NCBI GenBank assembly: GCA_029851415.1
Contig: CM056742.1
Location: 99,864,976 to 99,928,975 of the forward strand
DNA from: Eretmocerus hayati
Lineage: Eukaryota > Arthropoda > Insecta > Hymenoptera > Aphelinidae
DNA: 64,000 nucleotides
Reading direction: 5' to 3'
Below, piece by piece: positions 1 through 64,000 of this stretch. Under the pieces are notes generated by a model that did no database searches, was not told where the DNA came from, and saw only the letters and a list, made by a program, of their open reading frames with translations. Position numbers and translations under genes: made by a program. Within the stretch, counting starts at the first letter, position 1. Each line of letters starts with the position of its first letter.

Positions 1-312
1 AAGGAAACACCATAATACGATTAAAAAACTATTTAATCATTCTTTTTCAGAATACATCTCTAGATCACCAAGCGAATGTGTAATATTTGTGATCTCATAT
101 ATTAGCAGTTAAGCAGCAATGTAATCAATCAATACTCGTAATACCAGACGTATACGTATCAAGTTTCCTCGGCCTATACTAGTCGGCAGTTTATCACATT
201 TCAAATCTTACTTAAAATTAAGTTTAACTCATTATCAACCTCCGAAAATATACTCAATTAGTACTACGTCAATAATTTTCCAGATTATTCAGAATTTCGA
301 TAAAACTTTTTT

Positions 313-870
313 TTAGTCATGATTTGCTGATCCGGGGATCAGTTGCGCGCCAATGAACGTGTCATAGAGCAGGGGTAGCTCTATGCCGATGAATGTAAGC
401 TATATCGAAATCCTCAATATGGCGCAACGAAATATCACTGAGTTATATTTGCTAAAGGCTGGTAAGCACGACGTAGACGTGAAAACCGCCAGGAATGTTC
501 AAACACGAGCGTATATGCGCAAGAATGTGGAAAAATGTAGACGTCGAGGCGCCAAACCTCAAGCGTGAGAACGAGTATAAATACGGTGCAAAAGCGCCCA
601 GCCGCGCTTCTAGAATCACAGTCAGACACGTTCCTCGTAGCGTAGACATCGCGATTAGCAGCATTTCAGGTCGAGTGAATCCAGTCCTTGGTTCTCTCGT
701 ACCACCATAGAGTCAGTCAAATCACGAGTATATGTAACGGTCTCTCTCTCGGTTTTATAACTTACCTTTGAATAAACCTATACTGCACCCATCATCCCAG
801 ATTTGTCATTCAGACAATACCTTGCACCCCAACTTACTGGTCCGACGGCCTGGTAAGAACAGAGTAGAAC
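313..870 (+). promoter_or_regulatory. Possible solo LTR or Pol II promoter
   Basis: A well-formed TATA box (TATAAATA) lies at 576-583. An initiator-like TCACAGTCAG follows at about 616, and a polyadenylation signal AATAAA at 771-776. TATA, start site and poly(A) signal within about 200 bp is the layout of a retrotransposon LTR (U3-R-U5). TGGTCCGACG near 838 could be a primer-binding site. I see no second copy in the window and no linked gag or pol, so solo LTR is an inference. A host promoter with a short exon is the alternative. Confidence 0.3.
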
Positions 871-3327
871 CCATAGCACATGAACCTCAAGAACCCTGGT
901 TCATAACAATTCCATGAGAATAGAATTTTAAGTACTTTTTCTGCTGTTTAATGAAGTTTGAAAATAAATGTCCCCAAAAGACAAACCTGTCAAAAATATC
1001 TCCTAGAGCGAGTTTTTACAGGAACTTTGAACAAGATAATGATATTTGTTTGTTATAAAGTACGTAGTTGTGTCCGTTGCGCACATTTTGCTGACCTTCA
1101 CCCACAGTCTATCAAGGAATATGGTTCGATACGCGGATGAAGCCTATTTCCCGCATCCTCGTGTTGATTCCGACCTTTGTGTACGGCTCAGACCCGAAAT
1201 CCATCACGCTGAGAAGAGATCGAGCTCTGACACCAAAACAAAATTCGCTGTATGGATCCTCGCTTATCCAACAATATTTTTATCTGGTCTTGCTATTTCT
1301 GCTGTCAAATCAGATACAGTTTGCCGCGATAAATCAGCAAACAGATTTTTCTAGAAGGCGTTCTACAAATCTAGAAACATGTATGAGTTCAGCTAGCAAA
1401 TTATTTTGCAAAAACAGCTACACCATCCGCGCTGCATAAAATTTTGGTGTCGCGGTGACTTGAAATGGGTCGAAAAACACAAATTGCATACTACGCAAGC
1501 TTCATGTTTAGTTGATGCGGTAGATTTGCAACCGAAATAAATATAACCTCTTGTCAATGTTCACGCCCACATAACCCACCCTCCGCAATTGATTAAGGAT
1601 TTAGAAATCTTTTCCAACGATTCTTTCCTAACGGTGGTATGTCCCCGTTGGAATACAATTTCATGTGACCATTCATGAGAGATCCTCCACCTCGTATTCT
1701 TCAGAGCGAATTCAATAACAATGATATGACTTGCTGGGTCCCAGTGGGATGAGGTCCAGTTACGACAACAAATTATTTTCGCTGTCCGGAAACAGCAGGA
1801 GGAAATGGCTATTCGAGCAGAAAAATTTTCTAGTTCAACCAAGATGTTCCTAGCGTGATCACTCGGACGCGAAAAACATTTTTCGACACGCTGTGCGGAA
1901 AAGTGTCTTTCCCCACTGATTTTCCACTTTCTCGGACAGATTTTCGAAAAACACAGTTCGATACACTGGTGGAAAACCTATTTTTTGCATCCTCGTGTTG
2001 ACTCCGACCTTCGACCACGGCTCAAGCTGCAAACCTATCACTCGGACGCGAAAGAAAGTTTTTCCACCCTTGTATCGGAATGTACTATCTTTGCATGATA
2101 CATGAAAATGAGGACCTCAGTGTCACTGTAACCACGTGTAATCTGATTTCTACTTCAACAGGAATGTATGTAAAAATCGCCTATGTCATTCATCCATCTC
2201 AGGAGTGATGCAAGGCTTACAAAGATTAAAAATTCACAAAAACGTAGTTTTCAGTAGGTGAGAAGTTCCTTCATCTTGTAAGAGAGACCATTGGGGAACC
2301 CTGTAAACTGTTAGAATCTCTCCTGTTCACTGTTCTGACGCCGAAGACAACTCATTCCTACGATGGAGTGTACTCATTACAATAAATGTAATACGAGATC
2401 CTCATTTGAATACATGGAAATATCCGTCATTCGACCGCTCAGGCGCAGCGAAGCTGCAAAATGGATCACGCGGGTATCATACCATTGTCTAAGTACTAAT
2501 TAATCGATGAAAAAGTTACCTGGAAATGTCCTATCAAATTGGAGTTTTTCGAATTCGCCCACCAGTATGGCTCAAATTCTGAGATTCGCCGATAAGACCC
2601 TTACCCAAAGAACTAGAGCTTCTACGAATAATGATACGTATCCAATGAGGTGTGACGTTGGGGCGATCGAGCACTCATAGTTCCCACCTTCAAACAATGA
2701 TAGGTTTGCGCAAATGGGGTGTACTCGAAAGATGATGAAAAAAAACATTTTGTTTTGTTTCGTTTAGTATTGTTTAAGGGAAAAACCAAACAAAATAATG
2801 CAATTCCATTCACGTCGACGATAAACAGAACTAGATGAAACGATATGAGTGAGAGAACTGCATGAACAAAACTAAACGAAATTATGCGAGTCCTGTTTCA
2901 TGTAATATTACGTTAAGCCCTTCTGATTATGTTTAATTTAGTTTCCCTCCAACATAATCAAGAGTAATTCTGTTTACATTTCGTTTCCCAGAAACAAAGT
3001 TAAACGTATTAAAAATGTCAGAATTTCGTTTAGTTTTGTTTATTGATATTGAATATTGATGATGTTTTGTCTAGATTCGTTTATCATCAACGTAAACGGA
3101 ATTATTTTGTTTCGTTTCGATTATTTGCTGAACGAAACGAAACAAAACGAATATTCCGTTAAAAACTCTGCCTCCCAACACTTGATTCACCTGAATAGGA
3201 CGGCTATAGTACTCGCATACTGCTGGGAGTAGTTCTTACCATAACTGGAATGATTCTCGTGAACCTGGTATCTATTCCATGTTGATGCAAAGTCAGAGTT
3301 AGCAGATTCCATGGATTACTTACTGCT
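871..3327. other. Non-coding AT-rich stretch with diverged repeats
   Basis: No convincing gene. ATCACTCGGACGCGAAA occurs at 1858 and again at 2038. The segment at about 1137-1205 (GCATCCTCGTGTTGA and following) recurs diverged and in the same orientation at about 1975-2045. A block of TTTCGTTT-type repeats occupies about 2738-3170 and resembles the array inside the hAT-like element at 4,397. The open frames here are short and carry no recognisable domain. Confidence 0.5.
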
Positions 3328-5647
3328 AGTCAGGCGTGTGACCCTCTGAATTCGATCACTAAGTGGCTAAACCCGGTACTTCACTACAATCTTGGGCTTA
3401 AATGATAGGTGGTACATTCAATAATCAATATTGATAAGAATTATTGTTTAATAGTTGGGGCGTGGCATAAATAAACAATAAAAACACCCATTTTTTCGCC
3501 TTTCTTACGGTTTTTTTCATCATAAGTCGGAAAATATCCATTTTGCGGCAAAATGTGTGGAGTAACTTTTTGTAGATCTTTAAAAGATCTATAAAAATAA
3601 TTTCTACCATTTTCCTCGAGAAACGCATTATTTCTGAGTTATTTGCCAAGTTTAGTGGCAAAATGGATCCTCTACTCGATTTCCTCGCTGAATCTCGGTA
3701 ACGATGCGTTTTTCGACAAAATACTATCAGACTTTTTTTGTAGATCAAAAAAAATCTACACTAAAGATTCTCACTCAATTTTCGCTCAGATGTGTTTATT
3801 CTGAGATCATGAGCCAACAACATATGCGGTCGACTCAGCGGCTATTTCTTAGCTAGTGTATCTAATTCATCACATCATCAACCATACATTTTTCAACAAA
3901 ATACCCAAGATCTTTTCTGTAGATCATGATAGATCTAACGAAATGAGTTGAAAAGATAACTTCAAAAGATGGTCCTTTTCCATCGAATTGAGGTAAACGC
4001 GCTAAAAATCGGAGTATTCTTTGGAATTCCTCATTAAATTTCGATATTCTTTATTTTTCGGAACATTAATCATCAATGGACTTACAGAATGATCCCTCAG
4101 TATCTCTGAAGCAACAGAATAACTATCGGTCTGGTTCGATAAGTTTTGAAGTTGAAAGACAATCCTTGGACGTTTGTTGTGATGAGCTTATTTAACATGT
4201 GTGATTATGCTCACTCCTATAAAGTTCCAAGTTGATGTTGAGTAGTCATTGAAACGAGAAGGTCTTGTGATATCTCATTTTATCTTCATTCAGTCAAATA
4301 ATACAATCTTCCACAAAGTGTAGAGCCAGCGTTGAAATTGACAAAAGTTTGTTACCGTACCTCTCGTATGATAATCGAGCGTATGGTAAATTAGATCAGG
4401 GTTTGTAACTAAACTAAATTAAACAAAATTATTGAATATGTTTTGTTTCGTTTATTGGAAATCGAAACACAACGGAATCAATCATGATTCCGTTTATGAA
4501 AAACGAAACCAAACGTGAACATTATATCAACAAAATTAGATAAACGAAACAAAACAGAATTATTCTGTTTTTCGTTTCGTTGAACGAAGATGAAGACATA
4601 TCCAAAAGCAATTGAGTTTTGTTCCGTTTATTCAAAAACGGAAGGAAACAAAATTGATCCTGATTCCGTTGATGAGGAGCGAAACCAAACGAAAACGAAT
4701 TACGATTCATTAGTTATGAAAATTGATTCCAACCAAAATTTCGTTGAGATAAACCAAACTGAACGAAATCAATAATAATTTCGTTCATGATAAACGAAAC
4801 TAAACGTAATCGAAACAAATTAACATAATTCGAAACGTTGATCAAAACCAATCGCCCCCCCTCCCCCATCAGCTCTGTGCAACTTTTCGGCGCGATAACG
4901 TAAAGAACAGTATACATGTACGTGTCGTGTGATACAATTTGATCTCGTTCAGACCGTATAAAAAATGGAGATGGATGAATGTGTGTGGGGGGAGGGGGTA
5001 GATGGGGAGCACTGGGAGGCTACAGTGTGATAGCTGTGGAGCCCTTCCTCGATGAAGGCCTGGAGTCCTCGTGCTGATTTCGTTAGCACACAACTACTGT
5101 TGGCGGGGGCGTAGGTATGGCAGAAGGGGTCACCCAGAACCGAGCCGAGAGTTAGACAGCAATCCATTGACTAAGAAACGAAAAATATCAAAATCCCAAG
5201 TAGCAAATTTAACTGCACAGTCCCTTTCTTAAACAATGTATCGTTCCCAAGGCCATTAAACCGAAGATTTTTTCAGAAGGTTCGGCATTAGAAAAAAATC
5301 TTGTGTGATTTCGTTCAGTTTCGTTTATAATGAACATAATTCATATGAATTTCGTTTAGTTTCGTTCATCATAATCATAATCGATATTACTTTCGTTTAG
5401 TTTCCTTCCCTCAAACGCAATAGTTTCGTTTGATTTCGTCGCGTTTGCTGACGAAACATTCCGATTATGTTTCGTTTCGTATATTGTAACCGAAATTATG
5501 CATGATTAACGTTTCGTTTCGTTTCTTTCACCGACATTTTTGTTGGGATTCGTTGAGTTTCCAGCTCAACTATAATTCATATTTGTTTAGTTTCGTTTCT
5601 CATGAACGGAATAAAAAACGTAATTGGAATTAAATTATTAAGTTTAG

Positions 5648-5874
5648 TGTGAGAATACTCGAAAACACAGGACACAATCCGAGTAGATTTAAACTCGTTT
5701 ATTAACTTTGTTAGATTCTCGAATAATACACGACTCAGCAGAGATGCTTTTGCGTCCGTGTCCACACAAGAAGTGAAGCTGGCGGCGCCGCGTCGTTGTC
5801 ATCAACACGGCCCTTGGTAACCAACAGATGACTCTCATATCGATCAATATTGCACTTGTCTAAGAACTCCAACA
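5648..5874 (-). repeat. copia 3' LTR
   Basis: This 227-bp copy is near-identical to the LTR at 13096-13322, with a handful of substitutions. It starts TGTTGGAG and ends CTCACA on the minus strand. The adjacent polypurine tract (complement of 5875-5885) marks it as the 3' LTR. TTTAG at 5643-5647 is the target duplication. Confidence 0.9.
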
Positions 5875-6213
5875 CTCCCTCCCTTAGACAAGTTACATAT
5901 TGATTGTAATTTCAATAGAATCGATGAACTTAAATTTGAATCTAACATAAACACATTCATCTTTGAATCAGTTATTAAATTAAAAGTTATGAATCGGAAG
6001 AAAATAGAACATTAAAATTCTTGAACATTTCAAACGATAGATTCTTCTACTTAGAATTAAAGTATAACAAGCATTTGAAGATTTTCATGAATAAATTCTT
6101 CAGTCTTGGTCTGAGGAACTGGTTCCTGTGAACATATAAGAACAAACAAGGAAATGTATGAGTCATCAATTATATATTGAAGATTTGAATCGTAGATTCA
6201 TAGATTCCTAAAT

Positions 6214-8335
6214 TTATTTCGATTCCTCGTTCTTCATTATTCTATCAGTCAAATATTTATGTGCTTCGAAAGGAAGTGGTTTTGTTCCAATATCAGCTAG
6301 ATTTTCTTTAGTATCAACCCATTTTACGATAACTTTACCTTCGTTTACACACTGTTTGATAAAATCACCATGAGTATCAGCCATGGGACGTTTTGTACCA
6401 TGTTTTTCTCTATGACTCAAATATTCTAGGATCGCTTCAATACTATCGTCAAATGATTTTAACTTGTGACACCCATCCATTTTTGTGCAATTTCCTGAGG
6501 ATTCATTGTCACACCAGACAGTAACTGGATATAAAGTGAATCCCAAAACATATCGGATTGATTTGTCAATAGAAATAAGTTCTTGGCAAGATTTACTCAT
6601 AGCTAAATACTCTACCTGACATGTTGAGAGAGTCACTTGATTTTGTTTACGACTTTTCCAAGCAACTGTATCTCCAAACAATCTAATAATATAACTACCA
6701 GTCGAAATAGAGTTTTCACAATCTCTATAACTCGCGTCTGTAAAAGATTCTAGATTCTCAGATGATGCAGTGAAGGTTAAGCCAAGATTCATTGTCCCTT
6801 TAAGGTATCGCAAGATTCTTTCAGTAGCTTTCCAATCATCTTCATTTGGATTATTCTGTTTTCTATCTAAGAAATTGACCGCGAAAGCTATGTCTGGCCT
6901 TGTGGCTACTACCAAATACATTAGGCTTCCAATGGCTTCTCTATAAGGAACCTTACGTATTTCATGGTTCTGTCTTTTATTTATAGATTCAACTGGTTCA
7001 ATTCGACTCTTTTTTGTTTTTATGTTGTAATTGATTCATTATCATTCGTGTGTTTTGTGGTTTTGAATCTTGCATATTGAATTTTTCCAAAACATTTTTG
7101 ATATATGGAGTATGATGAACTCTAATCGTTTGATTCTCTTTGTTTCTTTCAATGATCATACCTAAAAATAACTTTGGTTCACCAAGGTCTTTCATTTCGA
7201 AAGTTTGATTCAAATGATTTTTGATTCGATTCAATTTCTCAAGATTATTGCTAACGATTAGCGTATCATCAACATACAACAAAACTAATGCCATTATACC
7301 ATTCTTCCTCAAAGTGAAAAGACATGGTTCGTGTAAATCATTCTCTAAACCAAGCTTCTTCATCTCTATCGTGAATCGATTGTTCCATTTCTTTGGACTT
7401 ATCCTGAGTCCATAAATGGATTTTTCAAGTTTGAGTACATTAGATCTTATGATTTCATCACTGACATTTAGACCATTCGGTATTTCCATATATATCTCTT
7501 CACTTAGCTCGCCGTTCAAAAATGCCGTTTTGACATCAAGTTGACATGCATGAAGATTGTATTTGTTTGTGATTATAAGAATGGCTCTGACTAAGGAGAG
7601 TCTTGCTACTGGAGCATATGTCTCTTTCAAATCATAAGTATCTTTATCTTTGAATCCTCTAATGACTAACCTCGCTTTGTATCTAATTTCTCCATTTGAT
7701 TCGACCTTTTTCTTGAAAACCCATTCAGAATCTATGATATTAGCTTCGGAACCATTACTCTGAGTTCGTGGTTTTTCAACTAGAGTCCAAACTTGATTTG
7801 ATTTCATAGAATCTAATTCTTCTTGTACGGCTTTCTGCCAGAATTCTTGGTCAGGAGAAGCCATAGCTTCCTCATAAGTAATTGGATCTTTTTGTATAGA
7901 GGTAAGTAAAATATGACCAACTATGTCATCATTGATTCGTTTCTCAGATTCGTTCGAAAGATTTGACCTAGGTAGACTCGAGTAGTTAGCATAACTAATG
8001 TCTATGACAGGTTTCTCAACTGAAACATGATGTGCTTGTTCTGATTCTTCAAGTTTCCTCTTTGTCTTACTTCTAGTTGAGGGACCCTGAAAATCTTTGG
8101 GGACCTGAATTTCATTTTGATTTGAAGAATTCTGAACTTTTTGAGGCCTACCTCGTTTTTTAGGTTGTATTGCTTCAACATTGTTTACAATATCAATTTC
8201 TTCGTCAACTTTGTCAAATTTAATAGAATCATCATGAGAATCAGGAACTCCTTGAATCGGTTCACTCGAATTTGAATTTGCTGTGGAATATTTCTTATGA
8301 TAATCTCCATACACTAGTGTTTCATTGAATCGCAC
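6214..8335 (-). pseudogene. copia reverse transcriptase and RNase H region
   Basis: The frame from 8335 down to 6998 (445 aa) carries the copia RT. It has the entry motif WVFKKKVESNGEIRYKARLV near residue 205, the palm motif with QLDVKTAFLNGEL, and the catalytic YVDDTLIV near residue 355. The frame from 6921 to 6214 (235 aa) continues with TRPDIAFAVNFL and the RNase H motifs FTDASY, CQVEYLA and WCDNES. A break between 6998 and 6921 separates the two. The usual KHIDIKYHFIR-type segment of copia RNase H is not recognisable; a lysine-rich stretch with KRPMADTHGDF stands there instead. The first 150 residues are the low-complexity linker after integrase. Likely not functional. Confidence 0.88.
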
Positions 8336-8568
8336 ATGCCTAGACTCGATAAACTTGTGTAATTGTGGATGCCAAAAAATATAGCTAGTATGTTTGTAGC
8401 CGACTAAGAAAGCTTTGATTGCTTTAGATTCAAACTTTGATTCGAGTTTTGATACTTTAATATAACTAACACATCCGAATCTCCGATTTGTTCAAAATGA
8501 CATCTGGCTAGTGGTGCAAATTTTTTCAATGGAATTTCATAATTAATTGTTTTGTGTGGAGTTCTATT

Positions 8569-9413
8569 TTATGTAATGACTGCAGCTTCTGAAGCTAACC
8601 CCCACATTGATTTTGGCACACCTGAATCAAGTAAAATGGCTAGAATCCTTCTTTGAATTGACTTGTTGAATCTTTCGGCTGTACCATTGTGTTCAGGCGT
8701 ATAAGGAGGAGAGAATATAGATTCTATATTCTCTTGTTTCATCACCTCAGAAAATTTACCACCTTTAAATTCTAAAGCCTGATCTGATTTAATGAAACAA
8801 CATTTTTCATTTGATCCCAAAATATTTCTAGCTGAGATAAGGAAAGATTCTAATGCTTCTCCAGCTTCATCTTTACGTTTCAAACAATAAATTTGAGCAT
8901 ACCTAGAGTAATCATCCACAAAAACAATGATGAATCGCATATGGCCAGGAAATGACATAGGACTGATAGGTCCCATAATGTCTGTGTGAATAACTTCAAG
9001 AGGTTTCTGAGATTTAGCTCTAATCTCTTTGAGGGTAACTTTTCCATTTTTGACATTATGCAAACTTCACATTCTAAAATAGACTCATCAAAAACTACAT
9101 CCTTCAATAGCTCATTTTTCTTTTGAAGCATTTTCAGATAACCTAATGAAGCATGACCCAACCTAGCATGCCATAATCGACCTTTACTTAGTTTCTTGAA
9201 TTCGGTAGAATCTTGGAAACAATCTTTTACTTCTACAGAAGATATTAAATCTTCAGGACTAATCGTAAGCTTTTCTATTGAATCATTCTCAGCAACTCGA
9301 TTCTCATTCGAATCTAGAACTATCTCCCTCCCAATTGAAGACCCCAAATTCGGCGAATCATTTATTGCTCCCTCCGAAATTGATGTCTCTAAATTATCCG
9401 AAGTTGTCTTCAA
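8569..9413 (-). pseudogene. copia integrase (zinc domain and DDE core)
   Basis: Two overlapping frames cover the integrase. The first (9413-8880) carries the HHCC zinc-binding region: LWHARLGHASLGYL followed by CEVCIMSK. The second (9063-8569) carries the catalytic core: VIHTDIMGPISP (first Asp), FVDDYSRYAQIY, IKSDQALEF (second Asp; families usually read SDNG here) and HNGTAERFNKS (catalytic Glu). The overlap means a frameshift near 9060. An integrase inserts the cDNA of its own element into the host chromosome. This copy is broken and has a non-canonical residue after the second Asp. Confidence 0.85.
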
Positions 9414-9524
9414 TTGATCTGATGATTCAGAATGAGAAACTAAACGCGCATTACAAGAATAATTCTTAAATGAAAACCTATTTTGGTTTACAACACCAGT
9501 TTTCTTAACTTTGAATCGAATAAT

Positions 9525-10419
9525 CTAATTCGGTTTTTTGTAGATTCCCTTGAAAATAGTCTTATTTGAATTTTTATCAAAAACTCTCAGAATTTTATCA
9601 TCTAGGTAAATAGAAAATCCTGAATCAGCAAGTCTTCTCAGAGAAAGAAGATTTTCAGATACATCTTTTGCTGCTATTACATCAGTAAATTTAATGATTT
9701 TATCGTTTGAAATTTGATGTCTTAGAACTAAAGTGCCTTCATCATCAATTACTAAATCAGCAAAAATCATTTTTGTTAGCACTTTTGATAATTCCATTTT
9801 TATATTCTTTGAAATCAGATAAAATCAGAGATTGGTTCACGATATGATCAGTAGCTCCAGAATCTGCGATAAAATCTATAGAATTCTCAGTTTGATAAGC
9901 TTTATGAATTGAAATTCTCTCACCTTGATCCATTTCTCCATTTTCGTTAGAAGAAGAATTTTCAGAGTCAATTACCGTTCGAGCAGCTCGCTTGAAATTT
10001 TTCTTATGAGTCTTAGATTTAGTCCTTTTGACTATTTTGCCTTGATTTTTGATTCCAGAATGATTCTTTTGTTTTTTCGATTTGTTAGTTTCAGAAAACT
10101 TTGATTCTAATTTGTTGTTAGATTTGTAAGATTTCGATTTTGATTCCTTATTATTCATTCTAGATTCAAAATGACTCTTACCATTTCGACGCTGAAGACA
10201 TGGTCCATTCTTGTCATGAATCTGACCACATTTATAGTGCATCCATAGATTGGTATCGGTTAGTGGACAAATGGCATCATTTGCCCAGTGACCAGGCTCA
10301 TTACATCTGTGACACTTAATCTCAGATGAGCTTGCCACATTGGCTTGAGATACAACAGAATTGAGCTTTCTCTGGCATTCAGACTGAAACATGTAAGATT
10401 TCATCTCCTCAATATCCAT
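9525..10419 (-). pseudogene. copia gag C-terminus and protease
   Basis: The frame from 10419 to 9757 holds a CCHC-like knuckle (CHRCNEPGHWANDAICP; the last spacing is longer than the usual four residues). A strongly basic Lys/Ser tract follows, then the aspartic protease motif FIADSGATDHIV near residue 187. The frame from 9797 to 9525 continues the protease with NLLSLRRLADSGFSIYL. In intact elements the knuckle packages RNA and the protease cleaves the polyprotein. A frameshift near 9780 divides them. Confidence 0.8.
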
Positions 10420-10616
10420 GCCTAGAGGTTTAGATTGTTAATAAAAGGTAATGAGTCTAGATTCTCAGTGTTTACCTGGCGTTGAGTCGAACTAGCTGCT
10501 GCTGCACCATTGGCTATAGAGTCCGATTGAGTCGATACAGAATTCACACGAGGATTCAATTGCCGTTCTTCTGGCAAACGAGGTGATTGTAGAGGAGCAC
10601 TTTGATTTATACGCCC

Positions 10617-11105
10617 TCATCGAGACTCTTCGATTCTGAGTTGATTTTCGAGATTCACTCTCTTTAATTCTTCTACTTCTTTCTCAGCTTGAATCTTTTG
10701 GAGTTTCACTCTTTCCAATTCAAGTGTCATCTTCATGTTTTGGTTTACTACGTTTGCACTCTGTAATGTGATGTCTAAGACATTCTGATGACACATCAAA
10801 GAATTCAAAGGATCCTGAAGGAATTTGGCAATTACGGATGGAGATTCTATTTGATTCTGTGATATTTGAATCAATGGTGCTCGTGGTTGGATTGGAGTCG
10901 AATGACTCAAAGGTGTTGTATTGAGTCCAGGATGCTGTTGTGTAGATTGAGTCGAATTTGATAGAGTCACATTTGATAGAGTCGAGGGTAGATTGATTCT
11001 AGGTGGTGGTATTTGATTCTGATTCGAAGTTGAAGGCACTTGTATATCCATATTGATTGCTTGAGTCTTTGGGTCACGCTTGTTTGCTGTAAAAATTTCA
11101 ATCAT
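10617..11105 (-). pseudogene. copia gag N-terminal remnant (coiled coil)
   Basis: 162 residues upstream of the zinc knuckle on the same strand. The first half is Ser/Thr/Pro/Gln-rich and resembles no known domain. Residues about 122-160 form a charged heptad-like coiled coil (LERVKLQKIQAEKEVEELKR). The canonical copia capsid domain expected before the zinc knuckle is not recognisable between this frame and 10,419, where the sequence stays open only in another frame. Either gag is internally deleted or this lineage has an unusual Gag. Confidence 0.5.
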
Positions 11106-13095
11106 TTATATCTGGAATTAATTCGATTTTATGTCAGGCCGATTCGTTTCTCATAGAATTCAAAATTCTAAAATTCTAAAGATGACTTGAATCATTTCAA
11201 ATTTAGAAAGTCGAGAAAACTTTACAGCATTTTCTTTTTTTTCTTTTAAATGGCTTTGATCAACTATACTAATCAAGAAATAAGAATATTCCTCTTGCGG
11301 TCAAGTATAGTACAACAAAAAATTCTAGATTCCAAATCGTAAGAAGATATGAGAATATTTTCTCACATTCATCTCGAGTACTTCGAATCTCTGATTCCAT
11401 ATTAGAGACATCACTAGGATCAACCTCCAGATTAAGAGTGTCATCGGCTCCATCTGCGGATTTTTCCTGCTACTGGCCATCATACCCTTTTTGTTGTTCA
11501 TTTTGATCAGCCATCTGTTCCAGGTTACGAAACATGAAGCAATTTTTTACTTTCACGTGAAGAAAAATATCGCAAGATTCCTTTTGATTCAATTAAAATT
11601 CAAGAAATCTAAAGCCAGATATTGTGATAATTATGATTATCAATGTTTCGTACTTCTAGACTAGAAAAATATAGCACAGCTAACATTTCATAATCAAAGA
11701 AGCGAAAAATCTGACTCATTTGCAGGTTCAGTAACCCATGCGCACACCACTCTCCAAAACTATACCTTGTACTGCAAAAATATAGTCCAGATTTGGGTTG
11801 ATCATGCACGCACGAGCGAAACTAACAAATTCATCAAGATTTCCCCGATCAATGTTAAAAATTCACCGAACACAAGTTTCATTTCATCATTGAACCCCGG
11901 AAAAATTTATCCTTACAATCGCACATTCAATTCTCAGAAACATAACAGGATAGCCAACCTCAAAATGAACAATAACAAGTTCTCTGTTGTTCACTTATTG
12001 AACAAAAACTAAGATCAAAATCATCCTATATTGTTTGAGAGAACTAAATTTTTACTCAAAATAGAATTGTAGGATATATATATTGTTGAATCATCGAATC
12101 ACTCGAATAACAATCAAGATTCTTGATTCACATCATTCTATCATCACCAGGAGATATCAGAAGAAAAAGGTTAGAATCTTTTCTCTATCTGATATAAATC
12201 AATAAGATTTCAGCAAAGGCCTCGAACGCACAAGCATACCAAGATATCCATAAATCAAAGCAATTTTCAAAAATCACAGCGGGAATTCCCTCGCAACGAG
12301 AATGCAAGTTTGTGCGTTCCGGGCTGTACTATCCGCGAACAACACGCGGTTTGAGGACAAACCAACCAGCATCCTGCGCGCGAACGCAGAGGTTACACAT
12401 ACTAGCAATCTGCCATCGATCAAGTCTAAGTCGAAAAAATAGACAGAAATCATAGAGTCAGAATCAACCGCTCGTATAAATGCATCATTGTAGAAGAATC
12501 GCGCACTCAACGAGAGTCAATACTATAGCATCACGCACGTATGCTGAATCGTTGCAAGAAAGCGAAGAATGCGAAAGAGCGAAAGAGGAGAGAGAGAGAT
12601 AGCGCGAAAACATGTTATGACGTGCCCGCGTTGCCGGCCGGCAATATATGCACGTGCACGCCCGATAATGACCTCGACTTTGATGCGATAAGCAGGCTCG
12701 TCGTCAAACGTCCACTAGGAAACCGATCGCCCGCGACAAAAGATTCATGCTTGATTTTTAGATTCCTAGCAGCTCACGCACTCACACAACTGACCGCACT
12801 GTTGTGTGTATTGCTGCTCCGGCGGACCCACCAAACAATTACAAATTATCTATACGAATCAAGAATCACACGCTTCTGAATCGAGAGTAGAAAAAAAAAC
12901 ACACCTCGAATCGAATCGGATTTACAAGTCCCGCACAACCATGAATCAATAATAGAGTCACCTCGAATCCTTTTCAGTCAATCTTCGTTGAAAACTGCAA
13001 ATTCGCTGCTATGTGCACGGCTGCAAACAAACTGCACGCCGCCGCACCGGTAAAAATTCGCTCACACAATGGTCGCGCGATTTGGGCCTATAACC
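11106..13095 (-). other. copia leader region, unusually long and non-coding
   Basis: About 2 kb separates the primer-binding site (13083-13095) from the first gag-like frame. Copia leaders are usually far shorter. I see no coding domain. GATTC/GAATC is very frequent. A GC-richer stretch at about 12,290-12,720 has a different base composition from the rest, which may mark a captured or older inserted segment. Confidence 0.5.
13083..13095 (-). promoter_or_regulatory. copia primer-binding site
   Basis: On the minus strand GGTTATAGGCCCA directly follows the 5' LTR. It matches, with one difference, the half initiator-tRNA-Met priming site described for copia (GGTTATGGGCCCA type). Confidence 0.75.
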
Positions 13096-13322
13096 TGTGA
13101 GAATACTCGAAAACACAGGACACAATCCGAGTAGATTTGAACTCGTTTATTAACTTTGTTAGATTCTCGAATAATACACGACTCAGCAGAGATGCTTTTG
13201 CGCCCGTGTCCACACAAGAAATGAAGCTGGCAGCGCCGCGTCGTTGTCATCAACACGGCCCTTGGTAACCAACAGATGACTCTCATATCGATCAATATTG
13301 CACTTGTCTAAGAACTCCAACA
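13096..13322 (-). repeat. copia 5' LTR
   Basis: This 227-bp copy pairs with 5648-5874. The primer-binding site lies immediately downstream on the minus strand, so this is the 5' LTR. TTTAG at 13323-13327 is the second copy of the target duplication and belongs to the surrounding TTTCGTTT repeat. Confidence 0.9.
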
Positions 13323-14014
13323 TTTAGTTTCGTTTATAAGAAAAACTAAACTAGATTCTGGAATTTCGATTCTGGTTATTGAAGAACGGAACAAAACTCA
13401 ACATGATTGAAATTTTACCGAAATAAACGGAACGAAACGAAACATAAGTTTCGTTACAAACCCTGAATTAGATACACTAGCTAGAAAACAGCCGCTAAGT
13501 CAACCGCATATTTTGTTTGCTCATTATCTCAGAATAAACACAACTGAGCGGAAATTGAGTGAGAATCTTTATTGTAGATTTTTTTTGATCCACAAGAAAT
13601 GTCTGTTGATATTTTGTCCAAAAACGCATCGTTACCGAGATTCAGCGAGAAAATCGAAGAGAGGATCTATTTTGCCACTAAACTTGGCAAATAACTCAGA
13701 AATCATGCGTTTCTCGAGGAAAATGGTGAAGATCATTTTTATAGATCTTTCAAAGATCTACAAAAAGTTACTCTACACATTTTGCCGCAAAATGGATATT
13801 TTCCGACTTATGATGAAAAAACCGTAAAAAAGGCGGAAAAATTTCCTGTTTTTATTGTTTATTTATGCCACGCCCCAATTTTCAAACAATAATTCTTATC
13901 AATATTGATTACCGGATGTACCACCTATCACTTAAGCCCAAGATCGTAGTGAAGTACCGAGTTTAGCCACTTACTCGAATTAGAAGCGTTTCTGGGAGGG
14001 TCACACGCCTGACT

Positions 14015-14849
14015 CTGCAGAGAACCAAGTCCCTCTGCTTTTTCCCACAGAAGTATTCAGATGTGGGGATATCGCGTAGATTACGATGGAATCGGAGCAA
14101 TACTGTTCCTTTGTGAGGATGTCGCTTTACCGTTACTATGTGAAATTGAGTCAGGTAAAGTCCATGATATCCATGAATGTATTCTGATTATCTTCGATTG
14201 CATATCTGGACGTGGACTGAACTCACAAAATCCCCGTTTGATGTTCCACGGACATTCTTGCACCAATTTTTCTCATTAAAAAACTGGATCACTGTATTTA
14301 ATATCTCTTTGGAGTATATTCTATTGCAATGCAAAGGATAAAGGGTCATATTTTGAGCAAAATGGTTGATGAGTTCTGAGAATATGCTTTCGAAAGCGCA
14401 TGGCAATTATCTTGATTGAATCATCTTTGGTTATTGCTGGAGACGCTTGTAATTGAAATGAGAGGCTCTGTCAATACTCACGCGAATCAATTTTCATCTA
14501 AATTTGATTGTATTGCATGCACCTACCCTTTGCGAGTCATGAAGATTAATGCCGAGGAGATATGTGATTTCTTGAAACGGGAGAGTCGACAAAACAGCTC
14601 AAAAATCACTAATATTCTAAAGAAATGGAAAAGCTCTAATATTACGATTTCACTGGAAATTGGAGATCATTCTGTAGGGTATCACGAATGATTTCCAACT
14701 ATAAGATCCGTGGTAATTGGCAGCGTGAACTATGGCCACTTCTAGCCTACCAAGACGGACTATGTGCAAGGCGCTGCCATCAAACTTCGAGCAAAATACT
14801 ATAGCTTAGGCTCGAGCTGTACTCATTCCGACCCAATTAGTGAGAGCTC
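14015..14849. other. Intergenic, no recognisable feature
   Basis: Several open frames of 60-90 codons occur, but none shows a domain, a start context or codon use that sets it apart. I see no repeat arm shared with the flanking fold-backs except the last few bases. Confidence 0.4.
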
Positions 14850-16750
14850 AATGATTATCAGTGCATGAGCACTGATTTGTGGGAGCGATTTATGCTGATT
14901 CCATCAGTGGCTCTCGCATACTTCATAATGATGATTTATTCGCAAGATCTTCCACGCGCAACTGATGCAGATTCAGTTTCACATTCTATCTGATTATTAC
15001 AAATGTATATGACGTATATCAAACGTCCGTAACAGCTCTGGTCCGTTTATAATAGCCATCACCTGACATAACCTCCTATCAGTGGCGCTGATTCAGCGCT
15101 GCCCCCTTCTACTTTGACCTGCCGCTCTGGAGCTCTGCGTCGGCTTTTCTTGTCCTTTATATTTGCTTCAGCATTGTCTCGATAGAAAGAGCACAATTCA
15201 AACCTTCAAGAAACCCTAGAACTCAATTTAGAAAATTGATCGGAAATTGAGTTTTCCAAAGTGCTTATATAGAAGAATGAGCAAGCTAACATTCTCCAAA
15301 TTACCACGTGGGTCACGGGTCACCATAAATTTCTGACCCATAAACCAGATTGAACAGAGTTGCGAGACGCTCACTAATTTGTTGAGAATGAATTCATAAA
15401 ATGAGAATTGTTATGATTCTCTCTGTGCCTGCGAAGAAGAGGGTTGCAGTGTTGTTGATAAAGTGTGTGGGTGCTGTGCAGATGCATATGCGAACAAATT
15501 TTGATTTATTTTGAAAAGCCATGTTTCCTCCAGATATTCGAAGAGAAGTGAGTAAAATGCCAACTCTACTGTTTTTGTCCTTGTTCCATTCTTAAAATTT
15601 GTGAGATCGAGGGAATACATTTCGTCAAAACATTCATATCTTTCATTGTTATATTTCCGTCTTCTACTATTGCCAAAATGATCTGAATGAAATTATATTA
15701 ATTCGCCTTCCCATTGACTTTTTCATTCTCCACTTGAAAGAATGAAAGGTAAATGAAAACTACACTGTCCTTTATATAAACATCATGTCCACACACCTTG
15801 ATATTGAGCTCATGAACTGCCTCTTTGATACATGGGTCACAAACTTCTGGTTGCATTTTTCTCATTGGGTTAATCCTACCTCCTAAACAATCTCAGTTAA
15901 TCCTACTTCTCATACAACCTCTCATAAGGACAACATGGAATATCCAACTGATTTTAAACACAGATTTGAGGCAATACTCAGAGATGCAATGTTAAGAAGC
16001 TTCCATTTTTGACATCAGTACCTTTGCTTTGACAATTCATGACAGTAATGTGTAACACCAAGACCACTATCCCTTCAAATATCTCAACGAGTAGTGTCAC
16101 AAGATCAACACTTTTTATCAACAACACTGCAAGGATCTTCTCTGTAGGCACAGAGAGAATGGAAAGAATGCTCATGTTATGAATTAACTCTCATCAAGTT
16201 AGTGAGATTCTCGAAACTCTCTCCAATCCGGTTTATGAATCAGAAATTCATGGTGACCCATGACCCACGTGGTAATTTGGAGAATGTTTGCTTGCTCATT
16301 CTTCTAGATCAGCACTTTGGGAAACTCAATTTTCCATCACTTTTTTAAAATGAATTCTGGGGTTTTTTGAAGGTTTGGATTGTGCTCTCTCTTTATTGAG
16401 ACAATGCTGGAGCAAATATGAAGGACAAGAAAAGCCGACGCAGAGCTCCAAAGCGGCAGGTCAAAGTAGAAGGGGGCAGCGCTGAATCAGCGCCACTGAT
16501 AGGAGGTTATGTCAGGTGATGGCTATTATAAACGAACCAGAGATGCACGGACATTCGATATACGTCATATACATTTGTAATAATCAGATAGGATGTGAAA
16601 TTGCATCTGCATCAGTTGCGCGTGGAAGATCTTGCGAATAGATCATCATTATGAAGTATGCGAGCGCCACTGGCAAGTCAGTGCGTACGCAATGATCCAT
16701 CAGCATGAATTGTTCCCACAAATCAGTGCTCATGCACTGATAATCAGTGA
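14850..16750. mobile_element. Fold-back element with about 550-bp arms
   Basis: Arms at about 14,852-15,400 and 16,172-16,748 are inverted copies of each other. Landmarks are TTATCAGTGCATGAGCACTG at the outer edge, the GGCGCTGATTCAGCGCTG palindrome in the middle, and CACGTGGGTCA near the inner edge. Small indels separate the arms. The interior (15,400-16,170) has no gene. I could not fix a target duplication, so the outer limits are approximate. Confidence 0.75.
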
Positions 16751-18086
16751 ACTTGCATACTTCAGTGAGCAGAAACATGAAAATCTTTGAACCTCGACTT
16801 GTTCGGGGCGGCAGAACTTGTTGATGAACACATCGAAACAGAGGGAATTTGCATGGTACATGCTAAGAGACGACATTTTCAGGCCCGGCAAGTGACATGA
16901 AGTTAGAAACTAAGATGTATGTGAAGTGCCATTTGAGGATTTCTCCTCCTTGCACTTTTTTCATCCAAATCGATGTTCTCATAAATGATGCATCACAATC
17001 GATGAACTAGCATTGTAACCTCAGTTCCTGAGGTATTAACCTCCTGAAAAGAATCCTGGTGGTTGACGGGAGCAAGGGTGCATGTGGAATGAGATAACAA
17101 TGCACAATTTTGGCAGGATATTCGGCTATTCTGGCTAGTTCATATCCCAGTTCAGGTACGTCATCGCCCTTGAAAACCACCGGGGTGGTTTTTAGGAGGT
17201 CAAATAACCTGGGAAATTGAGAGTGGATTGATTGTCCATCGGCCAGAATACATCATCCATCAGACCATCCCACGCTGAGTCATTCAGCCAAAAAAGGTCG
17301 AGTTGCAGGAACATGGGATTTTCCCCTGGGGTATGTTTCGGGGTCATTAGAAGATCATTTTCCAACAACCTGTGTAAGAATGGTAGGGACGCGAACGCGC
17401 GCGATCGCATCCCTCCAGGGAAGTGATTTCGTAAGTCGCCTCTGCACCTTATGAGATATGTTGCATATGATGGAGCATCAAAATCGCAGTTTCTAGGCCC
17501 CGAAAATGTGGCGCACTATCTATTATATTGGCAAGCTATAATATTTCAAATTTTTGATTGATTCCTCACCAGTATAGAACCCCAACATAAAGATACCCCA
17601 AACATCTATTTCGACGTGAGAAAAGCTGAATTCCACATAATAATACTTTCAACATCGGGAAAGGGCCACATAGCTCCACACAACGATTTTCCAGGAATAT
17701 TGATTTTTCGGTCAGGGAGCCCTACATTATTACAAAATCTGAGATTTTCATCAGATTTCTTGTCACATTGTACGTCGAATATCGTTTTAAACAAATTGGG
17801 TGCATGGTGAGTTTGACTACCATGAAAATTAGAAGTAGGGTCATCAAAATAGCACTGAATTGCGTGTTTTGGGAGGGTGATTCATTATCATACCAGACAA
17901 CAAGATTTTGGGTCAGGAATAGTGCATGCACCGTGAGGTGGCTTTATTTTATGCATTCCCCGACGTAGAGATTGCATACGACCCCAGTATTGCTCCTAGA
18001 CATCAGGATTTTCTTAATATCGCAAAATACTGAATTTATGAATAACGGCGTTTCCAGTGTTCTTTGCTAATTTCGTAAACACATGG

Positions 18087-18317
18087 TGCAGTGTACATGA
18101 GTATGTGATGTATGAGAAGAGCGAGTACGAGTGTTAGTTCTGTATACATAGACGAATATGTACAAGTATAAGAATAGAGAAGAGAAGGAGAACCAACATC
18201 ACTGAGGCAAGCTTGACTGTACTGTGCTGTATTCATTACTCTGTAGACACTAGAAGAATAAAGTACGACTCTACTTGAAAATCCCGAGTATTCCATTAAT
18301 ATACTCCAGATATCACA
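18087..18317 (+). repeat. gypsy 5' LTR
   Basis: 231 bp, starting TGCAGTGTACATGAG and ending AGATATCACA. It is near-identical to 27550-27780. An AATAAA signal lies inside near 18,260, as expected for R-U5. Confidence 0.88.
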
Positions 18318-18430
18318 AATGGCGACGAGGACAAAGCATGGCTGAAAGTGAAAGTGATTTACAAATAATTAATTGGGATATAATAAAACCAAGTTCGAGT
18401 GAAAATAAAACCTCGTGAATCCAAGATCTT

Positions 18431-19345
18431 TTGCTTGATCAAATTGTGCGTGTTTTTCAACAGTTCGAATTGGATTGTGAAAACGCACGGACACTTGAAG
18501 AGTACAGGAAAGAGCTCCGAAAAGCAGTGGAGGCGTCAAATACATTCGTCTCTAAAATACCAGAAAAAACGGAGGGAATAGAAGAAATCACTCATAAAAT
18601 TATGTCGTACTTAGGAGAAGTGCAAGTGTTTGGAAAAAGTGGAAATGTCGAGGCGTTTTTGGCGCAGTTGGGCGCTTACATATCATTGAACGGAATTAAA
18701 GACGAAAGAGTAGCATCACTATTGTTGACCAGAATATCTCCTGCAGTTTTTGTTCACATGAAAGATACTTTTGGATCTGAAGACATTTTGAAGAGATCAT
18801 ATGCAGAATTAACAAACAAACTAATAGAGTTATATGGACAAGAGAAGAACAAGTGCATATTACGTCTAAAATTCAGAGAAAGATTCCAGGAAGAATCTGA
18901 AACAATCCAAGATTACGTGAGAGTGTTGAAAGGGCTAGCACAAAAATGCTTCGTTTCGAAAGAAATTGATGATAATGTGAAAGATCAACTGCTCATCGAA
19001 ATAAAAAGTGAACTGATGGAGTATGAACTACTAAAAGTTACAAATAAGAAATTGAAGGGAATGATAGACTATGCAAGTAGTATTGAAATGGCTGCTCCAA
19101 TTTTGAAGAATGCTCAATATCCAATATCTGAAAGCGACAGAAAAGAAACGACTTCGGAATTTCACCGCATTGGGAGTTCGAGAGGACGAATGGCGAGCAG
19201 AGGAGATCGAAAAGGAATGTCAAGGCCCAACAGTAGCAGCACGTCGAACAATAACGAAGGGTTTTCGAGTGACGAACGCCCAGTGCGAGTGTGTAATTGT
19301 TGTGGTAAATCGAATCATCTAAAAGCTTGCAAGGATGCAAATTTC
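18431..19345 (+). pseudogene. gag: gypsy Gag, truncated after the zinc knuckle
   Basis: An open frame of about 300 residues after the 5' LTR. Residues 70-220 fit a Ty3/gypsy capsid, including the hallmark segment LKFRERFQEESETIQDYVRV and GLAQKCF. A basic Arg/Ser linker at about 235-285 precedes a knuckle, CNCCGKSNHLKAC (CCHC type). Gag forms the particle and binds RNA. Soon after the knuckle (about 19,336-19,345) homology ends: the frame runs a few foreign codons to a stop at 19369, where the inserted block begins. The first Met at 18431 is plausible, though an upstream start lost to mutation cannot be excluded. Confidence 0.82.
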
Positions 19346-19369
19346 CTTGCTTGGATTTTATTTTTCTAA

Positions 19370-20923
19370 AATTGTTATACTTCATTCAAAATTAAGCGTA
19401 CGCCAGCTTGACGTGACTTACCTTGTCATTGAACTCAGAATTCTTTCAAATTCTATCAATATTATGTGAAGAATTTCATATTCATATCGAACCATCAAAA
19501 TATTTTGGTTTGACTCATCAAATTATCACAATTTTGATTGTATGAATATTCTACAGCGAATACACGCTAACATATAATTTGCAAAAGAGAAGAAATTATG
19601 AAATAAGAATATTTAATGAATTCAAAAATAAGGTTAGCAAAATACTCTCACTTTTTGAGAGAAAATTCATTATCATATAATGATATCATATTATGTGTGG
19701 TTTTCGAATCTCATAGGGGATAGGCATTTGGGTGGGTCAAGGAATAATCACAAGCATAAATGCGAATTGCATTTAATCACTGTTTATTTAGAAATTCATC
19801 ACTCAAATTAGCGTATTTTTAGACATGTAGACGGGCATCTATTTTGACCGTAAATCAATTCACTTGATAATATATGAAAAGAAAAACACTGATTTTACAA
19901 TACTCGAACTATTATATTACGAAGAACCATTACTAGAATTTTTATTGATAAATCAACACTTGTAACCGAACGAAGGAAAATAACGATTATTAACTCAAAG
20001 AAATTAAGCCTCATCTGAAACACGAATGTCACTTCAAAAGAATATAAGACGCCCGAAATTGTCAAATAATTATTGGCGATCACTGCTTCAAAATAGCGAG
20101 AAAAAGTCGCACGGTCGACCTCCAAAGCGAAAGGGTTGACGCGACGCGGTTGAGAATTCATCCGCCTGCAAGAAAATGTTATATCATATATATCACAGAA
20201 CTCCCCCCTGGCGCAGCGATTCCGATTCCAAGAAAACTACTAACGGGGCATGTATTAGAGAGAGATAGGCCCGTGCGCCGCGCACAGAGAATTGGCTTGC
20301 GCGCGCGGGGGTGCATTCGCACTTGATCTACTGAGAAAATAAAACTTGGGATAATCCTCAAGTGATGCGGCAGCAAGGCTCTACGTACGTGATATTACGA
20401 TTAGATCGCCATCAGCACACGAGTCAAGCGTCTCCTCCGAGAATCTAGTCGGGGATATTTTCACCGCTAACACAAGAGGATGGGGAGATCAATCACAGGC
20501 ATTTCTCATCACATTACCGCAAGGGCCATGACTCGAGAACAATTGCCTTTCTCGTCGATCAAAGATCTCGGAGAACCGTGATAGTTTGATCAAGGTAGGA
20601 AAAAAAGGATGAGGTATTGGGCACCCGAATGCTACGATTTACCGGCGCACCTAGCTCCAGGGATCGGCGTGCTTTCTTTCGTCGCGGCCTCCTCTGATCA
20701 CTAAAAGTGACAGGGATAGGGTAACCCAGGAAAGGAAATGCATTTTATCATATAGCACTTGACAAGTTGGCACTCTACTTACGTCGACTTCTTGACGATG
20801 CTCTTGCTACGTAGGGCACCATCAGGGCTGCAGCTCGGAAACGCCTGTTGCGAAGAGCATGGTGAGTCGAGCCGTCAAACTCCAAGAATGGATGAGTCCA
20901 TCTTCTTCGACTCGAGAGTCAGA
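19370..20923. other. Foreign block inside gypsy, unassigned
   Basis: This lies where gypsy protease and the first half of RT should be. It is AT-rich to about 20,160, then GC-richer with CpG-containing stretches to about 20,900. There is no domain-bearing frame. It may be host DNA joined by recombination, or an unknown element. Both joints with gypsy are abrupt. Confidence 0.4.
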
Positions 20924-21139
20924 CCCTGGTAAAAATATTCACTCTAAATTCGACTCGAATATTAGACTCAAGTATTAGACTCAGGATTTGGGTCCTTTAT
21001 TCGAGTCGAATATTAGAGTCAATTTTTGGGGAATTAAAGGAACCGACTCAGCCTCATTAATAACTTTTCTCGACATTTTTGAGCCATTATATGGACGGAA
21101 AATGAATGGAAAAAATAAAAAAAAATACAGTCATGACAT

Positions 21140-21240
21140 ATCGGGTGCCGACACCGGGATTTGAACTCACAACCTTCCGATTCTAAGTCCAACCCTCTAC
21201 GTCCGTAGCCAGCGAGACGAGATAACCTAGATTACGTAAA
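21140..21240 (-). repeat. tRNA-like (SINE-type) module, left arm
   Basis: On the minus strand the order is TGGCTACGGACGTAGAG (A-box position), GTTGGACTTAGAATC (anticodon-arm position), then GAGTTCAAATCCCGG (B box). It resembles a tRNA-Arg-type sequence, but the acceptor 3' half has no matching 5' half, so it is a tRNA-derived relic and not a functional tRNA gene. Confidence 0.5.
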
Positions 21241-21414
21241 AGGCTTACTTCAAGTGTGGGCAGCTGTATAGAGAATATAGCGTTATTCCGAATGGGTCAC
21301 TCACTGTGAAACATTTCAACAGTACATGTATTATCGTGAAATGAGCGAATGAGTAGCAGGATGCTATATTCTCCATACGGTGACTTGCAGTTCAAGTACG
21401 CCTTTTAGGCCGTT

Positions 21415-21510
21415 ATCCGTATCTTGTCTCGCTAGCCACGGACGTAGAGTGTTGGACTTCTAACCGAAAGTTTGCTAGTTCGAATCCCGGTGACGGCACC
21501 CGGAATCCCA
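21415..21510 (+). repeat. tRNA-like (SINE-type) module, right arm
   Basis: Inverted partner of the module at 21140-21240. It reads CTAGCCACGGACGTAGAG, then GTTGGACTTCTAACC with a TCT anticodon position, then AGTTCGAATCCCGG. The B box is close to consensus. The acceptor stem is not closed. Confidence 0.5.
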
Positions 21511-21720
21511 ATGTTAGTTTTTTTTTCTTTTTTCCAATCATTTTTCGGCCATATAATGGCTTAGGAATATCGAGAAAAGTTATTAATAAGGCTGAGTGGC
21601 TTATTTCAATTCCCCAAAAAATGACTCTAATATTCGACTCGAATAAAGGACCCAAATCCTGAGTCTAATACTTGAGTCTAATATTCGAGTCGAATTTAGA
21701 GTCAAATATTTTTACCAGGG

Positions 21721-22421
21721 GACCCTGGAGAGCTTCCAGGTGTTGATCCTTGGATGAAATTGACAAGAATGCCGCTCCGCTGCAGCTTCCCCAAGCATAT
21801 AAGCTCGGTTTCCGCAAATTAAGCTTCTCTCCCCCCACTCCTGGTACGCTCGACCAATCAGCGTCGAGGTCAAAGAAAAGCTTCGATTTTTCAAATTTCC
21901 AATTGGCGAGTGGTAGGGTAGAATTACTAAAAATAGTGATTTCCCCTCATATCGTAGTTGGAATACGGGATAAAAAATGTACATATTTACAAGTTATCAT
22001 AATTAATTACACTAATTATTAAAATAAAATATGATACAAGTACTGTAGCATGTAATTTTCAAAGCGGCGCGCATCTGCGCCCGCTGAAATAGCAGCCAAG
22101 CATGCTATACCGGCACTCAAAATGACCGCCGCCAGCCCCTTGCAACAGGTTGTTTACACGGCTTCCTGGTGCTCGCGCTACGTCGTGGAGTGGTGTTCGA
22201 GTGTTCCGGGTGTGTAATTGTGTGCTGCGGACCATTAGGAACCTGCAGCATCGTCGCCGAGACGTGACACGGAACGGGGCGTGAGCTATCAGCAAGACAA
22301 CCAGCGTCTGCTCGAGCCAGCAAAACCGAGGTGTTTATATCGTGAGTAATTTTTTATTGATAATTTTAATTAGCAATTATTGGTCGTAGCACCTGCGCTA
22401 GGCCTTTTTCTTCAACATAAG
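21721..22421. other. Unassigned block with a CpG-rich patch
   Basis: It continues the foreign block inside gypsy. 22,060-22,340 is GC- and CpG-rich, unlike its surroundings, and ends in a splice-donor-like CGTGAGTAAT at 22,341. A 5' exon or promoter fragment of a host gene is possible, but no coding sequence follows. Confidence 0.35.
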
Positions 22422-22855
22422 TGTTGGGAAAAGAGGTATTTTTCCTTGGATCGTTGTGGACTTCAATTTCACTTGTTTCACTAAATAATATTTATTCAAT
22501 ACTTGCTCCGAGTTCCACGCTCCCTTATACATCTTTCTCTCACAACGTTCTTATCCAATCTGCCGCACTTGGCGCAGCGCTTCTCCTTCGCACATATTCA
22601 TATTCATCATCTCGTGGCGCCGTCGCCAAAGTCGGTATAGCAGTTTCCTTACACTACTACCTAATAGCTTCTGCTAATGTCAGTGTCACAGCTGAATGTA
22701 CACATATCTCAACACGCCTCTTTACATTCATGCTGTTACAGCTGACTTACAATCATTTCTCAGTTTCTTTATTTCACATTTAATAAACTCCTGAATTTCT
22801 GAAACTTGATTCTCCCAAGTGCTTTAGTAAAAATGTCAGCTATGTTATTTTCATA
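22422..22855 (-). mobile_element. Fragment of a second copia element (pol end plus 3' LTR)
   Basis: On the minus strand 22855-22769 encodes the last residues of a copia pol (ADIFTKALGRIKFQKFRS) ending in a stop. A polypurine stretch (AAAGAGGCG) and a 293-bp LTR (22714-22422, TGTTGAGA...CCCAACA) follow. Everything upstream is missing: the fragment joins gypsy RT directly at 22,856. The LTR differs from that of the element at 5,648. Confidence 0.65.
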
Positions 22856-23694
22856 GGGTTATTCAAGTGTCAAAGATTAATGCCTGGCATTGCCACGGGA
22901 CCAGGGTCATTCCAAATAAAAGTTTCCACAGTTCTGATGGGTATACCGGGAGTAGCGATCTTGCTTGACGATATAGTGGTAACATCACCTACAAATGAAT
23001 TGCATCTGCAGAGATTGCGAGAAGTAATGCGTTGATTGTGAGACGCTGGATTAAGAGTGAAAGAACAAAAATGTAAATTTTTCCAAGATAAAATACAATA
23101 CATCGCTCATGTGATTGATAGAAACGGAGTTTCACCAATCCAAAGCGAAATTCAATGTGTTAAGATATGCCCGAGCCAAATACTATACATCAATTGAGAA
23201 GTTTTTTAGGCTCGATGGATTATTATAGTAAATTCATTCCCAGATTGCAACTAAAATTAAAGCCATTGTATAAATGTTTAGAAAGAAATTAATTCTCTTG
23301 ATCCGAAGAATTTCAACGAGTATTTGAAAATATGAAGGAAGAACTAACTTCGAACAGAACGCTTGTACACTTTGACCCAAACAAAAAAATTGTTTCGACC
23401 ACCGATGCGTCTCCTCATGGAGTGTCGGCTGTGTTGGCGCATAGATTCCCAGACAATTTTGATAAGCCGATACAGTTTGCTAGCCGAACACTACAATCGA
23501 GCGAGGAAAACTACAGTCAATTAGACAAAGAAGGGTTAGCTATAATATTTGGAATGAAAGTGTTTTTCGGATGTTTTTATGGGACAAAGTTTTTATTACA
23601 AACAGACAATCATGCGCTAACGCGTATATTCCACCCAGAAAAACCATTACCAACAATAGCGACGTCACGGCTCCAACGCTGGGCAGCATTTTAA
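22856..23694 (+). pseudogene. gypsy RT (C-terminal half) and RNase H
   Basis: 22,856-23,310 still encodes, with stops and shifts, the RT segment with FKRLMPGIATGPGSFQ-like residues and the catalytic LLDDIVVTSP box. The clean frame 23332-23694 is RNase H: TTDASPHGVSAVLAH, ENYSQLDKEGLAII and LQTDNHALTRIFHP, ending LQRWAAF and a premature stop. The N-terminal half of RT was lost at the joint with the copia fragment. Confidence 0.82.
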
Positions 23695-23760
23695 ACTAAT
23701 TTTGATTATTATTTCAAGTTTATTAAGAGTAAGGAAAATGACGCAGATTGGTTAAATAGA

Positions 23761-24152
23761 ATGCCAAATGATGAAGCAGAGGTAGTGAGGGATGGTAAAT
23801 TTGAGAGTTTAGAGGAAAAATCGGATGTTGTTTTGAAAATCATAAAAAAATTTGACTTTGCAAGTCTCGACTGCAAACAAGTCAAAAGATTCACGAGGGG
23901 GGATAAAATCCTTTGTAAAGCTATGAAATATTGTGTGGATGAATGGCCGAGTGAATGTGTTGATGATAACCTGAACATGTATTGGCTTCGGAGAGAAGCA
24001 TTATCAATAGAAAGTGATTGTCTAGTATGGGGGCATAGAGTAATTATTCCAGAAAAATTACAAAACTTGATTCTCAAAGAACTACATTACAGTCATTTTG
24101 GAATCTGTAAAATGAAAGCGCTTGCTCGTGGGTATGTTTGGTGGCTCATCCT
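23761..24152 (+). pseudogene. gypsy integrase N-terminal part
   Basis: Frame with a connector region, then the His pair of the HHCC zinc finger (LKELHYSHFGICKMKALARGYVWW). The Cys pair (SCLIC) lies beyond the insertion, at about 26,550. The insertion therefore falls inside the zinc-finger domain. Confidence 0.8.
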
Positions 24153-26518
24153 CCCACACAGCATGGAAATATTTCAAAGAACGATTCAGGGAAATATTTC
24201 ATTGCAATCTCCCGGGAATCTTGCAGGGATATTGCAGGAGATATTTCAAAATGTTCCGTGGCAATGTTTCAGAGAAAGCTTCCCGGAAGCTCCCGTAAAT
24301 ATTTCAAAGAATCTTACACTCAATCTTTCAGTAACCTTGCACTGAAATATTTCTGAAAGATTCACGAAAGCTTTTTGAAAGATTCCTTGAAACAACTCAC
24401 TGAAATATTTCTGAAAGATTATCGGAAGCTTTCTGAAAGATGTAAGTGCAATATTTTGGGGAGAAGTTTTGGAAGAGATACGAAAGCCTCTTGCGAGGTT
24501 TCATTGCCGGGGGGAATCTCCTGGAAACGTTTCACCGATATTGAGTATAATATTTCATCAGGACGAGGCCCCAAAATTTTCTGGAGGGTTTGCTAGCTTC
24601 TACGGAGGACTACATTTTGAGACCAGTTTCAAATAACATCGTGCTTGCAGTTCTTCTAGGCTGGGAAATCTTCAAGAATTCTATGATGGATTTTCAAAAC
24701 TCACCACGTTCTGATACTCTATATGGAGCACTTTGTGGCTGTGAGTTATCCTTCTAACTCACAATATGAAACGTACCACTTTAGATTGAGCTTAGAAAAT
24801 CAATTTGATTCTGGTTTTCATTGAAACAATAGATTTCGGGAACATTTCAAGGAATTCTTCTATAAGTAACCTCTCTGCCACTCAATTGCACCTAATGAAA
24901 TTGAAAAATTTCTGAATACCTTCTGAAAGATTCCAAAAATATTTCTAGGAATTATTTCACCGGTAATCTTCCAGAAACGTTGCGCTAAAATATTGTTGAA
25001 ATCTTTATGAAAGCTTTCTGGAAGATTTCAATGCAATATTCTCAGGAAGAATTTCCGCGAAATTTTTGTACGATATTGAAATCAATGAAATATTTCATTG
25101 CAATCCCCCAGGAATCTTGCAGGGATGTTGCAGGTGATATTTCAAAATGTTCCGTGGCATTATTTCAGAGAAAGCTTCCCGGAAGCTCCCGTAAATATTT
25201 CAAAGAATCTTACACGCAATCTTTCGGAAACCTTGCATTGAAATATTTCTGGAAGATTCACGAAAGCTCTCTGGAAGATTTCTTGGAACAATTCACTGAA
25301 ATATTTCTGGAAGATTCACAAACCTCCGCTGTGATATAGCCTCATTGAATTCCTAACTTGTTCAAATCTCTTTCGAATTTAGGCTAATCACGAGTCGTCG
25401 CATATAAATGAAGCCATCATAATAATAGGTTTGTGGAAGCTCTCTGACTGATTCCGTACATATTTCTTGGGAACATTCCACAGGTAATCTCCCAGGAATC
25501 TTGCACTGAGATATTGTTGATAGATTCTCGTAAGCTCCCTAAAATCTTTCAGAGCAAAACTATGTGACGGGGTACTTCATATTGATGAGAAAACCGTTAC
25601 AACCGAGGTAAGAATATATTATACTGTTGAAGTATTGCGAGGAGTAATTCTTAACGACTTGAATCTGTGGGATATGAAACATAAATATTGCGGTGGAACA
25701 TTCTGGGAATTTTTCAGTAACATTGCAGTGAAAGATTGTAGAAATCTTTCAGGAACATTGCAGTGAAGGGTTGTGGGAATCATCCAGAAACATTGCAGTG
25801 AAAGATTGTGGGAATCTTCCAGGAATATTTCATTGGAAGATTCTGTTCCCGATAGATGTCGCATAACACACTTTAGTTCTCAAATTTCGTTCTCATAAAT
25901 TATATGGTTTTTGGGAAACTATCTATCAGGAAATTTGATGGTAGTATCAAATGATCTGTCATGTGTGATAACATACCCAGGACCAGCTATGCATAATGGT
26001 ATGTAAATGATACGTGAGGATTATTTGAAGATGCGTAAAGGCTTTCTCGCAAGCGTTTACAATAGACGATGGTTAGTATATAAGACAGGAGGACGGCTTA
26101 TCGCTTAGATGTCGCGTACATCGAAGAGTTCATAAAACCTGGATGAATCTAACGTGAAGCTTTGGATTCAACGTCACAATGGAGTTGAAGTACGCGTCAG
26201 AATGATGAAGTCGAGCATTAGAATGATTAAGAAACTTATCAAGCAAAATATGGATTCCACAGACAGAACATTAACGCATATATTTTTGTGAGATTTCATG
26301 AAATCTTGCAGGAACATTTCACTGAAATATTTCAATGAAATGTTTCTGAAAGCTTCCCGAAATATTCCCGGCAATATTTCATGAAATCTTGCAGAAAAGT
26401 GTCTGAAGTGGGACATATCTTTATTGAGGGAAGCTTTCAGTGAAATCTGTCTGAAAGATTCCCGGGTTTTCCTGAAAGCTTGCAGGAAGGTTTCTGAAAG
26501 ATTCTCATGCTTTGTGGG
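24153..26518. mobile_element. Palindrome-rich inserted element in gypsy integrase
   Basis: 2,366 bp with ends CCCACACAGCATGGAAATAT and, inverted, CCCACAAAGCATGAGAATCT. Large parts are built from short palindromic words (GAAATATTTC, GAAAGCTTTC, GGAAGCTTCC) alternating with GAAAGATTC at roughly 25-30 bp spacing. About 235 bp at 24,190-24,425 is duplicated at 25,087-25,320. No protein domain is seen: the open frames are by-products of the repeat. I found no clear target duplication. Class unknown. Confidence 0.65.
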
Positions 26519-26529
26519 TTTGACAAATA

Positions 26530-27348
26530 TTTGGAAAAAATTACGCGGTCTTGTTTGATATGTTTACAAACAAGGAAATGCCAGTCAAGATTCCACTCAC
26601 ACCTTGGGTGTGGCCTACAGCTCCATGGCATAGAATTCATGCAGATTTTTCTGGTCCAATCAACGGGAAAATGATCCTTATTTTGATAGACAGCCACTCA
26701 AAATGGCCCGAGGCTTATATCATGTCATCTATAAATGAAGATGCAACAATACAAGTTGTTAACGATGTGTTTGCGCGACTTGGTTTCCCAGCACATGTAG
26801 TTACTGATAATTTTAAGACGTTTGTTAGTGAGAAATTCCAAAATCTCATGAAACTATCAGGCGTTAGGCATAGCACAATACCACCACATTTTCCGGGAAC
26901 AAACGGCGCGGCTGAGAATATAGTTGACACTTTCAAACGTAAAATCAAATGTATGATGCAAGATGGTTTGTCATTGCTGAATGCAACACAACAATTTCTG
27001 ATAGATTATCGAAATACTCCACATTGCACGACAAACCAGATGCCTGCAAAATTGTTTCTCGATCGAGAGTTGAGATCTAGATTTTCTTTATTGAGACCAC
27101 GTGAACATGAAGAAGTAGTACACGCTGCACAAGAGAGACACGTCAAATATCATAGAGGTAGTCGTAGAGTATCTCTCAAAATAGGAGATGCGGTAGTGGT
27201 GACAGATTACAGGGGTAAAAAGATGACGTGGACGAAAGCCGTTATCGTGAAAGAATTGGTTCCGGGTGTAACCCACTTGGTAGAATTAGAACCAGATTTG
27301 ATTTGGAAATGGTACAGTAACCAAATGAGAGAGTTTTCCGAATCATAG
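26530..27348 (+). pseudogene. gypsy integrase core and C-terminus
   Basis: After the insertion, RSCLICLQ completes the zinc finger, and a shift leads into the frame 26551-27348. The DDE core is visible: HRIHADFSGPINGKMILI (first Asp), HVVTDNFKTFVSEKF (second Asp, with Phe where families usually have Gly) and FPGTNGAAENIVDTFKRK (Glu). A C-terminal DNA-binding-like tail (GDAVVVTDYRGKKMTWTKAV) ends at a stop at 27348. Confidence 0.85.
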
Positions 27349-27549
27349 AAGCTTGATTATGAAGAAAAGGAAGGAGGAAAAGTGACAGAAATTGAGAGAA
27401 ATGACTCAATAAGCAGTGTCAAGTTGCGAAGATCGGAGAGATTGTTGAATAAAGATAAAATAGCAACTTAGATGAGAATTTGACAAATTTGTTGTTCCTC
27501 GTACTGGTTTTGTATTTATTCTTTTTCTCTTTCTGTAACCGGGGGAAAG

Positions 27550-27780
27550 TCCAGTGTACATGAGTGTGTGATGTATGAAGAGAGCGAGTACGAGTGTTAG
27601 TTCTGTAAACATAGACAAATATGTACAAGTATAAGAATAGAGGAGAGAAGGAGAACCAACATCACTGAGGCGAGCTCGACTGTACTGTGCTGTATTCATT
27701 ACTCTGCAGACACTAGAAGAATAAAGTACGACTCTACTTGAAAATCCCGAGTATTCAATTAATATACTCCAGATATCACA
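27550..27780 (+). repeat. gypsy 3' LTR
   Basis: 231 bp, starting TCCAGTGTACATGAG directly after the polypurine tract and ending AGATATCACA. Its target-duplication copy was pushed to 28,766 by the fold-back inserted 2 bp beyond the LTR. Confidence 0.88.
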
Positions 27781-27782
27781 CA

Positions 27783-28764
27783 TAGACAAGGCGAAACTAC
27801 CGCCATAGTTTGCAAAAATAGGTGAGTGGAATTTTTGTGGGATTCTCTCCGGAAGACCCTCCTGATCATAGAGACGTATGGACCCAAGCCGAATTCCGAT
27901 GCAACATTGTTTAAACCGAAATTGTTTAAACAATTGAGAAAAATCACTTATTTCGCCCTGAAACTAATTTTATAAAGTAATTAGGGATATTTTGGATCGA
28001 AAAGTATTCTTGTCATTTTCCTCTACGAGCCATCATTTCCGAGCTATAAGCGTTTCAAAGTTGAAAAAACGCGAATTTTGCGATTTTGAACGTTAAATAA
28101 AGGTAACAACAAAGCGAGAAATCCATGTTCTCAAGGTCGAGATCTATTCACTAGGGTGTCCTCTACGGGTTCCAATAGCAAAAGTCCATGGTCCCGGCTT
28201 AGAACATTCCGTTTTCCGGAAGTTTTCAAAGCATTGTTTCTACAGGCGCCAGTATAGCTATATACATCGCCGACCGATATATATAGTCAATCTCAGATCC
28301 ATTCAAAACAGTGCATTGAAAAATTCCGGAAAACGGAAGGTTCTAAGCCGGGACCATGGACTTTTGCTATTGGAACCTGGAGAGGACACCCTAGTCAACA
28401 GATCCCGACCTTGAGAACATCGATGTCTCGCTTTGTTGTTACCTTTATTTAACGTTCAAAATCGCAAAATTCGCGTTTTTCCAACTTTGAAACGCTTATA
28501 GCTCGGAAATAATGGCTCCTAGAGAAGAATGACAGAAATACTTTTCGATCCAAAATATCCCAAATTACCTTATAAAATTAGTTTCAGGGCGAAATAAGTG
28601 ATTTTTCTCAATTGTTTAAACAATTTCGGTTTAAACAATGTTGCATTGGAATTCGGCTTGGGTCCATACGTCTCTATGATCAGGAGGGTCTTCCGGAGAG
28701 GATCCCACAAAAAAATTCCACTCACCTATTTTTGCAAACGATGGCGGTAGTTCCGCCTCGTCTA
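27783..28764. mobile_element. 982-bp fold-back element
   Basis: Arms of about 440 bp (27,783-28,222 and 28,325-28,764) mirror each other around a 100-bp spacer. The ends are TAGACAAGGCG and, inverted, TAGACGAGGCG. ACA at 27780-27782 and 28765-28767 is the probable 3-bp duplication. It sits exactly between the gypsy 3' LTR and that element's displaced target copy, so it arrived after gypsy. Non-coding. Confidence 0.8.
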
Positions 28765-29676
28765 ACATGGTTTTGATGGTGCATACTTGTGGTTTTCTCA
28801 AAGCGTATCCGAGTTATATCTCACGTATTTTGACCTGCTAATGACGATACCAGGATCTTAGAAATGCTAGGATGCCTTCGAGACTAGTGACAAGCTGGTC
28901 TTTCGAGTTGCTATCGGCGAAATTTGACCAATTTCGGAACGAATCTGAAGGGACTCAGAAAATCGACAAAACACATCCTCTTTCATCTAATACCGAGTCC
29001 ACATTGCCTTCGTCTTGATACATTAGTATGTCGAGACAAAATTATTTGCAGTAGCTCAAAAAACGAAGGATCAGATGAACATGTGAGTAGTTATGTTAGC
29101 ACTCTGGCGAAACGTAAACAAAGGCCCTCTCTCGTGCTCACTCTCCCCCCCACCACCCACCCGTCTCATCAGGTATTTGGACTCGCCGACACGCACACGC
29201 TCCCCCCGCCCGCCTCGCCGGTGGACGAGTAGGAGACCTATTATGCCCCCCCCCCCACTGTATATCTTACCTGTGAACGTAGTGGGCTCTCTCTCTCTCT
29301 CTAGTGCGCGCGCTCTCTGTCTTTTTCACAGACTTACTTGCGTATACACTCTCTGCTTGGCGATGATTCCCCACCGCCATGACTGTACCACTCTTCGGTG
29401 AGACATATAGAACAGTGCAACGACTGAATGCCTCTACCATTAGCCATTGCCAAGAGTCCGGATGGGCTGAGCGATAACTTGATACATCTCATACTATAAT
29501 GTGGCTATATTTTTGTGCGTTTACGGGCAATAATTACTGAGTAAATTTTTCTTCAGTCATTGAGAGAGTGCTCTAATAAGGAAGAAACTTTTTTAAAAAT
29601 TGATGTAGTCGTATAGTACTTGAATGTAAACGCATAATGATGCTCTTCTGTCAAACAACTCTGAATTGAGGCAATA

Positions 29677-29835
29677 GATTCTTAGATGAAGAAGCTACGC
29701 ATTTAATGATTTTGGGGTAAAGAATGAAAAAATGACTCACGAATTAGTGAAAGATGATTCTTAGATGAAGAAGCTACGCATTGAATGATTTTTGGGTAAA
29801 GGATGAAAAAATGACTCACAAATTAGCGAAAGATG
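29677..29835. repeat. 79-bp tandem duplication, left Polinton arm
   Basis: Two consecutive units starting GATTCTTAGATGAAGAAGCT at 29677 and 29756, about 90% alike. The mirrored pair lies at about 45,967-46,127. They sit between the terminus and the AT-hook gene. Confidence 0.75.
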
Positions 29836-30028
29836 ACATTTTTTATTACCAGCAACATCAACAGATTGTGTTTACATGAGGATATGATAACACTGTTTCG
29901 TCAGATGCATCCTTATAGGTGCATTTTTTCTATTATATTTTTGATATTGTCAGCGGTCGATCTGAAAAATTATCTATTTTTAGCTACTATGAATCAAAAT
30001 GTAGTACGAATATATGGAAAATATGTAC

Positions 30029-30979
30029 TTACAAACAAATGCGGCAACGTAGACCGGATCGAAGAGAATTATTTTCATCCGACACGCCACAGCGCTGACA
30101 ACCGTGTGGTGTAGGCTGCACTCCTTTAGCTTTCAGCACCAATTTTCGCTCCTCGATCTTTGCGGTGACGCGGGCCACGCCATCATAAACGATTTTTTCA
30201 ATGCCTTCGAATACTCGGAGTTTATACATACGGCCAAGCTCTTCTATTTGTTGAACCATTCTCTTGAGGTTTGCAATCTCTGGATCATCGTAGAACTCAT
30301 TCCTGATTGGGTATTGGCTTTCCGAGTGTGCGAGCTGTGAAAGACCCTCAGTAGACTTTATGTTGGGGCGGCTTTTTTTTGTCGGCCTTGCATGTTCATC
30401 TTGAGTGTACTTATTCTTTCGGGGGCGGCCTCTCTTTTTTGTTATTGTTGTTGTTTCACCTAGTACTAGCAATTTGCCTGGTGGTGACTCGGGTCTAGCG
30501 AGCTTCTCATACTCTTCGATCGTTACCGATCTCAAGGGTGTCAACAATGGTTTAAGCAATGGTGCATCGTTTGACTTGGGTGAATAATCACTAGACGTAC
30601 CAGCACGTTGATCATTGGCTCCATCTGAGATCTCTTCGACGTAATTTTCATATTCGATAGCAACCGGATCGAGTGTTTTTGACGAATCTCCATTCTCATC
30701 GGGTGATTCTGGCGAATCATATATCGGGTCGATGAACCGCACTACACTGAGAGGTATGTCATTTTCCACAATTTCCACATCACTGTCACTATCCGATTCG
30801 GAGCTTGTAGCCAATATAGTTTTTTGGTCGTGGATATCGGGTGAGCTTGTATCACCCATCGCAGTGCTTCTATGATTAGGACTCGTCAGTACAACAGTGA
30901 CCCGATCATAGATAGAAGATGTTGTGCTCATTGTGTAGGAATGAGTTAATGGAAGCAGCCCAGATGAGATACTGGTCAC
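30029..30979 (-). CDS. AT-hook and CxxC protein of Polinton, left copy
   Basis: 316 residues with no family I recognise. The N-terminal 140 residues are Ser/Asp/Glu-rich and acidic (SESDSDSDVEIVEND). An AT-hook KKRGRPRKNK near residue 182 suggests binding to the minor groove of AT-rich DNA. The C-terminus has two CxxC pairs (CQRC and CRIC, 16 residues apart), a possible zinc site. The frame ends at a TAA that overlaps a splice-donor consensus (GTAAGT). A TTTTTCAG acceptor 71 bp on would replace the stop and add about 16 residues. It is oriented away from the polymerase gene, towards the terminus. A chromatin- or replication-associated role is inference. Confidence 0.6.
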   Translation of the reverse strand: MTSISSGLLPLTHSYTMSTTSSIYDRVTVVLTSPNHRSTAMGDTSSPDIHDQKTILATSSESDSDSDVEIVENDIPLSVVRFIDPIYDSPESPDENGDSSKTLDPVAIEYENYVEEISDGANDQRAGTSSDYSPKSNDAPLLKPLLTPLRSVTIEEYEKLARPESPPGKLLVLGETTTITKKRGRPRKNKYTQDEHARPTKKSRPNIKSTEGLSQLAHSESQYPIRNEFYDDPEIANLKRMVQQIEELGRMYKLRVFEGIEKIVYDGVARVTAKIEERKLVLKAKGVQPTPHGCQRCGVSDENNSLRSGLRCRICL

Positions 30980-31561
30980 ACATTTGTCTGAGCATGATTA
31001 TCCTTCGTTGTTACCACCACCACGTGGGTCCACCCTCCACGAGAATAATTTTTTCTGTGATAACTTGGTGGTTTGTCTCACGCTCAAACTGACGACAGTG
31101 CTAGATGTCTCCGATTGCACGTCGCTGATCCAGATCGAGTCAAGTGGCATGACTCTGGTTGCTAGCGAAAAAATAAGCCGCCTAAGTAGCAGCTCCTGTT
31201 TTGGGACAGTCTACATTCCAAGGAATTTGTCGTGATAAGGTCCTGTATATTGTATCGTACATTATGTGTGGGAATCGAAACTTGCGTTATATGAGACAGG
31301 AACGGAATATGAGTCTTCCTGCTGCTGACTCTACTTCGATGCAAATATTACGATGTACATCGTATGAGCAGTAACTGTATTCACAAAATCTTGCATTTCT
31401 GAATATCAATGTCAGAACTGACTGAATATATTCGGTAGCGTATGCAATGTCAGCACTAGCTCTTTTACCATTCGATGACAACGCACTCCTGCAAATGGAA
31501 TTTTTGCTGAGCAGAAACGTGAGAGCCGCTATGGAGACAAATTAGTCGTACCGTAGACCAT

Positions 31562-31840
31562 ATGATACTGATCGAAGAGCTTTGCGAACGAGCGAATTTT
31601 GCACCACACAGCCGAAGGACGGATTATGAATATTTGAGTAACGGGGTAAAACTGCTTGTTCGGCAAAGATTTGCTATAAAATATAATAAGCCCATGGCGC
31701 GCAATCAGTCGCTATTGTGCATCCGTGTCAGTCTTTGTGTCTTTAGAGTCAATATGGAGAAAGCTATACTCATCAACGCAATCATTAGTACTCTGAAATT
31801 CGCTACGACTCATGATCCTCATGTTGAAACTATGTGTTGA
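31562..31840 (+). CDS. Small hypothetical frame in Polinton arm, left copy
   Basis: 92 residues, MILIEELCERANFAPHSRRT onward, between the AT-hook gene and the 580-bp tandem repeats. There is no recognised domain, signal peptide or clear membrane segment. The mirrored copy at 43966-44244 differs by about one residue, but both arms are so young that this is weak evidence for coding. It could be chance. Confidence 0.2.
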   Translation: MILIEELCERANFAPHSRRTDYEYLSNGVKLLVRQRFAIKYNKPMARNQSLLCIRVSLCVFRVNMEKAILINAIISTLKFATTHDPHVETMC

Positions 31841-32006
31841 CAATTATGAGTGTATTCTCTCTCTCTCTCTCTCTCTCTCTCTATGCTATTTTATATATAT
31901 TCCTAGTCAATTATCATTTTAACTATGAACCCTATATCCCCATGAATATCTGAATATAACAGTATTTCAACCATAAAAATCTTCAATTTTCAATTTCCAA
32001 GGAAAA

Positions 32007-33165
32007 TTATTTGAGAATTTATTTTCGGGTATATAAGTGTACAGACACTCAGATATACAATTTTTCTATCAAAAATTACTCATAAGAAGAATCTACTACC
32101 ACACAGGTCAACAGGTGGGAGCGTTGACCTATTCAAAATTTTCAGATCCAAAATATCATTTTTTGACCATAATTTGTTTATAACTTTGTGTAAACAATTG
32201 TTTTCGCCAAATAAATTATTAGGTCACCTAGCTATAACTATTACAAACAATATAAGCTTTAGAACGCGCAAATCGATCAAGATTTGACGATACAGTAACG
32301 AATCAAGCTATTGATTCGTAAAAACCTGATAACACGTAGAATTTCAGCTTTTGTTGCTTGTAATATTTTTCACAAGCTTGGATCTTTCTCTTTTGCACTT
32401 TTCATTGCTTTGGTGTGGTAGCTAGAATAATCTGGCAAGCATTCGCCAGTGGTACAGCAATCCCCGGTTACAACATTTCATTTTATTGGAGAGAAAAGCA
32501 GTTTGATTCGAGACGTTGCAGACAAGAAAGTGAGTCAATCGCCGAGGGTTCCACCGGACCGGTGTCTCGTCGTTGATAAAATTAAATAGATTATTTGAGA
32601 ATTTATTTTCGGGCATATAAGTGTGCAGACACTTAGATATACCATTTTTCTATCAAAAATTACTCATAAGAAAAATCTACTACCATACAGGTCAACAGGT
32701 AGGAGCGTTTACCTATTCAAAATTTTCAGATCCAAAATATCATTTTTTGACCATAATTTGTTTATAACTTTGTGTAAACAATTGTTTCCGCCGAATAAAT
32801 CATCAGGTCACCTAGCTATGGCCATTATAAACAATATAAGCTTTGGAACGCGCAAATCGATCAAGATTTGACGATACAGTAACGAATCAAGCTATTTATT
32901 CGTAAAAACCTGATAACACGTAGAATTTCAGCTTTTGTTGCATGTAATATTTTTCACAAGCTTGGATCTTTCTCTTTTGCACTCTTTATTGCTTTGGTGT
33001 GGTAGCTAGAATAATCTGGCAAGCATTCGCCAGTGGTACAGCGATCCCCGGTTACAACATTTCATTTTATTGGAGAGAAAAGCAGTTTGATTCGAGACAA
33101 GAAAGTAAGTAAATCGCCGAGGGTTCCACCGGACCGGTGTCTCGTCGTTGATAAAATTAAATAGA
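32007..33165. repeat. Two tandem ~580-bp units upstream of polB, left arm
   Basis: Unit 1 (32007-32590) and unit 2 (32591-33165) each start TTATTTGAGAATTTATTTTC and end in GATAAAATTAAATAGAT, about 93-95% alike. They lie in the intergenic space between the AT-hook gene and the polymerase, which are divergently oriented, so they may contain promoter sequence. There is a (CT)n run just before, at 31,857-31,882. Confidence 0.85.
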
Positions 33166-33342
33166 TATGCAAAGTAAGATGCATATCGTCTCTCTCTACC
33201 TCTCATTCTTTCTCGACTCTTTCTTGCTCTCTTTCACTCTCCCTCTCTTCAGTACTCTCCCACACAGCATGAATTTTCTTTCTGATCCTTCTCTACATTT
33301 TCAATTGTACCCCCACCAGCAACAATAAACTCATCTCTCCTC

Positions 33343-36300
33343 ATGCAACCGTCTGACTCGTGCGCGTGGCTAATACGTCTTGTGCTCTCTTTCTCCCCCT
33401 TTTGTGCGGACAGCGCCAGTGACTATGAATCGCCCTATAGATATATTTCAATCAAACAATTTTTTCTAGACTTTGAGGAAGTACTGAACCGTCCATCGAC
33501 ATCGGGTACCTCACACGCACCTGCAGAGCAAAATCATTCGAGACCTGCGAACGGGTCAGAAGCTAATGATGATGACCAGGAAGGTGACGATCATCATTCG
33601 GAGTCGACCTTGACAGCTGCCTCAGTGCAAGAGGAGGAGGAACAAACATTAAATTCTGATCGTCGAAGGAGCCGATCGCGCTCCACATCAACATTTTCAA
33701 GCTTGAGCTCTCGATCATCCTCAAACTCCAACTCTTCGTCCTCCGGCTCTGATTCATCATCGAGTTCTAGTTCGAGTACATCTTCCACTACCAGTTCTTC
33801 ATCATCATCATCGAGTGACGGAGGTGAGTTTGATCTTAAATTTTCAGACGGTCTTTCATGACAGAAGAAGGGTAAACATTTTGTGTGTCCTACAGACGCT
33901 AATTTTCAGATTGGGCACGGTATAAGAGGTCAATTTCTGGTGGAATCGGTAACACCCAGACGGTATAGACGTTTTGGTATAGAGGGTCGCGAGATCAGAG
34001 GAAGAATTCCAGCACCACAACAAGGAGTCGACATCTACCAATGGATACTCAGCTGTTTGCAAGATTTATATGAGCGAATGTGCAGAGGCGGACACGACGA
34101 CTACTTCATAGGCGCTTCTGTAAGTTCAGATAAATTTCAACACGGGCCACTCTGGTTATCTTTCAGACCTATGAGAAATTTTCAAATCGATATGTTATGG
34201 GACTTGTTATTTAATGCAGCGCAGGGTACAACTGATTTTGAAATAGATGATAGCCTCATTGTAACTTGTGATATTGTGCGTAATGTACGTGGCCGTGGTC
34301 GCCGTCGTTCGACAGAGAACGTGGTGAAGAAGAAATCAATTTTGAATATCCGGAATGATGATAAGCTATGTTTGCCTCGGTCGCTCGTTACCGCATACGC
34401 CCATGCAGTCCGTGGTCAAGTACGCACGGGACTGTTACATGAGTATTGGAACTCAATTCGTCAATTTCGAGGGGCAGAGCAAAAACGAGCGGCCGAGGAA
34501 TTAGTAGCGCAAGCTCAAGTAAAAATACCTGAAGCTGGCTGTGGGACCTTAGAGATAAGAGGTTTTCAGGAATTTTATAAGCATCGTAGTACAGCACTGG
34601 TTGTTTACACTCTAGGAGGTTATGGTCGTGGTGATTTACCAATTTTCGATGGTAGAGAGATAGTGAATGATCTCAAGGGTCGAGTAGACCATACTTTATA
34701 CATCATGTATTTCGAGAGAGAGCGTCATTTCCAACCAATTCTAAACCTTACGGGTGCTGCAGGTGCAAACGGTTATTGCATACCTTGTAATAAGAGTTAT
34801 ACAGTAGCTGCCGATCACCGATGCTCTAATAGGTGTCATAAATGCATGAATATCCCCCAGTGTGATATGACCGAGGAAAAAGTTCATTGCCCAGCCTGCT
34901 CTAGATATTTTTACGGTCAAGGATGCTTCAATGATCACCTTAGAGTAGGATTTTTTGATAAAAAGTCGACAGTCTGTGATGAATTGAAAGCGAAAAGTAC
35001 TGTAAACTTGTTCGAATCCAGGGTCATGAGTGTGGTGTGTCATTTTGTCAAATTTGTAAAGAGAAACTACCAATTGGTCACTTTTGTTCATGCAACCAGT
35101 GCCGAGAGGGGAAAAAAAACCACCGGCAATATACATTTTTTTCGACATAGAGTCACAACAGTCCAAGAAAGTAGAGGGTGACGAGACCAAAACGGTCCAT
35201 GTACCTAATTTGATTATGGCTCAACAACTCTGTAGTTTTTGTATCGTAGAGAAGGATCCGAATATGGATGAAGATTGTCCCAAATGTGGGAATAGAGAGT
35301 ACAAGTTCGAAACTGACCCAGTGAAGGAGTTTGTCGATTTTTTACTGGAAGAGAAAGAGAATTTCAAACAGATCGTTGTGGTTTCTCATTATGGATCAGG
35401 TTTCGATAATCAATTTTTATTCAAATACTTGGTTGAAAATCATGCTGAACGCACAAAACCATCAGTGATTCTCAATGGCACCAAGATCATTATGATGAAG
35501 TTTAGAAATATCAAATTCATAGATAGCTTCTTGTATTTTCAAATGAGCCTGAGCAATTTACCAAAAGCATATGGCCTACCAGACCACAAAGGGACTTTCC
35601 CACATTCATTTAATAAGCCTGGAAATGAGACTTATGATGATGTGATGCCACCTTTAGAAGATTCTTCACCAGACTCTTTGAAAGAATCCGACAGAGAACG
35701 TCTGATAGAATGGTACAATGAACAAGTAGCGAACAATTATAGGTTCAATTTTTGGGAAGAGCTTGTTAAATACAGCCGTCTCGATGTGATTATACTAAGG
35801 AAAGCGTGTGTGGTTTTTCGTGAAATGCTTCTAGAGTACGATGTCGATCCATTTTTAGAATGTTGTACGGTTGCATCCACTTGCTTGCTCGTCTATAGAA
35901 AAAATTTTTTGAAAAAAAACCAGATTGGTATCTTGCCCCCGGGAGGTTATCGAAAACGTTTCAATCAGTCAGTAAAAGCATTGCAGTGGCTATCATGGAT
36001 GGAAAAGAATGTTTTGAAACGAAAAATCGAATATAGTGCTCGCGGTCGTGAACGGAGGTTACCCGAGGGAATACTTGTAGATGGATATGCGAGTCCTGAA
36101 GAAGGGGAAAATCACAAAGGTACTGTCTTGCAATTCCATGGGTGTTTCTGGCACGGCTGCCCTTGTTGTAATCGTTTCAACAGGGATGAGAGTGTCATCA
36201 AAGGGGAATCGATGGATGAGAAATTTGAAAGTACTTGTGCCACATCTTCGCGAATCAAAAATTCTAACTATCGTTTGATTGAGATGTGGGAATGCGATTT

Positions 36301-36541
36301 CGATTCATTGGTCAGTTCAAATTCAGACTTATCGGAATTCATCCGTGAGAACTCTGAGTATTTCACTCACATGAAACCGCTTGATCCTCGTGATACCTTT
36401 TTCGGTGGTCGAACGGGAAATACAGTCAAAGTTTACGATTTCAAGGAAGGTGAAGAAGGTAAATATGTCGATTTCAACTCGTTGTACCCATCGGTTAATA
36501 AAACAGCCAAATATCCCGTGGGTCACCCGACAATCTATATA
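33343..36541 (+). pseudogene. polB: Protein-primed family B DNA polymerase, left copy, 5' part
   Basis: 33343-33861 encodes a Ser/Arg-rich N-terminus (RRRSRSRSTS). A TGA at 33859 interrupts the frame, but a 72-bp intron (GTGAGT at 33824, CAG at 33893-33895) would remove it in frame. 33883-34,990 continues with a region typical of Polinton polymerases, including CIPCNKSYTV and other Cys/His pairs. A Cys/His segment at about 34,990-35,088 lies in a different frame from both neighbours, implying two 1-nt shifts. From 35,084 come exonuclease motifs IFFDIES, HYGSGFDNQFL and YSRLDVI, then FHGCFWHGCPCC, then motif A, YVDFNSLYPSV. The MITE cuts the gene at 36,541. The enzyme would replicate the element from protein-bound ends. 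This copy cannot be functional. Confidence 0.85.
33824..33895 (+). other. Candidate 72-bp intron in polB, left copy
   Basis: Donor GAG|GTGAGT, acceptor CCTACAG. The length is a multiple of three and the flanking frames are the same, so splicing would remove the TGA at 33859 without changing frame. The length is typical of short insect introns. No transcript is available to confirm it. The same feature is mirrored at about 41,915-41,986. Confidence 0.45.
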
Positions 36542-37852
36542 CACTGAAAAACTTTCCCATCATCCGCTGGCTCTAAATTGCGAGCCGATGGCGAACGCGC
36601 AAAACAAATTCTGATGATTCTCGCTCAAGTGAGTAGCGCCAGAACCTACACTAGCGTCGCGCTAGAATTCAGCAATCGAGGTGCCGCCAGAAGAGCCAAA
36701 GAGCCAGCGGGGCTCTTTGCTCTGCTGGCGGTACACTTGACGAAGCGAAGCGACGGCGCAGAGCTCGTCGCGCATGGCCCGTTGAATAAATTCGAATCAG
36801 TGCATGCGTGTTGGTGCGAGTCGTCAGCTGTGCCTCATGGCCACACTATTTATACGAATAGTTTTGCAGATTACTAAAGAATATCAATGATGCTCTAGTG
36901 GAAAATTTTCTCTGATAAATTTATAACTCTGCGGGTTAAAACGACATCTACCCATTTGAGAGGCTCACATTTTAAATGTAGTCACTTGGATAATCTCGTT
37001 TCTCTTCAGAGGAGATTTTGAGAAGTTGTTCTCCAGCAGATTTCCAGTATAGTCGAATTCTTGATCAATTATCAAAGTATTGCTGGAATACATAGAAATG
37101 GTGGATTATAGAAATTAGCCCTATTCCTCAGTCTGCATAAAAATAGCAATCGGGAACAAATAGTCTATTACGTGTATCGAACCAACTATCTGTCGTTCAT
37201 ATGATGGAACAGACATTTAAGACACCACGACTCGAGTATAGAAATTCGTATGCTTGGAAGTGAGCGATATAGAGATTGTCAGCGGAGTTTGCGACGTACA
37301 ATTTCCACATCTGCTCAAAATACTCTTAATATACCGGGTACTTGCTATTCATGCCAAAATACCGATACGTTTAATCCATCAACTCGCGGCTCTTCAGTAC
37401 ACTCGTGTGCGATATGAATATATATCTTCTACAACATCTCAAGGATGTCGCGTTTATATATATATTTAGATATACATCTTCGGATGATTTCTTTACACAA
37501 CTTCAAAAAATCCATGCTCCTCAAAATTATATGGATGGATACATCTGTTATGGTTCTGATGATGTGATAATAATGTGCTGATTAGTATACTCGTGTGATG
37601 CGGTGTGAGTATATAATCAGCACTGGTATATTATTATATATACAGTCAACGCCCGCCGCTCTCGCGAGGTAATACTGTTGCGCGGCCGCCAGCAGAGCGA
37701 AGAGCCCCGCTGGCTCTTTGCTCTCCTGGCGGCACCTCGATTGCTGAATTCCAGCGCGATACTCTCAGTAGCGCTACCGTCGCGTTTGTATGAGACGTAC
37801 CGGTGGTTCGTGAAATTGCGGGACCAGCGGATGATGGGGAAGTTTTTCAGTG
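36542..37852. mobile_element. 1,311-bp TA-target MITE in left polB
   Basis: The ends are CACTGAAAAACTTTCCCATC and, inverted, CACTGAAAAACTTCCCCATC, with about 29 bp of terminal repeat. Sub-terminal inverted similarity continues for some 200 bp (AATTCAGCAATCGAGGTGCC on both sides). A TA duplication flanks it (36540-36541 and 37853-37854). TA targets point to the IS630/Tc1/mariner superfamily. No transposase frame is present. The right Polinton arm has the empty site at 39,268. Confidence 0.88.
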
Positions 37853-37854
37853 TA

Positions 37855-38651
37855 GGCCCAGAGGAGTGTATACAGTTTGTTGGTGTCGAGAAAGATGTTG
37901 AGCGCGTCTTTGGTCTAATCATGTGTACCATACTATCACCACGAGATCTCTACCACCCCGTTTTACCAGTTCACATGCACAATAGGATGTTGACTCCTCT
38001 TTGTCGTACTTGCGCTGAACTTTGTATCCAAGAAGATTGTCCTCATGAAAATCCAAAAGATAGAATGCTTTTCGGTTCATGGGTTTCAGTAGAAGTACAA
38101 GCAGCTGTCAAGCACGGGTATGTAGTTGACGAAATTTTCGAGATTTGGCATTATGATGAAACCACTCAGTATGACAAATCAACACGCGAAGGTGGCATAT
38201 TTGCGGGCTATATTGATGCATCCTTTGCACGAAAAATGAGGGCATCGGGTTTCCCCCCAGGATGCGTCACGGATGAACAGAAGCGCGCTTATGTGGACGA
38301 GTTGTCCCGGGTGGAGGGGATAAACTTAGACGTTGATTCCATCAGTTTCAATCCTGGGCTGAGATCCGGAGCTAAGACTTTTTGTAATTCAGCGTGGGGA
38401 AAATTTGGTCAACGGGACAACATGGGTACTACCGAGGTTGTGAGTGACCCCTCGAGATTGATGGCTATGCTAAATAATCCAGAGATCGTTGTCAATGGTA
38501 TAATACCCGTGAACGATAAAATTCTGTACGTTAATTGGTGCTACTCGGAAAATGTAGCCATTTCATCACCAAAGAGTAACGTAGTCATAGCAGCATTCAC
38601 AACGGCGTATGCGCGGTTGAAGTTGTTTGAGTGCCTAAATTTCCTAGGTCC
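37855..38651 (+). pseudogene. polB: DNA polymerase, left copy, 3' part, truncated before motif C
   Basis: It resumes at GPEECIQFVGVEKDVERVFG after the MITE. It then holds the region between motifs A and B that in protein-primed polymerases includes TPR2, and motif B, KTFCNSAWGKFGQR (Lys and Gly/Tyr-pocket region). The homology ends at YARLKLFECLNFLG, where the spacer meets the right arm. The next conserved element, motif C with the catalytic DTDS, is missing, as is the thumb. The open frame runs on to 38733 only by reading into the inverted arm. Confidence 0.85.
38471..38651. other. 181-bp unique spacer at the centre of the palindrome
   Basis: The left arm ends at GATGGCTATGC (38470) and the right arm begins at GCATAGCCATC (38652). 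The spacer is simply the continuation of polB beyond the copied part. I see no microhomology of more than 1-2 bp at the turn-round. Confidence 0.85.
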
Positions 38652-40726
38652 GCATAGCCATCAATCTCGAGGGGTCACTCACAACCTCGGTAGTACCCAT
38701 GTTGTCCCGTTGACCAAATTTTCCCCACGCTGAATTACAAAAAGTCTTAGCTCCGGATCTCAGCCCAGGATTGAAACTGCTGGAATCAACGTTTAAGTTT
38801 ATCCCCTCCACCCGGGACAACTCGTCCACATAAGCGCGCTTCTGTTCATCCGTGACGCATCCTGGGGGGGAAACCCGATGCCCTCATTTTTCGTGCAAAG
38901 AATGCATCAATATAGCCCGCAAATATGCCACCTTCGCGTGTTGATTTGTCATACTGAGTGGTTTCATCATAATGCCAAATCTCGAAAATTTCGTCAACTA
39001 CATACCCGTGCTTGACAGCTGCTTGTACTTCTACTGAAACCCATGAACCGAAAAGCATTCTATCTTTTGGATTTTCATGAGGACAATCTTCTTGGATACA
39101 AAGTTCAGCGCAAGTACGACAAAGAGGAGTCAACATCCTATTGTGCATGTGAACTGGTAAAACGGGGTGGTAGAGATCTCGTGGTGATAGTATGGTACAC
39201 ATGATTAGACCAAAGACGCGCTCAACATCTTTCTCGACACCAACAAACTGTATACACTCCTCTGGGCCTATATAGATTGTCGGGTGACCCACGAGATATT
39301 TGGCTGTTTTATTAACCGATGGGTACAACGAGTTGAAATCGACATATTTACCTTCTTCACCTTCCTTGAAATCGTAAACTTTGACTGTATTTCCCGTTCG
39401 ATCACCGAAAAAGGTATCACGAGGATCAAGCGGTTTCATGTGAGTGAAATACTCAGAGTTCTCACGGATGAATTCCGATAAGTCTGAATTTGAACTGACC
39501 AATGAATCGAAATCGCATTCCCACATCTCAATCAAACGATAGTTAGAATTTTTGATTCGCGAAGATGTGGCACAAGTACTTTCAAATTTCTCATCCATCG
39601 ATTCCCCTTTGATGACACTCTCATCCCTGTTGGAACGATTACAACAAGGGCAGCCGTGCCAGAAACACCCATGGAATTGCAAGACAGTACCTTTGTGATT
39701 TTCCCCTTCTTCAGGACTCGCATATCCATCTACAAGTATTCCCTCGGGTAACCTCCGTTCACGACCGCGAGCACTATATTCGATTTTTCGTTTCAAAACA
39801 TTCTTTTCCATCCATGATAGCCACTGCAATGCTTTTACTGACTGATTGAAACGTTTTCGATAACCTCCCGGGGGCAAGATACCAATCTGGTTTTTTTTCA
39901 AAAAATTTTTTCTATAGACGAGCAAGCAAGTGGATGCAACCGTACAACATTCTAAAAATGGATCGACATCGTACTCTAGAAGCATTTCACGAAAAACCAC
40001 ACACGCTTTCCTTAGTATAATCACATCGAGACGGCTGTATTTAACAAGCTCTTCCCAAAAATTGAACCTATAATTGTTCGCTACTTGTTCATTGTACCAT
40101 TCTATCAGACGTTCTCTGTCGGATTCTTTCAAAGAGTCTGGTGAAGAATCTTCTAAAGGTGGCATCACATCATCATAAGTCTCATTTCCAGGCTTATTAA
40201 ATGAATGTGGGAAAGTCCCTTTGTGGTCTGGTAGGCCATATGCTTTTGGTAAATTGCTCAGGCTCATTTGAAAATACAAGAAGCTATCTATGAATTTGAT
40301 ATTTCTAAACTTCATCATAATGATCTTGGTGCCATTGAGAATCACTGATGGTTTTGTGCGTTCAGCATGATTTTCAACCAAGTATTTGAATAAAAATTGA
40401 TTATCGAAACCTGATCCATAATGAGAAACCACAACGATCTGTTTGAAATTCTCTTTCTCTTCCAGTAAAAAATCGACAAACTCCTTCACTGGGTCAGTTT
40501 CGAACTTGTACTCTCTATTCCCACATTTGGGACAATCTTCATCCATATTCGGATCCTTCTCTACGATACAAAAACTACAGAGTTGTTGAGCCATAATCAA
40601 ATTAGGTACATGGACCGTTTTGGTCTCGTCACCCTCTACTTTCTTGGACTGTTGTGACTCTATGTCGAAAAAAATGTATATTGCCGGTGGTTTTTTTTCC
40701 CCTCTCGGCACTGGTTGCATGAACAA
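38652..40726 (-). pseudogene. polB: DNA polymerase, right copy, 3' part
   Basis: Mirror of the left polymerase without the MITE. The frame 40726-38846 (626 aa, TTG start) is open from the exonuclease motifs (IFFDIES, HYGSGFDNQFL) through the WHGCPCC segment, motif A (DFNSLYPS) and the segment after it. At 38,866-38,872 there is a run of seven G (C on the coding strand) where the left arm has six. This shifts the frame just before motif B, which continues in 38829-38652 (KTFCNSAWGKFG). The sequence stops at the palindrome turn before motif C. Residue differences from the left copy include Phe/Ser, Gly/Asp and Pro/Leu changes near motif A. Confidence 0.85.
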
Positions 40727-42467
40727 AAGTGACCAATTGGTAGTTTCTCTTTACAAATTTGACAAAATGACACACCACACTCATGACCCTGGATTCGAAC
40801 AAGTTTACAGTACTTTTCGCTTTCAATTCATCACAGACTGTCGACTTTTTATCAAAAAATCCTACTCTAAGGTGATCATTGAAGCATCCTTGACCGTAAA
40901 AATATCTAGAGCAGGCTGGGCAATGAACTTTTTCCTCGGTCATATCACACTGGGGGATATTCATGCATTTATGACACCTATTAGAGCATCGGTGATCGGC
41001 AGCTACTGTATAACTCTTATTACAAGGTATGCAATAACCGTTTGCACCTGCAGCACCCGTAAGGTTTAGAATTGGTTGGAAATGACGCTCTCTCTCGAAA
41101 TACATGATGTATAAAGTATGGTCTACTCGACCCTTGAGATCATTCACTATCTCTCTACCATCGAAAATTGGTAAATCACCACGACCATAACCTCCTAGAG
41201 TGTAAACAACCAGTGCTGTACTACGATGCTTATAAAATTCCTGAAAACCTCTCATCTCTAAGGTCCCACAGCCAGCTTCAGGTATTTTTACTTGAGCTTG
41301 CGCTACTAATTCCTCGGCCGCTCGTTTTTGCTCTGCCCCTCGAAATTGACGAATTGAGTTCCAATACTCATGTAACAGTCCCGTGCGTACTTGACCACGG
41401 ACTGCATGGGCGTATGCGGTAACGAGCGACCGAGGCAAACATAGCTTATCATCATTCCGGATATTCAAAATTGATTTCTTCTTCACCACGTTCTCTGTCG
41501 AACGACGGCGACCACGGCCACGTACATTACGCACAATATCACAAGTTACAATGAGGCTATCATCTATTTCAAAATCAGTTGTACTCTGCGCTGCATTAAA
41601 TAACAAGTCCCATAACATATCGATTTGAAAATTTCTCATAGGTCTGAAAGATAACCAGAGTGGCCCGTGTTGAAATTTATCTGAACTTACAGAAGCGCCT
41701 ATGAAGTAGTCGTCGTGTCCGCCTCTGCACATTCGCTCATATAAATCTTGCAAACAGCTGAGTATCCATTGGTAGATGTCGACTCCTTGTTGTGGTGCTG
41801 GAATTCTTCCTCTGATCTCGCGACCCTCTATACCAAAACGTCTATACCGTCTGGGTGTTACCGATTCCACCAGAAATTGACCCCTTATACCGTGCCCAAT
41901 CTGAAAATTAGCGTCTGTAGGACACACAAAATGTTTACCCTTCTTCTGTCATGAAAGACCGTCTGAAAATTTAAGATCAAACTCACCTCCGTCACTCGAT
42001 GATGATGATGAAGAACTGGTAGTGGAAGATGTACTCGAACTAGAACTCGATGATGAATCAGAGCCGGAGGACGAAGAGTTGGAGTTTGAGGATGATCGAG
42101 AGCTCAAGCTTGAAAATGTTGATGTGGAGCGCGATCGGCTCCTTCGACGATCAGAATTTAATGTTTGTTCCTCCTCCTCTTGCACTGAGGCAGCTGTCAA
42201 GGTCGACTCCGAATGATGATCGTCACCTTCCTGGTCATCATCATTAGCTTCTGACCCGTTCGCAGGTCTCGAATGATTTTGCTCTGCAGGTGCGTGTGAG
42301 GTACCCGATGTCGATGGACGGTTCAGTACTTCCTCAAAGTCTAGAAAAAATTGTTTGATTGAAATATATCTATAGGGCGATTCATAGTCACTGGCGCTGT
42401 CCGCACAAAAGGGGGAGAAAGAGAGCACAAGACGTATTAGCCACGCGCACGAGTCAGACGGTTGCAT
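40726..42467 (-). pseudogene. polB: DNA polymerase, right copy, 5' part
   Basis: Mirror of 33343-35084: Ser/Arg-rich N-terminus (42467-41949), the same in-frame TGA within the same candidate intron, then 41927 to about 40,820 with CIPCNKSYTV and RCHKCMNIPQC. The same frame disturbance occurs around the Cys/His segment. Only about two residues differ from the left copy over 430, so the breaks predate the duplication or are shared base-calling errors. Confidence 0.82.
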
Positions 42468-42643
42468 GAGGAGAGATGAGTTTATTGTTGCTGGTGGGGG
42501 TACAATTGAAAATGTAGAGAAGGATCAGAAAGAAAATTCATGCTGTGTGGGAGAGTACTGAAGAGAGGGAGAGTGCAAGAGAGCAAGAAAGAGTCGAGAA
42601 AGAATGAGAGGTAGAGAGAGACGATATGCATCTTACTTTGCAT

Positions 42644-43804
42644 ATCTATTTAATTTTATCAACGACGAGACACCGGTCCGGTGGAACCCTCGGCGATTTA
42701 CTTACTTTCTTGTCTCGAATTAAACTGCTTTTCTCTCCAATAAAATGAAATGTTGTAACCGGGGATCGCTGTACCACTGGCGAATGCTTGCCAGATTATT
42801 CTAGCTACCACACCAAAGCAATAAAGAGTGCAAAAGAGAAAGATCCAAGCTTGTGAAAAATATTACATGCAACAAAAGCTGAAATTCTACGTGTTATCAG
42901 GTTTTTACGAATAAATAGCTTGATTCGTTACTGTATCGTCAAATCTTGATCGATTTGCGCGTTCCAAAGCTTATATTGTTTGTAATGGTCATAGCTAGGT
43001 GACCTGATGATTTATTCGGCGAAAACAATTGTTTACACAAAGTTATAAACAAATTATGGTCAAAAAATGATATTTTGGATCTGAAAATTTTGAATAGGTC
43101 AACGCTCCTACCTGTTGACCTGTGTGGTAGTAGATTTTTCTTATGAGTAATTTTTGATAGAAAAATGGTATATCTAAGTGTCTGCACACTTATATTCCCG
43201 AAATCAAATTCTCAAATAATCTATTTAATTTTATCAACGACGAGACACCGGTCCGGTGGAACCCTCGGCGATTGACTTACTTTCTTGTCTGCAACGTCTC
43301 GAATCAAACTGCTTTTCTCTCCAATAAAATGAAATGTTGTAACCGGGGATTGCTGTACCACTGGCGAATGCTTGCCAGATTATTCTAGCTACCACACCAA
43401 AGCAATGAAAAGTGCAAAAGAGAAAGATCCAAGCTTGTGAAAAATATTACAAGCAACAAAAGCTGAAATTCTACGTGTTATCAGGTTTTTACGAATCAAT
43501 AGCTTGATTCGTTACTGTATCGTCAAATCTTGATCGATTTGCGCGTTCTAAAGCTTATATTGTTTGTAATAGTTATAGCTAGGTGACCTAATAATTTATT
43601 TGGCGAAAACAATTGTTTACACAAAGTTATAAACAAATTATGGTCAAAAAATGATATTTTGGATCTGAAAATTTTGAATAGGTCAACGCTCCCACCTGTT
43701 GACCTGTGTGGTAGTAGATTTTTCTTATGAGTAATTTTTGATAGAAAAATTGTATATCTGAGTGTCTGTACACTTATATACCCGAAAATAAATTCTCAAA
43801 TAAT
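42644..43804. repeat. Two tandem ~580-bp units, right Polinton arm
   Basis: Mirror of 32007-33165: units at about 42,644-43,219 and 43,220-43,804. A few substitutions and a small indel (TTATATTCCCGAAATC) distinguish them from the left arm. An (AG)n run follows at 43,929-43,950. Confidence 0.85.
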
Positions 43805-43965
43805 TTTCCTTGGAAATTGAAAATTGAAGATTTTTATGGTTGAAATACTGTTATATTCAGATATTCATGGGGATATAGGGTTCATAGTTAAAATGATAAT
43901 TGACTAGGAATATATATAAAATAGCATAGAGAGAGAGAGAGAGAGAGAGAATACACTCATAATTG

Positions 43966-44244
43966 TCAACACATAGTTTTAACATGAGGATCATGAGTCG
44001 TAGCGAATTTCAGAGTACTAATGATTGCGTTGATGAGTATAGCTTTCTCCATATTGACTCTAAAGACACAAAGACTGACACGGATGCACAATAGCGACTG
44101 ATTGCGCGCCATGGGCTTATTATATTTTATAGCAAATCTTTGCCGAACAAGCAGTTTTACCCCGTTACTCAAATATTCATAATCCGTCCTTCGGCTGTGT
44201 GGTGCAAAATTCGCTCGTTCGCAAAGCTCTTCGATCAGTATCAT
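43966..44244 (-). CDS. Small hypothetical frame, right copy
   Basis: Mirror of the 92-residue frame at 31562. Unrecognised, with no domain. Coding status is unproven. Confidence 0.2.
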   Translation of the reverse strand: MILIEELCERANFAPHSRRTDYEYLSNGVKLLVRQRFAIKYNKPMARNQSLLCIRVSLCVFRVNMEKAILINAIISTLKFATTHDPHVKTMC

Positions 44245-44826
44245 ATGGTCTACGGTACGACTAATTTGTCTCCATAGCGGCTCTCACGTTTCTGCTCAGC
44301 AAAAATTCCATTTGCAGGAGTGCGTTGTCATCGAATGGTAAAAGAGCTAGTGCTGACATTGCATACGCTACCGAATATATTCAGTCAGTTCTGACATTGA
44401 TATTCAGAAATGCAAGATTTTGTGAATACAGTTACTGCTCATACGATGTACATCGTAATATTTGCATCGAAGTAGAGTCAGCAGCAGGAAGACTCATATT
44501 CCGTTCCTGTCTCATATAACGCAAGTTTCGATTCCCACACATAATGTACGATACAATATACAGGACCTTATCACGACAAATTCCTTGGAATGTAGACTGT
44601 CCCAAAACAGGAGCTGCTACTTAGGCGGCTTATTTTTTCGCTAGCAACCAGAGTCATGCCACTTGACTCGATCTGGATCAGCGACGTGCAATCGGAGACA
44701 TCTAGCACTGTCGTCAGTTTGAGCGTGAGACAAACCACCAAGTTATCACAGAAAAAATTATTCTCGTGGAGGGTGGACCCACGTGGTGGTGGTAACAACG
44801 AAGGATAATCATGCTCAGACAAATGT

Positions 44827-45777
44827 GTGACCAGTATCTCATCTGGGCTGCTTCCATTAACTCATTCCTACACAATGAGCACAACATCTTCTATCTATGA
44901 TCGGGTCACTGTTGTACTGACGAGTCCTAATCATAGAAGCACTGCGATGGGTGATACAAGCTCACCCGATATCCACGACCAAAAAACTATATTGGCTACA
45001 AGCTCCGAATCGGATAGTGACAGTGATGTGGAAATTGTGGAAAATGACATACCTCTCAGTGTAGTGCGGTTCATCGACCCGATATATGATTCGCCAGAAT
45101 CACCCGATGAGAATGGAGATTCGTCAAAAACACTCGATCCGGTTGCTATCGAATATGAAAATTACGTCGAAGAGATCTCAGATGGAGCCAATGATCAACG
45201 TGCTGGTACGTCTAGTGATTATTCACCCAAGTCAAACGATGCACCATTGCTTAAACCATTGTTGACACCCTTGAGATCGGTAACGATCGAAGAGTATGAG
45301 AAGCTCGCTAAACCCGAGTCACCACCAGGCAAATTGCTAGTACTAGGTGAAACAACAACAATAACAAAAAAGAGAGGCCGCCCCCGAAAGAATAAGTACA
45401 CTCAAGATGAACATGCAAGGCCGACAAAAAAAAGCCGCCCCAACATAAAGTCTACTGAGGGTCTTTCACAGCTCGCACACTCGGAAAGCCAATACCCAAT
45501 CAGGAATGAGTTCTACGATGATCCAGAGATTGCAAACCTCAAGAGAATGGTTCAACAAATAGAAGAGCTTGGCCGTATGTATAAACTCCGAGTATTCGAA
45601 GGCATTGAAAAAATCGTTTATGATGGCGTGGCCCGCGTCACCGCAAAGATCGAGGAGCGAAAATTGGTGCTGAAAGCTAAAGGAGTGCAGCCTACACCAC
45701 ACGGTTGTCAGCGCTGTGGCGTGTCGGATGAAAATAATTCTCTTCGATCCGGTCTACGTTGCCGCATTTGTTTGTAA
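44827..45777 (+). CDS. AT-hook and CxxC protein of Polinton, right copy
   Basis: 316 residues, identical to the left copy apart from about one change (Arg to Lys before PESPPGK). AT-hook KKRGRPRKNK, acidic N-terminal half, C-terminal CQRC/CRIC pairs. The stop overlaps the donor GTAAGT at 45774. An acceptor TTTTTCAG ends at 45844, giving a 71-bp candidate intron and about 16 further residues. Both copies are intact, in contrast to the broken polymerase beside them. Confidence 0.6.
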   Translation: MTSISSGLLPLTHSYTMSTTSSIYDRVTVVLTSPNHRSTAMGDTSSPDIHDQKTILATSSESDSDSDVEIVENDIPLSVVRFIDPIYDSPESPDENGDSSKTLDPVAIEYENYVEEISDGANDQRAGTSSDYSPKSNDAPLLKPLLTPLRSVTIEEYEKLAKPESPPGKLLVLGETTTITKKRGRPRKNKYTQDEHARPTKKSRPNIKSTEGLSQLAHSESQYPIRNEFYDDPEIANLKRMVQQIEELGRMYKLRVFEGIEKIVYDGVARVTAKIEERKLVLKAKGVQPTPHGCQRCGVSDENNSLRSGLRCRICL

Positions 45778-45844
45778 GTACATATTTTCCATATATTCGT
45801 ACTACATTTTGATTCATAGTAGCTAAAAATAGATAATTTTTCAG
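45774..45844 (+). other. Candidate 71-bp intron in AT-hook gene, right copy
   Basis: Donor TTT|GTAAGT, AT-rich body, acceptor AATTTTTCAG. Splicing would remove the TAA and keep reading to a TAA about 50 bp later. Mirrored in the left arm. Confidence 0.4.
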
Positions 45845-46988
45845 ATCGACCGCTGACAATATCAAAAATATAATAGAAAAAATGCACCTATAAGGATGCA
45901 TCTGACGAAACAGTGTTATCATATCCTCATGTAAACACAATCTGTTGATGTTGCTGGTAATAAAAAATGTCATCTTTCGCTAATTTGTGAGTCATTTTTT
46001 CATCCTTTACCCCAAAATCATTCAATGCGTAGCTTCTTCATCTAAGAATCATCTTTCACTAATTCGTGAGTCATTTTTTCATTCTTTACCCCAAAATCAT
46101 TAAATGCGTAGCTTCTTCATCTAAGAATCTATTGCCTCAATTCAGAGTTGTTTGACAGAAGAGCATCATTATGCGTTTACATTCAAGTACTATACGACTA
46201 CATCAATTTTTAAAAAAGTTTCTTCCTTATTAGAGCACTCTCTCAATGACTGAAGAAAAATTTACTCAGTAATTATTGCCCGTAAACGCACAAAAATATA
46301 GCCACATTATAGTATGAGATGTATCAAGTTATCGCTCAGCCCATCCGGACTCTTGGCAATGGCTAATGGTAGAGGCATTCAGTCGTTGCACTGTTCTATA
46401 TGTCTCACCGAAGAGTAGTACAGTCATGGCGGTGGGGAATCATCGCCAAGCAGAGAGAGTATACGCAAGTAAGTCTGTGAAAAAGACAGAGAGCGCGCGC
46501 ACTAGAGAGAGAGAGAGCCCACTACGTTCACAGGTAAGATATACAGTGGGGGGGGGGCATAATAGGTCTCCTACTCGTCCACCGGCGAGGCGGGCGGGGG
46601 GAGCGTGTGCGTGTCGGCGAGTCCAAATACCTGATGAGACGGGTGGGTGGTGGGGGGAGAGTGAGCACGAGAGAGGGCCTTTGTTTACGTTTCGCCAGAG
46701 TGCTAACATAACTACTCATGTGTTATTCCAAAAAGAAGCCTTTGATAATTTGTAGAGGTAAGACCAAGCCTCCTCGTAGTGGGTCAAATATGCAGTTTCC
46801 TAGTCCCACGTGCTTATCAATTTATATAGACAGTCCTTTCCAAACACTCGAGTTGATATATCTCGCGGTTTATCTAGTGCCGAATGTCTGAATTCAATTG
46901 CCTCCATATTAATAACATGGTGAATCTACGTGAGCTTAGAGTGAGAAACAATGGGGTATCTGAATTCCCTCCAAAATTTGATCACTAA

Positions 46989-47305
46989 CAAGGAGAGGTC
47001 CAGCCTTGCGGGTCCTGAGTTCGTCCCCAAACTCTAGAAATCCTCTTGTTTTGGTGAAAAATAAAGGTATGTCGAAGGATTTGATCCCATGAGCCAGTCA
47101 TCCCGAGAAACAGCAATGGAGAGCGTGGGCATATAATATGTCCAATACTAATCTTCAATATGGCCAATACTAATCTTTAAAGCTGTATCTCAAGATAGAT
47201 GGCCTATGGGATTAAATGCTTTGGGATACCCTATTTCTCACCAAAACAAGATGATTCCCAAAGTTTGGGACGAATTCAGGACTCACAAGGTAGGACCTAT
47301 CCTTG
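46989..47305. mobile_element. 317-bp MITE with 3-bp TAA duplication
   Basis: The ends are CAAGGAGAGGTCCAGCCTTG and, inverted, CAAGGATAGGTCCTACCTTG. Arms of about 105 bp are inverted. TAA at 46986-46988 and 47306-47308 flanks it. The empty site (GATCACTAAGTGGCT) is present in family X copy 1 at 3353. TAA/TTA targets fit PIF/Harbinger MITEs. Non-coding. Confidence 0.78.
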
Positions 47306-48040
47306 TAAGTGGCTGAACTCGGTAAAACAGGACGACTTCTGGCTGAAACGTTAGATGGCACATCCTACAATTGGTACTATCAAGCATTATTGTATGAAAA
47401 TTAGGGCGTGACATGAATAAACGATGGAAAGATGCACTCCCTTACATCTTCCTCGATTTTTCCGTTATTAGTCGGGGAGGATTGATTTTCCCAGAAAATA
47501 TGTACAGGAATGATTCGTAGATCTTCCACAGATCCACAAAGTTGGTCTGATTACTTTTCCTCGCAAATCGCATTCCTTCGGACTGATTCGCATCAAAGTC
47601 GAAATCGAATACATTAAAAAGTTCTCCGAAATTATTTATAATGGTCTCAAAGTTATTTTCTCAAGATAATTGAGTTTTCCAGGAGCAGGAAGAATTTCCT
47701 CGTATTTTTGTTCAAGTTGATCGTTTCCGAGTGGTGAAAATATCAAATTTCGTGACTTCCAAACTCAAATGCGATGCTTTCATGACTGCATTTAGGATTG
47801 AGAGTTGCGAATTTTGCTATTTACATTACTCGGAAACGATCGATCGAACTTAGGAAAGATAACCAAAAGACCTTTGCTGATCCAAATTGGCTCAGTTATC
47901 TCAGAAGAGTAGTTGGGGCCCATTATGAACAATTTTAGTAAACTTTTTTGACCAATTCCGTTTTGACCCCGATGAAGAATAACTCCAGTGGGATGCAATT
48001 CGAGAGGAGAAAAATACAGCTCAATTCCGTAAATCTTTCA

Positions 48041-49127
48041 ACACCTTCACTGCGATGGGCCCCACCGGTGGAGCCCATGCATCCAACTGTGTAAATGAGT
48101 CGATTATCGAGTCGACTTTATGAAACAATTATCAAGTCAAAAATTGAGTCGTGAATCGAATTGAAAATCGAGTCAGTTTGAAATGATCTATCCTCAGAGG
48201 GTTAGGAAGTGATCCAATCATCTCGAGGAGTCACTTTTCTTGACAGGAGTACGGTTCGACTGTATGCCGATCCGAAACTCTTACTAGGAGCAAGATTTGC
48301 CTAACAATTCGAGGAACCTCTACGTGGATTTCTATCCGAAGGGGAGCAGATCTACGCCTGCGAGTAGAGACAGCAAGAATATTGCAGGAGATTTATCCCT
48401 GTCCATACCGTCTACAACAAACCACATTTTTTGGCTCGATTGACGACACGATTTTTGACTCGATTTTGGACCCGATTATCGATTCGATTTCCGACTCGAT
48501 TATCAACTTGATGATGGAGTCGAAATCAGGTCAATGGAAAATACAACCGTTCCCTTACATGGTGCTTGCCGAATTCGATGAAATATTCCTAAGTTACATG
48601 GATATGGAAATGTTACACAATTTTGATCATCCTCATCTCAATTTGACGGGACGTTTATGAAAGGAGTGAGCCCATAATTTCTTGATAGAAATTTGACCTG
48701 TTGTGCACGGTAGGGATCGATTCCCTGCAATGTCTACGCGGTCTTCACTTGCACTCGTAGATCTGCTTCCATTCATGTAGGAATTCACGCAGGGTTTTGT
48801 CGATTCATCGGACAGGTTTCAATCTCAGTGAAACTCCCACATCAGCGTACAGTTTAAACGCACTCCTGTCGAGAGCAGTGGTTCCTCGAGATTACTGAAT
48901 CATTTTTCGAACGTCCGACTATGACCCATTCAAGATTGGCTCTAATCTCGACTCGATCCACGACTCGATTCTCGACCCGATGATTGTTCCATAAAGTTGA
49001 CTCGATAATCGACTCATTTTTTCAGTAGGGTGTGCGACGGTGATCGAAATCCCATTAGATGGGCCCCACCGGTGGGGCCCATCGCACACAGGACCCGATC
49101 GCGATTTTTGCCGTCGCAGTGAACGTA
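48041..49127. mobile_element. piggyBac-like compound non-autonomous element
   Basis: The outer ends are ACACCTTCACTGCGATGGGC on the left and, inverted, TACGTTCACTGCGACGGC on the right. TTAA lies at 49128-49131; the left equivalent is degraded to TTCAA. Each side has a palindrome centred on CACCGGTG. Inside are inverted arms of about 90 bp (48,093 and to 49,019) rich in GAGTCGATTATCGAGTC. TTAA targets and such palindromic sub-terminal repeats are seen in piggyBac-type MITEs. It could be one element or a nested pair. The frame at 48382-48660 has no domain. Confidence 0.5.
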
Positions 49128-49297
49128 TTAAGAATCTACAAATTATCTCTGTACCAATTCTCCTGAAAATCGATATTCTCCGACTATCATGACGGAAAAA
49201 TCGAAAGAGACGTGAAAAAACGCACGCCTCCTTTGTTTATTTATGGCACGCCCCAATTTTTGAAAGATAATTCCCTATACTATCAATTATTGGATGT

Positions 49298-51055
49298 CCT
49301 GACAAAACAGTGGTGATACATTCCAACAATGAAAACATTTCACCCGGTAACATTGAGATCAAAGTTCAAGACAAATTGGTAAAGTCTAGCACTTCAGCTC
49401 GCTTTCTCGGTATTATCTTTGATCACAAGATGTCTTTCAAACCCCATATCAATAAAGTCGTCGAAAAATGTAAGAGATCCTTAAACATCATCAAATTTCT
49501 CTGCGGAACTTGGTGGAGAGCGGATCCATCCACTCTTATTATATTGTACAAAAGTTACATCCGCTCAATCATAGATTACGGTTCCTTCATTTACTTGACC
49601 AATCAAAAAACTAGTCTAGAAAAATTGGAAAAAATTCAATACGCCGCAATAAGAAAAGCCTTAGGATATCGATGTAGTACTCCAAATAACGTTTTGATCG
49701 CTGAATCTAAATTGACATACATTGAGCACAGAAGTGAATTTCTAGCCAATAGCTTTCTAGCAAGAATTTACAGTAATCCCAATTGCCTAACTTCCATAAA
49801 TGCGAGAATTTTTTGTGATATAAGCAAAAAATGTAAAAAAGAGTCTAACAGCATTCTAGGTCAATGTCTAAAAAATGTAGATGAATGGGCTCACAAAGTC
49901 GAGAAACGAAATAATTTTAATATATTTCTCCATAGCTACGATGCTCTAGTTGAAAAAATTCCATTTGACACAGAGTTAGGAAAGCAATTGAAAGAGTCAC
50001 CATGCCCTAACAATGTATTTGATGAATTTATCGAAGACAAAGAGGCGTATATTATGTTCACAGATGGCAGCAAATCACCAGACTCGCCATTCTGTGGGTC
50101 AGCTGTGGTCAGTAGTGACTATAGTAGTATTCGGAGTATAGAAACACAAGCCTCGATTTTCACCGCAGAATGTTTGGCTCTCAATGATGCCGTGAATTAT
50201 GTTAGGAATTCGAACTATAAAAGCGTCCTCATTTTTCTGACTCCCTCAGTGCGCTCCAAAGCCTCAATTCTTGTAAAATAGATATTAAAGTCAACAACTA
50301 CATTCTAAGCATTAAAGAGATAATACACCAGTCTAAGAAATCAAATAAAAACTTTGCAATGAAATTCTTCTGGATTCCCTCACACGTAGGGGTAAGAGGA
50401 AATGAGGAAGCTGACAAGAGAGCAAAAGATGCCACAAATAAAGAGAGCATTGATATCAAAACGGTGCCTTTTACGGATATGTACGAATATTTTAAACACT
50501 CCGCCATTGTAAAAACACGCAATGAAATTGTAGACTCTAGCTCAAAGACAGGTAAATTATATTTTTCTAAATATTATAAAGACGCGAGAATACCTTGGTA
50601 TGGGAAAAAGAAATCATCACGAGAACTCATAGTCACTATCAATCGTATAAGGTCAGATCACTACAATCTGGCTGCTTCATTAGCGAGAATCAAAATCATC
50701 AACTCGCCTACGTGCCAATGTGGGCAAGAAGTAGAGGACATTGACCATATACTGTGGCGATGTAATAAATATGAGAAAGAAAGATTCGAACTTATCTCAA
50801 ATTTGAAAAAATCAATGTACAATTTCCGCGAAACACAGAGCTGATTATGTCGAAACCAAATATAGATGCCTGTAAATTAGTAATGAAATTCTTGAAAGAT
50901 TGTTCAATTAGTGTCTAATTTCAATCAGGTACTTATGTAATAACGAGAATCATTACCATATATTTATATGTATATGTATCACAATTTCATATGTAATTTT
51001 TGTAGCCATATAAACCTACATAAGGTTTGAACGGCTTGATAAAAAAAAAAAAAAA
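49298..51055 (+). mobile_element. 5'-truncated LINE with RNase H domain
   Basis: It is flanked by a 13-bp duplication AATTATTGGATGT (49285-49297 and 51056-51068) and ends in a poly(A) run at about 51,041. Family X copy 1 shows the uninterrupted site near 13,910. Only the end of RT and what follows remain, as usual for a truncated target-primed insertion. Confidence 0.88.
49310..50844 (+). pseudogene. LINE pol fragment: RT C-terminus, RNase H, CCHC tail
   Basis: 49310-50281 starts within the RT thumb (ARFLGIIFDHKMSFKPHI, GTWWRADPSTLIILY) and enters RNase H: MFTDGSKSPD (Asp) and FTAECLALNDAV (Glu). A frameshift near 50,235 moves the third catalytic region out of frame. 50359-50844 continues with FFWIPSHVGVRGNEEADKRA (His and Asp) and a C-terminal CQCGQEVEDIDHILWRC zinc motif. 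An RNase H plus CCHC tail fits the I/R1-type LINE group. The endonuclease and most of RT are absent. Confidence 0.82.
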
Positions 51056-52240
51056 AATTATTGGATGTACTACCTATTGTTTGAGCCCGAAAATGATCCT
51101 ATTGTACCGAATTTAGGCACTTTCTGGCACCAGATTCATCTTTTGGAAAGCAATTCAACTCCCTCAATGTGAACACGATTGTTCATATCTTGATGGGCGG
51201 TATATCAAAGGTTCTTCGACATGATCAAAGTATAGGTCTCCAGGACATCTGATATCGTATCATGGTATGAAAAAGAGGCTATTTCAGTAGTTTTAGTGTG
51301 CCGCAGGTACCAATTCTCGAGGTTTGACTTGTCACGAGGAGCAAGAGCATCACCTCAGAAAATGATAGAACACCTCTTTCGGAATAATGCACGTATATTC
51401 GACCCATTCAATTCGAGGCTACAGCAAATAATTTTCACTCAATAAATGTATGAAAACGGAGGAAATATGGACTCGCTAGCTCAGATGAGGATGTATTCCG
51501 TCGATTTTCTAATTCCTTTCAGATTCATCGCAAAATTGGTCGAACGCCGATAACAACTCGAAAGATCAGCTTCTCACCCGTCTCGTGAACATCCTAGCAA
51601 TTTGAAGATACTGCCATCGTGTTTAGCAGGTCAAAATTCGTGAGATTTCATACCTCGGCTATGCTCTGAGCATACCACAAGGTTGCACCATCAAAACCAT
51701 GTGTTTACAAAATTAGCAAAGAACGCTAGAATAACGCCGTTATTCATGAATTCAGTATTTTGCGATTTTAAGAAAATCCTGATGTCCAGGAGCAGAATTG
51801 AAGTCGTATGCGGTTTATTCGTCGAAAAGTGCCCAAAAAAGCATTTTACGGTAATGCACTATTTCTGACCTAAAATGTTGTTGTCCGGTACGATAAATCA
51901 CCCTCCCAAAATACGCGATTTAGCGCTATTTTGATGACCATACTTCTAATACGCTAAGGGTAGACAAAGCCACCCTGAGCTCAATCTGTCTGAAACCGTA
52001 TCCGACGAGAAATTAGACGAGGAATCCGATAAAAATCTCAGATTTGAGATGAAATAGGGCTTATCGTCCGAGAAACCAATTGTCCTGAAAAAAATGTTGT
52101 TTTCGGGCTACATTGGCCTTTCCTGATTTCTAAAGTATTATTTTCGTGGAGTTCAGCTTTTTTACGTTGAAATAGATGTTTTGGATATCTTTTGCTTTCT
52201 CTGAAAAAAAAGCTTTGTTCCCACCCCAGCAGAATTTTGA

Positions 52241-52914
52241 TCAAATTTTCCATCAACTCCGATATTTTCTTCAACAAAATTCCGTTTATCTGAAAAAGCC
52301 TTAGACCATTCTTTTCCTCTCGCCAAAATCTATCGATTGTAGGTAATACTTTTCCTCCTAATGGTCTTCCAAATCCGATAGAGACTCATCTTTGCACCCC
52401 TTTGTCCGTGTGTGGGTGTGTGTGTTGTTTTTTATCGGACATGCTTTCTCTTTTACTGTTCACTATATCAATTTTTAGCTTCCTACAAGTTGTACAGAAT
52501 CCAATTTCTGAGAGCCCAGTGATTTGGTAGCTTTCAACTCCCAGTCAAATATGATCCGCGGGGTTTTTAAAGCAAAATTGCTCAAATTTCGACTGTTAAT
52601 ACATAAATATCTTTTTCTCACACGGTCTCACCACGAATTGAGTCACCTAAACTATGATTTTTTTCGCATGATCTATCAATTGGTTAATACCGAAATTTCA
52701 TTCAATCTGTACAGATCTCAAATTTTCGGAAAAATCAAAATTTTCACCAAAAATTTCATTTGGACCCTCTTTAAACCCACTGCATCAAAATTCCGTCTCA
52801 ACCAAATGATGTATATTGTTTAAAAAACCTCAGTCTCGATGGCCTAAATCTTTCTAAAAAGCTTTCTCGGAAGGATATATCAAAAAATAGTAGAACATTC
52901 GAATTTATATTCAT
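52241..52914. other. Non-coding, short GT-rich run
   Basis: No gene found. A GT-rich microsatellite occupies about 52,408-52,428. The rest is AT-rich, with open frames that lack domains. Confidence 0.4.
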
Positions 52915-54660
52915 TTTTAAATTATGAAGATATAATTTTTCGGTCTTTGCGAGTTAAAGTCAGCAGATATTGCTGACGTTTTTGGCATCAATAGAGAATG
53001 GATTTTACTCCAATCTCGATTAATGCACCTTTAGAGCCTCGTATGGTTCCGAGGATGCATCTAAAAGATTTTGATGGAAAGGAATGAAAAGTATATAAAG
53101 ATGAGAAATGAGAAACTTTATGAAAAATTTGGATTCTACGCTGATATTATGCGTGTTCCGCCCTTCTCTCATTGCTCGGGCTTTTTCAAAGTGGTGGAAG
53201 AGCAATGAAAGTTTACCACTGACACGTGGCTCAAGTGGCCGAATGTTCGATGGTTTGAACGCCCTTATCTACGAAAGTTCATCTTCGTTATGCGCTTGCG
53301 AGAAAGGTCATTTTAACTCGCTATTTCGATTTGATTTCTCAACATTTTTACTTTGGTAGCTCTTCGGCCTTCTGCCGGAGATATATGTAATTGATTTTGA
53401 CACTCGATCGATATGATCGGATATCGTATTTATCACTCGCGGGAATTTCAAATTATGGAGATATAATTTTTCGGTCTTTGCGAGTTAAAGTCAGCAGATA
53501 TTGCTGACGTCTTTGGCATTAATCGAGAATGGATTTTACTCCACTCTCGATCAATGCACCTTTAGAGCCTCGTATGGTTCCGAGGATGCATCTAAAGAAT
53601 TTTGATGGAAAGGAATGAAGAGCTGAAGAGCTGCCAAAGTGAAAATGTTGAGAAATCAAATGGAAATAGCGGGTTAAAATGACCTTTCTCGCAAGCGCTT
53701 AACGAAGATGAACTTTCGTAGATAAGGGCATTCAAACCATCGAACATTCGGTCACCTCACCCGCGTGTCAGTGGTAAACTTTCATTGCTCTTCCACCACT
53801 TTGAAAAGCCCGAGCAATGAGAGAAGGGCGAAACACGCATAATATTAGCGTAGAATCCAAATTTTTCATAGAGTTTCTCATTTCTCATCTTTACTTTTCA
53901 TTCCTTCCCATCAAAATCTTTCAGATGCATCCTCGGAACCATACGAGGCTCTAAAGGTGCATTGATCGAGAGTGGAGTAAAATCCATTCTCGATTGATGC
54001 CAAAAACGTCAGCAGTATCTGCTGACTTTAACTCGCAATGACCGAAAAATTATATCTTTATAATTTGAAATTCCCGCGAGTGATAAATACGATATCCGAT
54101 CATATCGATCGAGTGTCAGAATCAATTACATATATCTCCGGCAGAAGGCCGAAGAGCTGCCAAAGTAAAAATGTTGAGAAATCAAATGGAAATAGCGGGT
54201 TAAAATGACCTTTCGGGCAAGCGCTTAACGAAGATGAACTTTCGTATATAATGGCGTTCAAACCATCGAACATTCGGCCACTTGAGCCGCGTGTCAGTGG
54301 TAAACTTTCATTGCTCTTCCACCACTTTGAAAAGCCCGAGCAATGAGAGAAGGGCGAAACACGCATAATATCAGCGTAGAATCCAAATTTTTCATAAAGT
54401 TTCTCATTTCTCATCTTTACTTTTCATTCCTTTCCATCAAAATCTTTTAGATGCATCCTCGGAACCATACGAGGCTCTAAAGGTGCATTGATCGAGAGTG
54501 GAGTAAAATCCATTCTCGATTGATGCCAAAAACGTCAGCAGTATCAGCTGACTTTAACTCGCAAAGACCGAAAAATTATATCTTCATAATTTGAAATTCC
54601 CGCGAGTGATAAATACGATATCCGATCATATCGATCGAGTCTCAAAATCAATTACATTTA
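52915..54660. repeat. Compound fold-back: two direct and two inverted copies of one unit
   Basis: A unit of about 540 bp (AAATTATGAAGATATAATTT to TCACTCGCGGGAATTTC) occurs forward at 52,917-53,455, as a partial forward copy at 53,448-53,625, inverted at 53,627-54,075, and inverted again at about 54,065-54,615. The frames inside (for example 53108-53359 and 54100-54414) encode similar peptides only because the unit is repeated. No known domain. Confidence 0.75.
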
Positions 54661-55319
54661 TATTCATTTTTCCCTCGTATCATCCTTTACGACTGACTTA
54701 TCTCAATTTTAATGACCTGAAGACTTATTTATGCGCCATTCTGAATCGATTGGTTGATACCAAATTTTCATGAAGACCGTAAAATATTTTTCAAATAAAG
54801 ATTCTTTCGGGAAAAGGAAATTTTCACGAAGAACTCTGGTTTAATCATCTTTAAACCGACTGTATCACAATTTTCTGTCATCCAAACGATAGATATTGTT
54901 GAAAAAACCTGATTTTAAGTGGCCCAAATCTCTCTCAAATGCTTCCTCAAAAGAAAAACTTAAAATATAGGGTACTTTCTTTTTCGTTAGGATTATTATC
55001 ATATAACGCCTCGAGAAAGCATTCTGCTAATCACTTTTAGTAGCGTATTTCATAGGGTCCTATACTGGTTAGAAATCAATCTAGAACTTGAAAGATGGAC
55101 AAGTTCTCAATTCTTACAAACAAAAATAGTGCACAAAATTCGCAATGATGACCTTTGAGGCTTAGAATAGTATATTATGTACGTGATTGCGACACATTCT
55201 TTCACCCGGAATCAACTAGATTATAGCTGGGCGAGTAAAAATTGTGCTTTCCATCTTCTTCATCATATGGAACATATCCCTAAAGTTACAAGAAAATACA
55301 TGACCCTCTAGTTCCACGC
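54661..55319. other. Non-coding AT-rich stretch
   Basis: No gene or clear repeat end was found. Similar words to 52,700-52,900 (ACCTCAGTCTCGATGGCC type against ACCTGATTTTAAGTGGCC) suggest a diverged duplicate flanking the compound fold-back. Confidence 0.4.
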
Positions 55320-56845
55320 GAAAAAGACCTACGAAAGAGGGTCATGTCTCAGATCTTTCTTTCGGCATTTTCATTCGATTCTATGGTACAAAATGTGAAT
55401 TCTTCATTAGCTGTCAAGCCCCGAAAGAATTGTTTGGTCCCATGGCGAGAATTTTCGAAAATAGAGTAGAATATATTTCTTACAAATTCAAGCAACTCTT
55501 CTGCTCTAAAATACAAGTAATTTGAATGCTTGCAGAAAAGGACACACAACTGAAGGCGTTCGAAAGGTCTTGAAAAACCGATTGAAATTGTCATTGGAGA
55601 AGTGATATTGAGGTCATAAACGTCCTATAGGAGCAAAAGTGTGAAAATCATTGAAAAATGAATGCCTCAAGAGCCTACTCTCTTATCTCCTGAATATCAC
55701 ATATTTTATGTACAATTCTGTGTTCTTTCAGAAGAAACGGCCTCAATGCACTTTTTCGCGTTCATTTTCTTACTTCTCGCGAATCCATTCTACAGGTAAT
55801 TTAAGATCATCGGTTGACTGCACATGCGCAGGAATTCGGATCGCTGAAACCAATAACATTGGACTTGACCAAGTCGATTTCATCAATTCAGCCCGATGCT
55901 ACAGCGTACGAAAGATGAAGCGTGAGCTCGAGTACGTCGATAGGCCGACCCCAAATCGCGCCCAGATTCTCCCTTAAATATATTAAAGGGTGTGTCCACA
56001 AATAAAGCGCATAAGCCGTGAGCCGGCGCACGGCTCATGCGCCACTCACCAAATTTCAGCCGGCTCGGGTGTTATTCACGTTACCAGCTAATCCAAAACA
56101 TAACTCGAGTTTAGCTATCAAAAACGATGGATGATCTCGCAGCAAACCGATGCAGAAACACAAAAGCGGGCTCAAATTTGGTGAGAGGCGCATGAGCCGT
56201 GCGCCAGCGCACGCCGGCTCACGGCTCATGCGCTTCATTTGTGGACACACCCTAATATTGTCGCGGTGGCTCCGACCCACCTGGTAGTTGTCGGGACCCA
56301 GTGGTCTTTCAAACGTTGTAGCTCCGAGCCAAATTGAAGGAATTGACCTTGTCAAGAGGTCATTTTCCAGGAGATTCCCTTCGGCTTCCCAATGCAATTG
56401 ATTCCAGCTTTCCAGAGCCCTGCGCATGAGCAGTAAACAGACGATGTCGAATCGCTACGAGAATAAGTTCGCAAAAAATAAAGGAACGGGCGTAAAAACG
56501 CAAAATACTTCATAGAGACTATGTTTCCAAAAAGAACACAAACTTTCATACCAAATTTGTGATTTTCAGAGAATGAAAGAAATGAGCTTTTGAAAAATTA
56601 ACTTGATTGTGATCTCAAAATCATCTCTCCAATAGATTTTGATATGTATTCCAAGATCTCTTATAGATTGCTGTCCACCGCGTGTTTCTATATCTGTGAG
56701 CAAACTCGAGTGGAAAAAACAGCTTAAATTTGTAAAAACTCTTCATTTTCGAGAATTCTCGCCATGGGATCAGACTGAGAACTCCATATTTTGTACCATA
56801 GAATCGAATTGTATCTGAGACATGACCTTTTGTCGTAGGTTGCTT
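55320..56845. mobile_element. Diverged fold-back element holding a MITE
   Basis: Arms at about 55,320-55,800 and 56,440-56,845 match inverted, with landmarks TTCGATTCTATGGTACAAAA and CCCATGGCGAGAATT. They are diverged, so the element is old. The 267-bp MITE at 55,987 lies in its interior. Confidence 0.6.
55987..56253. mobile_element. 267-bp MITE with GC-rich termini
   Basis: The ends are AGGGTGTGTCCACAAATAAA and, inverted, AGGGTGTGTCCACAAATGAA. The terminal repeat runs for about 60 bp and itself contains inverted words (GAGCCGGCGCACGGCTC), so it could form a cruciform. The flanks are TAA-rich and the duplication is not resolved. Non-coding. Confidence 0.75.
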
Positions 56846-57369
56846 CCATGCCGAACTACTCATATGTGATCCACCATGAGAATTAATCGTTCAAAAATGC
56901 TTGTTGAGAAGACTATGGCAAGGTAGCTTCCTGAATTGAGAATGGCTTGTTAGTTCCAAGCCCGATAATCAATTGAGAGTTGTTTTCAAGACGATTCGAG
57001 TAAAATTTTTCCTGTTTTCATTATTGTGAATGATTTAAAGCCATCATTTAGTCTATCCTGGTTCTCAAAGACTTGGCAGTTGATCAGTTCGCAAAATTTT
57101 TGACATGTTTTTGACCCAAGGAATCATTTGAATCTATCAAGACCACACTTGAGTGTGTGAGAAGATTTTTTTGAACTGTTAGATTGAACAGTATTCAAAC
57201 AATTGTTATTGTGACTAAAATTTGTCAAAATGCTACCCCGACTCACAAAATCACCTCCCTGGAGGCTGATTTTAAGCTCTGGTCGTGGCCATCGACCACA
57301 GCCACTGGCCGCATGACTAAGCGCGCACTCCGCGCGGATCATATGTAACGCGCAGAAAGAGCTACGGCG
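56846..57369. other. Non-coding stretch
   Basis: No domain-bearing frame. A short GC-rich patch with GGTCGTGGCCATCGACCAC palindromic character lies at about 57,281-57,300. Confidence 0.35.
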
Positions 57370-58525
57370 CTCATCCGGTACAACGGTACTCTTGAACCAG
57401 TTTTTATTGAAAGGTCTTTGCTCCTCCGAGATTCTTGCGGGATCTTTTTCAGCATGATTTCTGGATCATTTTCCAACAAGAATCAAAATATTTTGTCGAG
57501 CTGTTTCTTTAAATTTCAATTTTTGAAATTTTCGATCGATTGACTCATCTAAATCACATTCATTCGACGAGTTTCTCATGTGTAGAAGTTTCTGTCAATG
57601 ATTCACTGTTAGGGCGAGAAAATCACGATGTTATTCATATCAATTCTTTGAATTCATTTTATTCATCATATCGTCCTTCGATTCATCTATGATTCTTACA
57701 TAGTTATGATCACAATCGAGATTCATTATCTTTTTCAAACAGAGAGATTAAGTCAAGGAATCCTAAGGAGAACTGGAAGAAACAGATTATAGTCTCTCAC
57801 ACAATTCGTAGTTTCGTAGATACGAATATGTCTCACACGTGTCGAGAATTGTACGCACAAACAGCATTCAATAGCTGTCCACCATAGTTGGGATGGTTGC
57901 CCGATACTGGATAGCTGAATTACAACTGATACCTCCACGCATACTCGCGCTGTTCACGATATTTCGCCAGATTCGAAAATTCACGGACTCGTGTCTGTGT
58001 AACGTGACTTTGTTTACATGCGAAGCGCTCTCACACTCAACAGTCGAGGTATTCCATTCACATGCACGAGAAGCAGTTTCTTATGTCCACGATTGCCGAT
58101 ATGGGAATTTTCGCCTCAAAAGAAAAGCTTCAAACGTCGAGTTTCAGATTATCAGAAAGTCAAACACGAAGATATCGTCTCTGTTAGCCACCTAATCATT
58201 GATGCTACATTTGGAAGTAATTTCGACCACAACTGTTGAGCATTTGGTTGAATTTATATATTTTGGATGTGATCTAGCGTTATTTTATAATTGTAACGTT
58301 GAACCCTGAGAAACTTGTCAAATCGATGTGATTGAGATGAGTCAATCGATCGAAAATTTCAAGAATTGAGTTTAAAAAAAAAACAGCTCGACAAAACATT
58401 TTGATTCTTGTTGGAAAATGATCCAGAAATCATGCTGAAAAAGATCCCGCAAGAATCTCGGTTGAGCAAAGACCTTTCAATAAAAGTTGGTTCAAGAGCA
58501 CCGTGGTACCGACTCGGGAGCTTCT
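57370..58525. mobile_element. Fold-back element, arms about 220 bp
   Basis: Arms at about 57,370-57,575 and 58,310-58,525 are inverted copies. Landmarks are GATTCTTGCGGGATCTTTTT and AAAATTTTCGATCGATTGACT. The interior (57,576-58,309) is non-coding. Confidence 0.65.
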
Positions 58526-58663
58526 GCTTCGCATTGTCAACATCAGATTCAAAATTGTCACCCAGCAGTAGTTCGAGGAGCTGCACGATAATTATCATTC
58601 ATGCTGAAACACGAAGTGACAGTTTTTAATTCTAATGTGAGGCTATATATGTTTGCTCTCTCT

Positions 58664-58786
58664 CAGCGTTGGCGCATCACATGCATTTCACAATGTGAAA
58701 CTCCTCTAAACAGCAATGTTCAGACCGGTTTTTCCATGTTAAAAATGCACCCTGAACACAGTCATCTAAGAACTACGCCAACGCTG
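58664..58786. mobile_element. 123-bp hAT-like MITE
   Basis: The terminal repeat is CAGCGTTGGCG on both ends, flanked by CTCTCTCT on the left and CTCTCTCC on the right (7 of 8 bp). A CAG start with an 8-bp duplication fits hAT. The CT-rich surroundings make the duplication less certain. Confidence 0.6.
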
Positions 58787-58789
58787 CTC

Positions 58790-60583
58790 TCTCCCTCTCT
58801 CTGTAACCTCACAATGAATTTGCTATCAGAATTGGTGCAAATAGAGCTAATGTGATGTGTGATGATGTGCCTCGAATTCCAATGAGAATTGAGGCAAAAT
58901 TACTTTCACAGGTTCTCATCATCATGCTGCAGACTCCTCAACTGAGAGAAGACAATTTTATTTTGAGCCCGCCTCAAGCAGGTTTCAAAGACTCTATGGA
59001 AAGAGTTTTTGGCCTCAATGATGCTGCCAACAAATAAATTTTACATTTGAATCCTTTAAAATTTGAGCATTAACTTGAAGTGACTTCAAAAACTCATTGC
59101 TCTGCCACAACCTGAATCAATTCTTCCTGATGATTCAATAGGTTCATTCGTTCTTGGTTAAACCAATGTGTCTCCATGGTTGACTGAATGTGGTGAGACT
59201 CAGAGCAGAGAATCTTGTGATGGAAATTGGAAATTTCAAAGAGTATGGAACTCATGTCTAGCGTGCTTGGATCTTCAACATAGCTGTGCGTTCAGATACA
59301 TTATTCTATTATCCTGGTATCACTATCGTTTCACATCTAGATCTTGGTATAAGGAAAGCGACAAAGGTTTATCAACATGATTGCACATCTTTTGTCGAGT
59401 CGAGTTTCACTCACAATCAAACATAGTTAATCCATGTAAATTCTCATAAGAGTAGCTAATGAAATCGTTTGTCAGTTTTCCAGAGATCGTGTCCTTGGTC
59501 CAAATGTAATGATTTCCTAAAATATTTGTTGGTAAAAGATGAGCATACATTGATTTGAAAATAATATGATCAAAATTCATGGAAAGGCTACGCACATATC
59601 GCATTATCTTATAATTCACGCTATACAAAACTACTATGTCTTTGCATATGTCAATAACTACACATCAAGATGTAGATAATGGACTGTTGAATGAGTGAAA
59701 AGAAATAGATGTTGACTGTATGATATACTTTTTGGTGAATAGTTCAGATTAGCAGAAAAAACATCTCTGATATTTATACTGATTGCAATGGATAGAAGTG
59801 AAATTTGACCCAAATCAGTTTCCAATTTCACTATTTGAGGTCAGGTTGGGCAGAAAGCCTGAATTGTAGTTCAAGCCCAGATCAAGCTATCACATTCAGA
59901 CCAACCCTAGAATTCGTGAAAACATCATGACACAACTCAATTAGCTCCTCTTACGAGAATTCACATGGATTATCCATGTTTGATTGTGAATGGAACTTGA
60001 CTCGACGAAAGATGTTGATAAACCTTTGTCGCTTTTCTTATACCAAGATCTGGATGTGAAACAATAGTGATACCAGAATCATAGAATAATGTATCTCAAC
60101 GCACAGCTATGTTGAAGATCCAAGCACGCTAGACATGAGTTCCATACTCTTTAAAATTCCCCACTTCCATCACAAGATTCTCCGCTCTGAGTCTCACCAC
60201 ATTCACTCAATCATGGAGACACATTGGTTTAACCAAGAACGAATGAACCTATTGAATCATCAGGAAGAATTGATTCAGGTTGTGGCAGAGCAATGAGTTT
60301 TTGAAGTCTCTTTAAGTTCATGCTCAAATTTTGAAGGATTCAAATGTAAAACTTATTTGTTGGCAGCATCATTGAGACCAGAAACTCTTTCCATAGAGTC
60401 TTTGAAACCTGCTTGAGGCTGGCTCAAAATAAAGTTGTCTTCTCTCAGTTGAGGAGTCTGCAGCATGATGATGAGAACCTGTGAAAGTAATTTTGCCTCA
60501 ATTCTCATTGGAATTTGAGGCACATCATCACACATCACATTTGCTCTATTTGCACCAATTCAGATAGCAAATTCATTGTGAGG

Positions 60584-60600
<17 letters not shown>
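58790..60600. mobile_element. Fold-back element, arms about 660 bp
   Basis: Arms at 58,790-59,455 and 59,940-60,600 mirror each other closely, around a 480-bp interior. The left outer edge carries CT-rich sequence before GTAACCTCACAATGAATTT. The right outer edge is the complement followed by a long (GA)n tract. Frames inside the two arms encode the same peptide, with no domain. Confidence 0.78.

Positions 60601-60663
<63 letters not shown>
60586..60663. repeat. (GA)n microsatellite
   Basis: About 37 GA repeats at the junction between the fold-back and the LINE. A shorter (GA)n tract follows the LINE poly(A) at 62,825-62,839. Confidence 0.95.
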
Positions 60664-60666
<3 letters not shown>

Positions 60667-62314
60667 CCCGGATAAGTGGGAACGCCAGAAGCTGGTCCTA
60701 ATACCTAAAGGTCAAGGAGGTCAACGCCCTCTCAGCATGCTCGACAATATCGGGAAAATGTACGAGAGGATGGTGCTCAACAGGGTGGAAAAAGCCTACG
60801 AAGAGAGCGGCGGGCTATCACCAATGCAGTTTGGGTTCCGGAAGGGACGAAGCACTGTGCACGCGATCGAGGAGGTCCAAGAGCGGGTTCAAGCGTCGGT
60901 AGGGAACCCATACCAAGGAAGAGGAGGATTCTGTGCCATTATTGCGTTGGACATAAAGAACGCGTTCAACTGCGCGAGCTGGGAGCGAGTCTATCAATCC
61001 CAAGCAGGTAAAGTGCCGCCCTATCTACTAGCCATCACGAGTGACTATCTGCGGAACAGGACACTCGTGTACGACACCGACGAGGGACAAGAGATCCGGG
61101 AACTGTCCGCCGGAATTGGACAGGGATCGGTTTCCGGGCCGTTCAACTGGAACACCCAGTACGACAGTTTACTGTCTATTGAACTGCCCGAAGGAGTCAT
61201 AATAGTGGCTTTCGCGGACGACGCGGGGCTCATAGTCTGGTCCGACAACGAGGAACTCTTGGGTAGACGCGCAAACGAGGCGCTGGCCCGAGTCTACGAG
61301 TGGATGATCAGCAGGCTCCTAGAGCTTGCTGTCAAGAAGTGCGAAGCAACCGTGGTCACAAGACGCAGGAAGTTTGACTTGCCCCACTTTTACATCAACG
61401 GGCAAGAGATCCCACGCAAGACAGAGCTGAAATACCTCGGCGTATGGCTTGACGACAAGTGGTCGTTCAAGAAGCACATCCAGGAGGCCGCTCAAAAAGC
61501 GAGCAGGGTTGGTGCGGCGCTCCAACGGCTGATGCCGAATATCGGAGGACCCAAGGAAAAGAGGCGCGCACTTCTCAACACCGTCAGCACCTCTATCATG
61601 CTCTACGGTGCACCCGTGTGGGGAAAGAGAGTAGAGAAGACCATCATCGAGAAGAAGATGGGGCCTGTCCACCGGAGAGCGGCCCTGAGAAGTATCCGTG
61701 CCTACCGCACCGTGTCAGGAGATGCGGCTTACGTATTGGCGAGTACACCGCCCATCCACTTGCTCGTCGCGGAGCGAGTGAGGATCTGGGACCGCCAGAA
61801 AGTGATCGGAGCCGAACGAGTACTCACCCCGACGATGAAGGAGATTATCCGCGACAACGAGGAGGAAACCACCCTTGAGCATTGGCAAACTGAGTGGGAT
61901 TCGCCATTTGCGAACGGCAGATGGACGCACCGGCTGATCCGTGACGTAGCCAAGTGGGCGGAACGCACCCACGGAGAGATGGACTACTGGACGACGCAGG
62001 CACTGAGCGATCATGGTTGCTTCGGTTCCTATCTAACCAGGTTCAAGAAGAGGACGACCCCAGCATGTCAGTCATGCGGGGATGAATGGGATGACGCCGA
62101 ACATGCCCTGTTCAAGTGCAGCGACACCCGGAGAGAGCGCGCCGAGCTGGATGAATGGCTGGGTGCTCAACTAACACCCGAGAATCTCGTCCCGTACTTG
62201 CTCCGCAACCAGGAGACATGGGATAGACTCACCGGATACATCAAGATGGTGATGACCCGCAAAGAGGAGAAAGAGAGGGAAGTAAGGCGCCTCGAAGTAG
62301 GCGAATCACAGTGA
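60664..62314 (+). CDS. R1-like LINE reverse transcriptase (partial, open)
   Basis: About 550 residues, open to a TGA at 62314. RT motifs are present in order: FPDKWERQKLVLIPK, QFGFRKGRSTVHAI, palm motif A in LDIKNAFNCASW, GIGQGSVSGPFNW, the catalytic FADDAGLIV, and LKYLGVWLDDKWSFKKHI of the thumb. The C-terminus has a CCHC zinc motif (CQSCGDEWDDAEHALFKC). No RNase H domain, which with the motif wording fits the R1 clade. The endonuclease domain is missing. The frame extends upstream only as an Arg-Glu translation of the GA repeat, which is not part of the protein. RT copies the element RNA at the target. Confidence 0.85.
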
Positions 62315-62780
62315 CTCTGCCGATTGAAACAGAAGAGGCCCAAATGATTCCAGGAGGAATCTGATGCACTGAAGAGGGAAGAAAGAAGGAAGAAGAGAGA
62401 AGAAAGAAGAAAGAGAGGGAACAATGGAGAATGAAGACAGAAGATGCCGACAAGTGGCCGAAGAGAGAAGATGGAGAAGAGGAACGCTCGCAATCGAGCG
62501 CGAGACATGCCGCTCATCCTGAAGTAATGCTCACGCGGTTCCGGGATGAGATGGTAGATGCAGGTGGATCTCCTTCTTGATTGCCCGATGCCCTAGGTAT
62601 CGGACATCGAGGGGAGAGGGATATTACACGGCCGGGCCCACCTCTCGGTGGGCCCCACCCAAACCCGTGTCCCGCCTGGTATGGCCTGCGTGGGCTATGC
62701 GTAGTCCGCGTAAGCTGAACCAGTCCGGTGTCTGGGGACGGATCCGAGGGATCCTGAGGCAGATTTTGCCCTCTAACCAC

Positions 62781-62824
<44 letters not shown>
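60664..62824 (+). mobile_element. R1-clade-like LINE, 5'-truncated, in a GA repeat
   Basis: It starts abruptly at the RT domain after the (GA)n tract, carries an open pol, a purine-rich 3' UTR and a poly(A) run at about 62,784-62,823. (GA)n resumes directly after. Base composition (GC-rich, with different codon use) contrasts sharply with the AT-rich flanks. Confidence 0.85.
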
Positions 62825-62827
<3 letters not shown>

Positions 62828-62836
62828 AGAGAGAGA

Positions 62837-63560
62837 GATACATAGATAGATGTCCTTTATTCGTCCGCAGACAAAAAATCTGATTACATATGATTATATA
62901 TGCCCGTTGAAAATATAATATCGTGTATAGAAAATAATGTATATATATATATATACTCATAATAATAATAATTTCAGTGAATCACTGTTTTGGTCAAGGA
63001 CACTCAGTATCACAATTTGTGACTAGTCAGGGCAAAAATTACTCATTATTCTAAGTACAAAATTTTGTAATAAGAGAAGGATAAGGGCTCACAGTCATAT
63101 CACAGATTATGTTTCATCAGTCGGTTGACAGGAGGTCACATATAGAAAAAAAAGAAATATTAAAACAAAGTAGAGCCCAACCCATCACAGATTAAAATAG
63201 TGCTTCTTCTCTACATCAATCCTCTGAGGAGGCTGTGTCACTAAGAAATTTTTTAAAGCCTCTTTAAGTAACGATACTTCCCTCAGCTGCCGAAAGCCCG
63301 GAGGGAGAAAATTCCACAGATGAGCACATTGAACTTGGAATGATTTTCTTCCATACACGGAGAAACCAAAACGCACTCGCGGGGACGTCGCGCGACCCCG
63401 CGTCTGGCTTTGCATGATCGCGTCGGGCAGCGCACGAGATCGGAGCGTCTAACCCGCCTCGGTGATGTTGTGCACGTTACCGTGGTGATGCGCAGGACAG
63501 CGATGTGACCGGCTGCTCGAGACTGTTTTGAGAGCCGCAATGATGTCTTGACTTCCTTGT
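62837..63560 (-). mobile_element. 3' end of a second LINE, minus strand
   Basis: On the minus strand 63415-63185 ends with a sequence typical of C-termini of CR1/L2/RTE-like LINE polymerases (FQVQCAHLWNFLPPGFRQL, then a Lys-rich LLKEALKNFL). A 3' UTR follows to GAATAAAGGACATCTATCTA, which then grades into a TATC/TC microsatellite. A terminal AATAAA-type sequence with a short tandem tail is common for such LINEs. The family is not resolved. Confidence 0.6.
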
Positions 63561-63720
63561 TCTCGTGCCAATATTATGAAAATGGGACCGCGTGTCTTTA
63601 TCTCTATAATTGATCCCATATTAGTTTCAGCGCTTCTCGCGAGCGGAGAGGATAAATCGGTTTGATGGCTCTCCAGTGGGAATATTGTTTATGTATGAGA
63701 TTCAAAATCACTTTTGCAAC

Positions 63721-63790
63721 CTGTCAATCAGCTTAATGGTACAACACAAGCTTTGTAATTCGAAGATCTTGGGTTCGAGACCCACTTACA
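63721..63790 (+). repeat. tRNA-like SINE fragment
   Basis: CAGCTTAATGGTACAACAC fits an A-box region, CTTTGTAAT the anticodon position, and GGGTTCGAGACCC a B box. A T-rich run follows. The acceptor stem is not closed and stems pair poorly, so it is a tRNA-derived repeat and not a functional gene. Confidence 0.45.
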
Positions 63791-64000
63791 ATAATTTTTT
63801 TTTTTTCTAATGTAAAGTTTACAAGTTTGCCCTGAATTTCTAAATTTCCCATTCTCTTTAGAATGAAAATACAGTACTCTAGAGCCTGTTACAATTTTTG
63901 GGTAATATATACACTTCCAACAAAAAAACTCAGATACCATTCCACGATGGATAGATCATGCATTGAATCTCCTCAGTCCTGCAAAATTTATTATATACTC

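Follow-up and report, generated by a model that had tools for sequence, protein, structure and literature searches.

A palindrome of Polinton DNA with two polymerase-side ends occupies a single integration site in the genome of Eretmocerus hayati

Within the window (the whole 64,000-nucleotide stretch of Eretmocerus hayati DNA analysed here), the assembly sequence from 29086 to 46716 reads as a single palindrome of 17,631 bp, composed of a left arm of 9,385 bp (including a 1,313-bp insertion), a loop of 181 nt and a right arm of 8,065 bp. Arm alignment and end sequences bore out, with small corrections, the inverted arms, termini, 6-bp duplication and centre described in an earlier note; the turn-round lies near the 38,651/38,470 given there, but the first paired bases are 38470/38652 and the loop covers 38471-38651. 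The features of the locus are as follows.

29080-29085, no strand: left copy of the target-site duplication CATGTG, a single 6-mer in 5/5 examined empty sites
29086-38470, plus strand: left palindrome arm, the polymerase-side half of a Polinton, with terminus AGTAGT and a later 1,313-bp insertion inside
30029-30997, minus strand: 322-aa open frame in the left arm, for which a search returned two relatives, both from Eretmocerus hayati
33862-36547, plus strand: pPolB frames of the left arm, with a Pfam DNA_pol_B_2 match in the portion from 35060 onward
36540-37852, no strand: insertion in the left arm only, with inverted ends of ~30 bp and a TA duplication; the right arm lacks it
37853-38651, plus strand: continuation of pPolB to the turn-round; relatives run on into a Y-F-D-T-D-S motif
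38471-38651, plus strand: loop of 181 nt, running on from the left-arm pPolB with no filler
38651-38652, no strand: turn-round, a blunt junction at which the three nearest relatives continue into pPolB
38652-46716, minus strand: right palindrome arm, its terminus identical in kind to that of the left arm
46717-46722, no strand: right copy of CATGTG, likewise a single 6-mer in 5/5 examined empty sites

Alignment of the arms with each other gives 8,042 identical columns, five small indels and 26 substitutions within the arms; three further mismatches, which fall in the duplication or at the edge of the loop, are not counted. Of the 26, 11 lie among tandem repeats at 32532-33234. The outer 30 bp at the two ends of the 1,313-bp insertion are alike at 29/30 positions, and its TA duplication was judged by eye. 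Excluding this insertion, the palindrome measures 16,318 bp, and the shortest paired relative in the same assembly (C1:4.07-4.09 Mb) measures 17.4 kb.

Sequence features support the assignment of the palindrome to Polinton DNA. Its outer junctions read CATGTG/AGTAGT...ACTACT/CATGTG, and it thus has (AGT)n...(ACT)n termini and a 6-bp target duplication, as in Polinton/Maverick elements, for which an excerpt of PMC8097293 gives 5'-(AGT)n...(ACT)n-3' termini and a 6-bp target duplication. Allowing up to three mismatches, the window contains two occurrences of the 22-base terminus, against 0.01 expected by chance. In addition, both arms carry a protein-primed family B polymerase (DNA_pol_B_2) that is truncated and has small deletions; among the six of 41 listed open frames searched with Pfam, pPolB alone scored above a curated cut-off. 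The Y-F-D-T-D-S motif in the pPolB of relatives is one we take to be palm motif C. No Rfam families at the gathering score and no tRNAs were detected within the window. When the right arm was compared with the distal half of a relative (L034), the two matched in the terminal repeat only, and by this comparison the palindrome contains no DDE integrase with chromodomain, adenovirus-like protease or double-jelly-roll capsid protein; the integrase is present in the relative. In the relative's distal half, Peptidase_C48 also passed the curated cut-off whereas Peptidase_C5 fell below it, and a capsid fold was predicted there with low to moderate confidence (model mean pLDDT 61, best PDB match Sputnik virophage); none of the 10 frames of the relative that were searched yielded a packaging ATPase.

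A search of the assembly for full-length relatives, as the earlier note had envisaged, recovered 13 paired Polintons sharing the termini and 6-bp target duplications. Apart from the shortest, the pairs range in span from 18.6 kb to about 147 kb, presumably because of insertions. With the polymerase-side end termed P and the distal end D, all 12 pairs with both ends sorted are P/D (one D end being assigned from its inner part) and none is P/P; the palindrome is P/P. Full-length relatives have terminal repeats of ~120 bp, in which the P and D ends are alike over the outer 70 bp save at position 55 and in C-run length. At single-base sites that distinguish P from D in the nearest relatives, both palindrome ends are P type (6/6 at positions 71-120, 11/11 when the count is extended to 135), and neither has the D-type insertion at 122, confirming that the two ends share one Polinton terminus. 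At position 55 the palindrome has A, as do D ends, and the three nearest relatives have C in their P ends; the A resembled D-end sequence but is uninformative, since it also occurs in 5/5 other P ends examined. One relative's P end has (AGT)3 in place of (AGT)2, consistent with jumping-back initiation. The three nearest copies are 98.4-99.3% identical to the polymerase-side half of the palindrome, repeated stretches excluded. No second palindromic copy was seen in the assembly, and none of 16 other polB copies checked (at least 91% identity) spans the turn-round. Among IMG/VR viral contigs, searches confirmed no polymerase relative and found no exact match to the 22-base terminus, and the comparisons made here rest on relatives from E. 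hayati's own genome.

The CATGTG repeats are a true target duplication, as had been proposed. Five copies of the target repeat, among 39 other places listed, were examined as empty sites; in 5/5 the alignment across the joined flanks runs gap-free for 699-707 bp and includes a single 6-mer. The whole palindrome therefore occupies one integration site and reflects one integration event, in which the host lost no bases. The 1.5-kb host flanks showed no match when compared with each other; in the wider flanks, dispersed repeats match weakly (71-78%, up to 506 bp).

Both arms are sisters from a single parent, because 49 substitution sites separate them jointly from three relatives and none groups one arm with a relative; an origin from two different parents was rejected on the same evidence. 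Near the terminus, a few gap columns within simple repeats do group one arm with a relative; these are taken as run-length noise. Private substitutions number 7 in each arm and 7, 10 and 13 in the three relatives, suggesting that the arms split roughly when the relatives began diverging. Two small polB deletions near 34,980-35,090 interrupt the pPolB frames in both arms and are absent in 6/6 relatives examined. Thus polB was already defective in the parent, or in a palindromic lineage intermediate between the two, unless later arm-to-arm gene conversion spread the deletions. Such conversion after integration would make the shared deletions younger than the palindrome; the arm-private counts, close to those of separate relatives, do not require it to have been strong. 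On the palindrome stem, polB acquired 3 synonymous and 10 non-synonymous changes, with 2 more non-synonymous changes unpolarised, where chance predicts 20-33% synonymous. These changes look neutral, although the sites are few and two other copies, at 9/17 and 25/42, do not differ clearly.

The reading that we tentatively prefer, at somewhat less than an even chance, is that the palindrome is a defective P-end/P-end form of a Polinton (polintovirus) that was once linear DNA and integrated once. As the polymerase family and the AGT-repeat ends suggest, pPolB would start protein-primed synthesis at the polymerase-side end of linear Polinton DNA; about 8.2 kb in, synthesis would turn back and copy the finished half, yielding a near-unit-length molecule with the same terminus twice. 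Integrase would then have inserted this molecule by its two identical ends into a dispersed repeat, in the single event documented by the empty sites, leaving CATGTG on each side. A palindrome that integrated as such would have needed integrase from elsewhere, and this was probably supplied in trans by another Polinton copy, because the arm holds nothing of the relative's distal half but the terminal repeat. After integration the arms would have diverged and a 1.3-kb element would have entered the left arm, as their present sequences show. This linear-palindrome reading is favoured by the empty sites, the P/P ends, the sister arms, the loop that continues the left-arm pPolB, the dissimilar host flanks, an arm age like that of the relatives, and a near-unit length (16,318 bp against 17.4 kb) as expected of a packaged genome. 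Against it count the possibility of terminal exchange in the outer 70 bp, the lack of priming homology at the turn-round, the single palindromic copy in the assembly and the dependence of the near-unit length on the shortest relative, and its simplest version also sits poorly with the shared polB deletions and neutral-looking stem, which would be natural for a dead resident copy.

The earlier claim that the palindrome was linear before integration accordingly stands as the best reading of one integration event, but the argument that a resident element could not become such a palindrome was too strong, as the ~120-bp terminal repeats allow it. In the strongest alternative, which we consider distinctly less probable, a break or stalled fork in the polB of a resident full-length Polinton folded back or switched template, and the P half was copied inverted and rejoined through the distal terminal repeat, replacing the distal half. 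If chromosomal template switching or fold-back repair made the exchange within the outermost 70 bp of that repeat, the same single target duplication would be left, the P and D ends of relatives being near-alike there, and the shared polB deletions and neutral-looking stem suit a dead resident copy. Large inverted duplications do occur in the E. hayati genome (C3:97.23/97.25 Mb), but that one includes 1,500 bp of host flank (98%) and the palindrome includes none. In-place remodelling also requires two switches, one of them falling within the outermost 70 bp although the repeats are alike for ~120 bp, given that both ends are P type at 6/6 sites from 71 to 120, and would make the near-unit length and relative-like timing coincidences.

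Somewhat less probable again is that two truncated linear Polinton DNAs from one clone, broken at 38651 and at the base matching 38470, were end-joined head to head and then integrated by their outer ends. The 38651/38652 junction is blunt, with neither microhomology nor filler, and asymmetric ends would leave the 181-nt loop; according to an excerpt of PMC13422874, end joining may contribute to AAV snapback genomes. However, two broken molecules are needed, and later chromosomal trimming of the palindrome centre, which fits the junction equally well, could also have made it blunt. From the blunt turn-round, copy-back and head-to-head joining cannot be told apart.

An extension of the preferred reading, which we regard as doubtful, is that Polintons make heritable defective-interfering genomes, and that a palindromic lineage passed through many helper-fed rounds before being fixed in the wasp germline. 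If so, the arms would be kept identical, each round passing through one folded half, neutral changes and polB deletions would be gained in both arms together, and transcription across the centre would give long dsRNA against the helper's own polymerase.

Palindromes are a known long-read artefact, and this one was read from the assembly. Nevertheless, a folded-back read (missed hairpin adapter) or a misjoin of two copies is very improbable, as the arms differ by 26 substitutions and the 1,313-bp insertion, its flanks correspond to the left and right sides of a single empty site, and an excerpt of the genome paper reports HiFi data, hifiasm assembly and a heterozygosity of 0.01% (PMC10482854). 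A last alternative, in which two Polintons integrated head to head or a segment was duplicated in inverted orientation, with a deletion afterwards, would draw on the inverted duplication elsewhere in the genome and the weak repeat matches in the wider flanks, but is rejected with near certainty on the gap-free empty sites with their single 6-mer (5/5) and the dissimilar 1.5-kb flanks.

Compared with full-length Polintons of the same genome, the palindrome shares the AGTAGT... terminus and 6-bp target duplication; they have P and D ends, whereas it is made of two P halves and lacks the D half, which in the examined relative holds integrase, protease and predicted capsid genes. In being self-complementary with one terminus at both ends, it resembles snapback and copy-back defective genomes. 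The yeast killer 'hairpin plasmid' and the symmetric recombinants of adenovirus 12 are palindromic derivatives of protein-primed linear DNA that likewise have one terminus at both ends, but they are free or packaged DNA, whereas the palindrome is an integrated transposon copy. In copy-back defective interfering genomes of negative-strand RNA viruses, the template turns back on the nascent strand; these involve an RNA polymerase, an RNA genome and no integration, unlike the integrated DNA described here. AAV is a hairpin-primed parvovirus, and the Polinton is protein-primed. AAV snapback genomes, in an excerpt of PMC8235507, have one end duplicated and are symmetric, or asymmetric with a loop; they are encapsidated, whereas the palindrome is a germline integrant at a target duplication.

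Among the matches listed from the open-licence literature, none by title concerns a palindromic Polinton, and no relevant report of Polinton defective interfering genomes was found there. What is known of replication intermediates in animal Polintons comes mostly from inference. Maverick particles, according to an excerpt of PMC8097293, have not been observed. The palindrome suggests that Polinton DNA can fold back while being copied and still enter a genome, like defective virus genomes. If this is true, the palindrome would be a record of free, linear Polinton DNA replicating by protein priming, the Polinton integrase would accept two like ends, and virus-like defective genomes would enter the germline. 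With its 8-kb inverted repeat, the palindrome is also a candidate source of antiviral double-stranded RNA.

The element at window positions 29086-46716 (17,631 bp) is Polinton DNA, with a family B polymerase (DNA_pol_B_2) present in both of its inverted arms, which measure 9,385 bp (left) and 8,065 bp (right). Most of the length gap comes from 1,313 bp inserted into the left arm, a sequence that looks like a Tc1/mariner-type element. Outside it the arms differ by 26 substitutions, 11 of them within one tandemly repeated stretch, and five small indels. CATGTG precedes AGTAGT at the left outer junction and follows ACTACT at the right one, in keeping with the earlier note, which had described two inverted arms of about 8.07 kb with a shared terminus and CATGTG at both outer ends.

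Features within the palindrome (window coordinates)
36540-37852: insertion in the left arm only, 1,313 bp; inverted ends of 30 bp, TA duplication
38471-38651: loop, 181 nt

A tandem duplication of about 580 bp is common to both arms (32006-33166 and 42644-43804), and is matched once by each of the three nearest relatives. Long frames at 6214-10437, 18419-27348 and 60491-62314 of the window appear by eye retrotransposon-like (copia-like, integrase-bearing and R1-like reverse transcriptase).

Ordinary relatives have one polymerase-side terminus (P end) and one distal terminus (D end). In the nearest relatives the two terminal repeats are alike over the outer 70 bp, except at position 55 and in the length of a C run; the diagnostic sites are the single-base sites in positions 71-120 at which three P ends share one base and two D ends share another. 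Both palindrome ends carry the P base at all six diagnostic sites (71, 92, 106, 110, 114 and 120) and at five of five further sites in positions 123-135, and the D-type insertion at 122 is absent from both. Position 55, which is A in both palindrome ends and in D ends, is uninformative because A also occurs in the five other P ends examined. By these sequence markers, both palindrome ends are P ends.

The E. hayati assembly comprises 692.1 Mb in four chromosomes (HiFi, Illumina and Hi-C data, hifiasm), with a reported heterozygosity of 0.01% (PMC10482854). Searching it with the terminus gave 51 matches. Among the loci cut out, 16 distinct P ends were sorted, omitting the weakly P L055 (206 vs 184): two belong to the palindrome, 12 are paired with a D end, and L008 and L009 are unpaired. 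No partner was found for the D ends L030, L053 and L054. A thirteenth pair, at 71.4 Mb on contig C2, has one end too short for P/D sorting, and the D end at C4:93.74 Mb, with a tied score, was assigned from its inner part past an insertion (L049). Target duplications of the 13 pairs are exact in 11, one of which depends on an (AGT)3 instead of an (AGT)2 reading of its P end, and agree at 5/6 bases in two. The P terminus of L005 (C4:93760171) has three AGT units, which fits protein-primed replication with jumping-back initiation. L009 (C4:60866773) is a 99.9% copy, flank included, of L010 (C4:60805413) about 61 kb away, a recent segmental duplication. L039 (C4:60.80 Mb) and L040 (C4:93.85 Mb) are insertions with one internal deletion in common, close to the P end and covering arm positions from about 277 to 1927. 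Lost with it is a 322-aa frame whose protein search gave two proteins, both from E. hayati; either this frame is dispensable, or some deleted form moved with outside help.

In one full-length relative (L034) the distal half encodes a chromodomain-bearing integrase core, a protease of Ulp1 type (the adenovirus protease profile scored below cut-off) and a PLA2-like domain; the 10 frames searched, of 12 listed, yielded no packaging ATPase. A 444-aa protein in this half has 2,132 homologues, its viral matches being led by an unnamed bracovirus protein and then including capsid proteins of adomavirus, virophage and NCLDV. Its model (mean pLDDT 61, low to moderate confidence) best matches Sputnik virophage among solved structures. 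Vertebrate Polintons are described as sharing this end motif, as having duplications of 6 bp, and as measuring close to 17 kb, give or take about 10% (PMC8097293).

The left flank of the palindrome sits in a dispersed repeat, for which a first look gave 1,734 candidates; 40 of them were scored, and five of those places were fetched. In all five, the two host flanks, joined through one copy of the 6-mer, align gap-free over 699-707 bp at 92-93% identity, indicating that both outer ends derive from one insertion that lost no host bases, and bearing out the earlier claim that one 6-bp duplication bounds the whole palindrome. The 6-mer is one base off CATGTG in all five; CATGTG in both palindrome copies is expected if the target repeat copy already carried it. 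The 1.5-kb flanks do not match each other. Flanks extended to 20 and 17 kb give three weak matches (168-506 bp, 71-78%), one in the repeat adjoining the insertion; dispersed repeats would be expected to produce such matches. In contrast, two facing D ends at C3:97232227 and C3:97252645 (L024, L017, L045, L046) share about 3.5 kb of the distal half at 95% identity, together with 1,500 bp or more of flanking host DNA at 98%, which is the appearance of a segmental inverted duplication in this genome.

The three nearest relatives run on from the loop into the polymerase gene (polB). The palindrome exits polB at 38651 and resumes at the counterpart of base 38470, the turn-round that had been proposed, with no bases common to its two sides and no filler. 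A 560-bp junction query matched in full solely at its own place. The turn-round was not spanned in 16 other polB copies (at least 91% in the better half; two at 87% in the other half, one split by an insertion), whose two halves matched separately, as in one ordinary gene, nor at six remote places at 70-77%; two very short matches were uninformative. The genome junction search, whose match counts are lower bounds, thus showed a single occurrence of this turn-round and no further palindrome of the kind.

With the tandem-repeat stretch left out, 6,663 alignment columns contain 49 substitution sites at which both arms differ from all three relatives, and none at which a single arm groups with a relative, which points to one parent for both arms. 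Gap columns were not counted as sites; a few, in C and CT runs, do group a single arm with one or two of the relatives and are read as run-length noise. Private sites number 7 in each arm, and 7, 13 and 10 in the relatives on C3, C1 and C4, indicating that the arms separated late, roughly when the relatives separated.

Integration as a palindrome, by copy-back or end joining, is probable. A linear palindrome that formed first and integrated afterwards would account for there being one duplication and two P ends, for the timing, and for the insertion-free length (16.3 kb vs 17.4 kb in the shortest paired relative; others 18.6 kb to about 147 kb end to end). Copy-back before integration is a strong possibility, though short of probable. 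Remodelling of a resident Polinton in place through its own terminal repeats, which seems rather unlikely, would likewise yield a single duplication; the earlier note did not consider this route, and its argument that later change could not leave one duplication goes too far. Such remodelling accounts better for the broken polB than a pre-integration palindrome does, but needs an exchange within the outer 70 bp and two switches. End joining of Polinton DNA before integration would also give a palindrome, and is improbable.

The main result against copy-back straight from an active element is a pair of polB deletions (4 bp and 1 bp, about 34,980-35,090) present in both arms and in none of six relatives examined. 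Either the parent, or a pre-integration palindromic lineage, had no full polymerase of its own, or later gene conversion carried the deletions from one arm to the other. Polarised polB changes on the palindrome's stem comprise 3 synonymous and 10 non-synonymous, with 2 more non-synonymous unpolarised; the chance expectation for the synonymous share is 20-33%, and these counts are too small to call selection absent.

Palindromic forms exist among yeast killer plasmids, as do palindromic recombinants of adenovirus 12. Snapback genomes of AAV, with one end duplicated, occur with or without a loop (PMC8235507). No description of an integrated palindromic Polinton was found in the open-licence literature, as judged from listings. 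The palindrome is a defective copy of a Polinton whose architecture resembles that of viral snapback genomes.
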